Shown here piece after piece: positions 1 to 46,833 of a stretch of 46,833 bases of DNA (position 1 is its first letter; every line of letters starts with the position of its first letter). The translations under genes and the position numbers were made by a program. This stretch comes from an uncultured Chthonomonas sp. (GTDB taxonomy: Bacteria; Armatimonadota; Chthonomonadetes; Chthonomonadales; Chthonomonadaceae): assembly GCA_903859705.1 (NCBI GenBank), contig CAIONQ010000178.1, positions 1 to 46,833 on the forward strand, in the 5' to 3' direction. Below the pieces are notes generated by a model. It saw only the letters and a program-made list of their open reading frames with translations, ran no database searches and was not told the origin of the DNA.

Positions 1-323
1 CATCCTTTCTGAAACACAGCAAATCAAAACATGGATCAGAGAGCCCTGCAGAGTTCTCATGAGTTACTATGCCGGACCGCTTGCGCCAGGCTTAATCCAG
101 TTGAAAGTCGTTTCTGGCGTCTAACAAACCCCAATCGGCAATTATGATTCACGGCTGGAACTGAGCCAAAAACCGATCGTTACTATAGCGAGATAGTAGC
201 AAATTTACATGAAATAAAAAATACGTAATTCGGCTTAATGAAAAACCACTAACATGTTGGCGCTGGCAGGTACAGGCTCTGGAGTTGAATAGCCCATTTA
301 CCGATAGCAACGCCACACACAAA
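1..323. other. intergenic stretch, no gene seen
   Basis: I see no convincing coding region here. Short open frames lack ribosome binding sites and family resemblance. The stretch lies downstream of the minus-strand sulfatase/esterase operon, beyond its terminator, and is fairly AT-rich around 170-250. It may hold the regulatory region of a gene beyond the left edge of the window, but nothing specific can be supported. Confidence 0.5.
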
Positions 324-352
324 ACGAGCTTCGGAGCGCTTCCGAAGCTCGT
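324..352 (-). terminator. intrinsic terminator of the sulfatase operon
   Basis: Twelve-base arms (324-335 and 341-352, ACGAGCTTCGGA and its complement) form a perfect hairpin with a 5-nt loop. On the minus strand the stem is followed by TTTTGTGTGTG, a T-rich tail. It lies about 30 bases after the stop of the last operon gene (382), the right place to end the minus-strand transcript. Confidence 0.8.
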
Positions 353-381
353 AAATCGCGGTGAAACAGTTATCCTGCAGG

Positions 382-1386
382 TTATCGGCGGGCCGCGGGC
401 TGTCGATAACTTCTCTCTTCCATATCGTTAGGATCGGTGGAAACGGGGCCATCTCGCCACAACCAGCGCATCATCTCTGGCAAAATCATGCCTCCAAACC
501 GCTGACCATGCAGGTTCATGCCCCAGGAGTAGTTTACGTCGTACCCCTTCTTCGTAAGAGCCTTCATCAAGCGTACATTCTGCAGAAACCAGTCCCAGGT
601 TTCGTCATAAACTCCATTGCGTACGCCGCGCAAATCGTTTCTGCCATCACATAGAAATACACGAATGGGCTTTTTGGGGCTCTTCAGTACACGATCGGTG
701 TACACATGGCCGCCGTGAATATTGGTGAACGAGCCAACGTTACTCAGAACTTTACGGAAGGCGTTGGGCCGTTCCCAGGCAACCATGAACGCTGCGATGG
801 CGCCGGAACTGGACCCGCCGATGCCGTGCATCTCGGGATCTTTGGAGATGTTGTACTCTTTGTACAGAGCAGGCATCAGTTCCTCGGTGATGATGCGGGC
901 ATACTTATCATCCGGCGTGTTGTACTCAACACCCCGATTTGTAAAGCCATCTCCCCAGCCCACCTGCGGCGAAGGCTCTTTTTGTTCTGGAGTGCGCCCC
1001 GGATTGATGAATACCCCCAGCATCACCGGGATCTCTCTGCGATTGATCAGGTTATCCATAACGTTCTGAGCGCGCATATCACCACGTTCGTCTTTAAACG
1101 CCTGCCCATCTTGAAACACCATTAACGCTGCCGCCTTGGCGGGGTCGTATTGAGCAGGCACATACACCCAGTAAGTATGCTGAGTTCCTGGGTATATGTT
1201 GCACTTTAGAGTGTAAGGCCCTTTGATTTCGCCCTTCGGAACGCCATCATGGGGAAACGAATCTGGCCCAAGCCGGTACTCACTATCCGGGTTGGGAGTT
1301 GTGGGCGTTTGTGCTGATGCACTCAGCCCTGCCAGGAGGCATGCTGCGCCAATTGCCGCAGAAAAAGTAAACGCACGATGCTTCAT
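382..1386 (-). CDS. secreted putative esterase (esterase D / enterochelin-esterase-like alpha/beta hydrolase)
   Basis: A 334-residue exported hydrolase. The N-terminus is a signal peptide (hydrophobic residues 8-25, cleavage near ASA/Q). The body resembles the putative esterase family that includes enterochelin esterase and feruloyl esterase-like domains. The nucleophile elbow G-S-S-S-G lies at 191-195 (Ser193); Asp247 or Asp251 and His293 are candidates for the rest of the triad. I chose the ATG at 1386 because GGAGG lies five bases before it; an in-frame ATG seven codons upstream includes that ribosome binding site. The sulfatase stop is 10 bases upstream, so it is the last gene of the operon and is followed by the terminator at 324-352. 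In this context it may remove acyl (acetyl or feruloyl) groups from the glycan that the sulfatases desulfate; that substrate is inference. Confidence 0.8.
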
Positions 1387-1396
1387 AGAACCTCCA

Positions 1397-3121
1397 TTAC
1401 TTGCCATAAGCCGGGCGGGGGTTTTCGGTACTTCTTCGCACAGGTGGCACCCTTAATTCTCGGTAACTTCGATTTCGCACTGGAGGGGGCGCTTCACTAA
1501 ATGCCGTAGTTTCAAACTCAGTGGCGTGTGCACGCCAGATTTTATCCATGGCAATAACTCGATCAGGCTGAGCGCTGGCGAGGTTATGCATCTCACTGCG
1601 ATCGCGAGAGATATTGTATAGCTCCCAGGAAGACTTAGTGCCTTCGGCAACAATCTTCCAGTCTCCAACCCGTAGGGCGCGGTTTCCCTGATGGTACCAC
1701 CACAGATAGTCTCGGTGGATGCTCGCATCATGCCCAAAAGTAGAAATCAGGCTCTTACCGGGTAACGGTGGAGCTGCAGTCGCAGGGATTTGCCTGTGTG
1801 AAACCCCGGCTAGATCCAGAACCGTGGGAAGCAGATCTATTAGGTGACCGGGAGCATGCCGGATCTCGCCTTTGCCTGATATCCCGGCAGGCCAGCGGGC
1901 TATAAGTGGCGTGGATATACCGCCTTCGTGCACATAGATTTTGGAAAGCCGGAGAGGCGTGTTGGCAAGGTTGGCCCAGCCTGCTTCCAGGCAAAGGTAG
2001 GATTCCGCGGCGCCCGCGATTGCCGTTTTTGAGTTGCCATCTCCACGCACAATGCGCTCGGCGCTGGCCCCGTTGTCGCTCAGAAAGAGGACCAGAGTGT
2101 TATCCAGTACGCCCTGTTTCGTTAGCTCTTTCAGAATGCGGGCAATCTCGCGATCCATGCGGTCGATCATTGCGGCATGCAGGGCCATTCGGGCGCTCCA
2201 CATCTTCTGATCCGGTGGTGACAGCGTGGACCAGGCGGGCACACCCAGAGTTCTATCAGAGAGATCGCACGATACAATCCCCATTGCCTTCATTCTGGCA
2301 AGGCGTTGCTGCCTCAATACATCCCAGCCAGCATCAAATCGATGTGCGTACTTTGCAATATCCTCTGGCAGAGCCTGCAGCGGAAAGTGCGGTGCAGTGA
2401 ACGCCACATACTCAAAGAATGGCGAATTGCCATGCTGCAGGTGGTGTTTACGCAGCTGATCTATCGCACTATCTGCAATGGCCGTGGTGGCATAGTAACC
2501 CGAGGAGCCTGATGGCCCGGGCACGCGTTTGTCATCGATAAAAACTCGATGTGGTGTAAAGTAGCGATCCAAATCGGCAAGGAAGTACGAGCTATCAAAC
2601 CCCTGTTGGATCGGAAAGCCATCGAGATGCCACTTGCCAGAGTGGTACGATCGATACCCTGCCTGAGAGAGATACCGGGGCAGAAGCCATGCCCAGCTTG
2701 GGCGAGTTCCAGGAACCAGTGCACGGGTGCCAACCGGAGTTCTATCGCGGCGCACCTGCTGTGCATAGTAGCCGGTAAGTATCGCAGCCCTGCTTGGCCA
2801 ACAGCGTGTAGTGTTGTAGAACTGGGTATAGCGCAGCCCTTCGGCAGCCAGGTGATCCAGCGTTGGAGTACTCACCTCGCCACCATAGCAGCTAATATCC
2901 GAAAAGCCGAGATCATCTGCAAGCATCAGCAAAATGTTAGGCTTCTGTGGTTTACGCCCTGCATGAGCAGCATGTGACGACAGAAGAAGCGCAACAGCAG
3001 CTACTGCCAGAATACTCAGGGTTTTGTTGATGGTGTTTCTGGTGGTCTTGCATTGGAGCCCGTCAATCAACGGGGTAGCGGCCAATCCGAAACGCAATCT
3101 TGTCTCCATTTTTCTGCGCAC
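1397..3121 (-). CDS. exported arylsulfatase, Cys-type (formylglycine-dependent)
   Basis: Sulfatase of the alkaline phosphatase superfamily (PF00884), which hydrolyses sulfate esters using a formylglycine made from Cys. Counting from the GTG at 3121, the metal-binding ADD motif is at about 68-70, the modification motif C-W-P-S-R at 107-111 and GKWHL at about 160. The hydrophobic signal segment spans about 34-54 and ends with AHA. The start is uncertain: GTG 3121, ATG 3109 and TTG 3070 are all in frame and none has a good ribosome binding site. The longer starts overlap the upstream sulfatase by up to 59 bases and give an unusually long n-region, so the true start may be nearer the signal peptide. 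It is the second sulfatase of the operon, and its formylglycine is presumably installed by the FGE at 4589-5638. Confidence 0.88.
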
Positions 3122-4592
3122 CGGCTATCCTGCCAGGCTCGCGCACACCCACACCCTTGCGGTTGGTGAGTGCATCGCCCAGTTCGGTACGCGCCCGTTC
3201 TACCGATGCTAACAGCTTCTCCACAATTTCTGGATGCTCCGCTGAAACATCATGGCGCTGGCCAATATCGTTCTGTAAATCATACAGTTCGGGCTTTTCT
3301 AACTTTACCATAACATAGGGTACGGGGTTGCCACCGTGGCCACCGGGGCGGCCACCCATGCTGTGGAAAGTGTGTGGAAGCATTAGCGACCAGCGTCCAT
3401 CGGCAGACTTTACCGATTGTAACTGGTTCTGCTCATAGTAAAACCAGTAGGCATCATGAGGGTTGCGCGCTCCCTTTTTGCCAGCTATAATCGGCCAAAC
3501 ATCCAGCCCATCTATCTTATGGGCAGGCAACCTGGCACCCGTTAGTTGCGCGATGGTTGGAAACAGATCGATGGTCATCAACATATCGTTGGAGCGTGTG
3601 CCTGCCGGAATGTGCCCCGGCCATTTCATGATGCATGGTTCCCGCGTGCCGCCCTCCCAGGTGGTTCCCTTGCCTTCTCGTAACGGACCCGCCGAACCGG
3701 CATGATCGCCATACTGCAGCCATGGGCCATTATCGGAAGTAAAGACTAACAGAGTGTCTTTTTCCAGATCTAACCTCTTGAGTGTGGACATGATCTGCCC
3801 AACACTCCAATCGATCTCCTCTATAACATCTCCATAAAGTCCCTGCTTAGATTTGCCTTTGAACTTGCTGGTAACATGCAACGGCACATGCGGCATGCTG
3901 TGGGCGAGGTAGAAGAAGAACGGATGCTCTTTGTTACGCTCAATAAAGCTAACTGCACGCTCGGTGTACTGCGTGGTTAGCTGCTCCTGATCTTCATGCC
4001 CCAACCCTTCCTTCAGAACTTTGTCTCCTTCAATAAGCGGCAGTGGCGGGTAAGAACCTTTCGGCGCTGCCGGGTGGAATGGCCACATATCGTTAGAATA
4101 AGGCAGCCCCAGGTACTCATCGAAGCCATGGTGGGTCGGTAAGAATTGAGTTGGGCGCCCCAGATGCCACTTGCCCGCCATGCCGGTTGCATACCCCTTT
4201 TGCTTCAGCAACTGACCAAGTGTCATCTCCGTATCTGCTATGCCATGGGTTGCGGCCGGGCCAAGCGCCCCATGAATGCCTATTCGGTTAGAGTAACACC
4301 CGGTAAGTAGCCCAGCGCGTGATGCAGAGCAAACAGGCTGGCTAACATGGAAGTTGGTTAACATACGGCCTTCGGAGGCCAGCTTATCCAGGTTGGGCGT
4401 TTCGAAACCTTTTGCGCCAAAAACGCCCACATCGCCGTATCCCTGATCATCGGTAAAGATAACAACTATATTGGGCAGCCGCTTTTGCGCCGCTGCGTTA
4501 ACCGGCTCCGTGCCACTTTTGGAACTTGCAATAATGCCCGCTGCAATCGCAAACAGGCTAATAGCGGCTCGTTTTGGATATCTACGCTTCAT
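3063..4592 (-). CDS. exported arylsulfatase, Cys-type (CSASR motif)
   Basis: A 509-residue sulfatase (PF00884). N-terminal signal segment (residues 9-23), metal-binding TDD at 47-49, formylglycine motif C-S-A-S-R at 88-92 (Cys88, the accepted C-x-P/A-S-R form), GKWHLG further on and a C-terminal DNG metal-site motif. ATG 4592 is preceded by GGGGAG at 8 bases, and the ATG overlaps the stop of the FGE gene as ATGA, so the two are probably translationally coupled. Overall it resembles arylsulfatase A-like enzymes common in planctomycetes and marine Bacteroidetes polysaccharide loci. The natural substrate cannot be read from sequence; a sulfated polysaccharide is inferred from the neighbours. Confidence 0.9.
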   Translation of the reverse strand: MKRRYPKRAAISLFAIAAGIIASSKSGTEPVNAAAQKRLPNIVVIFTDDQGYGDVGVFGAKGFETPNLDKLASEGRMLTNFHVSQPVCSASRAGLLTGCYSNRIGIHGALGPAATHGIADTEMTLGQLLKQKGYATGMAGKWHLGRPTQFLPTHHGFDEYLGLPYSNDMWPFHPAAPKGSYPPLPLIEGDKVLKEGLGHEDQEQLTTQYTERAVSFIERNKEHPFFFYLAHSMPHVPLHVTSKFKGKSKQGLYGDVIEEIDWSVGQIMSTLKRLDLEKDTLLVFTSDNGPWLQYGDHAGSAGPLREGKGTTWEGGTREPCIMKWPGHIPAGTRSNDMLMTIDLFPTIAQLTGARLPAHKIDGLDVWPIIAGKKGARNPHDAYWFYYEQNQLQSVKSADGRWSLMLPHTFHSMGGRPGGHGGNPVPYVMVKLEKPELYDLQNDIGQRHDVSAEHPEIVEKLLASVERARTELGDALTNRKGVGVREPGRIAGAQKNGDKIAFRIGRYPVD

Positions 4593-5638
4593 TGTTTACT
4601 CCCCGATATCGGTTGAGCAGCGCGTGCATTAACCACACAGCGGAACCCGGTGTGGCTTGCGCCCGTATCGATTGCGCCTTTACCGCGCCCACCCACCATA
4701 AACCTGCAACAATACTGATCGGTACACAGGAAAGACCCACCCTTTTGCACTCGCTTTTTGCTGCCGGGCTCATCCGGATCGAAACAATCCACAGGGCCCT
4801 GAGGGTTGTCAGCAGGGCTATGTTCAAAGTAATCTGCCCGGTACCAGTCCGAACACCACTCCCACACATTCCCGGCCATATCATACAGGCCATAGCCGTT
4901 TGCCGGAAACTGCTTTACAGGTGAGGCGCCAGCATATCCATCCTCGGCAGTGTTCTTATCCGGGAAGTGCCCCTGAAACGTGTTTGCCATCCATTTCCCA
5001 TTGGGCCGAAAGGCATCGCCCCAGGCATATAGTTTTTGCTCCATCCCGCCGCGGGCAGCATACTCATACTCTGCCTCGGTTGGCAGGCGTTTGCCCGCCC
5101 ACTTTGCGAATGCCTCGGCATCCTGATAACACACCTGTACCACCGGGTAGCCATCTTTGCCCTGAATGGTGCTGCCTGGCCCGGTTGGGTGCTTCCAATC
5201 TGCGCCGGGAACGTAGCTCCACCACTGTGAGATATCGTTCAAAGGAACCGGGTGAGTTGGCGGGGTAAACACGAGGGAACCCGGCACCAGTTTGTCGGCG
5301 GGAACACCGGGAAACTGTGCAGGATCTGGCCGTTGTTCGGCCACCGTTACGTAGCCCGTTGCGGCAATGAATCGGGCAAACTGGGCATTGGTAACAGGCG
5401 TGGAATCGATGTAGTACGCATCTAGATGCACTACGTGCACCGGCCTGGCATCGGCAAACTGTGGGTAGTTGCTGCCCATGCGAAACGTGCCGGCAGGGAT
5501 CAATCGCATACCATCCAACCGTGCGGTGGGCGCAGCGGCGATTGTGCCCGGCTCTACTTTAGGTATCCCCTGCCTATGTGCCGGTGCGCAACCCTGTATG
5601 CAGAGGAGCGCACCTATCGTCAGCACTTTGGCCTGCAT
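4589..5638 (-). CDS. formylglycine-generating enzyme (FGE/SUMF1 family), predicted lipoprotein
   Basis: A 349-residue FGE-sulfatase domain protein (PF03781), which oxidises the sulfatase active-site Cys to formylglycine. The family core begins about residue 43 (MRLIPAGTFRMGS) and includes GKRLPTEAEYEYAARGG (182-198) and MAGNVWEWCSDWY (254-266). The pair that binds copper and acts in catalysis in true FGEs is present as C305-x4-C310 in SFLCTDQYC, followed by HTGFRC. Many FGE-like proteins lack these cysteines, so this looks like a working enzyme. The N-terminus ends in I-Q-G-C17, an acceptable lipobox, suggesting a membrane-anchored exported protein. The gene starts within TGATG shared with the DUF1501 stop and ends in ATGA shared with the sulfatase start. 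The context strongly supports modification of the two downstream Cys-type sulfatases. Confidence 0.88.
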   Translation of the reverse strand: MQAKVLTIGALLCIQGCAPAHRQGIPKVEPGTIAAAPTARLDGMRLIPAGTFRMGSNYPQFADARPVHVVHLDAYYIDSTPVTNAQFARFIAATGYVTVAEQRPDPAQFPGVPADKLVPGSLVFTPPTHPVPLNDISQWWSYVPGADWKHPTGPGSTIQGKDGYPVVQVCYQDAEAFAKWAGKRLPTEAEYEYAARGGMEQKLYAWGDAFRPNGKWMANTFQGHFPDKNTAEDGYAGASPVKQFPANGYGLYDMAGNVWEWCSDWYRADYFEHSPADNPQGPVDCFDPDEPGSKKRVQKGGSFLCTDQYCCRFMVGGRGKGAIDTGASHTGFRCVVNARAAQPISGSKQ

Positions 5639-7122
5639 CAGGCAAGGATCTGAGGCACTACGTGGCCATGTACATCCGTGAGGCGGAAATCTCGGCCCTG
5701 GTATCGGTAGGTGAGCTTTGTGTGGTCAACACCCAGCAGATGCAGGATGGTAGCCTGAAGATCGTGCACATGCACTGCCCCCGGGGTTAGCACCTCTTTT
5801 GAAGGTGTTATGGCATTGCCAGAAGCATCGGCGATGTTATACCCGTAAGGGTCGGTTTGCCCATGCGTGTAGCCGCCCTTCACGCCGCCTCCGGCCATCC
5901 AGAGGGAGAAGCAGCGCGGGTGATGGTCTCGGCCATAGTTGTCTTTACTAATCTTGCCCTGAGAGTAGCTGGTTCTGCCGAACTCCCCACCCCAAACCAC
6001 AAGCGTATCTTCCAGCATTCCAAGGCGCTTGAGATCTTTAATGAGAGCTGCAGTGGGCTGATCTGTTTTGGAAGTTGTATAACGCATGTTCCCCGGCAAA
6101 TCGCCGTGGTGATCCCAGCCTTGATGATAAAGTTGAATAAACCGCACACCACGCTCCGCAAAGCGACGCGCCATTAGGCAGTTTGCCGCGTAGGTGCCTG
6201 GTTTGCGAACATCGGGGCCATACATATCCAGAACGTTCTGTGGCTCTTTAGAGAAATCGGTTACATCTGGCACGCTGGTTTGCATGCGGTAGGCCATTTC
6301 GTATTGTGCCATCCGGCTCTCAATTTCAGGATCCAGCTGATGAACGTACTGCTCCTGATTGAGCTTCGCAAGCGTATCCAGCATCTCCCTTCGGCCAACG
6401 GGAGTAACGCCCGCCGGATTGTTGAGATACAGGATAGCCTCTTTGCCAGATCGGAAATGCACTCCCTGATACCGAGAATCTATAAACCCGTTGCCCCAGA
6501 GGCGCGCATACAGTGGCTGATCTCCCTGCCCGGCGGTAATCAATACGACAAAGGCCGGAAGGTTTTCGTTCATGGATCCAAGTCCATAACTTACCCAGGC
6601 GCCCAGTGAGGGGCGGCCGGCGATCTGCGCACCTGTCTGAAAGAACGTGATTGCCGGATCGTGGTTGATCGCCTCTGTCCACATGGTTCGGATCATGCAG
6701 ATCTCGTCTGCCACCGAGGCCGTATGCGGCAAAAGCTCGGAAAATTCCACGCCGCCTTTGCCATGCCGGGAGAAGTTGAATACCGACCCCGCCATAGGAA
6801 GCGATGACTGGTTGGCACTCATGCCGGTAAGGCGCTGCCCACCACGCACCGAATCCGGCAGAGGTTCGCCGTGTTTTTCGCGCAGAAGTGGCTTATGATC
6901 GTAAAGATCCTGTGCCGCTGGCCCGCCACTCTGAAACAGATAGATTATCCGTTTGGCCTTTGGTTTGAAGTTAGGAAAGCCGGGTAGCCCACCCACAACC
7001 TTGCCGGTGCCGGAAGTTTGCGCCATTGCAGACTGCATTATTTCCGAGAGCCCAAGCGCGCCGAGGCCCATGGCCGATGAAGATAGAAAGTGCCTGCGTG
7101 TATAAGATAGCGGATCTGTCAT
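5638..7122 (-). CDS. DUF1501 family protein with Tat signal
   Basis: A 494-residue DUF1501 protein (PF07394), a sulfatase-fold family of unknown function that is usually encoded beside PSD1 (DUF1549/DUF1553) proteins in planctomycetes. It begins with a twin-arginine signal, T-R-R-H-F-L followed by a small hydrophobic stretch ending near AMAQ. Family landmarks include FQSGGPAAQDLYDHKP, the WDHHGD metal-site-like motif and GGEFGRT. I start at ATG 7122, with GAGG 7 bases upstream; an upstream in-frame extension of 57 codons would reach into the PSD1 gene. PSD1 ends 64 bases upstream, and the stop overlaps the FGE start by one base (TGATG). The alkaline phosphatase-like fold makes a hydrolytic role plausible, but that is not shown. 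Confidence 0.88.
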   Translation of the reverse strand: MTDPLSYTRRHFLSSSAMGLGALGLSEIMQSAMAQTSGTGKVVGGLPGFPNFKPKAKRIIYLFQSGGPAAQDLYDHKPLLREKHGEPLPDSVRGGQRLTGMSANQSSLPMAGSVFNFSRHGKGGVEFSELLPHTASVADEICMIRTMWTEAINHDPAITFFQTGAQIAGRPSLGAWVSYGLGSMNENLPAFVVLITAGQGDQPLYARLWGNGFIDSRYQGVHFRSGKEAILYLNNPAGVTPVGRREMLDTLAKLNQEQYVHQLDPEIESRMAQYEMAYRMQTSVPDVTDFSKEPQNVLDMYGPDVRKPGTYAANCLMARRFAERGVRFIQLYHQGWDHHGDLPGNMRYTTSKTDQPTAALIKDLKRLGMLEDTLVVWGGEFGRTSYSQGKISKDNYGRDHHPRCFSLWMAGGGVKGGYTHGQTDPYGYNIADASGNAITPSKEVLTPGAVHVHDLQATILHLLGVDHTKLTYRYQGRDFRLTDVHGHVVPQILA

Positions 7123-7186
7123 TCTCTGCCTCACTACAGTTCTGACTGTTGTGCTCTGTGCATCTGATAGATGGGAGCCAGGGTAA

Positions 7187-10100
7187 TTAGCGGTTCCACA
7201 CCACGGCATCCGTGTTAATAATCGTTTGTGCCACCACGGTTGTCGCTGCCAACGTATTCGGCGGTATTGCCGCACTGGGTTTGGAATCTCCAATATGGAT
7301 CAGCTGTGTGGCCATCTCGGCATCCTTCGCGAATAGCGATTTCTGGGCTTCCAGTAGATCGGTAAGGAGCTTTAGCTCCTTTGAAGATGGCTCCCGAACA
7401 GCTAACTGTCGGAACATATCTGCAACAACAGCGGCATCGCCTTTATCGAAATTGTGAGCAATGCTATGTTCTGCCAGACAGCGCGCAGCCTCCACAAACT
7501 GTGTATCGTTTAGAAGCACCAACGCCTGCATTGGGGTGTTTGTTGGCTGCCTGCGGGCTATGCAGAACTCCCGGCTCACCGTATCGAACGCGAGCATGTT
7601 GGGCATGGGCGCGGTACGCTTGATCACCGTGTACAGGCTTCTGCGGTACAGATCGGTACCCACACTCTGGCGATAACCGGGGCTCATAGAGTTGCTCTCT
7701 CGCCACAGATCTCCGGGCTGGTATGGGCTAACCGGGGGTCCGCCCATTTTGTTATCCAGCAGGCCGGCCGCAGCAAGCACCGAATCTCGGATTTGCTCTG
7801 CAGAGAGGCGCTGGCTGGGTCCTCGTGCATACAATTCGTTGCGTGTGTCGCGCAGTTTGAGGGCGGGCGTAAGCTGAGATGACTGCCGATAAGTGCTGGA
7901 GAGAGCAATGGTGCGCAGCAGACCCTTTATGTTCCAACCGCCATCTATGAAGCTGCGGGCCATCCAATCCAACAGTTCAGGATGCGTGGGTGGTTTGCCC
8001 TGGATGCCGAAATCTTCCGCAGTTTCTACAATGCCTTTGCCGAACATCTGGGCCCAGAGGCGGTTGACCTCTACACGCGCAGTTAGTGGATGAACGGGCG
8101 AAGTTAGCCAATTTGCAAGTGCAAGCCTATCCGGCTTCATGCCTGTAGGCAGAGGTGGCATCGATGCGGGTACAACTCTGTGAACGCGGGTGCTATCATC
8201 CTGTGGAGCATCGTACCGGCCCCTCGCAAGTACGAAAGTGGGCCGCTCGCCCTGCATCTCCTCCATAACAGCCACTTCGGTTTGCGGATCTTCGGCAGAC
8301 CACACACCCATTCGGGCATCGGCCAGCTTCTGCTTTTCTGCACGAACCTGCGGCGCAATGGCGGAGAGATAATAGGCTTTAAGATCGGCATTCTGAGGAT
8401 CTTGCTTCTTTAGCAGATCTGCCAGAGAGTGCCCGTCTACCAGAGTTTGAACTTCGATTGGGCTGATGTCTCGATTGAAGATAGCCACTTCATCGATAGC
8501 GCCGCCTTTAAAACCCCGATCTCTGAAGCGCTGACCAAACACCAGATTGTGTGTGCCATTGCCCTTCACCATCTTATCACGCAGTACAAACTGGTCGGCC
8601 AGTTTGCCATCCACGTAAATCTTGAGGCCAGCTCCCCTGCTGGAACCATCGTAGGTAACAGCAACGTGCGTCCAGGCGTTCTTGGAGATGGCTGTTTTAG
8701 TACGCACCGCAATGGCATTGCCCGGCCAGTGGCGGAACATGCGTGCCGTTAGCACACCCTTATCCACCATCAGATCGTAACCAAAGGGCCCTGCATCGGT
8801 ACCATCGGTGGCGCTGTATACAACCGCAGGGGCATCCACCAAACGCGGATCCTTCATCCAGAATGCAATGGTGTAGGGAGTATGGCGCGTGAACCTGCCG
8901 AGGCCAGAGAAGCTGATGTTGTTTTCGCCATCCAACAGTACGGCCTGGCCCTTGTGGCCAGGAACAAAACCTACCTCATCTGCGTGCGCGCCATTTTCTT
9001 TCGAGCCGTCAACTTCGTTCTTGAAAATGCTGCCAGCATCAAGCTTATCCAGAGAGAACTTGCCTGTTTGGTCCGGGATAACCGGCGCCGGAGAGGAGGC
9101 CAGCCAGGTTTTAAGATCGGCTTCGGTCAATTTCTGAGACTGGTGAAATGCCTCTTCCTGCGTGCTGCAGTTCGAAATGGCAGTCGCCAGCGCCTTCTCT
9201 TGCGCGGCGTTCGGTAGCAGCAGAGAGGGCGATGGAACGATATCGCTGCGATCGTACATCCCATACTCATCGATATTATTGAGGAACGATGCCAGAGAGT
9301 AGTACTCACGCGTGGTTACGGGATCATACTTATGATCGTGGCAGCGCGCGCACTCCAGAGTAAGCCCCAGCACTGCGGTGCCAAGGGTACGAACTCTATC
9401 GGTAACGCCTTCCATGCGCCACTCTTCAACAACGCTTCCGCCTTCATTTGTCATGCGGTGCAGCCTGTTGAAGGCAGTGGCAAGGCGCTGTTCTCGGGTA
9501 GAGCCAGGCAGCAGATCGCCGGCGATTTGCCAGCTTATGAACTGGTTGTAGGGCAGGTTTTTGTTAAATGCAGATACCACCCAGTCTCTATATGGCCAGG
9601 TGGGGCTTAGCTGATCGCTCTGGTACCCATAGCTATCGGCATACCGCGCAGTATCCAGCCAGGGGCTGGCCATGCGCTCTCCAAATGCTGTGGAAGCAAG
9701 AAGACGATCTACAACCTTCTCAAACGCAGTGGGAGATTTATCGGCCAGAAACTGATCTCGCTGCCCCACCGTTGGCGGAATACCTGTGAGATCCAGAGAA
9801 ACGCGGCGCAGCCACTCCACTCTGGATGCTTGCGGGGAGGGTTTCAATCCTTCTGTTTCCAGACGAGCCAGTATAAACTTATCTATTGGAGTTCGGCACC
9901 AGGCACTGTTATGAACAGCAGGCACAGGGATAGACTTTGCAGGGGAAACGAATGCCCAATGCGCTCGGTACTCTGCACCCTCCGCAATCCAGCCCTTAAG
10001 CGCCGCAACCTGAACAGGCGTTAGGCGTTTGTGAAACGCTGCAGGTGGCATAAGGCCAGCATCGCCGCCGGCTGTTATGCGCTGAATTAGCTTACTTTTA

Positions 10101-10366
10101 TCTGGCTTACCGGGCGTTATAACGCCCTTTGCCACCGCAGAAGCACGCTGATCCAGGCGGAAACCACCGGCTCTGCGAGCCGCATCCGGGCCATGGCATG
10201 CAAAACAGGCTTCGGCAAGTATTGGCCGAACATCTTTTGTAAACGATACTTTATGGCTGCCTGCAGGCGGTGCGGCCCAAACCGCCGTGCCTGCAAGAAC
10301 AACCGGCAATCCGAATGCCAGCTGCCGGATGCCTGCCGAAAGTATAGTGTGCTTGCGTTTGTTCAT
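7187..10366 (-). CDS. PSD1 protein: planctomycete-type cytochrome c, DUF1549, LamG and DUF1553 domains
   Basis: A 1059-residue exported multidomain protein. Order: signal peptide (about 15-31), planctomycete cytochrome c domain with one heme motif C54-F-A-C57-H58, DUF1549 (from about 150, with HWAF, LARLE and SPTWPYRDW), a concanavalin-like LamG domain (from about HTPYTIAFWM to AIDEVAIFNR), and DUF1553 (HPLTARVEVNRLWAQMFGKG onwards). LamG domains bind carbohydrate or protein, so attachment to a glycan is plausible. The ATG at 10366 is chosen because GGGG lies just upstream and it gives a compact signal peptide; GTG 10390 would overlap the rhomboid stop. The downstream DUF1501 gene is its usual partner. 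The biochemical role of PSD1 proteins is not established; the single heme suggests redox chemistry or electron transfer at the cell surface. Confidence 0.88.
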   Translation of the reverse strand: MNKRKHTILSAGIRQLAFGLPVVLAGTAVWAAPPAGSHKVSFTKDVRPILAEACFACHGPDAARRAGGFRLDQRASAVAKGVITPGKPDKSKLIQRITAGGDAGLMPPAAFHKRLTPVQVAALKGWIAEGAEYRAHWAFVSPAKSIPVPAVHNSAWCRTPIDKFILARLETEGLKPSPQASRVEWLRRVSLDLTGIPPTVGQRDQFLADKSPTAFEKVVDRLLASTAFGERMASPWLDTARYADSYGYQSDQLSPTWPYRDWVVSAFNKNLPYNQFISWQIAGDLLPGSTREQRLATAFNRLHRMTNEGGSVVEEWRMEGVTDRVRTLGTAVLGLTLECARCHDHKYDPVTTREYYSLASFLNNIDEYGMYDRSDIVPSPSLLLPNAAQEKALATAISNCSTQEEAFHQSQKLTEADLKTWLASSPAPVIPDQTGKFSLDKLDAGSIFKNEVDGSKENGAHADEVGFVPGHKGQAVLLDGENNISFSGLGRFTRHTPYTIAFWMKDPRLVDAPAVVYSATDGTDAGPFGYDLMVDKGVLTARMFRHWPGNAIAVRTKTAISKNAWTHVAVTYDGSSRGAGLKIYVDGKLADQFVLRDKMVKGNGTHNLVFGQRFRDRGFKGGAIDEVAIFNRDISPIEVQTLVDGHSLADLLKKQDPQNADLKAYYLSAIAPQVRAEKQKLADARMGVWSAEDPQTEVAVMEEMQGERPTFVLARGRYDAPQDDSTRVHRVVPASMPPLPTGMKPDRLALANWLTSPVHPLTARVEVNRLWAQMFGKGIVETAEDFGIQGKPPTHPELLDWMARSFIDGGWNIKGLLRTIALSSTYRQSSQLTPALKLRDTRNELYARGPSQRLSAEQIRDSVLAAAGLLDNKMGGPPVSPYQPGDLWRESNSMSPGYRQSVGTDLYRRSLYTVIKRTAPMPNMLAFDTVSREFCIARRQPTNTPMQALVLLNDTQFVEAARCLAEHSIAHNFDKGDAAVVADMFRQLAVREPSSKELKLLTDLLEAQKSLFAKDAEMATQLIHIGDSKPSAAIPPNTLAATTVVAQTIINTDAVVWNR

Positions 10367-10389
10367 CACCCTGCCCCGTTGCGTAATCA

Positions 10390-11487
10390 CTATTGCTTCC
10401 CTGGTGCGGTCTCTTGCTTTGTACCGCCATCGCCCTTTTCGGTATTCGAATCACTGCTCTTGCCGTCACCGGGTATGGGGGCTGTTGCCTCATCCTCGGT
10501 AGTAACTTTGCCGCCTTTGCTGCCCTTATCGCCTTCTCGTTTCAGGGCGCCCATAATCTCTAATTTGTGGCTAATCTTGTCTATTTGTTGCAAGAGGCGT
10601 TTCACTTCTGCCTCATCACCACGGTTCTCAGCCTCGTTCATCTGCTGCAGATAAGAAAGGCTGAGGTTTGCCAGCAGAGGAGCGTCATCCCCGGAAAGCT
10701 TCAGTGCCGTCTCAAAGTGGTTGCCAGCTTTTACATACCTGCGTGCATCATAATCCCTATCCCCGGCGAACCAGTGCCAGTTGCCAGACCACGGAACGTA
10801 GAACAACACCATGAAACACAGGGCCAGCTGAGCCACCAGAGCTGGGATTAGTACGAGCTTTTTGCGGGGTGAATAAACCAATCCGCCGATGCAGAGCCCA
10901 AAAAGCAGCCCGCCAAAGTGTGCCCCGTTTGCTACCGTCATATATTTCAGGGCTGTAAGTACGATACAGAGCACTCCCCAGCCCAGAAACAGGTTCATAT
11001 TTTCCCGCGTAGCAATTTGCCGCCATGCTGCCGAGTGCCCCCTGCCTGCCCACACAAGGCCAAACATGGCGTACACAACGCCAGACATGCCTATGCCTAC
11101 CTGGCTGGAGATGGCGAGTTCACATGTTGAGCCCACAAATGCGGATGCCAGAACAAAGCCCACGTATGCCAGCGGATGCACTTCCTTCTCGATTGCCATA
11201 CCGATGCGCCACAACCACAACATATTAAATAGTATATGGATAACATCGGCATGCGGAAAAATGCTCAGGAACAGTCCTTTGTAACTGCCACTCCACACCT
11301 GTGTGGGTGAGGAGAGCGCCAGATGGCTTATGGCGGATACAGGCGAATCTGGCATCTGATTTTGCAGCCAGAACGAAGCGGTGAACACAACACTGAATGC
11401 AACAAGCAGGGTTGTCAGCAGCGGAAAATCCGTTGATGCTGTGGTCATTTTCAAGCGAGGCTTAGAGTAATCAAAATCGTCTGGCAT
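10390..11487 (-). CDS. rhomboid-family intramembrane serine protease with C-terminal TPR-like tail
   Basis: A 365-residue membrane protein. After a short N-terminal region there are at least six hydrophobic segments (about 22-40, 80-97, 107-125, 131-147, 166-183, 188-205). Rhomboid motifs are clear: H79-x4-H84-x3-N88 in the second segment, catalytic Ser135 in G-M-S-G and catalytic His190 in A-H-F-G-G. A further hydrophobic segment follows (about 211-230). The soluble tail contains one TPR-like helical pair (about 245-285), then a charged Gly/Lys/Asp/Thr-rich end. ATG 11487 has no obvious ribosome binding site; ATG 11448 is an alternative. It lies 23 bases upstream of PSD1, probably as the first operon gene. 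It could cleave membrane-anchored neighbours, but no substrate is evident. Confidence 0.85.
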   Translation of the reverse strand: MPDDFDYSKPRLKMTTASTDFPLLTTLLVAFSVVFTASFWLQNQMPDSPVSAISHLALSSPTQVWSGSYKGLFLSIFPHADVIHILFNMLWLWRIGMAIEKEVHPLAYVGFVLASAFVGSTCELAISSQVGIGMSGVVYAMFGLVWAGRGHSAAWRQIATRENMNLFLGWGVLCIVLTALKYMTVANGAHFGGLLFGLCIGGLVYSPRKKLVLIPALVAQLALCFMVLFYVPWSGNWHWFAGDRDYDARRYVKAGNHFETALKLSGDDAPLLANLSLSYLQQMNEAENRGDEAEVKRLLQQIDKISHKLEIMGALKREGDKGSKGGKVTTEDEATAPIPGDGKSSDSNTEKGDGGTKQETAPGKQ

Positions 11488-11666
11488 GTTTTTTGCTACG
11501 AAACTAATTCGTTAATGGGAGCAATGCGGTTGAAATGTGAGAATGAGCCAAAATTCACCGATAGCACAGTCAACTCCTGCCCGGTACACTTACATGTATC
11601 GGATTGATGATGGTGGCAGCACCCCACAACGTGAGACCGTGTTGACACGCGAAAGGTTGCGTTGAT

Positions 11667-12473
11667 ATGCCCAGGCAGATACCAATTGTGCGTTGGAAAG
11701 GCCCAGTATTTGAACAGGATGTAGACCTGACCGCAGATGAAGCTCCCCTTACAATTGTAGTAAACTCCGAGGCTGTAACCCTCACAATGCGCTCGCCAGG
11801 CAACGACAAGTACCTGGCGTTGGGACTGCTCTATGCCGAAGGATTAATACGATATGCAGAGGATATTGCCAGCACAGAGCTGATAGAGCACACCCGGCTT
11901 ATGGGTGAACCGGACAGAATATGCATAGAGTTGCGTGATGCCGCCGAGATACCACGATCAGGATGGGAACGCAGATTTCCATCCACATCCAGCTGCGGCG
12001 TATGCGGCAAAACGGATACGCAATCGCTAGATTGCCTGATAGCTCCCATTTCATCCCCGTTGCCAGAAGTTACGGCGAGTGTTTTGTATACCTTGCCCGG
12101 CAAGATGCGCGATGCACAGCGTGACTTTGGCACCACGGGCGGCCTGCATGCTGCAGCACTGTTTACCGATGCAGGGGAAATACTGTGCGTGCATGAAGAT
12201 ATCGGCCGACACAATGCCGTTGATAAGGTGATTGGAGAGGCATTGGAAAGAAAGTGCCTGCCACCGGTTGGAGCGGTGCTAATGACCAGTGGCCGATCGA
12301 GCTTTGAGATAATTCAGAAGGCGGCCGTCGCTGGCATCCCAATCGTTTGCGCTGTATCTGCGCCTTCCTCACTGGCAGTGAGGCTGGCTCATGACATGAA
12401 CATCACGCTTGTGGGATTTTTGAGGGGAGACACGATGAACGTTTACTCATGCCCATCTCGCATCGTGGTTTGA
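11667..12473 (+). CDS. fdhD: formate dehydrogenase accessory sulfurtransferase FdhD
   Basis: A 268-residue FdhD, the cytoplasmic protein that passes sulfur from a cysteine desulfurase to the bis-MGD cofactor of formate dehydrogenase. The reactive pair C110-G-V-C113 is present, as are the family blocks EAPLTIVVNSE and LALGLLYAEGLI near the N-terminus and TGGLHAAALF and HEDIGRHNAVDK towards the C-terminus. Length is usual. ATG 11667 is preceded by AAGG about 10 bases away. The gene is convergent with the FDH operon and overlaps its last gene by 31 bases (12443-12473), which links it physically and functionally to that enzyme. It is divergent from the rhomboid gene, with a 179-base gap that should hold both promoters. 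Confidence 0.93.
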   Translation: MPRQIPIVRWKGPVFEQDVDLTADEAPLTIVVNSEAVTLTMRSPGNDKYLALGLLYAEGLIRYAEDIASTELIEHTRLMGEPDRICIELRDAAEIPRSGWERRFPSTSSCGVCGKTDTQSLDCLIAPISSPLPEVTASVLYTLPGKMRDAQRDFGTTGGLHAAALFTDAGEILCVHEDIGRHNAVDKVIGEALERKCLPPVGAVLMTSGRSSFEIIQKAAVAGIPIVCAVSAPSSLAVRLAHDMNITLVGFLRGDTMNVYSCPSRIVV

Positions 12474-13375
12474 TCTACTGAATTTACTGGCTGTTCTTCG
12501 CCACGCTGATTAATAAACTCCCACCCAAACCTACCCTTTATGCAGAGGCTTCCGTGGGTTATTGAGTGATCTTGAGGGGATGTTGCCTTGATGATTCGAT
12601 TATCCTGAACAGTTAACTCCAGGTTGCAGCCCACCCCACAAAACGGGCAAACGGTGCGGGTAACCGTTTGATCTTCTGGCCGCCAATTTGCCTCATTCCG
12701 AAGTCTATACTCAGTAATTGGCATGAGTGCACCGGTGGGGCACACTGCAATACAGTTCCCGCAAAATACACACGCGCTCTCTGCCAGGGAAACGCTGAAT
12801 TCGGTGCTGACACTGGCACCAAAACCACGCCCTTTTATGGAGATTGCAAAGGTGTTTTGAGCATCCGTGCCGCATGCCTCCACGCATTTATAGCAGAGCA
12901 TGCACTTACTGTAATCCCGAACGAACAGCGGGTTATCTTCAATTACAGGCTCCGTAGAGCGAGCCACCGGTACTGCCCCACGCTCAAAGCGCTGTTCATC
13001 AACACCGTAAAAGTGCATCCAGGCACGTGTGTCCTCATTAACCAGAGACATATCCACCGCAGACACAAGCAGTTCGAGAACCAGTTTTCTGGCGAGGCGC
13101 ACGCGTGGACTATCTGTTTGAATGCGCATCCCGGCTTCCAGAAGCCTGGAACAGGATGGAACAAGGGTTCGATTGCCATCCAACTCTACTACGCACACAC
13201 GGCATACGCTCACTGGGGTTAGTGTTTCAAGGTAGCACAGCGTGGGTGTTTCTATGCCGTTAAGCCGCAGGGCGTGCAGAATGGTAGAGCCAGAGGGAGC
13301 AGAAAGCTCCCTGCCATCTGCCCCAAATGGGATCAGCTCCATTTTGGTGGTTGTTTCGAGTGAAAGATCAGCCAT
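12443..13375 (-). CDS. FDH electron-transfer subunit: NuoG-like N-terminus plus detached molybdopterin [4Fe-4S] domain
   Basis: A 310-residue protein equal to the N-terminal third of an NAD-dependent FDH alpha subunit (FdsA type). Order: [2Fe-2S] ferredoxin domain (C47, C58, C61, C75), NuoG-like linker (about 85-150), two [4Fe-4S] motifs (C158-x2-C-x2-C-x3-C and C202-x2-C-x2-C-x3-C), then the [4Fe-4S] domain normally beside the Mo/W bis-MGD cofactor (C243-P-F-C-G-V-G-C250, C278, K280). The protein ends at 310 where the usual alpha subunit would run into its catalytic domains; those are encoded at 15256-17199. ATG 13375 has GAGGG six bases upstream and overlaps the NuoEF stop by 8 bases. Role: carries electrons between the catalytic subunit and the NuoEF-like subunit in the cytoplasm. 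Confidence 0.88.
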   Translation of the reverse strand: MADLSLETTTKMELIPFGADGRELSAPSGSTILHALRLNGIETPTLCYLETLTPVSVCRVCVVELDGNRTLVPSCSRLLEAGMRIQTDSPRVRLARKLVLELLVSAVDMSLVNEDTRAWMHFYGVDEQRFERGAVPVARSTEPVIEDNPLFVRDYSKCMLCYKCVEACGTDAQNTFAISIKGRGFGASVSTEFSVSLAESACVFCGNCIAVCPTGALMPITEYRLRNEANWRPEDQTVTRTVCPFCGVGCNLELTVQDNRIIKATSPQDHSITHGSLCIKGRFGWEFINQRGEEQPVNSVDQTTMRDGHE

Positions 13376-15239
13376 TGTTGCCCTCACTCTTTAGCAGCTT
13401 TGCCCTGTGAATGCCGGACTGGATGGCACTGGATGCCGTTTGCCCGAGCCCACAGATTGAAGCATCGCACATTACCGAACCCAGCTGGTTCAACAGCTCT
13501 ATCTCTTCTTGCAGCGGCGTTTCGGTGTGAAGGATGCGTTTGAGCGCCTCCTCCTGCCGCACAGTACCTATTCTACACGGCACACATTGGCCGCAGGATT
13601 CATGACGGAAGAACTCCGCTATCCTCTTCAACACCGCCCGCATATCGGTACTGGTATCAAAAACCATTACCACGCCAGAACCCAGGGTTACATTGCCGGC
13701 CCTGGCCCCTTCTGAGGAGAGCTCGGTATCCAGATCCTCCAGACCAACAAACACCCCGGCTGCGCCACCAAGCAGTACGCAGCGCAGTTGTTTGCCCTGT
13801 GGCAATCCGCCAGCCGTTACTATTAGCTGCCGGAGCGTTATTCCATGAGGTGCTTCATATACCCCCGGTGCAACCACACTGCCAGAGAGGCTAAAGAGGC
13901 GTGTTCCAGGAGATTGCGCAGTACCCACTTCCCTGTAGGCATCCGCACCATGTTTAACAATCCACAGCGCATTGATAAGCGTTTCGACATTGTTAACGGC
14001 TGTAGGCTTACCGAAAAGCCCGGATACAGACGGGAATGGCGGCTTATTGCGAGGCTCTCCACGTTTGCCTTCTATTGAATTTAGCAGGGCTGTTTCTTCC
14101 CCGCATATGTAAGCGCCAGCGCCTACAGAGAGCTCGATATCAAAACCGATTTCATTTTCGGCACCAGCCGCGCCAATCAGCCCGGCAGTACGCACCTCTG
14201 CCAGAGCCTTGCGCAGGCGTGCCGCTGCCTCGGGATACTCTGCCCGAATATAAATCCAACCTTTTTTGGCCCCGCAGGCGTGGCCAGCAATGGCCATGGC
14301 TTCGATCAGGGAATAGGGGTTATTTTCGATGATGGTGCGATCTTTAAACGTCCCTGGTTCAGACTCATCCGCATTGCAAACCAGATAGCGAATGGGCGAT
14401 TTCTCCGCCAGCACGGCTCGCCACTTGCGCCCCGTTGGGAAGCCAGCGCCACCGCGCCCTGTAAGTCCAGACTTATCGATTTCATCAATAAGCTGAATTG
14501 GGGTGAATGTCCGAGCTCTTTTGAGGGCCTGGAAGCCACCATCCTCAAGATACAGATTAAGGTTGAGCGTAAATTTGATTAGTGTTGAGAGGCGCGGTGG
14601 ATCTGCGCCTGCAAGCCCGATAGATAGCAAGCGCGGGGCAGCATTTATTAGGCCAGTTTGGAGCAGGCTAATGGCTGTCTCAGTATTCGGACGCACCGCG
14701 TTGTCCAGATCAAGCCATGCAATAGTTCCGGCACTATTACCCGGAGTAGTAAAATAGGCAGCCGGGCTCTGCGCGCAAAGCCCCAGGCAGGGGCTTCGCT
14801 TCCATCGCGCACCATTGCAGGGCGTGTCCTCAGGGTAGCCGGCCACAGCAAGGCCGTTCAACAGGGGGTCTACCGTACCTGCCGCCCTGCAGCCAATATC
14901 ATCGCAGATATGCAGTGTTGCGACTGCATCTTCCGCAACCTCAAACAGCGAATAGAACGTTGCAGTGCCATACACCTCTGCCGCGGGCTGCCCAAGGCGC
15001 ATTGCAAGCCAGTTTATGGCTCCGGGAGTTACACATCCAAATTGGGACTGGATTGAATGCAAACCCGGCAAAACATATTGCCTTGCAACACGCACATCGG
15101 CAACAGAGCTGGTTCCCATGCGCATTTCAGCATCCGAGAGTGTGGCAAAGCTATCCGGAATGCCCTGCTCCCTCAGGAAGCCATCTATAGCGTTCTTCTC
15201 GTCTGGAGTTGGGCTCGCCTGTGTGTATTTCAAATCCAT
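13368..15239 (-). CDS. NuoE-NuoF fusion, NAD(H)-oxidising diaphorase subunit of formate dehydrogenase
   Basis: A 623-residue natural fusion of the two diaphorase subunits found as FdsG+FdsB in soluble FDH and NuoE+NuoF in complex I. The N-terminal thioredoxin-like part carries the [2Fe-2S] ligands C112, C117, C151 and C155. The C-terminal part has the FMN/NADH-binding sequence GRGGAGFPTGRKW (261-273), a second glycine-rich block (SVGAGAYICGEETALL), the SLBB region, and the [4Fe-4S] ligands C549, C552, C555 and C596. It exchanges electrons between NAD(H) and the iron-sulfur chain. ATG 15239 is 16 bases after the catalytic-subunit stop, with GGGGAG upstream. Its position between the two halves of the alpha subunit is unusual and argues that all three gene products form one cytoplasmic NAD-linked complex. 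Confidence 0.92.
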   Translation of the reverse strand: MDLKYTQASPTPDEKNAIDGFLREQGIPDSFATLSDAEMRMGTSSVADVRVARQYVLPGLHSIQSQFGCVTPGAINWLAMRLGQPAAEVYGTATFYSLFEVAEDAVATLHICDDIGCRAAGTVDPLLNGLAVAGYPEDTPCNGARWKRSPCLGLCAQSPAAYFTTPGNSAGTIAWLDLDNAVRPNTETAISLLQTGLINAAPRLLSIGLAGADPPRLSTLIKFTLNLNLYLEDGGFQALKRARTFTPIQLIDEIDKSGLTGRGGAGFPTGRKWRAVLAEKSPIRYLVCNADESEPGTFKDRTIIENNPYSLIEAMAIAGHACGAKKGWIYIRAEYPEAAARLRKALAEVRTAGLIGAAGAENEIGFDIELSVGAGAYICGEETALLNSIEGKRGEPRNKPPFPSVSGLFGKPTAVNNVETLINALWIVKHGADAYREVGTAQSPGTRLFSLSGSVVAPGVYEAPHGITLRQLIVTAGGLPQGKQLRCVLLGGAAGVFVGLEDLDTELSSEGARAGNVTLGSGVVMVFDTSTDMRAVLKRIAEFFRHESCGQCVPCRIGTVRQEEALKRILHTETPLQEEIELLNQLGSVMCDASICGLGQTASSAIQSGIHRAKLLKSEGNNG

Positions 15240-15255
15240 CGGTTGCGGCTCTCCC

Positions 15256-17199
15256 CTATTCGCGCGTCATAACCGGTTCAACACGCACGGCGGCCGCCTT
15301 ATATTCCGATGTACCGCTGCGCGGGTCTGCCGCTTCATTCGTAAGGATATTAACGTTGATCTCATCCGGGAAGTGGAACGTCATGAACACCAGGCCAGAC
15401 CTCAGCCCGGGATCCAGCCGGATGGGAGCAACAATATAACCACGCCTGGATGTGATGCGCACAGCGTCTCCCTCCAATAGCCCCATAGCTGCTGCATCGG
15501 TGGGAGAGATATCCAGTACTTCCCCCAGCCTGATTGGGGATTGGAGAGCACCAGTTTGCACACCTGTGTTGTACGAATCCAGCCTTCGGCCAGTGGTTAG
15601 TACAAAAGGATACTCTGCGTTAACTTCGTCCAACGGAGGCTCATCGAGAACAATCGAGAAAGGGGCGGAAGCGCCTCTCTTGTCTGGGTCTGTTTCCCAG
15701 AGTCTGCCATGCAGGAATGACGACCCAGGATGCACCTCTTCCGGGCATGGCCACGCAATGCCACCAAGCTCCTCGAGGCGTGCATAACTCATACCTTTGT
15801 GCATAGGTGATAGAGACCGCAGCTCATTCCAGATCTGTTCTGCTGATGGTTGTCGCCAGTCTTTCCCCAGCCTGCCCGCAAGATCGCATAGTATTTCGAC
15901 ATCGCTCTTCACGCCCGGAGGCGGATCCAGCGCTTTGCGTGTTCTCTGAACACGGCGTTCGGAGTTAGTAACCGTGCCTTCCGTTTCGCACCAGGCAGCG
16001 CTTGCTGGCAGCACAACATGTGCCAGTTCTGCTGTTCTGGTAAGAAACATGTCTTGAACGCACAGGAAATCCAATCCGCCAAGCAGCCTCACGGTGTGCC
16101 CGGTATCCGCCTCGGATTGCGCCGGATTTTCACCGATGCAATAGAGCGTTCTCAGCTCGCCGCGCTGCATTGCATTCAGCATCTGGGTAAGGTGCCATCC
16201 ATATTTTGGCTGAATGGGCACACCCCAGGCTGCCTCAAACCGCAGCCGGGCGGCATCGTTCTTCTCGATATCCTGAAAGCCGGGAAGCTTGTTTGGCAGG
16301 GCGCCCATATCGCCCCCGCCCTGAACGTTGTTTTGGCCACGGAGTGGCGTAAGGCCAGCACCCCATCTGCCCACCTGCCCAGTCAATAGCGAGAGGTTGA
16401 TAAGGCTAAGCACATTATCTACCGCGTTGTGATGCTCAGTAATGCCCAGGGTCCAGCACAGCTGGGCACGCTCGGCTCTTGCATAGGCATGGGCAAGATC
16501 TCTAATCGCCTCGGCAGGTACGCCGGTTACGGCCTCCCCTTTTTCAAGTGTCCAATCGGCAACGCTTTCGGCATACTGTTCAAAGCCGGTGGTTGCCCTG
16601 AGTATAAATTCTGTATTGATTAGGCCGGAGGCAATGATCTCGCGGGCAACGGTGTTGCTGAGGGCAATGTCTGAGCCGATATTAAGCCCAAGCCACCTAT
16701 CTGCCCACTTTGCAGTAGACGTGCGCCTGGGATCCACGACGTAGAGTTTTGCGCCGCGATTTATAGCTTTTAGAACGTGATGAAAGAAGATCGGGTGCGC
16801 CTCCCTGGCGTTGGATCCCCACATCACAATCACATCTGCATCTTCCGCCTCACGGTACGAGCTTGTGCTTCCACCTGCTCCAAAAATGGTCGCCAGACCG
16901 ACGACACTGGGAGCGTGTCAAGTGCGGTTGCAGCTATCGATATTGTTGGTTAGCATTACCTGCCTTGCAAACTTGCCGGCAAGATAGTTCATCTCGTTGG
17001 TAGCCTTAGAGCAGCTAAAAATCCCAAATGCACCCACACCTTGATTGCGTGCCTTAGCAAACGCCTCTGCAGTGAGCGAGAGTGCCTCCTCCCAGGTGGC
17101 CGGGCTGAGTTTGCCATTGCGGCGAACCAGCGGGGTTGTTAGCCGCTGCAATGGCGCTTTCTGTTCGCGCCGATTGCGTCGTTCGTATCCTGCTTGCAT
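15256..17199 (-). CDS. selenocysteine-containing formate dehydrogenase catalytic subunit (bis-MGD), TGA read as Sec
   Basis: About 647 residues if the TGA at 16918-16920 is read as selenocysteine (residue 94 from ATG 17199). The frame is open on both sides: NNIDSCNRT, then TGA, then HAPSVVGL, exactly where E. coli FdhF has its Sec followed by the conserved active-site His. Beyond it lie MWGSNAREAHP (Mo/W cofactor binding), SERRVQRTRKA (the conserved active-site Arg region) and a C-terminal molybdopterin dinucleotide-binding domain (FHFPDEINVNILT, SGTSEYK). The N-terminal [4Fe-4S] domain is missing and encoded at 12443-13375; this protein begins just after that junction (RLTTPLVRRNGKL). AAGGGAGGTGAT lies upstream; ATG 17208 or GTG 17211 are alternative starts. 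The product interconverts formate and CO2. Automatic annotation would split it into a 97- and a 525-codon gene. Confidence 0.88.
16889..16920 (-). promoter_or_regulatory. bacterial SECIS element with Sec UGA codon
   Basis: On the minus strand, UGA (16920-16918) is followed after 12 bases by GUCGUC (16905-16900), loop GGUCU (16899-16895) and GGCGAC (16894-16889). This makes a 6-bp stem with one G-U pair. The E. coli fdhF SECIS, as I recall it, has the same GGUCU in its apical loop at the same distance of 18 bases after UGA; that G-U is the part recognised by SelB. The hairpin lies inside the coding frame without interrupting it. This is strong support for selenocysteine insertion rather than a nonsense mutation. 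Confidence 0.82.
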
Positions 17200-17280
17200 T
17201 CTGATCATCACCTCCCTTACAAAAGTATGTGTTGGCGCAGTGACTGCAACACTTGCATGCCCGCACCATCATACAGAGTA

Positions 17281-17298
17281 TTGCCCCGAATTGGGCAA
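17281..17298. promoter_or_regulatory. inverted repeat in the FDH/metalloprotease divergent promoter region
   Basis: TTGCCC and GGGCAA (17281-17286 and 17293-17298) form perfect 6-base arms around CGAATT. The site is about 80 bases upstream of the FDH start and 125 bases upstream of the divergent metalloprotease start. On the minus strand, TTGCCC could be a -35 with TATGAT about 19 bases downstream. It could be a regulator-binding dyad or a chance palindrome. Confidence 0.3.
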
Positions 17299-17422
17299 AT
17301 TCTCCTTCCACGGAATTGATGAGTGTGCACAGTCCACAGCAATTGAAGGATTGGCGGTAAACTCTGTGACGGAAGCTCGCTGCGAACCAGACAGGTATGC
17401 TGGATGCCGCGACGGAGGCGGT

Positions 17423-20326
17423 ATGTACTACTGGTATCGACGATTTGTATTGTCTGTAGTTCTGTGTATGCCTGGCATTGTTGCGGCGCAAGCGAACGCC
17501 GCCCCCCCTGCAAAGCCTGCAGACATCGGCTTTTGCAGGCCTTACACCTGGTTATCTGGTGGGTGGGTAGCGGCCCCACGGATGCCGCTTGCCGGAGACA
17601 TTAATGGAGACGGTTATGCAGATTTTCTGGATGCATCTCCTGCTGACAAAATCATCGATGTTTCAATCAATGGCAAAGGGCTAAAACCACTGCGCGGATA
17701 CAGGTTAGTAAATGGCCTGCCGGAGACGATTGCAGCCTACACGTTTGCACATGCAGGCGGTAAGGCTCTGGACATTGCCGTGCTGGGCGAACAGGGCGCC
17801 GTTTCCCTAGTTAAGAGCCAGGGCGCTGGTGCCTACGATGCACCGGTAACGGTTGCGCACGTGACTGCAGGCGCGAGCAAGAGCTGGATATTCTCCGGGC
17901 CAGCTGGTAAAGATGGTGCAGAGTTACTCATTGTAGTAAGCGCAGACGGAAAGGGCACTCTGCTTTCAACATCGGGAACTGTTGCAGGCGAGCTTAAACT
18001 AGAAGGTGGCATTAGTGCGGCATCGGCAGGCTCTGCTGGCAAACAGGGCGTCTATGTCGCAATCAGGCATGGCAGCAAGGCATCTGTTTACAAAATTAGC
18101 GGTGGAAAATCCCACCGAATCACTACTCTTGATGCCCCGGCTGCCGCAGAAGCCATTGCCATGGGAGACATCAATGGCGATGGTTCGGCAGATCTGTTAT
18201 GCAACGGCAAGGTGTATCTCGCTCCCGCGTTCAAGGCATCAGTTATCGTTGCTGGCTGGGATAAGCTCAAAGCCCCAGTTTCAGCCATGCTTGCCGATAT
18301 TGCGGGACATGGCCGTGCTGATTTGATTGTGCAGCACCTGGGTTCGGACTACTACGGCTCGTTTGGAACCGACCGAGACGTGTACATCACGTATTTTAAG
18401 AGCGACCTGGACTGGGATTGCGACGGCCTAACCAATGAGGAAGAGGCAAAGATTGGCAGCGACCCGTTAGACAGATCCACCAGCCATGACGGATTGCTGG
18501 ATGGCTGGAAAGAGCATGGTTTTGCGGGCATAGACCTTAAGAAAATGGGGGCTTCCCCACTGCATAAGGATGTGTTTGTGCTTAATCAACGGATTGAGGG
18601 CATTAACCAGGAATCCGTTGAACGCTACATGCAAACAAACATAGCCCCATTCTTTGCCAGGCTTCCCTACAAAAACCTGGATGGTACGAGCGGCTTTGCA
18701 CTGCATTGGATTGACCAGCCAGCTTTATCTACCGCACAGCATTCAGGCAAGCCATGGCAGCAAATAGCTGGCGAACAGATGCCTGCCGACAAGATTGGAC
18801 TGTGTCACTGGATGCTTGTAAATGGCCTTGGCGGTGGCGGACAGTCTAATCAACTGGCCGATGCTGGGTCTTCTGGCATGGGATCCTGGTCTCACGAATT
18901 TGGGCACCAGCTTGGCCTTTCTCATACAGGAAAGTGGGCTACATGGTCCCCCACATACACCAGCCTGATGAACTACAGTTACAGCTATCAGTTTGATGGC
19001 CGTGGCGACAGGGTGCACTTTAGCAATGGGGAACTTGCAGGGCTTATCCTTAACGAAACACATCTTCCAGGCAAAGTGCCATATCCCATAGAGAAACTGC
19101 AGTTCTTGGCAAATCGACCGTACCATTTTCACCTGAAGGCGGCAGACGCGAACTCTACCTATATTGATTGGGGATGGAGTGGAGTGTTCTCGGATAGAAC
19201 TGTAAGGGCAAACATCACCTATGGATACGGTGTTGGCGCGGGCGAGCGTATGCAACCATCAGGCAAGCAATCGTTTAACTACAATGGGCCATACGAGCTT
19301 ATGACGGACAAAGAGGCAGCACTTTGCGAGCATAAAGGCAAGCTCTACATGGCCACTGCTTCGCGGGATCCGCTTGCAGTAGAAGCTCCTCGGCCGCATG
19401 AAACGAGGCTCGTGCTTCAGACACATGTCGGTAAAAACAGCTGGAGTGAGCCAGTTCTTACGGCCTCACGTGTTACAGGTGAGCCCTATCTGGTGAGCGA
19501 TAATGAGAGCCTTTACGTGCTATACCCAACCGATGCAGGCGTCGCAGTGCGGTTTGGCTCACCCGATGCACTGAGCCCAGAGCGGATAATTCCCGGCACG
19601 GCAGGCGCAGCCGTGAGTGCCGTTTACTGGCACGGCAAGGTGTGGCTCATATTATGGCGCGGTGCTGTAGCCGATGTTGCTGTGATGCCGTATGATCCTT
19701 CGAAGAGCGAAGCCGGGCCGGAAGTTAGCCTTAAATATCGCTCAACCTTGCCGCCCGGGCCAGCGATCGATACTCTGAAAGATCAGTTGCTGCTCGGCGG
19801 TGCTGCCCCTCTTGGCAACCAGAACCGAAGGTGGCAAATTCGGCGATTTACGGAGGCAGGCTCGAAGTTTACTGCAGCCGGTGAAGCCTGGGTTGGCGGC
19901 CCCAACACTTCCTGGGCAGGATCCAGGCGCCCAAGTGTGATATTCAGCAGCAGCCCGGATGCTGGCCCAAATGGCAAGATCTACTTTATCGCCGCCGGAA
20001 ACGCAAATTCGGAAAGAGATGCAGTTGGATTCTATATAGCACAGACCATTGCCTACAAGGAGACCAACGATGGTTGGCTACTGTGGCGATACTATGACGA
20101 GTGGACCAATACCCGCAGCGGTGTTTCGGCAGCCTGGTTTAACAACGACATAACCGTTGCTACAACGTGGGCCAGCGGTACCGCTGGCGGCGATGGCGGT
20201 GTGTTTGTAGGCGAGCACGGCCTCGCCATATCTGATGTGGATATGGGCGATTTCGACGATATAGCGTTAATGGCAAACTATGGTATGTCCCGATCCATTG
20301 GCGCATTCGCAAAGATGCCCCAGTAA
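17423..20326 (+). CDS. secreted metzincin-type metalloprotease with FG-GAP repeats
   Basis: A 967-residue exported protein. A signal peptide (hydrophobic 8-20, cleavage near ANA) is followed by an FG-GAP/VCBS-like N-terminal half with calcium-binding DINGDG loops at about 58 and 249 and a related loop at about 292. A thrombospondin-type-3-like Asp-rich segment follows (DWDCDGLTNEEE and DPLDRSTSHDG, about 330-355). The catalytic domain contains the metzincin zinc site H491-E-F-G-H-Q-L-G-L-S-H501 and a Met-turn with Met516 (SLMNYS). The C-terminal about 350 residues are probably beta-propeller-like. I start at ATG 17423, with GGAGG four bases upstream; the open frame extends upstream into the FDH gene without support. 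It stands alone between divergent FDH and convergent GH127 genes. Substrate unknown; a role in extracellular protein or glycoprotein degradation is likely. Confidence 0.82.
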   Translation: MYYWYRRFVLSVVLCMPGIVAAQANAAPPAKPADIGFCRPYTWLSGGWVAAPRMPLAGDINGDGYADFLDASPADKIIDVSINGKGLKPLRGYRLVNGLPETIAAYTFAHAGGKALDIAVLGEQGAVSLVKSQGAGAYDAPVTVAHVTAGASKSWIFSGPAGKDGAELLIVVSADGKGTLLSTSGTVAGELKLEGGISAASAGSAGKQGVYVAIRHGSKASVYKISGGKSHRITTLDAPAAAEAIAMGDINGDGSADLLCNGKVYLAPAFKASVIVAGWDKLKAPVSAMLADIAGHGRADLIVQHLGSDYYGSFGTDRDVYITYFKSDLDWDCDGLTNEEEAKIGSDPLDRSTSHDGLLDGWKEHGFAGIDLKKMGASPLHKDVFVLNQRIEGINQESVERYMQTNIAPFFARLPYKNLDGTSGFALHWIDQPALSTAQHSGKPWQQIAGEQMPADKIGLCHWMLVNGLGGGGQSNQLADAGSSGMGSWSHEFGHQLGLSHTGKWATWSPTYTSLMNYSYSYQFDGRGDRVHFSNGELAGLILNETHLPGKVPYPIEKLQFLANRPYHFHLKAADANSTYIDWGWSGVFSDRTVRANITYGYGVGAGERMQPSGKQSFNYNGPYELMTDKEAALCEHKGKLYMATASRDPLAVEAPRPHETRLVLQTHVGKNSWSEPVLTASRVTGEPYLVSDNESLYVLYPTDAGVAVRFGSPDALSPERIIPGTAGAAVSAVYWHGKVWLILWRGAVADVAVMPYDPSKSEAGPEVSLKYRSTLPPGPAIDTLKDQLLLGGAAPLGNQNRRWQIRRFTEAGSKFTAAGEAWVGGPNTSWAGSRRPSVIFSSSPDAGPNGKIYFIAAGNANSERDAVGFYIAQTIAYKETNDGWLLWRYYDEWTNTRSGVSAAWFNNDITVATTWASGTAGGDGGVFVGEHGLAISDVDMGDFDDIALMANYGMSRSIGAFAKMPQ

Positions 20327-20371
20327 TGCAAATTCCCCCGGATGGCTGCAGCCATCCGGGGGAATTTGCAT
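20326..20371. terminator. bidirectional hairpin terminator
   Basis: Perfect 20-21 bp arms (20326-20346 and 20351-20371) around TGCA, with GGATGGC at the stem top and AAATT/AATTT at its foot. It starts at the last base of the metalloprotease stop codon and lies 14 bases from the stop of the convergent glycosidase, so it can serve both genes. The T-tracts are short and inside the stem. Confidence 0.75.
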
Positions 20372-20384
20372 ACACTCTGATCGG

Positions 20385-22847
20385 CTAATCTATATGCCAG
20401 CTCAGCACTCCTGATGAGAACTCTGGCTGCAGTTGAACCTTTACTCTCAGGGCTTTGGTGTTTATTGCCGGAAAATCAACCTTGTTCATAGTATTTGCGG
20501 CGCACCCTAACGGTGGGCACCCTGGTACAACCTGCCACTCACCGGCGTTCAAGTACTCTAACTGCGCACTTATTGGCACTCGGCACCTTCCATGGCCTGT
20601 ATCATCAAACCAGTAGATACGGCAATTATGTACCCTTGTGCTGGCTTCAAAGTCCATCTGGATCCACTCACTACTGCCCTTATGATCCCACCACGTAAAT
20701 CGAGGAATGGTTTCATCACTGGAGGAAGCCGGAGTAACATCCTGCTGAACGGACTTGAGACTATCGTGAACAAAGGATGCCGATATGCGGGGCCACGAGC
20801 GATCAGTGCGCCATCGATTTGCATAGGGTGATGTGCTGACCACCGGGAATGTGGTTATGCGCAATCGGGCAGCACCCATGGGCACCAGTTCCAGTGTCTC
20901 CTCCGGTTCTTTACTAAGGGCCGGGCTCTTCTGCAGCAGTCCCACTACCGCATCCTGATCCGCCACCCACCCAGGAAGTCGCCTTGCCTTCACCCGAACC
21001 GCTATCGGGGCAGTGGCCTGCGTGAAGGGCATATTCGTTGGGAATATGGACCTGTGGATAATCACCATCTCTTTCGCTGGGTCGGCACCGGCAAGCACCA
21101 GGCCGTAGTTCCACGGCGAAGCGGGTCGCACTTCCATAGCGGGCCATTTGTCCGGTCCCTTAACCATTTTCCACTTTTCGGTAATGTTCAGAGAAAAGCC
21201 AACTGGCCCGAAAGATACCGAGGCTGCATTTCCCTGGGCTGCCCAGCGCTTTACCGCGATCTGCATGGGCAGGTGTAGGGTTACCCTGTCTCCCTGTTTC
21301 CACTTGCGATCCACCTTAACATAAGAACCGCTGCGCGCCCCCTTAACAACCTCACTACCGTTTACCTTCACAGAGGCACCAGCACACCATCCTGGGATCC
21401 TCAGGTACAGGGGAAATGCTACCGGCTGCGCAGGGTTTATTCGAAACGCAACCACGTCTCCAAACGGATATTGAGTGGCCTCTTCCAGAGTTACTTTCTG
21501 GTTGTTAGCAACCGTTGTGGTTACGGTAGAGGGAGCGTAAAGTGAGGCGCAAATACCTTTATCCGAGGTGCCAAGCCAGAGTTCTTCGGCATAGTACGGC
21601 CACCCCATCCCCAGATTATGTGGGCAACAGCGGTAGTTATGGATGCCTGGCATAAACGCATCCATGGGCATATCCCCGTTAGCAAACTGGCCATCGTGTT
21701 TGCCGTCAACCGTAAGCTGAATGCCGTTGGCAGAAGTTATGTAATGCGTGCCCAGGTGTTTAGGATCCAGTGATGCAGGATAGGAATTGAACGCAATATC
21801 CTCACATCTATCTGCCCAGCTCACATCCGAGGTTATGCGAGTCATCATCTCAAACGTGTGCATGTACTCCACCCAACCGCAGGTTTCAAAGCCCTGTCTT
21901 GGGTCGGCATAGCCCGGGCGGCAGTTTTCATCGCCGGCAAAACCTCCGCCAGGAAACTGGCCGTATTTCCGCATTATTTCATCATAATCCCTGTAGGTTG
22001 CTGCCAGGTGGCGTTTTTCACCGGATTGCTGCCAGAATTCCGCGGGCTCTCGGATACCCTGTGAGAGGTTTACGTTATGCCAGGTCGGGATACCATCGGT
22101 GTAGTTGGCAGAGTGCGTATGCATCTTCACACCTAGATCCAACAGCCATTTCTGGCCAGTTCGATTGTATAGCCAGTACACCGTATCCAGATTATCGCCC
22201 CACCGAACAGCACCCCACCCCCGCTTATAAACTTCTGGGGGCATAGAGTCTTGAAACTTGAAGAACTTAAGAAGGAAAGGAATAACGCGTGGATCGTGCG
22301 TGTACTCTTCGTAACTGCGTAGAGCGTTCAGTAGAGGCATGTGCGGCCACAGATCTGGCCCACCCTCCAGGGAGGTTCGCGCGGCTTCCGGCCCAAACCA
22401 TCCATCTGGACGTTGGCTCTTGATAACGCCATCCAACCAGTGCATTGCCCTGGCAGTAATATGCGGGTCTTTAAGCACATAACCCAGATCACCGTACCCA
22501 CGCAGCCAGTAGGTTAGCTCTTCCCAACCTGCGGTTCCCTTTGGATCTACCCATCCGTTGTTTTCATACTTCAGGTAGTCGGAGAGTTCTGGCATGTGGC
22601 CTACCAACCCATCAGCATCCAGTTGAAGCTGTTTCCGAAGCCACCCCCCCGGCCGAATACTCCCAACCGGCAATCGGGTAAAAGCCGTGGATCGCAACGG
22701 CGCGCGGTTTGGGTACCAGCCGGAGCGCGGACCAACAGGCGGACCGCTGACACTTGTGGCAACGCCTTTTTGCGCGTCGGCAAAAGTGCTGCCAACAAGC
22801 AAGAGGGCAGTCACAACAGTTGGGAGCAGGAACTTAACGATACTCAT
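20385..22847 (-). CDS. GH127-like beta-L-arabinofuranosidase (DUF1680) with C-terminal discoidin-like domain
   Basis: An 820-residue exported glycosidase. A signal peptide (about 5-25) precedes a DUF1680/GH127-type (alpha/alpha)6 barrel. The zinc site described for Bifidobacterium HypBA1 (Glu, Cys, Cys, Cys) is visible as E321-T-C323 in GFETCGWVE and C407-C408 in NYRCCPHN. The barrel is followed by beta-sandwich regions, and the last about 110 residues (from FTWWDHKGSSEWIQMDF) look like an F5/8-type carbohydrate-binding domain. ATG 22847 is chosen over ATG 22877 because it starts directly at the signal peptide and has AGGAAGG upstream, though at a long distance. The likely activity is release of beta-L-arabinofuranose from plant glycans or arabinogalactan proteins; GH127, GH142 and GH146 members are hard to separate by eye. 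The gene appears monocistronic. Confidence 0.87.
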   Translation of the reverse strand: MSIVKFLLPTVVTALLLVGSTFADAQKGVATSVSGPPVGPRSGWYPNRAPLRSTAFTRLPVGSIRPGGWLRKQLQLDADGLVGHMPELSDYLKYENNGWVDPKGTAGWEELTYWLRGYGDLGYVLKDPHITARAMHWLDGVIKSQRPDGWFGPEAARTSLEGGPDLWPHMPLLNALRSYEEYTHDPRVIPFLLKFFKFQDSMPPEVYKRGWGAVRWGDNLDTVYWLYNRTGQKWLLDLGVKMHTHSANYTDGIPTWHNVNLSQGIREPAEFWQQSGEKRHLAATYRDYDEIMRKYGQFPGGGFAGDENCRPGYADPRQGFETCGWVEYMHTFEMMTRITSDVSWADRCEDIAFNSYPASLDPKHLGTHYITSANGIQLTVDGKHDGQFANGDMPMDAFMPGIHNYRCCPHNLGMGWPYYAEELWLGTSDKGICASLYAPSTVTTTVANNQKVTLEEATQYPFGDVVAFRINPAQPVAFPLYLRIPGWCAGASVKVNGSEVVKGARSGSYVKVDRKWKQGDRVTLHLPMQIAVKRWAAQGNAASVSFGPVGFSLNITEKWKMVKGPDKWPAMEVRPASPWNYGLVLAGADPAKEMVIIHRSIFPTNMPFTQATAPIAVRVKARRLPGWVADQDAVVGLLQKSPALSKEPEETLELVPMGAARLRITTFPVVSTSPYANRWRTDRSWPRISASFVHDSLKSVQQDVTPASSSDETIPRFTWWDHKGSSEWIQMDFEASTRVHNCRIYWFDDTGHGRCRVPISAQLEYLNAGEWQVVPGCPPLGCAANTMNKVDFPAINTKALRVKVQLQPEFSSGVLSWHID

Positions 22848-22962
22848 GGATTGGATTGAACCTTCCTGAGGTTGCATGTAATAAATTGCAGAAAGCTTAG
22901 TAGCAGATTGTTACGTGTTTCTTATATCTTTCCTGCGTGCAAATGTGTTGCGTACTGCCTGC

Positions 22963-23430
22963 TCAGTAGTTGAGGTAAACATCCAGGTGCCACTTACCTG
23001 CCCTATCGCAGGTGCCGCGTATCTGTAGCGGCGTATCACAGGCCGGGCATAGCAGGTCTCGCCGAAACGGTTCCGGGATATCCGGTAGTTCGCACGAAAA
23101 ATTGGCACTGCAGCACATACAGGTGGCTGTACCTCTGGCAATTACCTGGCGCTGGTCGGCCTTTGAGTTCTGGCTTCTATCGTGCTTGAAGTGGATAAAA
23201 AGGCGCCCCCAGTTATCCGAGTCCTTTTCGATTCGGTGGTATTTCTGTCGCACCTGTGGCTTATCCAGGTAGCGCAGTACGCCCTTCTTAAGAGCCCCAG
23301 AACCTTTGCCGGGAATAACCTCTACTTCATCTGCACGCATAGTGAGCGCTTTTTCAATAATCTCGGCCAATGCCGTTTCGATGCGCTCTGCATCATTAAA
23401 GATGGGGTGTAGATCGAGTTTGAGCTTCAT
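22963..23430 (-). CDS. Smr-like domain protein with C-terminal zinc ribbon
   Basis: A 155-residue protein. The first about 85 residues resemble a small MutS-related (Smr) domain: LDLHPIF near the start, then the glycine loop PGKGSGALKK around residues 41-50 and a closing HRIEKDSDNWGRLFIHF segment. Smr domains bind or nick nucleic acid. The C-terminal half has C-M-C-C and C-P-A-C knuckles that would bind one zinc, possibly for nucleic acid contact. I start at ATG 23430 because the conserved domain begins there, with AAGGA upstream; the open frame runs 19 codons further into the divergent promoter. It is divergent from the DUF4287 gene (83-base gap). It stands without mutS, so a mismatch-repair role is not implied. 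Confidence 0.65.
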   Translation of the reverse strand: MKLKLDLHPIFNDAERIETALAEIIEKALTMRADEVEVIPGKGSGALKKGVLRYLDKPQVRQKYHRIEKDSDNWGRLFIHFKHDRSQNSKADQRQVIARGTATCMCCSANFSCELPDIPEPFRRDLLCPACDTPLQIRGTCDRAGKWHLDVYLNY

Positions 23431-23513
23431 CTCCGTAATCCTTGCTGCAGATACGCTGCGGAAGGAAATGGAACCGCAGGCATGCAACAGGATACCAGCA
23501 AAGGAGAGTTACA

Positions 23514-24071
23514 ATGGCTACATCACCCGAAGAGGGCATGGCAAGTTTATTTAAGAACCTGGAAGCGAAAACCGGTAAATCCATCGACGAGTGGGTGAAG
23601 CTAGCAAATGCAACCGAAATCGGCAAACATAAGGAGCTGGTTGCGTACCTAAAAACGACGCATGAGCTCTCACATGGGTATGCACATCAGATAGCACTGA
23701 AAGCCCTTTCCGCATCAGCAGGAATAGACGAATCCCCGGACAGCCTGATTGCAGCACAATTTGCAGGAAAGAAGGAGGCCATGCGGCCACTTTACGATGC
23801 TCTTACGAGAACCATATTTGCGCTTGGGCCCGAAGCAGCCGTATCGGCCAAGAAATCTTGCGTAAGTTATCGCCGCACCAAACAGTTTGCCCTGGTGCAG
23901 GTGTTTGCGGGCCGACTTGACCTTTGCATTCAGCTGAAGGAGCACCCTGGCACTGCCCGCCTTGAGCCTACACCTGGGGCGATGTTGAGCCATCGGGTAA
24001 AGGTATCAGATACTGACGAAATCGACGACGAGCTTATCGGATGGTTGGCAGAAGGCTATGCATCCGCGTAA
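23514..24071 (+). CDS. DUF4287 plus DUF5655 domain protein
   Basis: A 185-residue soluble protein, no signal peptide. The N-terminal about 65 residues fit DUF4287 (TGKSIDEWVKLANA, then LKTTHELSHGYAHQIA). The C-terminal about 100 residues fit DUF5655 (SCVSYRRTKQFALVQV followed by a basic/hydrophobic strand pattern). Proteins of this two-domain architecture are widespread and of unknown function; DUF5655 resembles domains that transport- or nucleic-acid-related proteins carry, but I would not assign a role. ATG 23514 has AAGGAG seven bases upstream; an in-frame ATG 24 codons earlier lies in the divergent promoter region. The next gene begins 27 bases after the stop and may be cotranscribed, although it encodes an unrelated exported protein. 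Confidence 0.75.
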   Translation: MATSPEEGMASLFKNLEAKTGKSIDEWVKLANATEIGKHKELVAYLKTTHELSHGYAHQIALKALSASAGIDESPDSLIAAQFAGKKEAMRPLYDALTRTIFALGPEAAVSAKKSCVSYRRTKQFALVQVFAGRLDLCIQLKEHPGTARLEPTPGAMLSHRVKVSDTDEIDDELIGWLAEGYASA

Positions 24072-24098
24072 TCAAGAGGATCCGACCTGGACTGGAGA

Positions 24099-26180
24099 AT
24101 GGAATTGAAGGTACTTGTTCGAGCACTGACGGCGGCAGCAATGCTGCTGGTTACAGGCAATGCGGTATTGGCTGCAGATCTTTATGTTTCGCCCGAAGGG
24201 AAAGACACATGGAGCGGGAAGCGAGCTGCCCCCGATAAAAAGGGTACGGACGGACCTTTTGCCACCATAACCCGAGCACGCGATGAGATACGAAAGCTAC
24301 GGATGGACCATCGACTGCCGAGCCGGCCATTTGTAGTGGAGGTAGAAGCCGGCAGATACGAGATTACTTCCCCAATTGAATTAACATCTGAAGATGCCGG
24401 CACCGCAAAAGCACCAGTAATGTACCAGGCGGCAAAGGGGGCAGAAGTCAGGGTATCTGGCGGACGTAAGCTGGTGTCTTTTGAACCGGTAACAGATGCA
24501 ACAGTAATGCAGCGGCTGGCACCGGAAGCACGCGGCAAAGTGTTTCAGGCAAACCTTCATTCCGCCGGCATCCAGACAATACCGGAAATTCAGGTTTCAA
24601 CCATGTGGGCAGAGTCAAAAGTTGGCATGGAACTCTTCTATGACGACAAGCCGATGACAATAGCACGGTGGCCCAATAAGGGATTTGTGAACATTACAGA
24701 TGTTCCAAACGATAAACCCGTAGATATCCGCGGCACTAAAGGAGATCTGTCCGGAAAATTCACGTATGAGGGTGATCGGCCGTCGCGGTGGACGCAAGAT
24801 CACGACATCTGGCTACATGGCTACTGGTTTTGGGATTGGGCTGATCAAAGGCAGAAAGTATCGAGCATCGACACGGCCAACCACCAAATTACCCTCGCAC
24901 CGCCACTACACTCCTATGGCTACCGCAAAGGCCAATGGTTCTACGCATTTAATTTGCTCTCCGAACTGGATATGCCGGGCGAGTACTACATCGACCGTGA
25001 AGCAGGCATTCTATACTTCTGGGCACCAGATGGAACATCCGGTGCAGGCAAAGCCGTGGTCTCGATTGCCCCCGAGCTGCTCACAATGAAGGATGTTTCC
25101 TACACAACGTTTTCAGGCTTTACCTTTGAGGCGTGCCGATCCACAGCAATTCGCGTAGAGGGTGGTAGCCATGTAGCAATTCGGGGTGGCACCATTAGGA
25201 ACACCGGCAGCTGGGCGGCGCTTATCTCTGGCGCAACCGATTCTGGTGTAACCGGTGTAGAGATTACTGGTACGGCAGATGGTGGTGTGAACATCTCGGG
25301 TGGAGACAGGAAAACACTTACGGCATGCAACCTGTACGTGGATAACTGCCACATCCACAACTATAGTAGATGGAACCCGGTATACAAGCCCGGGATAATG
25401 GTTGCAGGCGTGGGTTGCCATGTAACTCACAACGTGATACACGATGCTCCACACATGGCTATTGGATTTGGTGGCAATGATCATGTGATTGAGTACAACG
25501 AAATCTACAACGTGTGTTATGAATCAAACGATGCTGGTGCATTATACGCTGGCCGTAACTGGACTATGCGCGGAACCACGATACGGTACAACTATCTGCA
25601 CGATATCAGCGGCTTCCAGAACAAGGGCTGCGTGGGCGTTTATCTGGATGATCAGTTCAGTGGAACCGAGATTTTCGGCAACCTGTTTGTGAACGTTACA
25701 CGGGCAGCAATGATAGGCGGTGGCCGAGATTGCACGATAGAAAACAATGTGTTTGTAAACTGTACGCCATCCACCCATGTAGATGCTCGAGGGCTGGGTT
25801 GGGCTGCAGATGGCTACTCTGGGATGAAGGCTGGCCTGCAAGAAATGCCGTATGAAACCGCACCGTGGAGCAACAGATACCCGAAGCTGGTGCCAATACT
25901 TGCAGAAAATCCCATGGCACCACGTGGCAATCGCATAGCCCACAACATTTGTGTTGGCGGAAAATGGGGAGACTTTGAGAGCGTGGCCCGCCCAATGGTG
26001 GAATTTCAGGACAACCTGCTGGAAACCGACCCGCAGTTTGTAAACCAGAGTAAAGGTGATTACCGCCTTAAAGGAAGTTCACCTGCAATAAAGTTAGGTT
26101 TCAAGGCGCTCCCCCTGGATAAAATCGGACTATATGCATCGCCAGATCGCCCCCTCTGGAAGTCCTCTGTAAAACACTGA
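24099..26180 (+). CDS. secreted right-handed parallel beta-helix protein, probable polysaccharide-active
   Basis: A 693-residue exported protein with a signal peptide (hydrophobic 8-25, cleavage near VLA/A). The mature start ADLYVSPEGKDTWSG is typical of beta-helix enzymes that open with the YVSP-G-D motif, followed by PFATITRARDEIR. An inserted beta-sandwich-like region (about 120-310) precedes the parallel beta-helix repeats (about 320-560: SGFTFEACRSTAIRVEGGS, GVTGVEITGTADGGVNISGG, HVIEYNEIYNV). The end, DPQFVNQSKGDYRLKGSSPA, is a common closing segment. Related proteins include GH120 xylosidases and polysaccharide lyases, but no catalytic set could be assigned by eye. ATG 24099 is preceded by GGAG at close spacing. 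It ends before the bidirectional terminator at 26199-26239. Confidence 0.8.
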   Translation: MELKVLVRALTAAAMLLVTGNAVLAADLYVSPEGKDTWSGKRAAPDKKGTDGPFATITRARDEIRKLRMDHRLPSRPFVVEVEAGRYEITSPIELTSEDAGTAKAPVMYQAAKGAEVRVSGGRKLVSFEPVTDATVMQRLAPEARGKVFQANLHSAGIQTIPEIQVSTMWAESKVGMELFYDDKPMTIARWPNKGFVNITDVPNDKPVDIRGTKGDLSGKFTYEGDRPSRWTQDHDIWLHGYWFWDWADQRQKVSSIDTANHQITLAPPLHSYGYRKGQWFYAFNLLSELDMPGEYYIDREAGILYFWAPDGTSGAGKAVVSIAPELLTMKDVSYTTFSGFTFEACRSTAIRVEGGSHVAIRGGTIRNTGSWAALISGATDSGVTGVEITGTADGGVNISGGDRKTLTACNLYVDNCHIHNYSRWNPVYKPGIMVAGVGCHVTHNVIHDAPHMAIGFGGNDHVIEYNEIYNVCYESNDAGALYAGRNWTMRGTTIRYNYLHDISGFQNKGCVGVYLDDQFSGTEIFGNLFVNVTRAAMIGGGRDCTIENNVFVNCTPSTHVDARGLGWAADGYSGMKAGLQEMPYETAPWSNRYPKLVPILAENPMAPRGNRIAHNICVGGKWGDFESVARPMVEFQDNLLETDPQFVNQSKGDYRLKGSSPAIKLGFKALPLDKIGLYASPDRPLWKSSVKH

Positions 26181-26198
26181 AGCTTGCACATTTCAACA

Positions 26199-26239
26199 CA
26201 AAAGTGGCTGCGGCAGGTTATCTGCCGCAGCCACTTTTG
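26199..26239. terminator. bidirectional hairpin terminator
   Basis: Perfect 18-bp arms (26199-26216 and 26222-26239) with a GTTAT loop; the stem contains GTGGCTGCGGCAG and ends with AAAA/TTTT at the foot. It lies between the convergent beta-helix and PEP-CTERM genes and suits both strands. Confidence 0.82.
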
Positions 26240-26261
26240 CTAACTTATTCAAGGCCATAAA

Positions 26262-27293
26262 TTAGCAAGCCCTGGAGCGTTTTCGGCGGCGGCGAACTGC
26301 ACCTGCAGCGGTTGCCAGGCCGGCAAACATGGCCCAGGTCCCCGGCTCTGGCGCAGCCTCTTGAAACCAGAACCCATAGGTGTTGGTACTGTTGCCATTT
26401 TGCGCAAGATAGTATCCAACAAAAACTGGGTTTGGATTGAATATATTGTTTGAGAGCGCCATACCAGTAATGATTGTTGAGTAACCCTTTGGATTGTCTA
26501 GAGTAAGGAACGAGCCCGTGGCGATGTCATAAACAAGGCCGTGGCTAAGGCCACCCGAATCCACATAGGTACCAACGATATCATTACCAAAAATGCCATA
26601 CAGAACCGTTCCCTGTGCGGCAAGTGGATCATCAACCGTGGTGTACTGACCGGTAAAAATATCGTAAATCACACCGTGGTCAATCCCATCAGAGCCAGTG
26701 TAAGAACCTACCGCTGTGTTGCCAGATATCGCATTAAGGAAAGTATTGTTGGCACTGGCGAGAGCATCCGGGGCGTCGACCTGTGTCACTGCACTGGTTG
26801 TAAGGTCCATAACAAAGCTGCTTGTGGCAGGTGTACCAAAGAACAGCGGGTTAAAGATGTCTGTAGTTTGCCCAATAACGTATTTGCCCGAGATCCCGGT
26901 AACCTCAGTGCCATCCACCCCAGCCGCAAGGTCAATCGTATTGTAAGAACTGCCATCAAACACAAACCCATGTTGGGTGCCAGAGGCATCAAAGTAGGAG
27001 CCTGCTCTGTTTACGCCATCAAGCCCAGTAACAATAGTGCCATTTACAGCAAGGGTTGCATCATAAATACCGTACATATGCGTGGTTAGGTCGTAACTAA
27101 ACCCATGGCTCATGCCAAATGGATCGAGGTACGTGCCAACTACCTGACTGCCCTGGATAGAGTAAGCCTGTGTAACTCCATCAGCACCAGGTATAGCGAG
27201 ATCTCGAAATTGGGCTTGTGCTTCCTTTGTGCAAAAGCACATAGGAGCAGTAATAGCAAGTAAGGCAGCAACAGGTGCATGCGACCCAAACAT
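26262..27293 (-). CDS. HAF-repeat protein with PEP-CTERM sorting signal (paralogue of the 27719-28840 gene)
   Basis: A 343-residue exported surface protein. A hydrophobic signal (about 8-22, cleavage near AQA/Q) is followed by about five repeats of a 45-60 residue unit, roughly G-x-VVGTY-x-D-x-x-G-x-SHGF-x-YD then T-x-D-x-P, which is the HAF-type repeat. The C-terminus is a PEP-CTERM anchor: A-P-E-P-G-T-W-A, a hydrophobic stretch and RRRRKRS. Such signals direct processing by exosortase and attachment to the envelope or exopolysaccharide. The start is uncertain: ATG 27293 is used, but TTG 27323 would give a better charged n-region (KKQGLSLR) and GTG 27404 is also in frame; none has a clear ribosome binding site. 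It lies directly downstream of its paralogue; the terminator between them suggests separate transcripts. Confidence 0.8.
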   Translation of the reverse strand: MFGSHAPVAALLAITAPMCFCTKEAQAQFRDLAIPGADGVTQAYSIQGSQVVGTYLDPFGMSHGFSYDLTTHMYGIYDATLAVNGTIVTGLDGVNRAGSYFDASGTQHGFVFDGSSYNTIDLAAGVDGTEVTGISGKYVIGQTTDIFNPLFFGTPATSSFVMDLTTSAVTQVDAPDALASANNTFLNAISGNTAVGSYTGSDGIDHGVIYDIFTGQYTTVDDPLAAQGTVLYGIFGNDIVGTYVDSGGLSHGLVYDIATGSFLTLDNPKGYSTIITGMALSNNIFNPNPVFVGYYLAQNGNSTNTYGFWFQEAAPEPGTWAMFAGLATAAGAVRRRRKRSRAC

Positions 27294-27658
27294 AGATCGC
27301 AACGATAAACCCTGTTTTTTCAATATTCTAAATTTAGGCAAATCTACACAAAGCACGGTACAGCACCTCCAGAAGCATCGCGCCGACAGAATATTAGAAC
27401 GCACGAGAATTGTAATTGTTCAGACATAAAACTAGCGTCTGAACAAACAGTGTCGCTCTCACCATCATGGGAAGACTGTAGGTAGCAAACAGAAATATAA
27501 CGGCAACCTGGCCGTAATTGGCACACAGCAAAAGATGTGCCATCAATCATCAAAAAGAACTATTAGTATTGTACAGCACACATACCCAATCGCGCAACCA
27601 AACGTACGCGTACGCACCACGGATTTAAAAATATATTATAAGGTGAAATAAAAAGAGA
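27294..27658. other. AT-rich intergenic region between the PEP-CTERM paralogues
   Basis: No gene is supported here apart from a possible short N-terminal extension of the downstream PEP-CTERM gene (to 27404). The stretch holds the promoter region for that gene on the minus strand, the palindrome at 27603-27614 and a very AT-rich block at about 27622-27655, next to the terminator of the upstream paralogue. Confidence 0.45.
27603..27614. repeat. 12-bp palindrome CGTACGCGTACG
   Basis: A perfect palindrome that is also a tandem repeat of CGTACG, located about 310 bases upstream of the downstream PEP-CTERM start and next to an AT-rich block. Its composition differs from the surroundings. It could be an operator or a methylation target; no function is shown. 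Confidence 0.4.
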
Positions 27659-27688
27659 CTGCCACCACAAACAGTTCAGTGGTGGCAG
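27659..27688 (-). terminator. intrinsic terminator of the upstream PEP-CTERM gene
   Basis: Ten-base arms CTGCCACCAC (27659-27668) and its complement (27679-27688) around a 10-nt loop. On the minus strand the stem is followed by TCTCTTTTTATTTC, a proper T-rich tail. It lies 30 bases after the stop at 27719. Confidence 0.85.
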
Positions 27689-27718
27689 CCTCGTTGAAGT
27701 ATTGCCGGTAACTAGTAC

Positions 27719-28840
27719 TTATTTGCGGCGCTTGCGGCGCAATACCAGCCCTGCAGTCAGTAAGCCCCCGAAAAGAGCATACGAGCCTGGCTCAGGCGTT
27801 ACTGCCTGATACCAGAATGCGTTGTAATTGCCATATCGGTCAATTGTGTAGCCAGTGAGTATCGGATCTAGATTGTGGCTATCCAGGCTTGCTGCGGCAC
27901 CGGTGAAGTACGCGGTGCTTGCATCACCAGGCGAAACAAGTGTTTCGTAGGTCTGCGTAAGCATGTTGTAAGTGAAGCCATAAGATGCTCCGCCTAAAAC
28001 ATATTCACCTACGGCATAGTCGCCATATATTCCGGTAAGCGTTGTACCGCCATCCGCAAGCGGATTGTCTATAGTGGTAAAGGCTACACCCGAAATATCA
28101 TAGAGCAACCCATGCTCGGCACCAGAAACGTCGAAGTAGTTTCCAACTGCCGTGGTGCCATAAATACCGTCTATGTGTGTTCCACCAGAACCGCTACCCA
28201 GAGCATCAACCAGCGTATCTGGCTGGTCTATCTCTGTAAACGTGTTTGTGTTGGTATCAAAGATAAAGCCGCTGGCATTGGGAACACCGTTTAAGAATGG
28301 CGAGAATGTATCCCGATAGTAAGTACCAACCACCAGGTTACCACTTACGCCCGTTGCCTCTGTCTTATCCCAACCAAACGAACCAGGTGAACCGAAGTAC
28401 ACAGTTGAGTCGTAGTTGGCCGCATCTAATGTAGTGTATGTTAATCCCTTGCGGAAATACGCTAATGCACTTGCGCTGCCGAGGCCGAATTCACCAACAT
28501 TATATGTTCCGACAACAGTCCCGCCGGAGGTCCCGTTCGCTGTGGTGCCAGAAGTAGCCCCAGTTACATCAAAGCTACCTGTTACATATGAACGTAGGTC
28601 ATAAGTATAGCCGTGCTGAACACCACTGAAATCCGTGTACGAACCGACAGCGATCTTACCATCGACACCGTTCAAGGAAAACTGTTGGGTTGTATCTGCC
28701 CCAAGGCGTGATGCAGCGGAAGTGAGAAAGTGATACTGAGCGTCTGCACGCGTACCCTGGATCAGGGCAAGCGAGATAGCGAGCACACCGGATACTCGGC
28801 AGAGACGAACTGGAAACGAGCCAGCAATTCGATACGTCAT
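27719..28840 (-). CDS. HAF-repeat protein with PEP-CTERM sorting signal
   Basis: A 373-residue exported surface protein paralogous to the product of 26262-27293. A signal peptide (about 14-34, cleavage near ADA/Q) is followed by repeats of the type VGSYTDFSGVQHGYTYD, VVGTY and AVGNYFDVSGAEHGLLYD, each with an alternating T-x-D-x-P segment (FTTIDNPLADGGTTLTGI). It closes with a PEP-CTERM signal, T-P-E-P-G-S-Y-A, a hydrophobic stretch and RRKRRK. ATG 28840 has GAGG six bases upstream. HAF repeats are probably beta-rich, perhaps a propeller; ligand and function are unknown. Anchoring would require an exosortase encoded elsewhere. Confidence 0.88.
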   Translation of the reverse strand: MTYRIAGSFPVRLCRVSGVLAISLALIQGTRADAQYHFLTSAASRLGADTTQQFSLNGVDGKIAVGSYTDFSGVQHGYTYDLRSYVTGSFDVTGATSGTTANGTSGGTVVGTYNVGEFGLGSASALAYFRKGLTYTTLDAANYDSTVYFGSPGSFGWDKTEATGVSGNLVVGTYYRDTFSPFLNGVPNASGFIFDTNTNTFTEIDQPDTLVDALGSGSGGTHIDGIYGTTAVGNYFDVSGAEHGLLYDISGVAFTTIDNPLADGGTTLTGIYGDYAVGEYVLGGASYGFTYNMLTQTYETLVSPGDASTAYFTGAAASLDSHNLDPILTGYTIDRYGNYNAFWYQAVTPEPGSYALFGGLLTAGLVLRRKRRK

Positions 28841-29391
28841 GGCATACCTCGAGGGAACATAGTACGGACAGCACAGTCAAAGCAGGTTCTAAGAACCAGC
28901 CTTACGCCTCCATTTGTCACTTTCGAACCTTCATGAGTCAAAAGGAAACCGCCAATGTCCGGTTGGGCCAGTTTCTCTCTCTACATCCGACGATGTTGCT
29001 ATCGGGTTGGCAGCGGTATGGAATGATCCCGCAATCAGCTTCCTTCATCACGTCAGCATCCGGGCTGCTCGGCAAAAGGAAAGTCTTCCATGCTACACCA
29101 AGGTTAGGTTAATTTTACTCACTATTGATTAGTTTCCTCCTGTGCCTATAAAATTTGCTGTTAATTTTGGCAACAAGAATAAACGGTTCTTGCTTCCTCG
29201 CACCAAAAACGCCTTGGTTGCATCCCGACCTCGCATAGTGAAATACAATGATTCGCAGATAGTTAAAGATTCAAATAAGAAAAGGTTATGTTGGTTGGTG
29301 TGTCAAATCGTTATTCCACGCGTCTAACCAGCAAAACTACCACAGGTCCATGTGTGGAAACATACAGCAACCCAATTCATACCATAACTAA
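28841..29391. promoter_or_regulatory. long divergent intergenic region with a candidate plus-strand promoter
   Basis: No coding region is supported in these 551 bases. The divergent genes at 28840 (minus) and 29392 (plus) must both be driven from here. On the plus strand, TTGATT (29125-29130) and TATAAA (29147-29152) are 16 bases apart and resemble a sigma-70 promoter, which would leave a leader of about 235 bases before the PSD1 gene. A small hairpin (CACA-6-TGTG) lies near 29340. The PSD1 ATG itself has no clear ribosome binding site. Confidence 0.35.
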
Positions 29392-32391
29392 ATGAACAGA
29401 ATTTCACCTATCGCTCTCATTTTGATTGTCGCTACGGCAGTTCCCTGTAGCTCCCAAAAGGCACGCTCCACTACTCCAGTTACTGGACCAAGCGTGGAAT
29501 TCTTTGAACGAAGCGTTCGCCCGGTGCTGGCCACAAAATGTCTATCTTGCCATACAGGGCAAAGTGCACAATCTGGCCTCAGGCTCGATACTCGTGGGTC
29601 AATGTTGAAAGGGGGCAAACGCGGAGCAGCCATTTTGCCCGGCAAAGCTTCTGCAAGCTTAATTCTCGAGGCAGTGCGCGGTGGCGGGCCCCACGTTCCA
29701 CAGATGCCTCCAGGAAGCAAGCTCACAGACAAAGAGATTGCAGCCATCGAAGAGTGGATTGCAAATGGCGCTGAGTGGAGTGAATTGACAGTCGGTTTGA
29801 AGCACCGCACTCACTGGGCTTTCGTTCAGTTACCCGGGCGCGTTGTTCCGCCACCTCATAAGCCAGAAGTCTCGGATATAGATGCCTTTCTAAACCGTGG
29901 TTCTGCCGCCCGATCATTCACCGTGGCACCCGCGTCAGACCGCCGCACATTGCTTCGGCGAGCAGCAATGGATTTAACGGGTCTTCCCCCCGATCTCAAG
30001 GAGATCGCACGTTTTACTGCTGATACGAAACCCGATGCTTTCGCTCGAGCGATCGATAGTCTCATGGCCCGGCCACAATATGGCGAGCAGTATGGGCGCC
30101 ACTGGCTGGATGTTGTAAGATATGCTGATACCGCTGGGGAAAACACCGATCATCCCCTGCCCCACGCCTGGCGCTACCGAAACTGGGTTATCAATAGCTT
30201 TAATACAAATCTACCGTTTGATGCGTTTGTGCGTGAACAGGTTGCCGGCGATGTTCTGGCTGAAAAGGTTAAAACCAACCTGGCTGCGTATTCTGAAAAG
30301 GTAACGGCTACAGGCTATCTCGCTATAGCACGCCGTTTTGGGCATGATATAGATCAAGACATTCACCTGACATATGAAGATACTATCGATACGCTTGGGA
30401 AATCTATTCTCGGTCTGAGCCTCGGATGCGCACGATGTCATGACCATAAATTTGATCCTATTTCCGCTAGAGATTACTATGCGCTGTATGGAATTTTCAG
30501 CAGTACCACCCTTTCCTTTCCTGGCTGTGAACCGCGGCAACAGCCGCACGATTTGATACCATTGGTACCTGCAGGCATGGAGGATGCAGCCTCGAAGGCA
30601 AGAGCAGAGAAAATAAACAAAATCGACGCTGAATTACCACGGGCTCGTGCTTTAGTTATTGATGCCAGGCAACGCATAAATGCAGTTTTTGCTGCCAGCA
30701 AAACGAGTTGTGGCAGCGGCGAGATTCCGGACGGTGGCGAGAGCCGATTCACTTCCACTCCCCAACTGCTGTCCGTTCAAAAGGGAGATGTAGTAGAGTT
30801 TCTTGTGAGCCCCCTTAAAAGCCACGGTGCAGATAGTACCTTGCTGAGGCTCAACATCTCACTGCCTGGCACCAGAGCGCGATGGAGCACGGATTCCCTG
30901 TTAGATGCTTTGCTTGATGCCAACCCAAATGCAGCCGGCGGCACCTCGCCCTGCTGGTACTTTTTGGATGCGAAAGATGGCGGTGCCGACTTACTGACTG
31001 AGAAAGTCACCTCATTTAACGGTCGGGACACACTGCATGCCTGGCGAAATGGCGAAACCCCATCCGTATTCGTTAATTCATCAACAACACCAGAAACAGT
31101 TTGGACAACCCTACCTGCTCGCTCATTCTTTGTTCACCCGGGCGAGCATGGCCCTGTTGCGATAGCGTGGGTGAGCCCGGTAGATGGCAATGTATCGGTT
31201 GATGGATTTATTAAAGACGTGCACCCTGGCGGACAGGATGGGGTTGGATGGGAATTAAGATTGTTGCGCGGTGCAGCTGGGCCGCTGGCTAACATCTCTG
31301 CGGCAAGCCATAGACTTGCTGCGCTAAATGAAACTCGCCTTGCTTTAGAGAAGGATGCTGCCCCACCTGTGGCTTATGGTGCCAGAGAAGGTAAAGCAGC
31401 AGATGTACCCATTCAGAAGCGCGGAGAACCATCTGACCCCGGTGAACTTGCGCCGCGAGGCTTTCCGGCGGTGCTGGGTGGAACTACAATACGCAACAAA
31501 GCCTCCAGTGGTAGGTTAGAACTGGCAAACTGGCTAACTTCCCCCAATAACCCGCTCACAGCCAGAGTGATTGTCAACAGGCTGTGGCAATGGCACTTTG
31601 GTACAGGCCTGGTTAAAACCCCAAACGATTTTGGAACTCGCGGAGCCATGCCCGAAAATCAACCATTACTGGATTATCTTGCAGTGGAGCTAATTAAATC
31701 TGGCTGGAATATTAAGGCAATGAATCGGCGGATTATGCTTTCACAGGCGTATCAGCGGAGTTCAAGTGGAGCCGTCGAAGTTAGAATTAACGATAGCAAA
31801 CACAAGCGGAATGAAAAGGTTAGCAACGGTGCCAGGTTTCAGGCACGGCGGCTTACAGCAGAAGAGCTGAGAGACGCCTTGCTGCTTGCATCGGGCCAAC
31901 TGGATCTTTCACCGGGCGCCGCCCACCCCTTCCCCCCAGAAAATACCTGGTCATTTTCACAACATCAGCCCTTTGCTGCCGAGTATCCTACTACAAAGCG
32001 CAGCGTATATTTGATGCAAAAGCGAAATCGCAGAATGCGCTTTTTTTCGCTGTTTGACGGTTCGGATCCTAACGCCAGTACTCCTGTGCGCGACCTGACC
32101 ACCGTGCCCACTCAGGCACTATTCTTCATGAACGATCCATTTGTGTTTGAATGCGCATCCCGTTCAGCAGTGATTTCTATGAAGGTATCTCAGAAACCGG
32201 CTGATCAGATTAGAAATTCGTACAAACGGCTGCTACAACGCGAACCGACGGAGATTGAAATAAAGGATGCACTTGAGTTTCTATCGAACTACAAGGCTAA
32301 ATTCGGTACCCTTCAGGAGCGCCGCGCCGCTGCGTTTACCGCTTTCACGCGTATGCTGATGGCAAGCAACGAATTTATTACCATAGACTGA
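29392..32391 (+). CDS. PSD1 protein: planctomycete-type cytochrome c, DUF1549 and DUF1553 domains
   Basis: A 999-residue exported protein, second PSD1 of the window. An N-terminal hydrophobic segment (about 5-18) ends near a Cys (AVPC19), which might be a poor lipobox. The cytochrome domain has one heme motif C50-L-S-C53-H54 and the later Met region QMPPGSKLTDKEIAAIEEW. DUF1549 follows (THWAFVQLPG, HWLDVVRYADTAGENTDHP, ALYGIFSSTT), then a variable middle section without the LamG seen in the first PSD1, then DUF1553 (NPLTARVIVNRLWQWHFGTG, RRLTAEELRDALLLASGQLD, TQALFFMNDPF). The start lacks a clear ribosome binding site. A DUF1501 gene follows after 51 bases, repeating the pair at 5638-10366. 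Role unknown; carbohydrate-linked redox activity has been suspected for this family. Confidence 0.88.
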   Translation: MNRISPIALILIVATAVPCSSQKARSTTPVTGPSVEFFERSVRPVLATKCLSCHTGQSAQSGLRLDTRGSMLKGGKRGAAILPGKASASLILEAVRGGGPHVPQMPPGSKLTDKEIAAIEEWIANGAEWSELTVGLKHRTHWAFVQLPGRVVPPPHKPEVSDIDAFLNRGSAARSFTVAPASDRRTLLRRAAMDLTGLPPDLKEIARFTADTKPDAFARAIDSLMARPQYGEQYGRHWLDVVRYADTAGENTDHPLPHAWRYRNWVINSFNTNLPFDAFVREQVAGDVLAEKVKTNLAAYSEKVTATGYLAIARRFGHDIDQDIHLTYEDTIDTLGKSILGLSLGCARCHDHKFDPISARDYYALYGIFSSTTLSFPGCEPRQQPHDLIPLVPAGMEDAASKARAEKINKIDAELPRARALVIDARQRINAVFAASKTSCGSGEIPDGGESRFTSTPQLLSVQKGDVVEFLVSPLKSHGADSTLLRLNISLPGTRARWSTDSLLDALLDANPNAAGGTSPCWYFLDAKDGGADLLTEKVTSFNGRDTLHAWRNGETPSVFVNSSTTPETVWTTLPARSFFVHPGEHGPVAIAWVSPVDGNVSVDGFIKDVHPGGQDGVGWELRLLRGAAGPLANISAASHRLAALNETRLALEKDAAPPVAYGAREGKAADVPIQKRGEPSDPGELAPRGFPAVLGGTTIRNKASSGRLELANWLTSPNNPLTARVIVNRLWQWHFGTGLVKTPNDFGTRGAMPENQPLLDYLAVELIKSGWNIKAMNRRIMLSQAYQRSSSGAVEVRINDSKHKRNEKVSNGARFQARRLTAEELRDALLLASGQLDLSPGAAHPFPPENTWSFSQHQPFAAEYPTTKRSVYLMQKRNRRMRFFSLFDGSDPNASTPVRDLTTVPTQALFFMNDPFVFECASRSAVISMKVSQKPADQIRNSYKRLLQREPTEIEIKDALEFLSNYKAKFGTLQERRAAAFTAFTRMLMASNEFITID

Positions 32392-32442
32392 TAACCCAGC
32401 ACACTTAACAATAGTGCCGCGCACCTGGCCGGAGCTTTTTGC

Positions 32443-33834
32443 ATGTCCACAAGAAAACAGTTTATCCGGTCTGCAGTTACGGGCTCGATGCTTATGTCTG
32501 GCATCCTTCATGAGATGCTTGCATCCGGAGAAACCGTAACTTCAGATCCTCTGGCACCCAGGGCACCTCACTTTCCTGCAAAGGCAAAGCGAGTTATTTT
32601 TCTCTTTATGACCGGTGGCGTTTCTCATGTCGATACATTTGACCACAAGCCCAGGCTGTATCAGGATGTAGGTAAAGAAGTTAAACTGGATCACCCAGAA
32701 ATCAAGAATAGGCCGGGATATGAGCGGATATTCTTGAAGCGACCACAATGGGATTTTGCCAAATACGGGCAATCTGGCACGGAAGTAAGCGGCCTGTTTC
32801 CGCACATTGCTTCGTGTGTCGACGATATAGCTCTGGTTCGTTCGATGCGCACGGATCACTCCAACCACTACAATGCTACGCTGGGAATGCATACTGGTTC
32901 TTTCGCATTTGCGCGCCCGAGTATAGGCTCCTGGGTGAGCTACGGCCTTGGCACAGTAAACCGAAATTTACCATCGTTTGTTACGATTGCTCCGGCTCAA
33001 ACTTATGCCGGCAGCCAGGTGTATGCCAGTGATTTTTTGCCTGGAGCCCACCAGGGAACGCTGGTGGTGCCCGGAGCAGAGCCAGTTGCCGATATCCGAC
33101 CACAGGTTACTGCCGACCAACAGCACGCAGAGTTGGCCTTCCTGGCACGCATGAATCATCGACACCAGAACGGCAGGGAAACCAACCCCAACCTTGCTGC
33201 CAGAATTCGTTCCTTCGAAACCGCATTTGGTATGCAGTCTGCAGTGCCAGATGTGTTTGACTTCTCCCGGGAATCCGACTCGGTTTTGAAGCTCTACGGG
33301 CTTGAACGAGGCAGTACACAGGGTTTTGCATGGCAATGCCTGGCGGCTCGGCGGATGTTGGAGCGGGGAGTTCGATTTGTAGAGCTAATAGATACGGGCT
33401 CATCCGGTAACTGGGACTCACACGGCGACATGATGGATCATGCCAGGTTGGCACGTAATGTGGATCAACCCATAGCCGGCCTGCTCAAGGATTTGAAGGC
33501 CCGTGGGATGTTGGAAGATACCCTGGTGGTATGGACTACGGAGTTCGGCAGAACACCATTTAACAACAGGGCCGATGCTAAAGGCCGTGAGCATCACAAC
33601 TGGGCATTTAGCTCATGGATTGCCGGTGCTGGCGTTAAAGGCGGCACAACTTACGGAGAGACAGATGAATACGGAGTGCGGGTGGCAGCCAATGAGGTGC
33701 ATGTGCACGACTTTCACGCAACGATTCTGCACCTCATGGGCCTTGATCACAAGAGGCTAACTTACAGGCACAGCGGCCGCGACTACCGGCTAACCGATGT
33801 TGCCGGCAATGTTGTTCAGGGGCTGCTGAGCTAA
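32443..33834 (+). CDS. DUF1501 family protein, partner of the second PSD1
   Basis: A 463-residue DUF1501 protein (PF07394). The N-terminus STRKQFIRSAVTGS is a degenerate Tat-like signal with R-K instead of R-R. Family landmarks: FLFMTGGVSHVDTFDHKP, MRTDHSNHYNATLGMHTG, GSSGNWDSHGD and TTEFGRTPF. Compared with the first DUF1501 (5638-7122) it keeps the same layout, including the ending LTYRHSGRDYRLTDVAGNVV, so they are clear paralogues. ATG 32443 follows GGAGC at about 9 bases. Its stop overlaps the stop of the convergent gene by four bases (33831-33834). Function unknown, although the fold is sulfatase/phosphatase-like. Confidence 0.87.
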   Translation: MSTRKQFIRSAVTGSMLMSGILHEMLASGETVTSDPLAPRAPHFPAKAKRVIFLFMTGGVSHVDTFDHKPRLYQDVGKEVKLDHPEIKNRPGYERIFLKRPQWDFAKYGQSGTEVSGLFPHIASCVDDIALVRSMRTDHSNHYNATLGMHTGSFAFARPSIGSWVSYGLGTVNRNLPSFVTIAPAQTYAGSQVYASDFLPGAHQGTLVVPGAEPVADIRPQVTADQQHAELAFLARMNHRHQNGRETNPNLAARIRSFETAFGMQSAVPDVFDFSRESDSVLKLYGLERGSTQGFAWQCLAARRMLERGVRFVELIDTGSSGNWDSHGDMMDHARLARNVDQPIAGLLKDLKARGMLEDTLVVWTTEFGRTPFNNRADAKGREHHNWAFSSWIAGAGVKGGTTYGETDEYGVRVAANEVHVHDFHATILHLMGLDHKRLTYRHSGRDYRLTDVAGNVVQGLLS

Positions 33835-35060
33835 CGTTTGCTCAGTTCTGACAGAACCTTCAGCAGCCAGGATGCTTCGGACAAACCCAGTATGGCGTTG
33901 AATTTTCCAGAGCCATTTAGAACTTTAATGTTGGTCTTATGAATGCTCTGGAGCCACTCGCCTGCATTATGCTTGTTGCCGCTTAAAATCGAGAACCATG
34001 CTGCACTGGAATTTATAAATGCGTCCTTGTAGACGGACCAGGGGTTGTTAACCCAGTCGCTCTTTTCGCCATGCATCCAGTTCGTAGACAGCGTCTTCGA
34101 AACAGCAACAGCGCGTTTGTCGGTGGGTGCTATCAAACCTGTAACCACGGGCCAAAACTGGCACATCATGCCCGTATACCAGTCGCCAGGAATGTATTTT
34201 TCGCCCCTCGCTACAAGCCAATGCCCCTCTTTTACAACCCACAGCTCTTCAAGGATTTTCGATTTCAGATCAGTGGCTGCGAGCGAGTAATCCGGGGTTT
34301 CAGGAGTTTTCGTGTACACATTTGAATAGAGCTTTGCAAGAGCATTCAGTCCTTGCCATACCTCACAGTTATCCATCAGGTACTCTGATGAATAGCTATT
34401 GGAAGCACACCAGAGGCCAGATTGCCTCCTCAGTGACATCAGTGCCTTTGCCAGGTTTATAACCTTTTGCGCATTACCCTGGTCTGTTAGAATTGATAAA
34501 TGGCGCCGTTCTTGAGCATAACGTTGCAACACTACAAAGAACATCGCCGCCCCAGAGTCCACAGCATCCACATGCGCCGGATGATCAACATACGAAACAA
34601 CGTTGTTTATCACCAGCTTTTCACGCAGTGTTACTGCCTCGCCTGTTCCTGCGTAGGTGTACCATACGTCATAAACCGGCCCCTCAGTATTGAACGGAGC
34701 GCGCAGATGGTTGAAATACCACTTTATCCAATTAGCCGTTAACTCGAGTGCTTCATCATGTTCAGGAGTGCCTGGCACGCTCGTATCTAACAAAGCAAGC
34801 ACTGCATAGTGTGCAAAGTAACTGCTAACAACAGTCATCGGGGTCTCATCCGCACGATATGCCAGGGGATGATCAGAATCGGTGGATGCTATCGCCCCTG
34901 CCGAATTTGGAAACCGCTCACTGTAAATTCGGTTCGAGATCCATTGCCGCAGGTTAGCGGCATCAATTCTCGCCTGATCCTGTGTTTTGGCGTAAGCGCT
35001 TGGAACCTGCAGTCCTACCAACACACCTATCGCGGCCAACAATGTTGTCAATCGTGCCAA
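33831..35060 (-). CDS. secreted protein of probable (alpha/alpha) barrel glycosidase type
   Basis: A 409-residue exported protein that I do not recognise as a named family. It starts with TTG at 35060, supported by GGGGG six bases upstream, and has a signal peptide (about 3-24, cleavage near AYA/K). The body is helical, rich in Trp and Tyr (WIKWYFNHLRAPFNTEGPVYDVWYTY, MFFVVLQRYAQE, CEVWQGLNALAKLYSN), with pairs of helices like the six-hairpin glycosidase fold. No catalytic pair could be assigned. It follows the beta-propeller gene after 46 bases and the rhamnose isomerase upstream of that, so a role in processing a rhamnose-containing glycan is a reasonable guess. Confidence 0.7.
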   Translation of the reverse strand: MARLTTLLAAIGVLVGLQVPSAYAKTQDQARIDAANLRQWISNRIYSERFPNSAGAIASTDSDHPLAYRADETPMTVVSSYFAHYAVLALLDTSVPGTPEHDEALELTANWIKWYFNHLRAPFNTEGPVYDVWYTYAGTGEAVTLREKLVINNVVSYVDHPAHVDAVDSGAAMFFVVLQRYAQERRHLSILTDQGNAQKVINLAKALMSLRRQSGLWCASNSYSSEYLMDNCEVWQGLNALAKLYSNVYTKTPETPDYSLAATDLKSKILEELWVVKEGHWLVARGEKYIPGDWYTGMMCQFWPVVTGLIAPTDKRAVAVSKTLSTNWMHGEKSDWVNNPWSVYKDAFINSSAAWFSILSGNKHNAGEWLQSIHKTNIKVLNGSGKFNAILGLSEASWLLKVLSELSKR

Positions 35061-35106
35061 CGGATACCCCCGTAATCAACCCAATGAGTGCAGTCACAAA
35101 ATATTG

Positions 35107-36561
35107 TCAGTTTGCCATTTTAAATGCGTATATATCGGCATCGCTCATAACAAACCGAAGCTTCACTGACTGTCCCTTCAGCTCTTTAAGGCCTTTGCCG
35201 CCTTTCCATACAATCTCGCGCTCCAGATCATCACCAAACAACACCGGGCTGTTTGCCAGTGTGTGGCCAGCTACAGGACGATCCTGAGCATCCAGTAGTT
35301 CAACTTGTATATTTCCTGGTGCAGACGTAGCCATATTAAGTAGCAACCTATCGCCCGTTACTTTTATTGGGCGCGTAGTAAACTCTCCGCCAGTACGTGA
35401 TGCGTGTACAGATGCAAATCCATATTTTCGCACCACAAGCCGCTGCAGTGAATTATCTGGCCACTGATAATGGCGGCTGATGTACATACTGAATGCATCC
35501 GGATCCCCGGGTGCAGATACAAAGCCAGCAGCAGGCATGTTGCTGCGCTGTGTCCAGTTATGAGGATCCAACCCGGGGCGTACCCAGGCTTCCAGGTTTG
35601 GGCGGTACCAGTGCAAGCCATCCCTGCTGGACATCATTACTGCATCGGAAACGCCCGGATCGCGGTAACCCTCGAGCCGAGTTCGTTCTGGCACAAAACG
35701 CTTAGGGAAAGAAAGGAGCTGATCTTCTGCACCCGGCACGGGCCGAGTAGCATTGGTATAGAACTGCTCCATGGGTGTACCGGAATCGTACTTGTTCGGA
35801 AGCGGCTTTGACCAATGAATAAAGTCGTCTGAGGTGCACACTTGAACTGCCCTTACGCTGGAGTTGCTATCCCAGTAGCGTGAGTAACAGCGGTACTTGC
35901 CAAGTACAGGATCAAAAAATGCTGTGTTCAGTGAATCGAATGCACCATCAGTAATAACCGGCTGCTGCTGCATTTTTGCCCAATGAATTCCATCGGCAGA
36001 TTGAAAGGCATAAAGCTTGCTATTGATGCCTGCCAGTGCCTTGTAACGTGCTTCCGGCTTTGCCGCAGGGTTTGCATCCAGAAACGGTCCAAAGTTGTGC
36101 GCTTCCACACCAACCCAAATTATGTTGTTCTGTTTAGAGCCATCAAAGGCATATAAACCCAGATTCGGCCGATCAAAATGAACACCATCCGAGCTCTCTG
36201 CCAGGCAGGTAACCTGCTTGCTATCCGAGTCTTCCGGGCAAAAACCACGGTAATACAGGCGGATTTTGGCTCCATCCTGAATAGCCGTGTAGTAAGCACT
36301 GGAAGGTCCTTCCCAGGGCTTATCGGTTATGAGTACTACCTCACGCCTTTCGGGCTGGGTGTACTGAATGTTTACGTTGCGCTTCTGTGATATCAGATAT
36401 GTATCGGTGAACATTTCAACATGTCCACCTGTATCGAAGCCCTGCGCGGATGCATGTGTTCCCACAAGAAACAAAAAGGCAGCGATCGGGGCTGCCGATT
36501 TATTCTGGCAGAATTCCGATGCTGCCTGAGACAACCTGTTGATCCAACAAAAGTCTGGCAT
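35107..36561 (-). CDS. secreted five-bladed beta-propeller protein, glycosidase-like
   Basis: A 484-residue protein with a signal segment (about 22-38, cleavage near ASA/Q). Several blades share W/F-S-x-DG-x-HW-like turns typical of GH43/GH32-like propellers: CLAESSDGVHFDRPNLGLY, AFQSADGIHWAKM, CTSDDFIHWSKPL and MMSSRDGLHWYRPN. The first strand, FTDTYLISQKRNVNIQYTQP, matches a group of planctomycete and armatimonadetal hypothetical glycosyl hydrolases. The C-terminal about 110 residues form a beta-sandwich-like domain. I start at ATG 36561, with GGAG eight bases upstream; a longer frame begins at 36597. L-rhamnose isomerase ends 61 bases upstream and the barrel protein begins 46 bases downstream. 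Activity unknown. Confidence 0.78.
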   Translation of the reverse strand: MPDFCWINRLSQAASEFCQNKSAAPIAAFLFLVGTHASAQGFDTGGHVEMFTDTYLISQKRNVNIQYTQPERREVVLITDKPWEGPSSAYYTAIQDGAKIRLYYRGFCPEDSDSKQVTCLAESSDGVHFDRPNLGLYAFDGSKQNNIIWVGVEAHNFGPFLDANPAAKPEARYKALAGINSKLYAFQSADGIHWAKMQQQPVITDGAFDSLNTAFFDPVLGKYRCYSRYWDSNSSVRAVQVCTSDDFIHWSKPLPNKYDSGTPMEQFYTNATRPVPGAEDQLLSFPKRFVPERTRLEGYRDPGVSDAVMMSSRDGLHWYRPNLEAWVRPGLDPHNWTQRSNMPAAGFVSAPGDPDAFSMYISRHYQWPDNSLQRLVVRKYGFASVHASRTGGEFTTRPIKVTGDRLLLNMATSAPGNIQVELLDAQDRPVAGHTLANSPVLFGDDLEREIVWKGGKGLKELKGQSVKLRFVMSDADIYAFKMAN

Positions 36562-36622
36562 GCGTAAGCTCCGGTGGTTGGGCAGCATCCCGCCCAACCA
36601 CGCAATTAAGATCTAATCAAGA

Positions 36623-37885
36623 TCAGCGTTTGAACAGGACGTCTGTTTCGTACTGGCGAATGGTCTTCAACCAGGCGTCCCCAACGGGCACGCCTTTCTG
36701 CTCGCAGTAGTAATCCCATACAGCTGCCCATGGAAGAGACTTTTGCTCCTCCAGTAACACCAGCCTTGTTGTGTAATCGCCAGCAATTTCGGCTGCCTTC
36801 AGCGTGTTGGCAGGCTCGAGCAGAGCCAGCAGAAGCGCCTTAATCATATTGCGTGTGCCAATTACCCATGCAGCAACGCGATTTATCTGAGCATCAAAGA
36901 AATCAAGCCCAATGTGAATGTTATCAACACGGCCTGTGCGGATAATCTCGAGTGCTATGTTCTGCAGATCTTCAGTGAAGGTAACCACGTGGTCACTATC
37001 CCAGCGCACACCGCGGCTAACATGAAGCAAGATCTCGGGAACATACAGCATTACCGACGAAATTTTGTCTGCAATAGACTCCGTGGGATGGAAGTGTCCG
37101 GCATCCAGGCAAAGCAACTTGTTGCGCGTGATGGCGTACCCAAGGTAGTACTCATGCGAGCCAACCACGTAGCTCTCGCTACCGATTCCAAAAAGCTTGG
37201 GTTCCACAGCATCGATATTAAGTGCAGGATCGATAGGAGCAGAGAAGATCTCATCAAGCGATTCTGTCATTCGGATGCGAGGTGCCGTGCGATCTGCAGG
37301 CGTATCTTTGTACCCATCTGGCATCCAGAAGTTAGTTACTGCGGGTGTGTTGAGAGCGCTGCCAAATGCCGCACCAATTTCACGGCATCGCTTGCCATGC
37401 TCGATCCAGAAGTCTCTGATGCCCTTATCGGCATTAGCAAGTGTAAAGCCATCCTCAGCTTTAGCGTGCGCGAAGTAGCTGGGATTGAAGTCTACGCCGT
37501 GGTTTCCAGCTTTGGCCCATTCAATCCAGCCCTGGAAGTGCTCAGGCGTAATCTCATCCCGATCTATCTTCTTGCCACCAAACTCGCCATAAAGTGCATG
37601 AAGGTTCAATCGGTGACTGCCAGGGATCAGGGAATATGCAACATCTAGATCCGAGCGCAGTTGATCAGGCGTGGTAGCCTTGCCTGGATAGTTGCCAGTT
37701 ACGGCTAAGCCGCCACCAAGATCACCACCAGCCCCCTCAAACCCACCGATGTCATCACCCTGCCAGCAGTGGAGGGAAATTGGTATCTGGGAGATGAGTC
37801 TCAGGGCGTCGTCGGTATCTACACCAAGTGCTGCAAACCGCTCCTTCGCTGCTGCGTAAGCCGCCTCAATCCTATCACTCGCCAT
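36623..37885 (-). CDS. rhaA: L-rhamnose isomerase
   Basis: A 420-residue cytoplasmic enzyme that converts L-rhamnose to L-rhamnulose, the first step of rhamnose use. Length matches the E. coli enzyme (about 419). Recognisable blocks are [17 protein letters not shown] near residues 29-45, [46 protein letters not shown] (metal ligands expected in this TIM barrel) and [11 protein letters not shown] 37885 has GAGG eight bases upstream; an upstream extension of 49 codons has no similarity. The kinase and aldolase (RhaB, RhaD) are not in the window. Two exported glycan-type proteins follow on the same strand, suggesting an operon that releases and uses rhamnose or a similar sugar. Confidence 0.92.
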
Positions 37886-37967
37886 TCTTGTATCCTCTTC
37901 TTCATTCGCAGGCGGCACCGCGCCGCGAGTATTCAGCGTCTGCTGCCCTCGGCATGCGCCGAAACGC

Positions 37968-37995
37968 AATCGAGCCGCATTACTGCGGCTCGATT
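37968..37995. terminator. hairpin between the acetyltransferase and rhaA
   Basis: Perfect 12-base arms, AATCGAGCCGCA (37968-37979) and its complement (37984-37995), with a 4-base loop. It lies about 100 bases after the acetyltransferase stop and 80 bases before the rhaA start on the same strand. There is no T-tract, so it could be a weak terminator or a leader structure for rhaA. Confidence 0.5.
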
Positions 37996-38093
37996 CTCCA
38001 ACGCACGGCAGAATACCTGCGATTGGCGGCACATATTACGTTCATGGATGTCAGCCACTGGGTACCATCGATGTTACGAGTTTGCCCGGAAAC

Positions 38094-39104
38094 TTAAGAC
38101 AACTGATACACGATGCTCGTTTTTCTGGGTTTGAAACCAACGGAAGCGTATAACTCATTTGCACCAAGTGGGTTTTCAGAGTCTACAGAGAGTTCGGCAG
38201 TGTTCATACCAGCCTGCTTAATCACGCCAAGGCTGCTCAATAGCAGTGCTCGAGCCAACCCCTTACGCCGATACGCGCGCCGTACGCCAAGGGCACTCAC
38301 TTCGCCCTCTTTCTTACCGTGTTGCTCGTTGTATGCGGTGCGAATACGATTTACAGAGGATCCGGCGGGTACGTGAGTACCATCCTCTGATGTGGCATAG
38401 GCAAGCAGAATGAATCCTTTGAGCAGCTCGTGCGAACGAATCCAGTGTGCGGTTTGTTCAAGGGTGAAATCGATGGGATTAAAGTGATCCTGAAATGACT
38501 CAATCAGTGTGATGTGCAGATCCTTAACGTGAACGTCATCGTCTGGATTAACCGCCTCAATTTCGAATCCAGCGGGCGCGATTGCTGGTTCTATGGGCAT
38601 CGACGTGAGGTCTCGTTCCATGGTATGGAAATATCGCACAGGAAGGAACCCAGCTTCGGTGTATAACTGAACATAGTTCGTTTGATCGTCTCGGCATCCC
38701 GCCTGTATCTGCACCCTTGCCTGGTTTCTTGTTGCCCACTCGTGTGCATTTGCTACTGCATATTCCAGCAACGTAGCCTCCAAACGGCCCTTTCGGTATT
38801 CCGGCACTACAGAGATATCTGTAGAAATGTAAAAGGTATCTGTGCCGGGCATTGGCACAGTAGCAACTACGGCTATCAGCTGCCCGGCATCCCCTTCAAT
38901 TCCCAGTAAATTTCCTTCAAACTGAATGCCTGGTGTGCCTAATTGCCGCTCTATCTGATCTGCAGATTGCACCGATTCAAGCTTATCAATATCTTTGCAT
39001 AGTTGGGAATGATTACTTATTCTATTTGCATCTGCAGTGGTTAGCTGTACTATTCGGCGGCCCTTTAGTTCCAACGAATCACGAATTTCAGCGGTTGTAA
39101 ACAC
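38094..39104 (-). CDS. double-GNAT acetyltransferase
   Basis: A 336-residue cytoplasmic protein with two GNAT N-acetyltransferase domains. The N-terminal one (about 20-170) has ISTDISVVPEYRKGRLEATLL; the C-terminal one (about 180-336) carries the classic acetyl-CoA loop in VSALGVRRAYRRKGLARALL and the closing SENPLGANELYASVGFK. The tandem layout resembles mycothiol synthase and related acyltransferases, but nothing here indicates mycothiol. The start is GTG 39104 with AAGGGA eight bases upstream. It appears monocistronic, upstream of and on the same strand as rhaA but separated by 208 bases. Acceptor substrate unknown. Confidence 0.85.
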   Translation of the reverse strand: MFTTAEIRDSLELKGRRIVQLTTADANRISNHSQLCKDIDKLESVQSADQIERQLGTPGIQFEGNLLGIEGDAGQLIAVVATVPMPGTDTFYISTDISVVPEYRKGRLEATLLEYAVANAHEWATRNQARVQIQAGCRDDQTNYVQLYTEAGFLPVRYFHTMERDLTSMPIEPAIAPAGFEIEAVNPDDDVHVKDLHITLIESFQDHFNPIDFTLEQTAHWIRSHELLKGFILLAYATSEDGTHVPAGSSVNRIRTAYNEQHGKKEGEVSALGVRRAYRRKGLARALLLSSLGVIKQAGMNTAELSVDSENPLGANELYASVGFKPRKTSIVYQLS

Positions 39105-39302
39105 GGTACAATTCCCTTCTCAATGTGTGCGTTATAGCAAGTGCCAGGTGAGAGCGTACACCCGTTTCAGGCAGTTATAGATACGCATAAAGTGGGCCAA
39201 CGTTTCACCCATAAAGCGTACAGACGATCAAAAATGGTTACCTAATTGCACTTGATGCAGGATTTGCCTGAGGTTCTGTGTATAATAGCCTGTTCCTGTT
39301 GA
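39105..39302. promoter_or_regulatory. divergent region with TATAAT for the prepilin gene
   Basis: No gene is seen. On the plus strand an exact TATAAT lies at 39281-39286, 178 bases before the prepilin ATG; a matching -35 is not clear (TTGATG at 39252 is too far, TTGCCT at 39264 too near). If used, transcription would begin about 39293 and include the structured leader that follows. The acetyltransferase promoter must also lie in this stretch on the minus strand. Confidence 0.4.
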
Positions 39303-39427
39303 GGCGGCCATCAAGGGATCACTTCCTGCAGCGGTACCGGTGCAAACCGAAAGTGCCAGCGAGGCAGTGCAGCACCACTCCACCCAGCGCTCGGACCGCG
39401 CTAATGCCGCCAGTGTGCCCCGGCACA
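39303..39427 (+). ncRNA. candidate structured leader RNA upstream of the prepilin gene
   Basis: A GC-rich stretch between TATAAT (39281) and the prepilin start (39464) folds by eye into a branched shape. A closing helix GGCGGC (39303-39308) pairs with GCCGCC (39406-39411). Inside are CGGT-GCAA-ACCG (39338-39349, a GNRA tetraloop), TGCC-AGCGA-GGCA (39354-39366) and AGCGC-TCGGACC-GCGCT (39386-39402). Another hairpin, TGTGC-CCCG-GCACA (39414-39427), lies just outside. I recognise no known riboswitch; it is not a GEMM or cobalamin element as far as I can see. It may be a cis-regulatory RNA, or simply a stable 5' leader. Confidence 0.4.
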
Positions 39428-39463
39428 CCGATCGTCAGACTGTCGATTCTGGAGAGAAACCCA

Positions 39464-40237
39464 ATGAAGTGTACAACAACGACGAAGTCCGAAACACGAG
39501 GCTTCACTCTAATTGAACTGCTTGTTGTTATAGCTATAATAGCTATCCTTGCTGCAATCCTGTTCCCGGTGTTTGCACAGGCAAGAGAGAAAGCCCGCCA
39601 GACTTCCTGTTTGTCTAACAATAAGCAACAGGGCCTTGCAACGCTTATGTACGTTCAGGATTACGACGAGACGTTTCCCATTGGTCTGTACTTTACGGTG
39701 GGTGCAACGGGTCCCTGCACAATGACTTCCTACCACGCAATCGTGCCTTATCAGAAGAACGCCCAGATGGAAGTTTGCCCATCAGACTCAATAAAGCTGA
39801 ATGTTCCGCTGGCGCTTACCAGGCTCGGCGCGCCAGCCGCGTGTTCTGTGGGTTCAGATCTTGCTCAAGTTAGCTATCAGCCAAACTACGTCGTAATACC
39901 GTTTGGCGCGCCGCCAACATTCCAGAACCCGAACGTCATATCACTTGCTGCCATACCGGTACCTGCAGCCACTTCCCTTTACTCTGATGCAACGGTTGCT
40001 GCCGGTGGTGCATACCCACTGCTCAGTGCCCCGATTCAGGGCCGCCACATGGGCAATGTAAATGCTTGTTTCTCTGATGGCCACGCAAAGGTTGTAAAGT
40101 GTAAGCCAGATACAGGCTCTGGTACCGTTCAGGCAACCTTCCAGGCGCTGGATGGTACTACTGCCAGGGGATTTGTAGTTACAGATTCTGGATTCTATCA
40201 GGGCATGTATTCCTTGTATGGTATTCCACAGCAGTAG
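39464..40237 (+). CDS. type II secretion/type IV pilin-like prepilin (DUF1559-like)
   Basis: A 257-residue prepilin-type protein. A short basic leader ends at Gly13, followed by F14-T-L-I-E18 and a hydrophobic helix ([19 protein letters not shown]); prepilin peptidase would cut after Gly13 and the Glu at +5 is present. The continuation [19 protein letters not shown] is the armatimonadetal signature. The C-terminus has G-R-H-x9-D-G-H ([15 protein letters not shown]), the H-X9-DG domain found in these proteins. ATG 39464 has GGAGAG seven bases upstream; upstream in-frame codons belong to the leader. Function is probably as a surface pseudopilin. It ends 20 bases before a strong terminator. Confidence 0.92.
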
Positions 40238-40256
40238 ATTATTACAACGTGTTGTG

Positions 40257-40294
40257 AAAAATGCCCGGCCGCAACATCTGCAGCCGGGCATTTT
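40257..40294. terminator. bidirectional intrinsic terminator
   Basis: Arms 40257-40269 and 40283-40294, AAAATGCCCGGC and its complement, around a 13-nt loop. On the plus strand the stem runs into TTTTATG after the prepilin gene; on the minus strand into TTTTT after the convergent gene. Confidence 0.85.
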
Positions 40295-40319
40295 ATGTAA
40301 ATCCGCGATAGGAAAAAGC

Positions 40320-41174
40320 TTACTTTGGTGCGTCCGCAGGTTTTGCATCGCCCTCCTTGGACTGTGCCTCGGTTATGGTTTCGAGCAACACGTTCGTATG
40401 TAAAGATCCACCCAGCGCAGTACCTTCCCCAGCAGATGTTAGCTTAAACACTTTGCCATCTTCTGCGCTGACAATTGCAGTTAATTCACTCTTCATGTGT
40501 GTATCTTGAGGTGGACCACTACTGATATCGGAGGTAGCTTTCAGGCGTATGGAGTTCGGCGCTATTTTGCTTTCAAGCCCATCAAACTTTACAGTTTCCT
40601 TAACGGCTGTACCATTATCCGTAATCAGCAAAATGTTATCGGGTTTCCAGGTATCTCCCACTTTAACTGAAGCCTTAGGGTAAAGCGCTGCCTGCCCATG
40701 TAGAAGTTGCTTCATGGTGGATACAATCAGTGCAGAGTATGCAGCGGCACCACCATCAGAAATGATATCCACATGACCTTTTGCATCTCGCTTTATTATT
40801 AGGCGTGGAAGCTGGCTGATCAGGTCCTGAGTGCCGCCCTCATTGGTACCTTTCGCCTTAAGGAACTCCTGCTCCAGGGTAACCTGGCCATTTTCCGCAA
40901 TGTCTTTTACGGTTTCACGATACGTTAAGTCCAGTACCGTCTCCGCGTCGGCATTGCCTGTTTGAGGTCCGTTCATTTTCGTGGCGATGTGCAATCTGTA
41001 GTAGTCGTTAGTGCCAGCCTTAAACGATCGCTTTACAACAATTTTGTCTTTGGCGGTTTGTTCGGTTTGTGCGGCCGATTCCTGTGCCGCCGATGCGTGG
41101 CACAGTACTGCCATGAACCCCGCGGAACTGAGTACTATAATCGAAAAAATCCGTGCCCATCGCGCAGTAATCAT
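40320..41174 (-). CDS. secreted protein of unknown function
   Basis: A 284-residue exported protein; I do not recognise a named family. A signal peptide (about 9-28, cleavage near ASA/A) precedes a mature region that is mostly beta-strand, with alternating KIVVKRSFKAGTNDYYRLHI, AETVLDLTYRETVKDI and LTAIVSAEDGKVFKLTS patterns, and an Ala/Lys/Pro-rich end. The pattern of a repeated beta-domain with a KVGDTWKP segment resembles DUF6263-type lipid- or ligand-binding proteins, but this is a weak impression. ATG 41174 is chosen because AGAGG lies six bases before it; ATG 41180 overlaps that site and TTG 41192 includes it. Monocistronic between the prepilin terminator and a divergent ABC ATPase gene. 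Confidence 0.7.
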   Translation of the reverse strand: MITARWARIFSIIVLSSAGFMAVLCHASAAQESAAQTEQTAKDKIVVKRSFKAGTNDYYRLHIATKMNGPQTGNADAETVLDLTYRETVKDIAENGQVTLEQEFLKAKGTNEGGTQDLISQLPRLIIKRDAKGHVDIISDGGAAAYSALIVSTMKQLLHGQAALYPKASVKVGDTWKPDNILLITDNGTAVKETVKFDGLESKIAPNSIRLKATSDISSGPPQDTHMKSELTAIVSAEDGKVFKLTSAGEGTALGGSLHTNVLLETITEAQSKEGDAKPADAPK

Positions 41175-41435
41175 ATTCATCCTCTTATACAAGTGATTGT
41201 GTTGTGGCTAGCCTTTAAATATGGTAACTGTAATTTACCCCGGTTAGTTCCTCAAACCTAACCTACGGATTGGTATTTGTTTGGACAATGCGTGGATGGC
41301 TATTAAAGATTTAACGCTATACTGCGCGATTATCGCCGACATACGGTGATTTGGCATCAGAGATTTTGGAGGAAGTGGCTCAGAGTGGTAAACTATGCAG
41401 GATATTATCGCTGAATTGTAGTGGTCAGGAGCCAT

Positions 41436-42449
41436 ATGTCGATACCTACTGCTGCAGCTGGCGCAACTCCGTTGCTGCAAGTTCGCGGGTTGAAGAAACA
41501 GTTTAAGGTTACACGCCGCTCGGGTATGAAAGTAAGACACGAGCTGGTTAAGGCCGTAGATGGCGTAGACCTCACTATTTATTCCGGCGAAACCGTTGGG
41601 CTTGTTGGCGAAAGCGGATGCGGTAAGAGCACGGCAGGAAGGGCTATATTACGGCTTATTGAGCCAACTTCTGGTGAGATACTGCTGAACGGAGTAGATC
41701 TCCGTAGCCTGCGCGGGGAAGCTTTGCGCCAGGCTCGAAAAGACATTAACATCGTTTTTCAAGATCCGTTTGCGGCCCTGGATCCGCGAATGATGATCCG
41801 TGATATTGTTACCGAACCTCTGCTTGCACATGGCATGATTTCACGTAACGACGTTCCCGAACGCGCTAAGAAGCTTCTCGAAACTGTGGGTCTGAGGCCA
41901 GAGTTTGCCGCTCGTTACCCCCATGAATTCTCTGGTGGCCAGCGCCAACGCATTGGCATAGCTCGCGCCATCGCAACTAATCCGCGCTTAATCATCCTGG
42001 ACGAGCCCATTTCTGCGCTCGACATATCGATACGGGCGCAGATTTTGAACCTGCTGGAAGATCTGCAAGAAACCAATGGCCTTAGCTATCTGTTTATTGC
42101 CCATGACCTTTCAGTTGTAAGACATATCTGCGATCGAGTGGCAGTTATGTATCTCGGTGCGATTGTAGAAGAAGGCCCCTCAGACCTCGTGTTTACATCG
42201 CCGCGCCATCCATACACCCGGGCGTTGCTTGAAGCAATCCCGGCTGCAGATCCTGACATTCGCAAAGAGAGGAAGCTTCTGGAAGGCGACGTTCCATCGC
42301 CGCTAGATATTCCTTCTGGCTGCCGATTTCGCAAACGTTGCCCCCTGGCCGCAGCAATTTGCGAGTCAGAATCTCCCGCTTTACTTGCAGCCGTGGACGG
42401 CCACAGAGCTGCCTGCCATTTTGCCCTGGATAGCGCCAACTCACGCTGA
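41436..42449 (+). CDS. oligopeptide/dipeptide-type ABC transporter ATP-binding protein (OppF/DppF-like)
   Basis: A 337-residue cytoplasmic ATPase of the peptide/nickel importer class. Walker A is G58-E-S-G-C-G-K-S-T66, the Q-loop FQDPFAAL lies at 108-115, the signature FSGGQRQR at 165-172, and Walker B LIILDEP at 185-191. The C-terminal extension typical of OppD/OppF includes the cysteines of SGCRFRKRCP and AAICE, which in this family often hold an iron-sulfur cluster. ATG 41436 has AGGAG four bases upstream. No permease, second ATPase or binding protein is next to it; the next gene is an unrelated flavoprotein 41 bases downstream. It must act with partners encoded elsewhere. Confidence 0.9.
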   Translation: MSIPTAAAGATPLLQVRGLKKQFKVTRRSGMKVRHELVKAVDGVDLTIYSGETVGLVGESGCGKSTAGRAILRLIEPTSGEILLNGVDLRSLRGEALRQARKDINIVFQDPFAALDPRMMIRDIVTEPLLAHGMISRNDVPERAKKLLETVGLRPEFAARYPHEFSGGQRQRIGIARAIATNPRLIILDEPISALDISIRAQILNLLEDLQETNGLSYLFIAHDLSVVRHICDRVAVMYLGAIVEEGPSDLVFTSPRHPYTRALLEAIPAADPDIRKERKLLEGDVPSPLDIPSGCRFRKRCPLAAAICESESPALLAAVDGHRAACHFALDSANSR

Positions 42450-42490
42450 CATCGCTGCAAACACCCGCTGCACCACAGCCCACCCATTTT

Positions 42491-43768
42491 ATGGATATAC
42501 TCACAAAATCACTTGCTGGCATAGTTGGCAGCACACATGTTATGGATTGCCCTCCAGATGCCTTACCGGCCAGCTGGAAGGGCTGTATCTGTGTTACAGC
42601 TTCTCCCAGCGACACTGTAGAAATTCAAGAGATTGTGCGGTTGCTTGAGCACGACTATGCCGGTTCTGGCATTATTCCGGTAGGTGCTGGCCTACAGCTT
42701 GCTGCCGGTTACCCGCCGCCAGCGGATAGGCCGCTGGTACTGCTGAGCCTGCATAGGATGAACCGCATCACAGATCATCAACCTGATGATATGACCGTTA
42801 CTGCTGAACCCGGCGTAACGTTTGCCCAATGCGATGCAGCCATTGCAACATCACGCCAGATGCTTGGCATTGATGTACCACGCCCTGAACGCGCCACACT
42901 GGGTGGTTCTGTTGCTGTAGCCAGCCACGGGTTACGCAGAGTAAGATATGGCGCGGTACGAGATACTCTTATAGGACTTAAAGCGGTAATGCAGGCTGGT
43001 ACAGAGATCAAAGGAGGAGGCAAAGTTGTTAAGAACGTTGCCGGTTACGACCTCTGCAAACTCTTCACCGGTTCCTACGGTAGCCTTGGCGTACTCACCG
43101 AAGTCACATTCCGAGTGCACCCATGCCCTGAAGTGAGAAGAACACTCGCATGGCATGTCCCAGATGCTGCCACAGCAGCACGCGTGGGCCTGGAGCTGCA
43201 CCACGCAAGGCTAGCACACACAATGCTGTTTGTGCATGGCAACGGTACAGATGGGTACCGCCTTATTATAGGTTTCGACGGAATTGAAAAGCGCGTAAAC
43301 TGGCAAGAGGCACAGGCAACCTCGATTGCTGCTACAGCTGGCCTTAACGATGGCCCAGAAGTAATCAATACTGAGGCGCTGCTTAAATTCCAGAACGCAC
43401 CGGCAGACGTGCTGGAAAATGCACAGGCTGCCGCCAGGATTTCTGGTTTGGTTACCGCGTTACCATCCATGCTCCAGCGCTTGCAGGTAGCGAACCCTTC
43501 GCTGCTGAGCGCAGATATTTCTACGGGTCTTGTACAGATTGCGCTGGATACAAACAGCCATGCAGGTACTCAGTTGGTGATGAATACATTAACAGCTGTT
43601 GGCCCGGAAGCAAATTTAACATGGCATCACCTCGAATGTCCGGAAACACTCGCAGCACTTCCACGCTGGGGAGTACAGGGCCCACCCCTGCGCTTGCACC
43701 GCGGAATTAAGGCTTCATTGGACACATCGAACCTCTTCAGCCCAAACCGGTTTCCGGGTAAGGCCTGA
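42491..43768 (+). CDS. FAD-binding oxidoreductase, GlcE-like (glycolate oxidase subunit)
   Basis: A 425-residue PCMH-type flavoprotein. The FAD-binding domain has the blocks ITDHQPDDMTVTAEPGVTFAQ (about 95-115), PRPERATLGGSVAVASHGLRRVRYGAVRD (about 132-160) and GGKVVKNVAGYDLCKLFTGSYGSLG (about 175-200), all typical of GlcE. The C-terminus LFSPNRFPG is the family ending. GlcE normally works with the flavoprotein GlcD and the iron-sulfur protein GlcF to oxidise glycolate at the membrane; neither is in the window. It begins 41 bases after the ABC ATPase gene and ends before a hairpin at 43772-43794. No clear ribosome binding site precedes ATG 42491, but the family N-terminus supports it. Confidence 0.85.
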   Translation: MDILTKSLAGIVGSTHVMDCPPDALPASWKGCICVTASPSDTVEIQEIVRLLEHDYAGSGIIPVGAGLQLAAGYPPPADRPLVLLSLHRMNRITDHQPDDMTVTAEPGVTFAQCDAAIATSRQMLGIDVPRPERATLGGSVAVASHGLRRVRYGAVRDTLIGLKAVMQAGTEIKGGGKVVKNVAGYDLCKLFTGSYGSLGVLTEVTFRVHPCPEVRRTLAWHVPDAATAARVGLELHHARLAHTMLFVHGNGTDGYRLIIGFDGIEKRVNWQEAQATSIAATAGLNDGPEVINTEALLKFQNAPADVLENAQAAARISGLVTALPSMLQRLQVANPSLLSADISTGLVQIALDTNSHAGTQLVMNTLTAVGPEANLTWHHLECPETLAALPRWGVQGPPLRLHRGIKASLDTSNLFSPNRFPGKA

Positions 43769-43771
43769 ACA

Positions 43772-43794
43772 GGCCGGCAATGTTTTGGCCGGCC
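43772..43794. terminator. GC-rich hairpin after the GlcE-like gene
   Basis: Seven-base arms GGCCGGC (43772-43778) and GCCGGCC (43788-43794) with a 9-nt T-rich loop, four bases after the stop at 43768. No T-tract follows on the plus strand, so it may be a weak or factor-assisted terminator. Confidence 0.5.
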
Positions 43795-43964
43795 CTCACT
43801 CACCCTGCAGTTGCCGCGAAGATGTGGCCTGTTAGTTTTACCAGCGCAAAACTGCTGGTTTAGGCGCACGGCTGCCCAGGCCGGTGGTATTAGTGCGCCT
43901 TTTCACTATGTACTCCAGAAGAGTACAGATTGTATCGATTGATCAGGAAGGACATAAAGAGCTA

Positions 43965-45275
43965 ATGAATATCTGCGTGATAGGTACCGGATATGTTGGA
44001 CTGGTAACTGGCTGCATTTTTAGCGACCTTGGCAATGAGGTAATTTGTGTAGACAAGTTGCCCGAAAAAGTCGCTATGCTGAAGCGTGGTGAGATGCCCA
44101 TCTACGAGCCCGGCCTTGAGGAGCTTGTGCGCAGAAATGTAGAGGATCAGCGGCTATCGTTTACCGAGGATTTTCAGGCAGCAGTCGAGGCCTCGGATGT
44201 GGTATTTATTTGTGTAGGGACACCACCTATGGCAAATGGCGATCCTGATATGTCTTACGTACAGGATGCAGCCAAGGGAATTGCCCGGGCGCTCAACCGC
44301 TATAAAGTTATCGTAAACAAATCTACCGTCCCCGTTGGCACCGGCAATATGGTGCGTGAAATAATAGAAGCCAACCGCCGACGTAACGTGGACTTTGATG
44401 TTGTATCGAACCCGGAATTCCTGCGTGAAGGCAGCGCAATCAAAGATACCCTGGAGCCCGATCGCATAGTAATTGGCGCACCTACTCAGGTTGTGGCAAT
44501 GAAAATTCTCGAACTCTACGCTCCCCTGGAGCGCCCAATGATCATTACCGATGTCGCCAGTGCAGAGATGATCAAGTATGCTTCAAACGCATTCCTCGCA
44601 ACCAAGATCTCGTTTGCTAACTCCATCGCGAATATCTGCGATGCAGTTGGTGCAGATGTTATACAGGTAATTAAAGGAATGGGCATGGATGCACGAATTG
44701 GCTCTGCATTCCTTAATGCTGGGCTTGGTTATGGCGGATCCTGCTTCCCCAAAGACTCCAGTGCACTGGTACGTACCGCAGAGAAAAATGGCTACGACTT
44801 CCAACTCCTGAAAGCCGTAATTGATGTTAATAAAGAGCAGCCACTGCGCTTTATTGACCGCATTAGAACAGCGCTTGGCGGTTCCTTTAAGGATAAGAGC
44901 ATTGCAGTGCTTGGCCTTGCATTTAAGCCAAATACCGATGACATGCGCGATGCAAAGTCGCTGGATGTAATCGCTGCAGTGCTGGCAGATGGCGGAACGG
45001 TAAAGGCGTACGATCCTATTGCCATCGAAAACACAAAGCCGATCTTCCCGCAAATCACTTATACTGAGAACTCTTATGAGGCTGCAGAAGGTGCTGATGC
45101 GCTTGTAATCGTTACCGAATGGAACGAATTCAAGCTACTGAATATGGATAAGATCCTAACACTCATGGCGAACCCGCTGATCTTTGATGGTCGCAATATT
45201 TACGATCCTGTAAAGCTCCGCCGGGCAGGTTTTGAGTACCATTGTATCGGCCGCACAACAGCCGCTCTCAAGTAG
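43965..45275 (+). CDS. ugd: UDP-glucose 6-dehydrogenase
   Basis: A 436-residue cytoplasmic enzyme that oxidises UDP-glucose to UDP-glucuronate with two NAD. The N-terminal Rossmann motif is GTGYVGLVTG (about 7-16), the middle domain includes KSTVPVGTG and FLREGSA, and the catalytic Cys260 sits in GYGGSCFPKDS. The C-terminal UDP-binding domain contains GLAFKPNTDDMRDAKS. Length is normal. The start at ATG 43965 matches the family N-terminus; the longer frame from 43884 adds 27 unrelated residues. UDP-glucuronate feeds exopolysaccharide and envelope glycan synthesis. Followed by a strong terminator at 45299-45332; apparently monocistronic. Paralogues acting on other NDP-sugars cannot be excluded. 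Confidence 0.93.
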   Translation: MNICVIGTGYVGLVTGCIFSDLGNEVICVDKLPEKVAMLKRGEMPIYEPGLEELVRRNVEDQRLSFTEDFQAAVEASDVVFICVGTPPMANGDPDMSYVQDAAKGIARALNRYKVIVNKSTVPVGTGNMVREIIEANRRRNVDFDVVSNPEFLREGSAIKDTLEPDRIVIGAPTQVVAMKILELYAPLERPMIITDVASAEMIKYASNAFLATKISFANSIANICDAVGADVIQVIKGMGMDARIGSAFLNAGLGYGGSCFPKDSSALVRTAEKNGYDFQLLKAVIDVNKEQPLRFIDRIRTALGGSFKDKSIAVLGLAFKPNTDDMRDAKSLDVIAAVLADGGTVKAYDPIAIENTKPIFPQITYTENSYEAAEGADALVIVTEWNEFKLLNMDKILTLMANPLIFDGRNIYDPVKLRRAGFEYHCIGRTTAALK

Positions 45276-45298
45276 TATCTGGTAGCATACTTAACAAT

Positions 45299-45332
45299 AA
45301 ACCGCCCCTCCGGTAAATGCCGGTGGGGCGGT
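45299..45332. terminator. bidirectional intrinsic terminator
   Basis: Hairpin with outer arms AAACCGCCCC and its complement and an inner CCGG/CCGG helix around TAAATG, with a T/T mismatch between. On the plus strand it is followed by TTTGTTGTTT; the minus-strand tail TTTATTGTT suits the convergent methyltransferase gene 15 bases away. Confidence 0.85.
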
Positions 45333-45346
45333 TTGTTGTTTCTCAC

Positions 45347-46030
45347 CTAACGTAAGTTTGCCAGTATATATCCACGTCTACTTGGATACTCTGCTTCCGG
45401 GTATGGTGCGCGTTCCAGGGCAAGTTCAACACTAAATCCGGCATCTCTAACCGCAGAGAGCACGCTGCTTAGAGGGAAGTAGCGGAATTTCAGATCCACA
45501 TCTACCCCGAACAGACTGTTAACTGCCTTCTCTTCATTACCACAATGGAACGCAAGCAGCAGTAGGCCACCATGCTTAAGCGCACGTGCCATTGCTTCGA
45601 GAGATTCCTGCAGGCCCTCTTCATCCAAATGGACGATGCCGTAGAAACATGCTATGCCGCACCAGTTAGTGCCGGGTGTGAGTGTGCGTATATTTCCAAC
45701 ACAGAACGGAATGTCCCGGTGCCTGATTGAGGCTTCCCGCGCCATGCCAGGCGAAATGTCTACTCCCATCACACGTGCGTGCATCGTTGCCAGATACGCG
45801 GCTATCTGCCCCGGCCCACAGCAGAGATCGCAAATAACGCCAGATTGATCTACCCGATCAGCAAGGAGCGTTAGCAACCTCCTATCCATGGGTTTGCCGG
45901 CGAGCTCATTCCCAAGCGTATCGGCATATGCCGCGGCAGCAGCTGAATAGCTGGCAGCGATAGAATGCTCTAACCGGCTATTGGGATCACTGCTCAACAC
46001 TTGCCTCCCTCTCGCCTGATCACAACTCAC
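45347..46030 (-). CDS. SAM-dependent class I methyltransferase
   Basis: A 227-residue cytoplasmic protein. Motif I is VICDLCCGPGQIAAYLA (about 64-80), motif II MGVDISPGMAREA (about 88-100), and a later block is LKHGGLLLLAFHCG. The fold is the common Methyltransf_25/11 type; substrate unknown. The start is GTG 46030, overlapping the upstream gene stop as GTGA, which suggests translational coupling with the probable DUF4838-type gene. The product has no signal peptide although its partner may be exported, so the functional link is not obvious. It ends 15 bases before the terminator shared with ugd. Confidence 0.82.
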   Translation of the reverse strand: MSCDQARGRQVLSSDPNSRLEHSIAASYSAAAAAYADTLGNELAGKPMDRRLLTLLADRVDQSGVICDLCCGPGQIAAYLATMHARVMGVDISPGMAREASIRHRDIPFCVGNIRTLTPGTNWCGIACFYGIVHLDEEGLQESLEAMARALKHGGLLLLAFHCGNEEKAVNSLFGVDVDLKFRYFPLSSVLSAVRDAGFSVELALERAPYPEAEYPSRRGYILANLR

Positions 46031-46833
46031 TTATCTGGCACGAAATACAACCGGTCTACCCACACGCTCTGTACCCCCGCCACTGCGGTAGGTGCCAGCC
46101 ATACATAGCTTCCGGGTTTCATTTCTACTGCACCTATTAACACGGTTTTGTAGCCATTTCTGACTTGATCCAGCGATACATTGCGCTCGGTTTGAGACAC
46201 TTGTGCATCCGTGTTGTACACGCCCATTGTAAGAACGGCTGTACTGGCGTCAAGTGTCGATTCGGCATCGGCCCTAACAACCGCGTAAACTTTCCACTTG
46301 CCAGAACGTGCCCTGGCGGGAAGCACCTTTGATGGAAACTGTACAGCCCACTCATGGTGGTTACCTGGCATCCAGATGGCCAGCCCGTCCGAGGCTGCTG
46401 TATCACCACGCAAATCGCACAGTTCCCCTTCGCGGTACAGCTGTGCAGCAGAATCCTGCACATCAATCCCGCCAGCTACCTCTGAAGCGGAGAGGCCAGG
46501 AGGTGGTGCTGAAGAAAGCTTGCGGTTCGGCAATGGCTGTGGCTCCGGCGGATCTACCTGAAGGCGCGCTGCAAATGCCTGGGGCGTAAAGCCACCCTCG
46601 TTTAGATGGGTCATCGCTGGCCAACCGGCAGACCATGGCTGCTCGGCAACGCTCATAAACTGATCTACAACGGCTTTGCGGCTCGTCGGCAGCGGCCAGG
46701 GCTTTCCTTCCCGAATACCTGCCAACCGCAACTGCTGCCAGCGAGCCAGGAATGCATACAGCACGGGCAAATGCGCCTGCTTAACGCGCTTTTGCAGTTC
46801 ACTGCCAGCCTGCACACTCTTTTCCGCAGCCTC
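46027..46833 (-). CDS. C-terminal part of a probable DUF4838-type glycan-related protein (5' end outside window)
   Basis: The frame is open to the window edge (EAAEKS then VQAGSEL), so the N-terminus is missing; the visible 268 residues are the end of a larger protein. They start with a helical segment (ELQKRVKQAHLPVLYAFLARWQQLRL, basic and Trp-rich) that resembles the end of DUF4838 domains, seen in alpha-glucuronidase-like and peptidoglycan-related proteins. A C-terminal beta-sandwich follows (about residues 130-268: WKVYAVVRADAE, VLTMGVYNTD, GSYVWLAPTAV, SVWVDRLYFVPDK), likely carbohydrate-binding. The stop TGA overlaps the methyltransferase GTG. The family assignment is tentative. Confidence 0.6.
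   Translation of the reverse strand, partial: EAAEKSVQAGSELQKRVKQAHLPVLYAFLARWQQLRLAGIREGKPWPLPTSRKAVVDQFMSVAEQPWSAGWPAMTHLNEGGFTPQAFAARLQVDPPEPQPLPNRKLSSAPPPGLSASEVAGGIDVQDSAAQLYREGELCDLRGDTAASDGLAIWMPGNHHEWAVQFPSKVLPARARSGKWKVYAVVRADAESTLDASTAVLTMGVYNTDAQVSQTERNVSLDQVRNGYKTVLIGAVEMKPGSYVWLAPTAVAGVQSVWVDRLYFVPDK

Follow-up and report, generated by a model that had tools for sequence, protein, structure and literature searches.

Formylmethanofuran dehydrogenase, a molybdopterin enzyme related to the formate dehydrogenases (FDHs), is made as two chains, FwdB and FwdD, the separate piece being the C-terminal cofactor-binding domain and not the Fe4S4 domain. In FdsABG-type FDHs, the metal ligand of FdsA is cysteine, whereas selenocysteine (Sec) is predicted for the enzyme studied here. 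FDH alpha subunits and SelD are the most widespread bacterial selenoproteins (PMC5029168). In those parts of PMC7176365 that concern it, FDH3 of Actinomycetospora chiangmaiensis DSM 45062 is described as having three subunits, FdhA3, FdhB3 and FdhC3 (640, 614 and 316 aa), with a predicted Sec catalytic subunit, and is assigned as cytoplasmic and NAD+-dependent; Sec machinery is present in the genome, FDH3 was detected by proteomics and formate removal was selenium-dependent.

A formate dehydrogenase frame across an in-frame TGA

We analysed a window of 46,833 nucleotides from an uncultured Chthonomonas sp. (Armatimonadota); it forms contig 178 in an assembly of 6.2 Mb and 96% completeness. It contains the following features.

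17207–17216, minus strand: Shine–Dalgarno-like GGGAGGTGAT, 7 bases before ATG 17199, read from the sequence
15256–17199, minus strand: FDH catalytic subunit, with a read-through translation of 647 aa including predicted Sec94
16918–16920, minus strand: in-frame TGA, predicted Sec codon 94, aligning with E. coli FdhF Sec140
16889–16905, minus strand: predicted SECIS hairpin of 6 bp, loop GGUCU (16899–16895), recognized by conservation and offset
13368–15239, minus strand: fused NuoE–NuoF-like (HoxE–HoxF-like) NAD-reducing diaphorase subunit, 623 aa (Pfam 2Fe-2S_thioredx, Complex1_51K, SLBB and NADH_4Fe-4S)
12443–13387, minus strand: HoxU/NuoG-N-like iron-sulfur subunit, up to 314 aa (Pfam Fer2_4, Fer4 and Molybdop_Fe4S4)
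11667–12473, plus strand: FdhD, sulfurtransferase for FDH cofactor activation (Pfam PF02634, E 1.2e-64; TIGR00129 above cut-off)

On the minus strand, the reading frame is open on either side of the TGA at 16920–16918 and its remainder is intact, giving the single FDH catalytic frame that a first-pass annotation of this DNA had claimed. Plain open reading frame (ORF) calling yielded products of 97 aa (17211–16918) and 525 aa (16833–15256), the same two genes that had been expected from ordinary gene finding. The likely start codon is ATG 17199, which leaves 93 codons before the TGA. Pfam domains on the catalytic chain were Molybdopterin (PF00384, E 2.4e-62) and the dinucleotide-binding Molydop_binding (PF01568, E 9.5e-26), and its PDB matches were HDCR FdhF (7qv7) and E. 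coli FdhH (1aa6). Sec94, His95 and Arg287 align with FdhF Sec140, His141 and Arg333, so that the chain combines both domains of a bis-MGD FDH with the active-site Sec/Cys, His and Arg. The alignment upholds the earlier placing of the TGA at the Sec or Cys ligand, directly before the conserved active-site His; an in-frame UGA where homologues have Sec or Cys is one hallmark of a selenoprotein gene.

A long plus-strand ORF at 17045–20326 extends over the 5′ end of the FDH gene. It has a signal-peptide-like MYYWYRRFVLSVVL near 17423, where its true start probably lies; with that start the two genes are divergent and do not overlap. Elsewhere in the window, a row of genes at 382–5638 (minus strand) encodes an esterase, two sulfatases and a formylglycine-generating-enzyme-like protein; it is probably a unit for sulfated polysaccharides that includes its own maturation factor. 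Two adjacent, paralogue-like secreted proteins at 26262–28840 (minus strand) carry sorting-like motifs at their C-termini (PEPGTWAMFAG and PEPGSYALFGG), each with a basic tail behind it; no Pfam match was found for the second of the pair.

Hairpin conservation and selenocysteine machinery

The hairpin GUCGUC-GGUCU-GGCGAC begins 12 bases past the TGA, with its loop 18 bases past it. In the E. coli K-12 fdhF sequence, which we fetched, GGTCT starts equally far from the TGA (codon 140), at base 22 counting from its T, bearing out the 6-bp, GGUCU-looped, fdhF-like element proposed in the first-pass annotation; a hairpin of this kind just 3′ of the UGA, with a conserved loop, is a second hallmark of selenoprotein genes. 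The 6-bp hairpin by itself has a folding energy of −6.8 kcal/mol. ViennaRNA preferred other pairings for the isolated 41-base stretch (z −1.05), and the hairpin was recovered when the first 12 bases were omitted as ribosome-covered. Rfam SECIS_3 (RF01989) aligned at the right place over the full model length with 13.9 bits (E 1.1; gathering threshold, 63 bits), and the entire window held no Rfam match above gathering.

A scan of bacterial genomes gave 80 loci at 64–69% identity, to which the phylum of the window added more, a few of them possibly from the same genomes. Residue 94 was encoded by TGA in 50 of 86 related loci and by TGC or TGT in the remaining 36, which are Cys-codon relatives of the kind that the earlier reading had raised. 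All six pairs together with the loop GGTCT were found in every TGA locus (50/50), whereas all six pairs were found in none of the Cys loci (0/36) and the loop sequence alone survived in only three of these. Among 116 sites of the TGA set at which the amino acid is invariant and the codon degenerate, the only fixed codons were Gly101 GGT and Leu102 CTG, which are both loop codons of the hairpin. GGT accounted for 13.5% of the other Gly codons in this set, and the codon of the same Gly varied freely in the Cys set. Pair 18/30 covaries, but the tree shows no more than about three such changes, and the argument is therefore carried by the Sec/Cys contrast and the codon invariance. The SECIS hairpin is exactly what separates the two forms of this family, present with Sec and missing with Cys, and they offer a clean natural comparison for Sec loss.

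The nearest named relatives were from Armatimonadota, including Chthonomonadaceae. In our tree, the split-type proteins (those whose Fe4S4 domain lies on another chain, as described below) grouped in one clade, apart from the single-chain enzymes of Armatimonadota. By parsimony, Sec would be ancestral in the split clade and would have been replaced by Cys once, within Actinomycetes, where Allonocardiopsis, which has Sec, stands beside the Cys clade; the tree was quick and had some long branches, and its fine branching is unreliable. In two of the single-chain Armatimonadota FDHs (L107 and L109), Cys (TGT) is accompanied by a correctly spaced SECIS-like hairpin with GGTCT, intact or almost so, apparently a remnant from before a recent TGA-to-TGT conversion. 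Four others (L110, L112, L114 and L129) have both TGA and hairpin.

The genome encodes a complete decoding system, for which a search of the genome had been suggested: profile searches detected SelA (467 bits), SelB (387 bits) and SelD (351 bits), each above its curated cut-off, and a tRNA-Sec with anticodon TCA (63.9 bits; cut-off, 47). The selA, selD and tRNA-Sec genes lie side by side on contig 149. There, selD (20127–21071) is itself interrupted by an in-frame TGA, within CAG-U-ASK, and its product is likely to be a selenoprotein, which brings the candidates in this genome to two or more. The first-pass annotation had tied a pseudogene or sequencing error to a genome lacking selB and tRNA-Sec; with tRNA-Sec, selA, selB and a TGA-bearing selD all present, this ground for doubt falls away.

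Among relatives, the TGA was present in all six Armatimonadota genomes that have the split-type catalytic gene, and SelB was above cut-off in all six. Of 34 TGA-form genomes, 29 yielded a tRNA-Sec, compared with 6 of 16 Cys-form genomes (Fisher p 0.0019); the five TGA-form genomes in which none was detected are all titled as metagenome-assembled genomes. SelB exceeded its curated cut-off in 141 of 291 Armatimonadota genomes, and Sec use therefore seems common in the phylum. In the open-licence literature (subscription journals being mostly uncovered), we found no paper on Sec use in Armatimonadota, co-mentions being incidental.

The Fe4S4 domain on the iron-sulfur subunit

The catalytic chain has no N-terminal Fe4S4 domain: the FDH alpha profile TIGR01591 aligned from position 52 only, scoring 638.6 against a cut-off of 666. 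Positions 1–51 of the same profile matched residues 245–295 of the iron-sulfur subunit, where Molybdop_Fe4S4 (residues 241–293, E 2.5e-20) forms the C-terminal end. The Fe4S4 motif at 247–285 includes the Lys284 of a CxKG sequence, to which FdhF Lys44 maps, so the residues that make up the FdhF active site are here spread over two chains. The gene for the iron-sulfur subunit is the second one downstream of the catalytic gene, with the fused diaphorase gene between them. Both the domain encoded elsewhere in the operon and the wide spread of the enzyme family had been overlooked in the first-pass annotation.

This arrangement is not peculiar to the window. The order catalytic, fused NuoE–NuoF, iron-sulfur was found in 69 split-type loci and likewise in the window, and the Fe4S4 domain ended the iron-sulfur ORF in all 68 split-type loci with a readable ORF. 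In none of the split-type loci checked did the catalytic frame carry an Fe4S4 motif further upstream, whereas single-chain relatives in Armatimonadota do have one there. Actinomycetota, Acidobacteriota and other groups conserve both the split and the changed order. As in FdsABG-type enzymes, NuoE-, NuoF- and NuoG-N/HoxU-like modules lie in one operon; in place of the single alpha chain of about 900–1,000 aa of that type, two chains were found in the window and in the split-clade loci checked. With its Fe4S4 domain on a separate iron-sulfur protein, the enzyme corresponds to an FdsA-type alpha chain that has been cut once, with the halves encoded in reversed order. The fdhD gene is convergent with the iron-sulfur gene and overlaps its 3′ end; an unrefined FdhD pattern matched near only 5 of the 80 other loci, a figure to which we attach no weight.

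Proposed enzyme, alternatives and known systems

Together, these results identify what is by every computational test a genuine Sec FDH, ordinary in kind and apparently unreported in Armatimonadota, and the machinery, the Sec140 alignment and the hairpin conservation support the original claim of a Sec FDH hidden by a TGA. We are highly confident in the reading as a whole, namely an NAD-linked three-subunit enzyme in which UGA 94 is read as Sec and the Fe4S4 cluster is provided in trans. The three minus-strand genes would form a cytoplasmic Mo- or W-bis-MGD FDH that reduces NAD+ with electrons from formate or runs in reverse. SelB and tRNA-Sec would decode UGA 94, directed by the GGUCU hairpin 12 bases downstream, and Sec94 would coordinate the metal through its selenium. 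The HoxU-like subunit would contribute the cofactor-proximal Fe4S4 cluster and the Lys that lies between cluster and cofactor (as in FdhF), and its 2Fe-2S and 4Fe-4S clusters would relay electrons to the fused NuoE–NuoF diaphorase with its FMN. FdhD, encoded on the opposite strand, may supply sulfur for cofactor activation. If the cluster and Lys are provided in this way, the Sec active site would be complete only after assembly with the diaphorase module.

We considered whether the gene might be a pseudogene of a Cys-type FDH, its TGA being due to a recent nonsense mutation or to a sequencing error. That ordinary gene finding yields two separate ORFs is what such a pseudogene would show, but the remaining frame is intact, the same TGA recurs in 50 loci of several phyla with its hairpin perfectly conserved, every Armatimonadota genome with the gene has it, and the genome of the window has complete Sec machinery; the conservation of TGA and hairpin rules this explanation out. 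Alternatively, the UGA could be a regulated stop, mostly terminating and decoded as Sec only when selenium is available, with a functional short product or switch. Termination and Sec insertion compete in selenoprotein genes in general, but the 93-residue stretch is only the start of the molybdopterin domain, with no separate function visible, and we consider such a switch very improbable.

A further alternative concerns the cluster: the catalytic subunit may work without a proximal Fe4S4 domain, the Molybdop_Fe4S4 domain of the iron-sulfur subunit being a mere relay that is not packed against the cofactor. The two pieces are indeed separate polypeptides, but the domain fits exactly the profile positions 1–51 that the catalytic chain lacks, keeps the CxKG Lys and is retained wherever the iron-sulfur ORF was readable, so that we regard a relay-only role as unlikely, if less so than a regulated stop. 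We prefer provision of the cluster and Lys in trans, and lean towards the broader view of a cross-phylum FDH family whose catalytic subunit, elsewhere usually a single chain, is naturally split just after the Fe4S4 domain. If true, this would be the first recognized split of its kind in the FDH enzyme family; no paper describing one was found in the open-licence literature, with subscription journals mostly uncovered.

A gene that annotation would break into two fragments is read as one selenoenzyme, which documents predicted Sec use in Armatimonadota. The family, widespread and with a predicted naturally split active site, deserves a structural look, and its split modules may be handy for engineering CO2/formate enzymes.

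Compared with known systems, the enzyme shares with E. coli FdhF (FDH-H) the aligned Sec, the adjacent His, the Arg of P(L/V)RGQNN and the offset of the GGUCU loop, but in FdhF the Fe4S4 domain is in the same chain rather than on another protein, and the partner subunits differ. It resembles FdsABG (for example, of Rhodobacter capsulatus; PDB 6tg9) in having a HoxU-like Fe-S region and Fe4S4, catalytic, NuoE-like and NuoF-like modules; the 958 residues of FdsA form a single chain, whereas here a break follows the Fe4S4 domain, the gene for the N-terminal half comes last, and the NuoE and NuoF parts are joined in one protein. The subunit sizes (647, 623 and 314 aa), the predicted Sec subunit, the cytoplasmic NAD+-linked assignment and the Sec machinery resemble those of A. 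chiangmaiensis FDH3, which belongs to another phylum and whose description, in the parts that concern its subunits, passes over a missing Fe4S4 domain (PMC7176365). Subunit sizes, and other actinobacterial loci of the same anatomy, place the enzyme putatively in the FDH3 family, and it would be a new Armatimonadota representative of an already known type.
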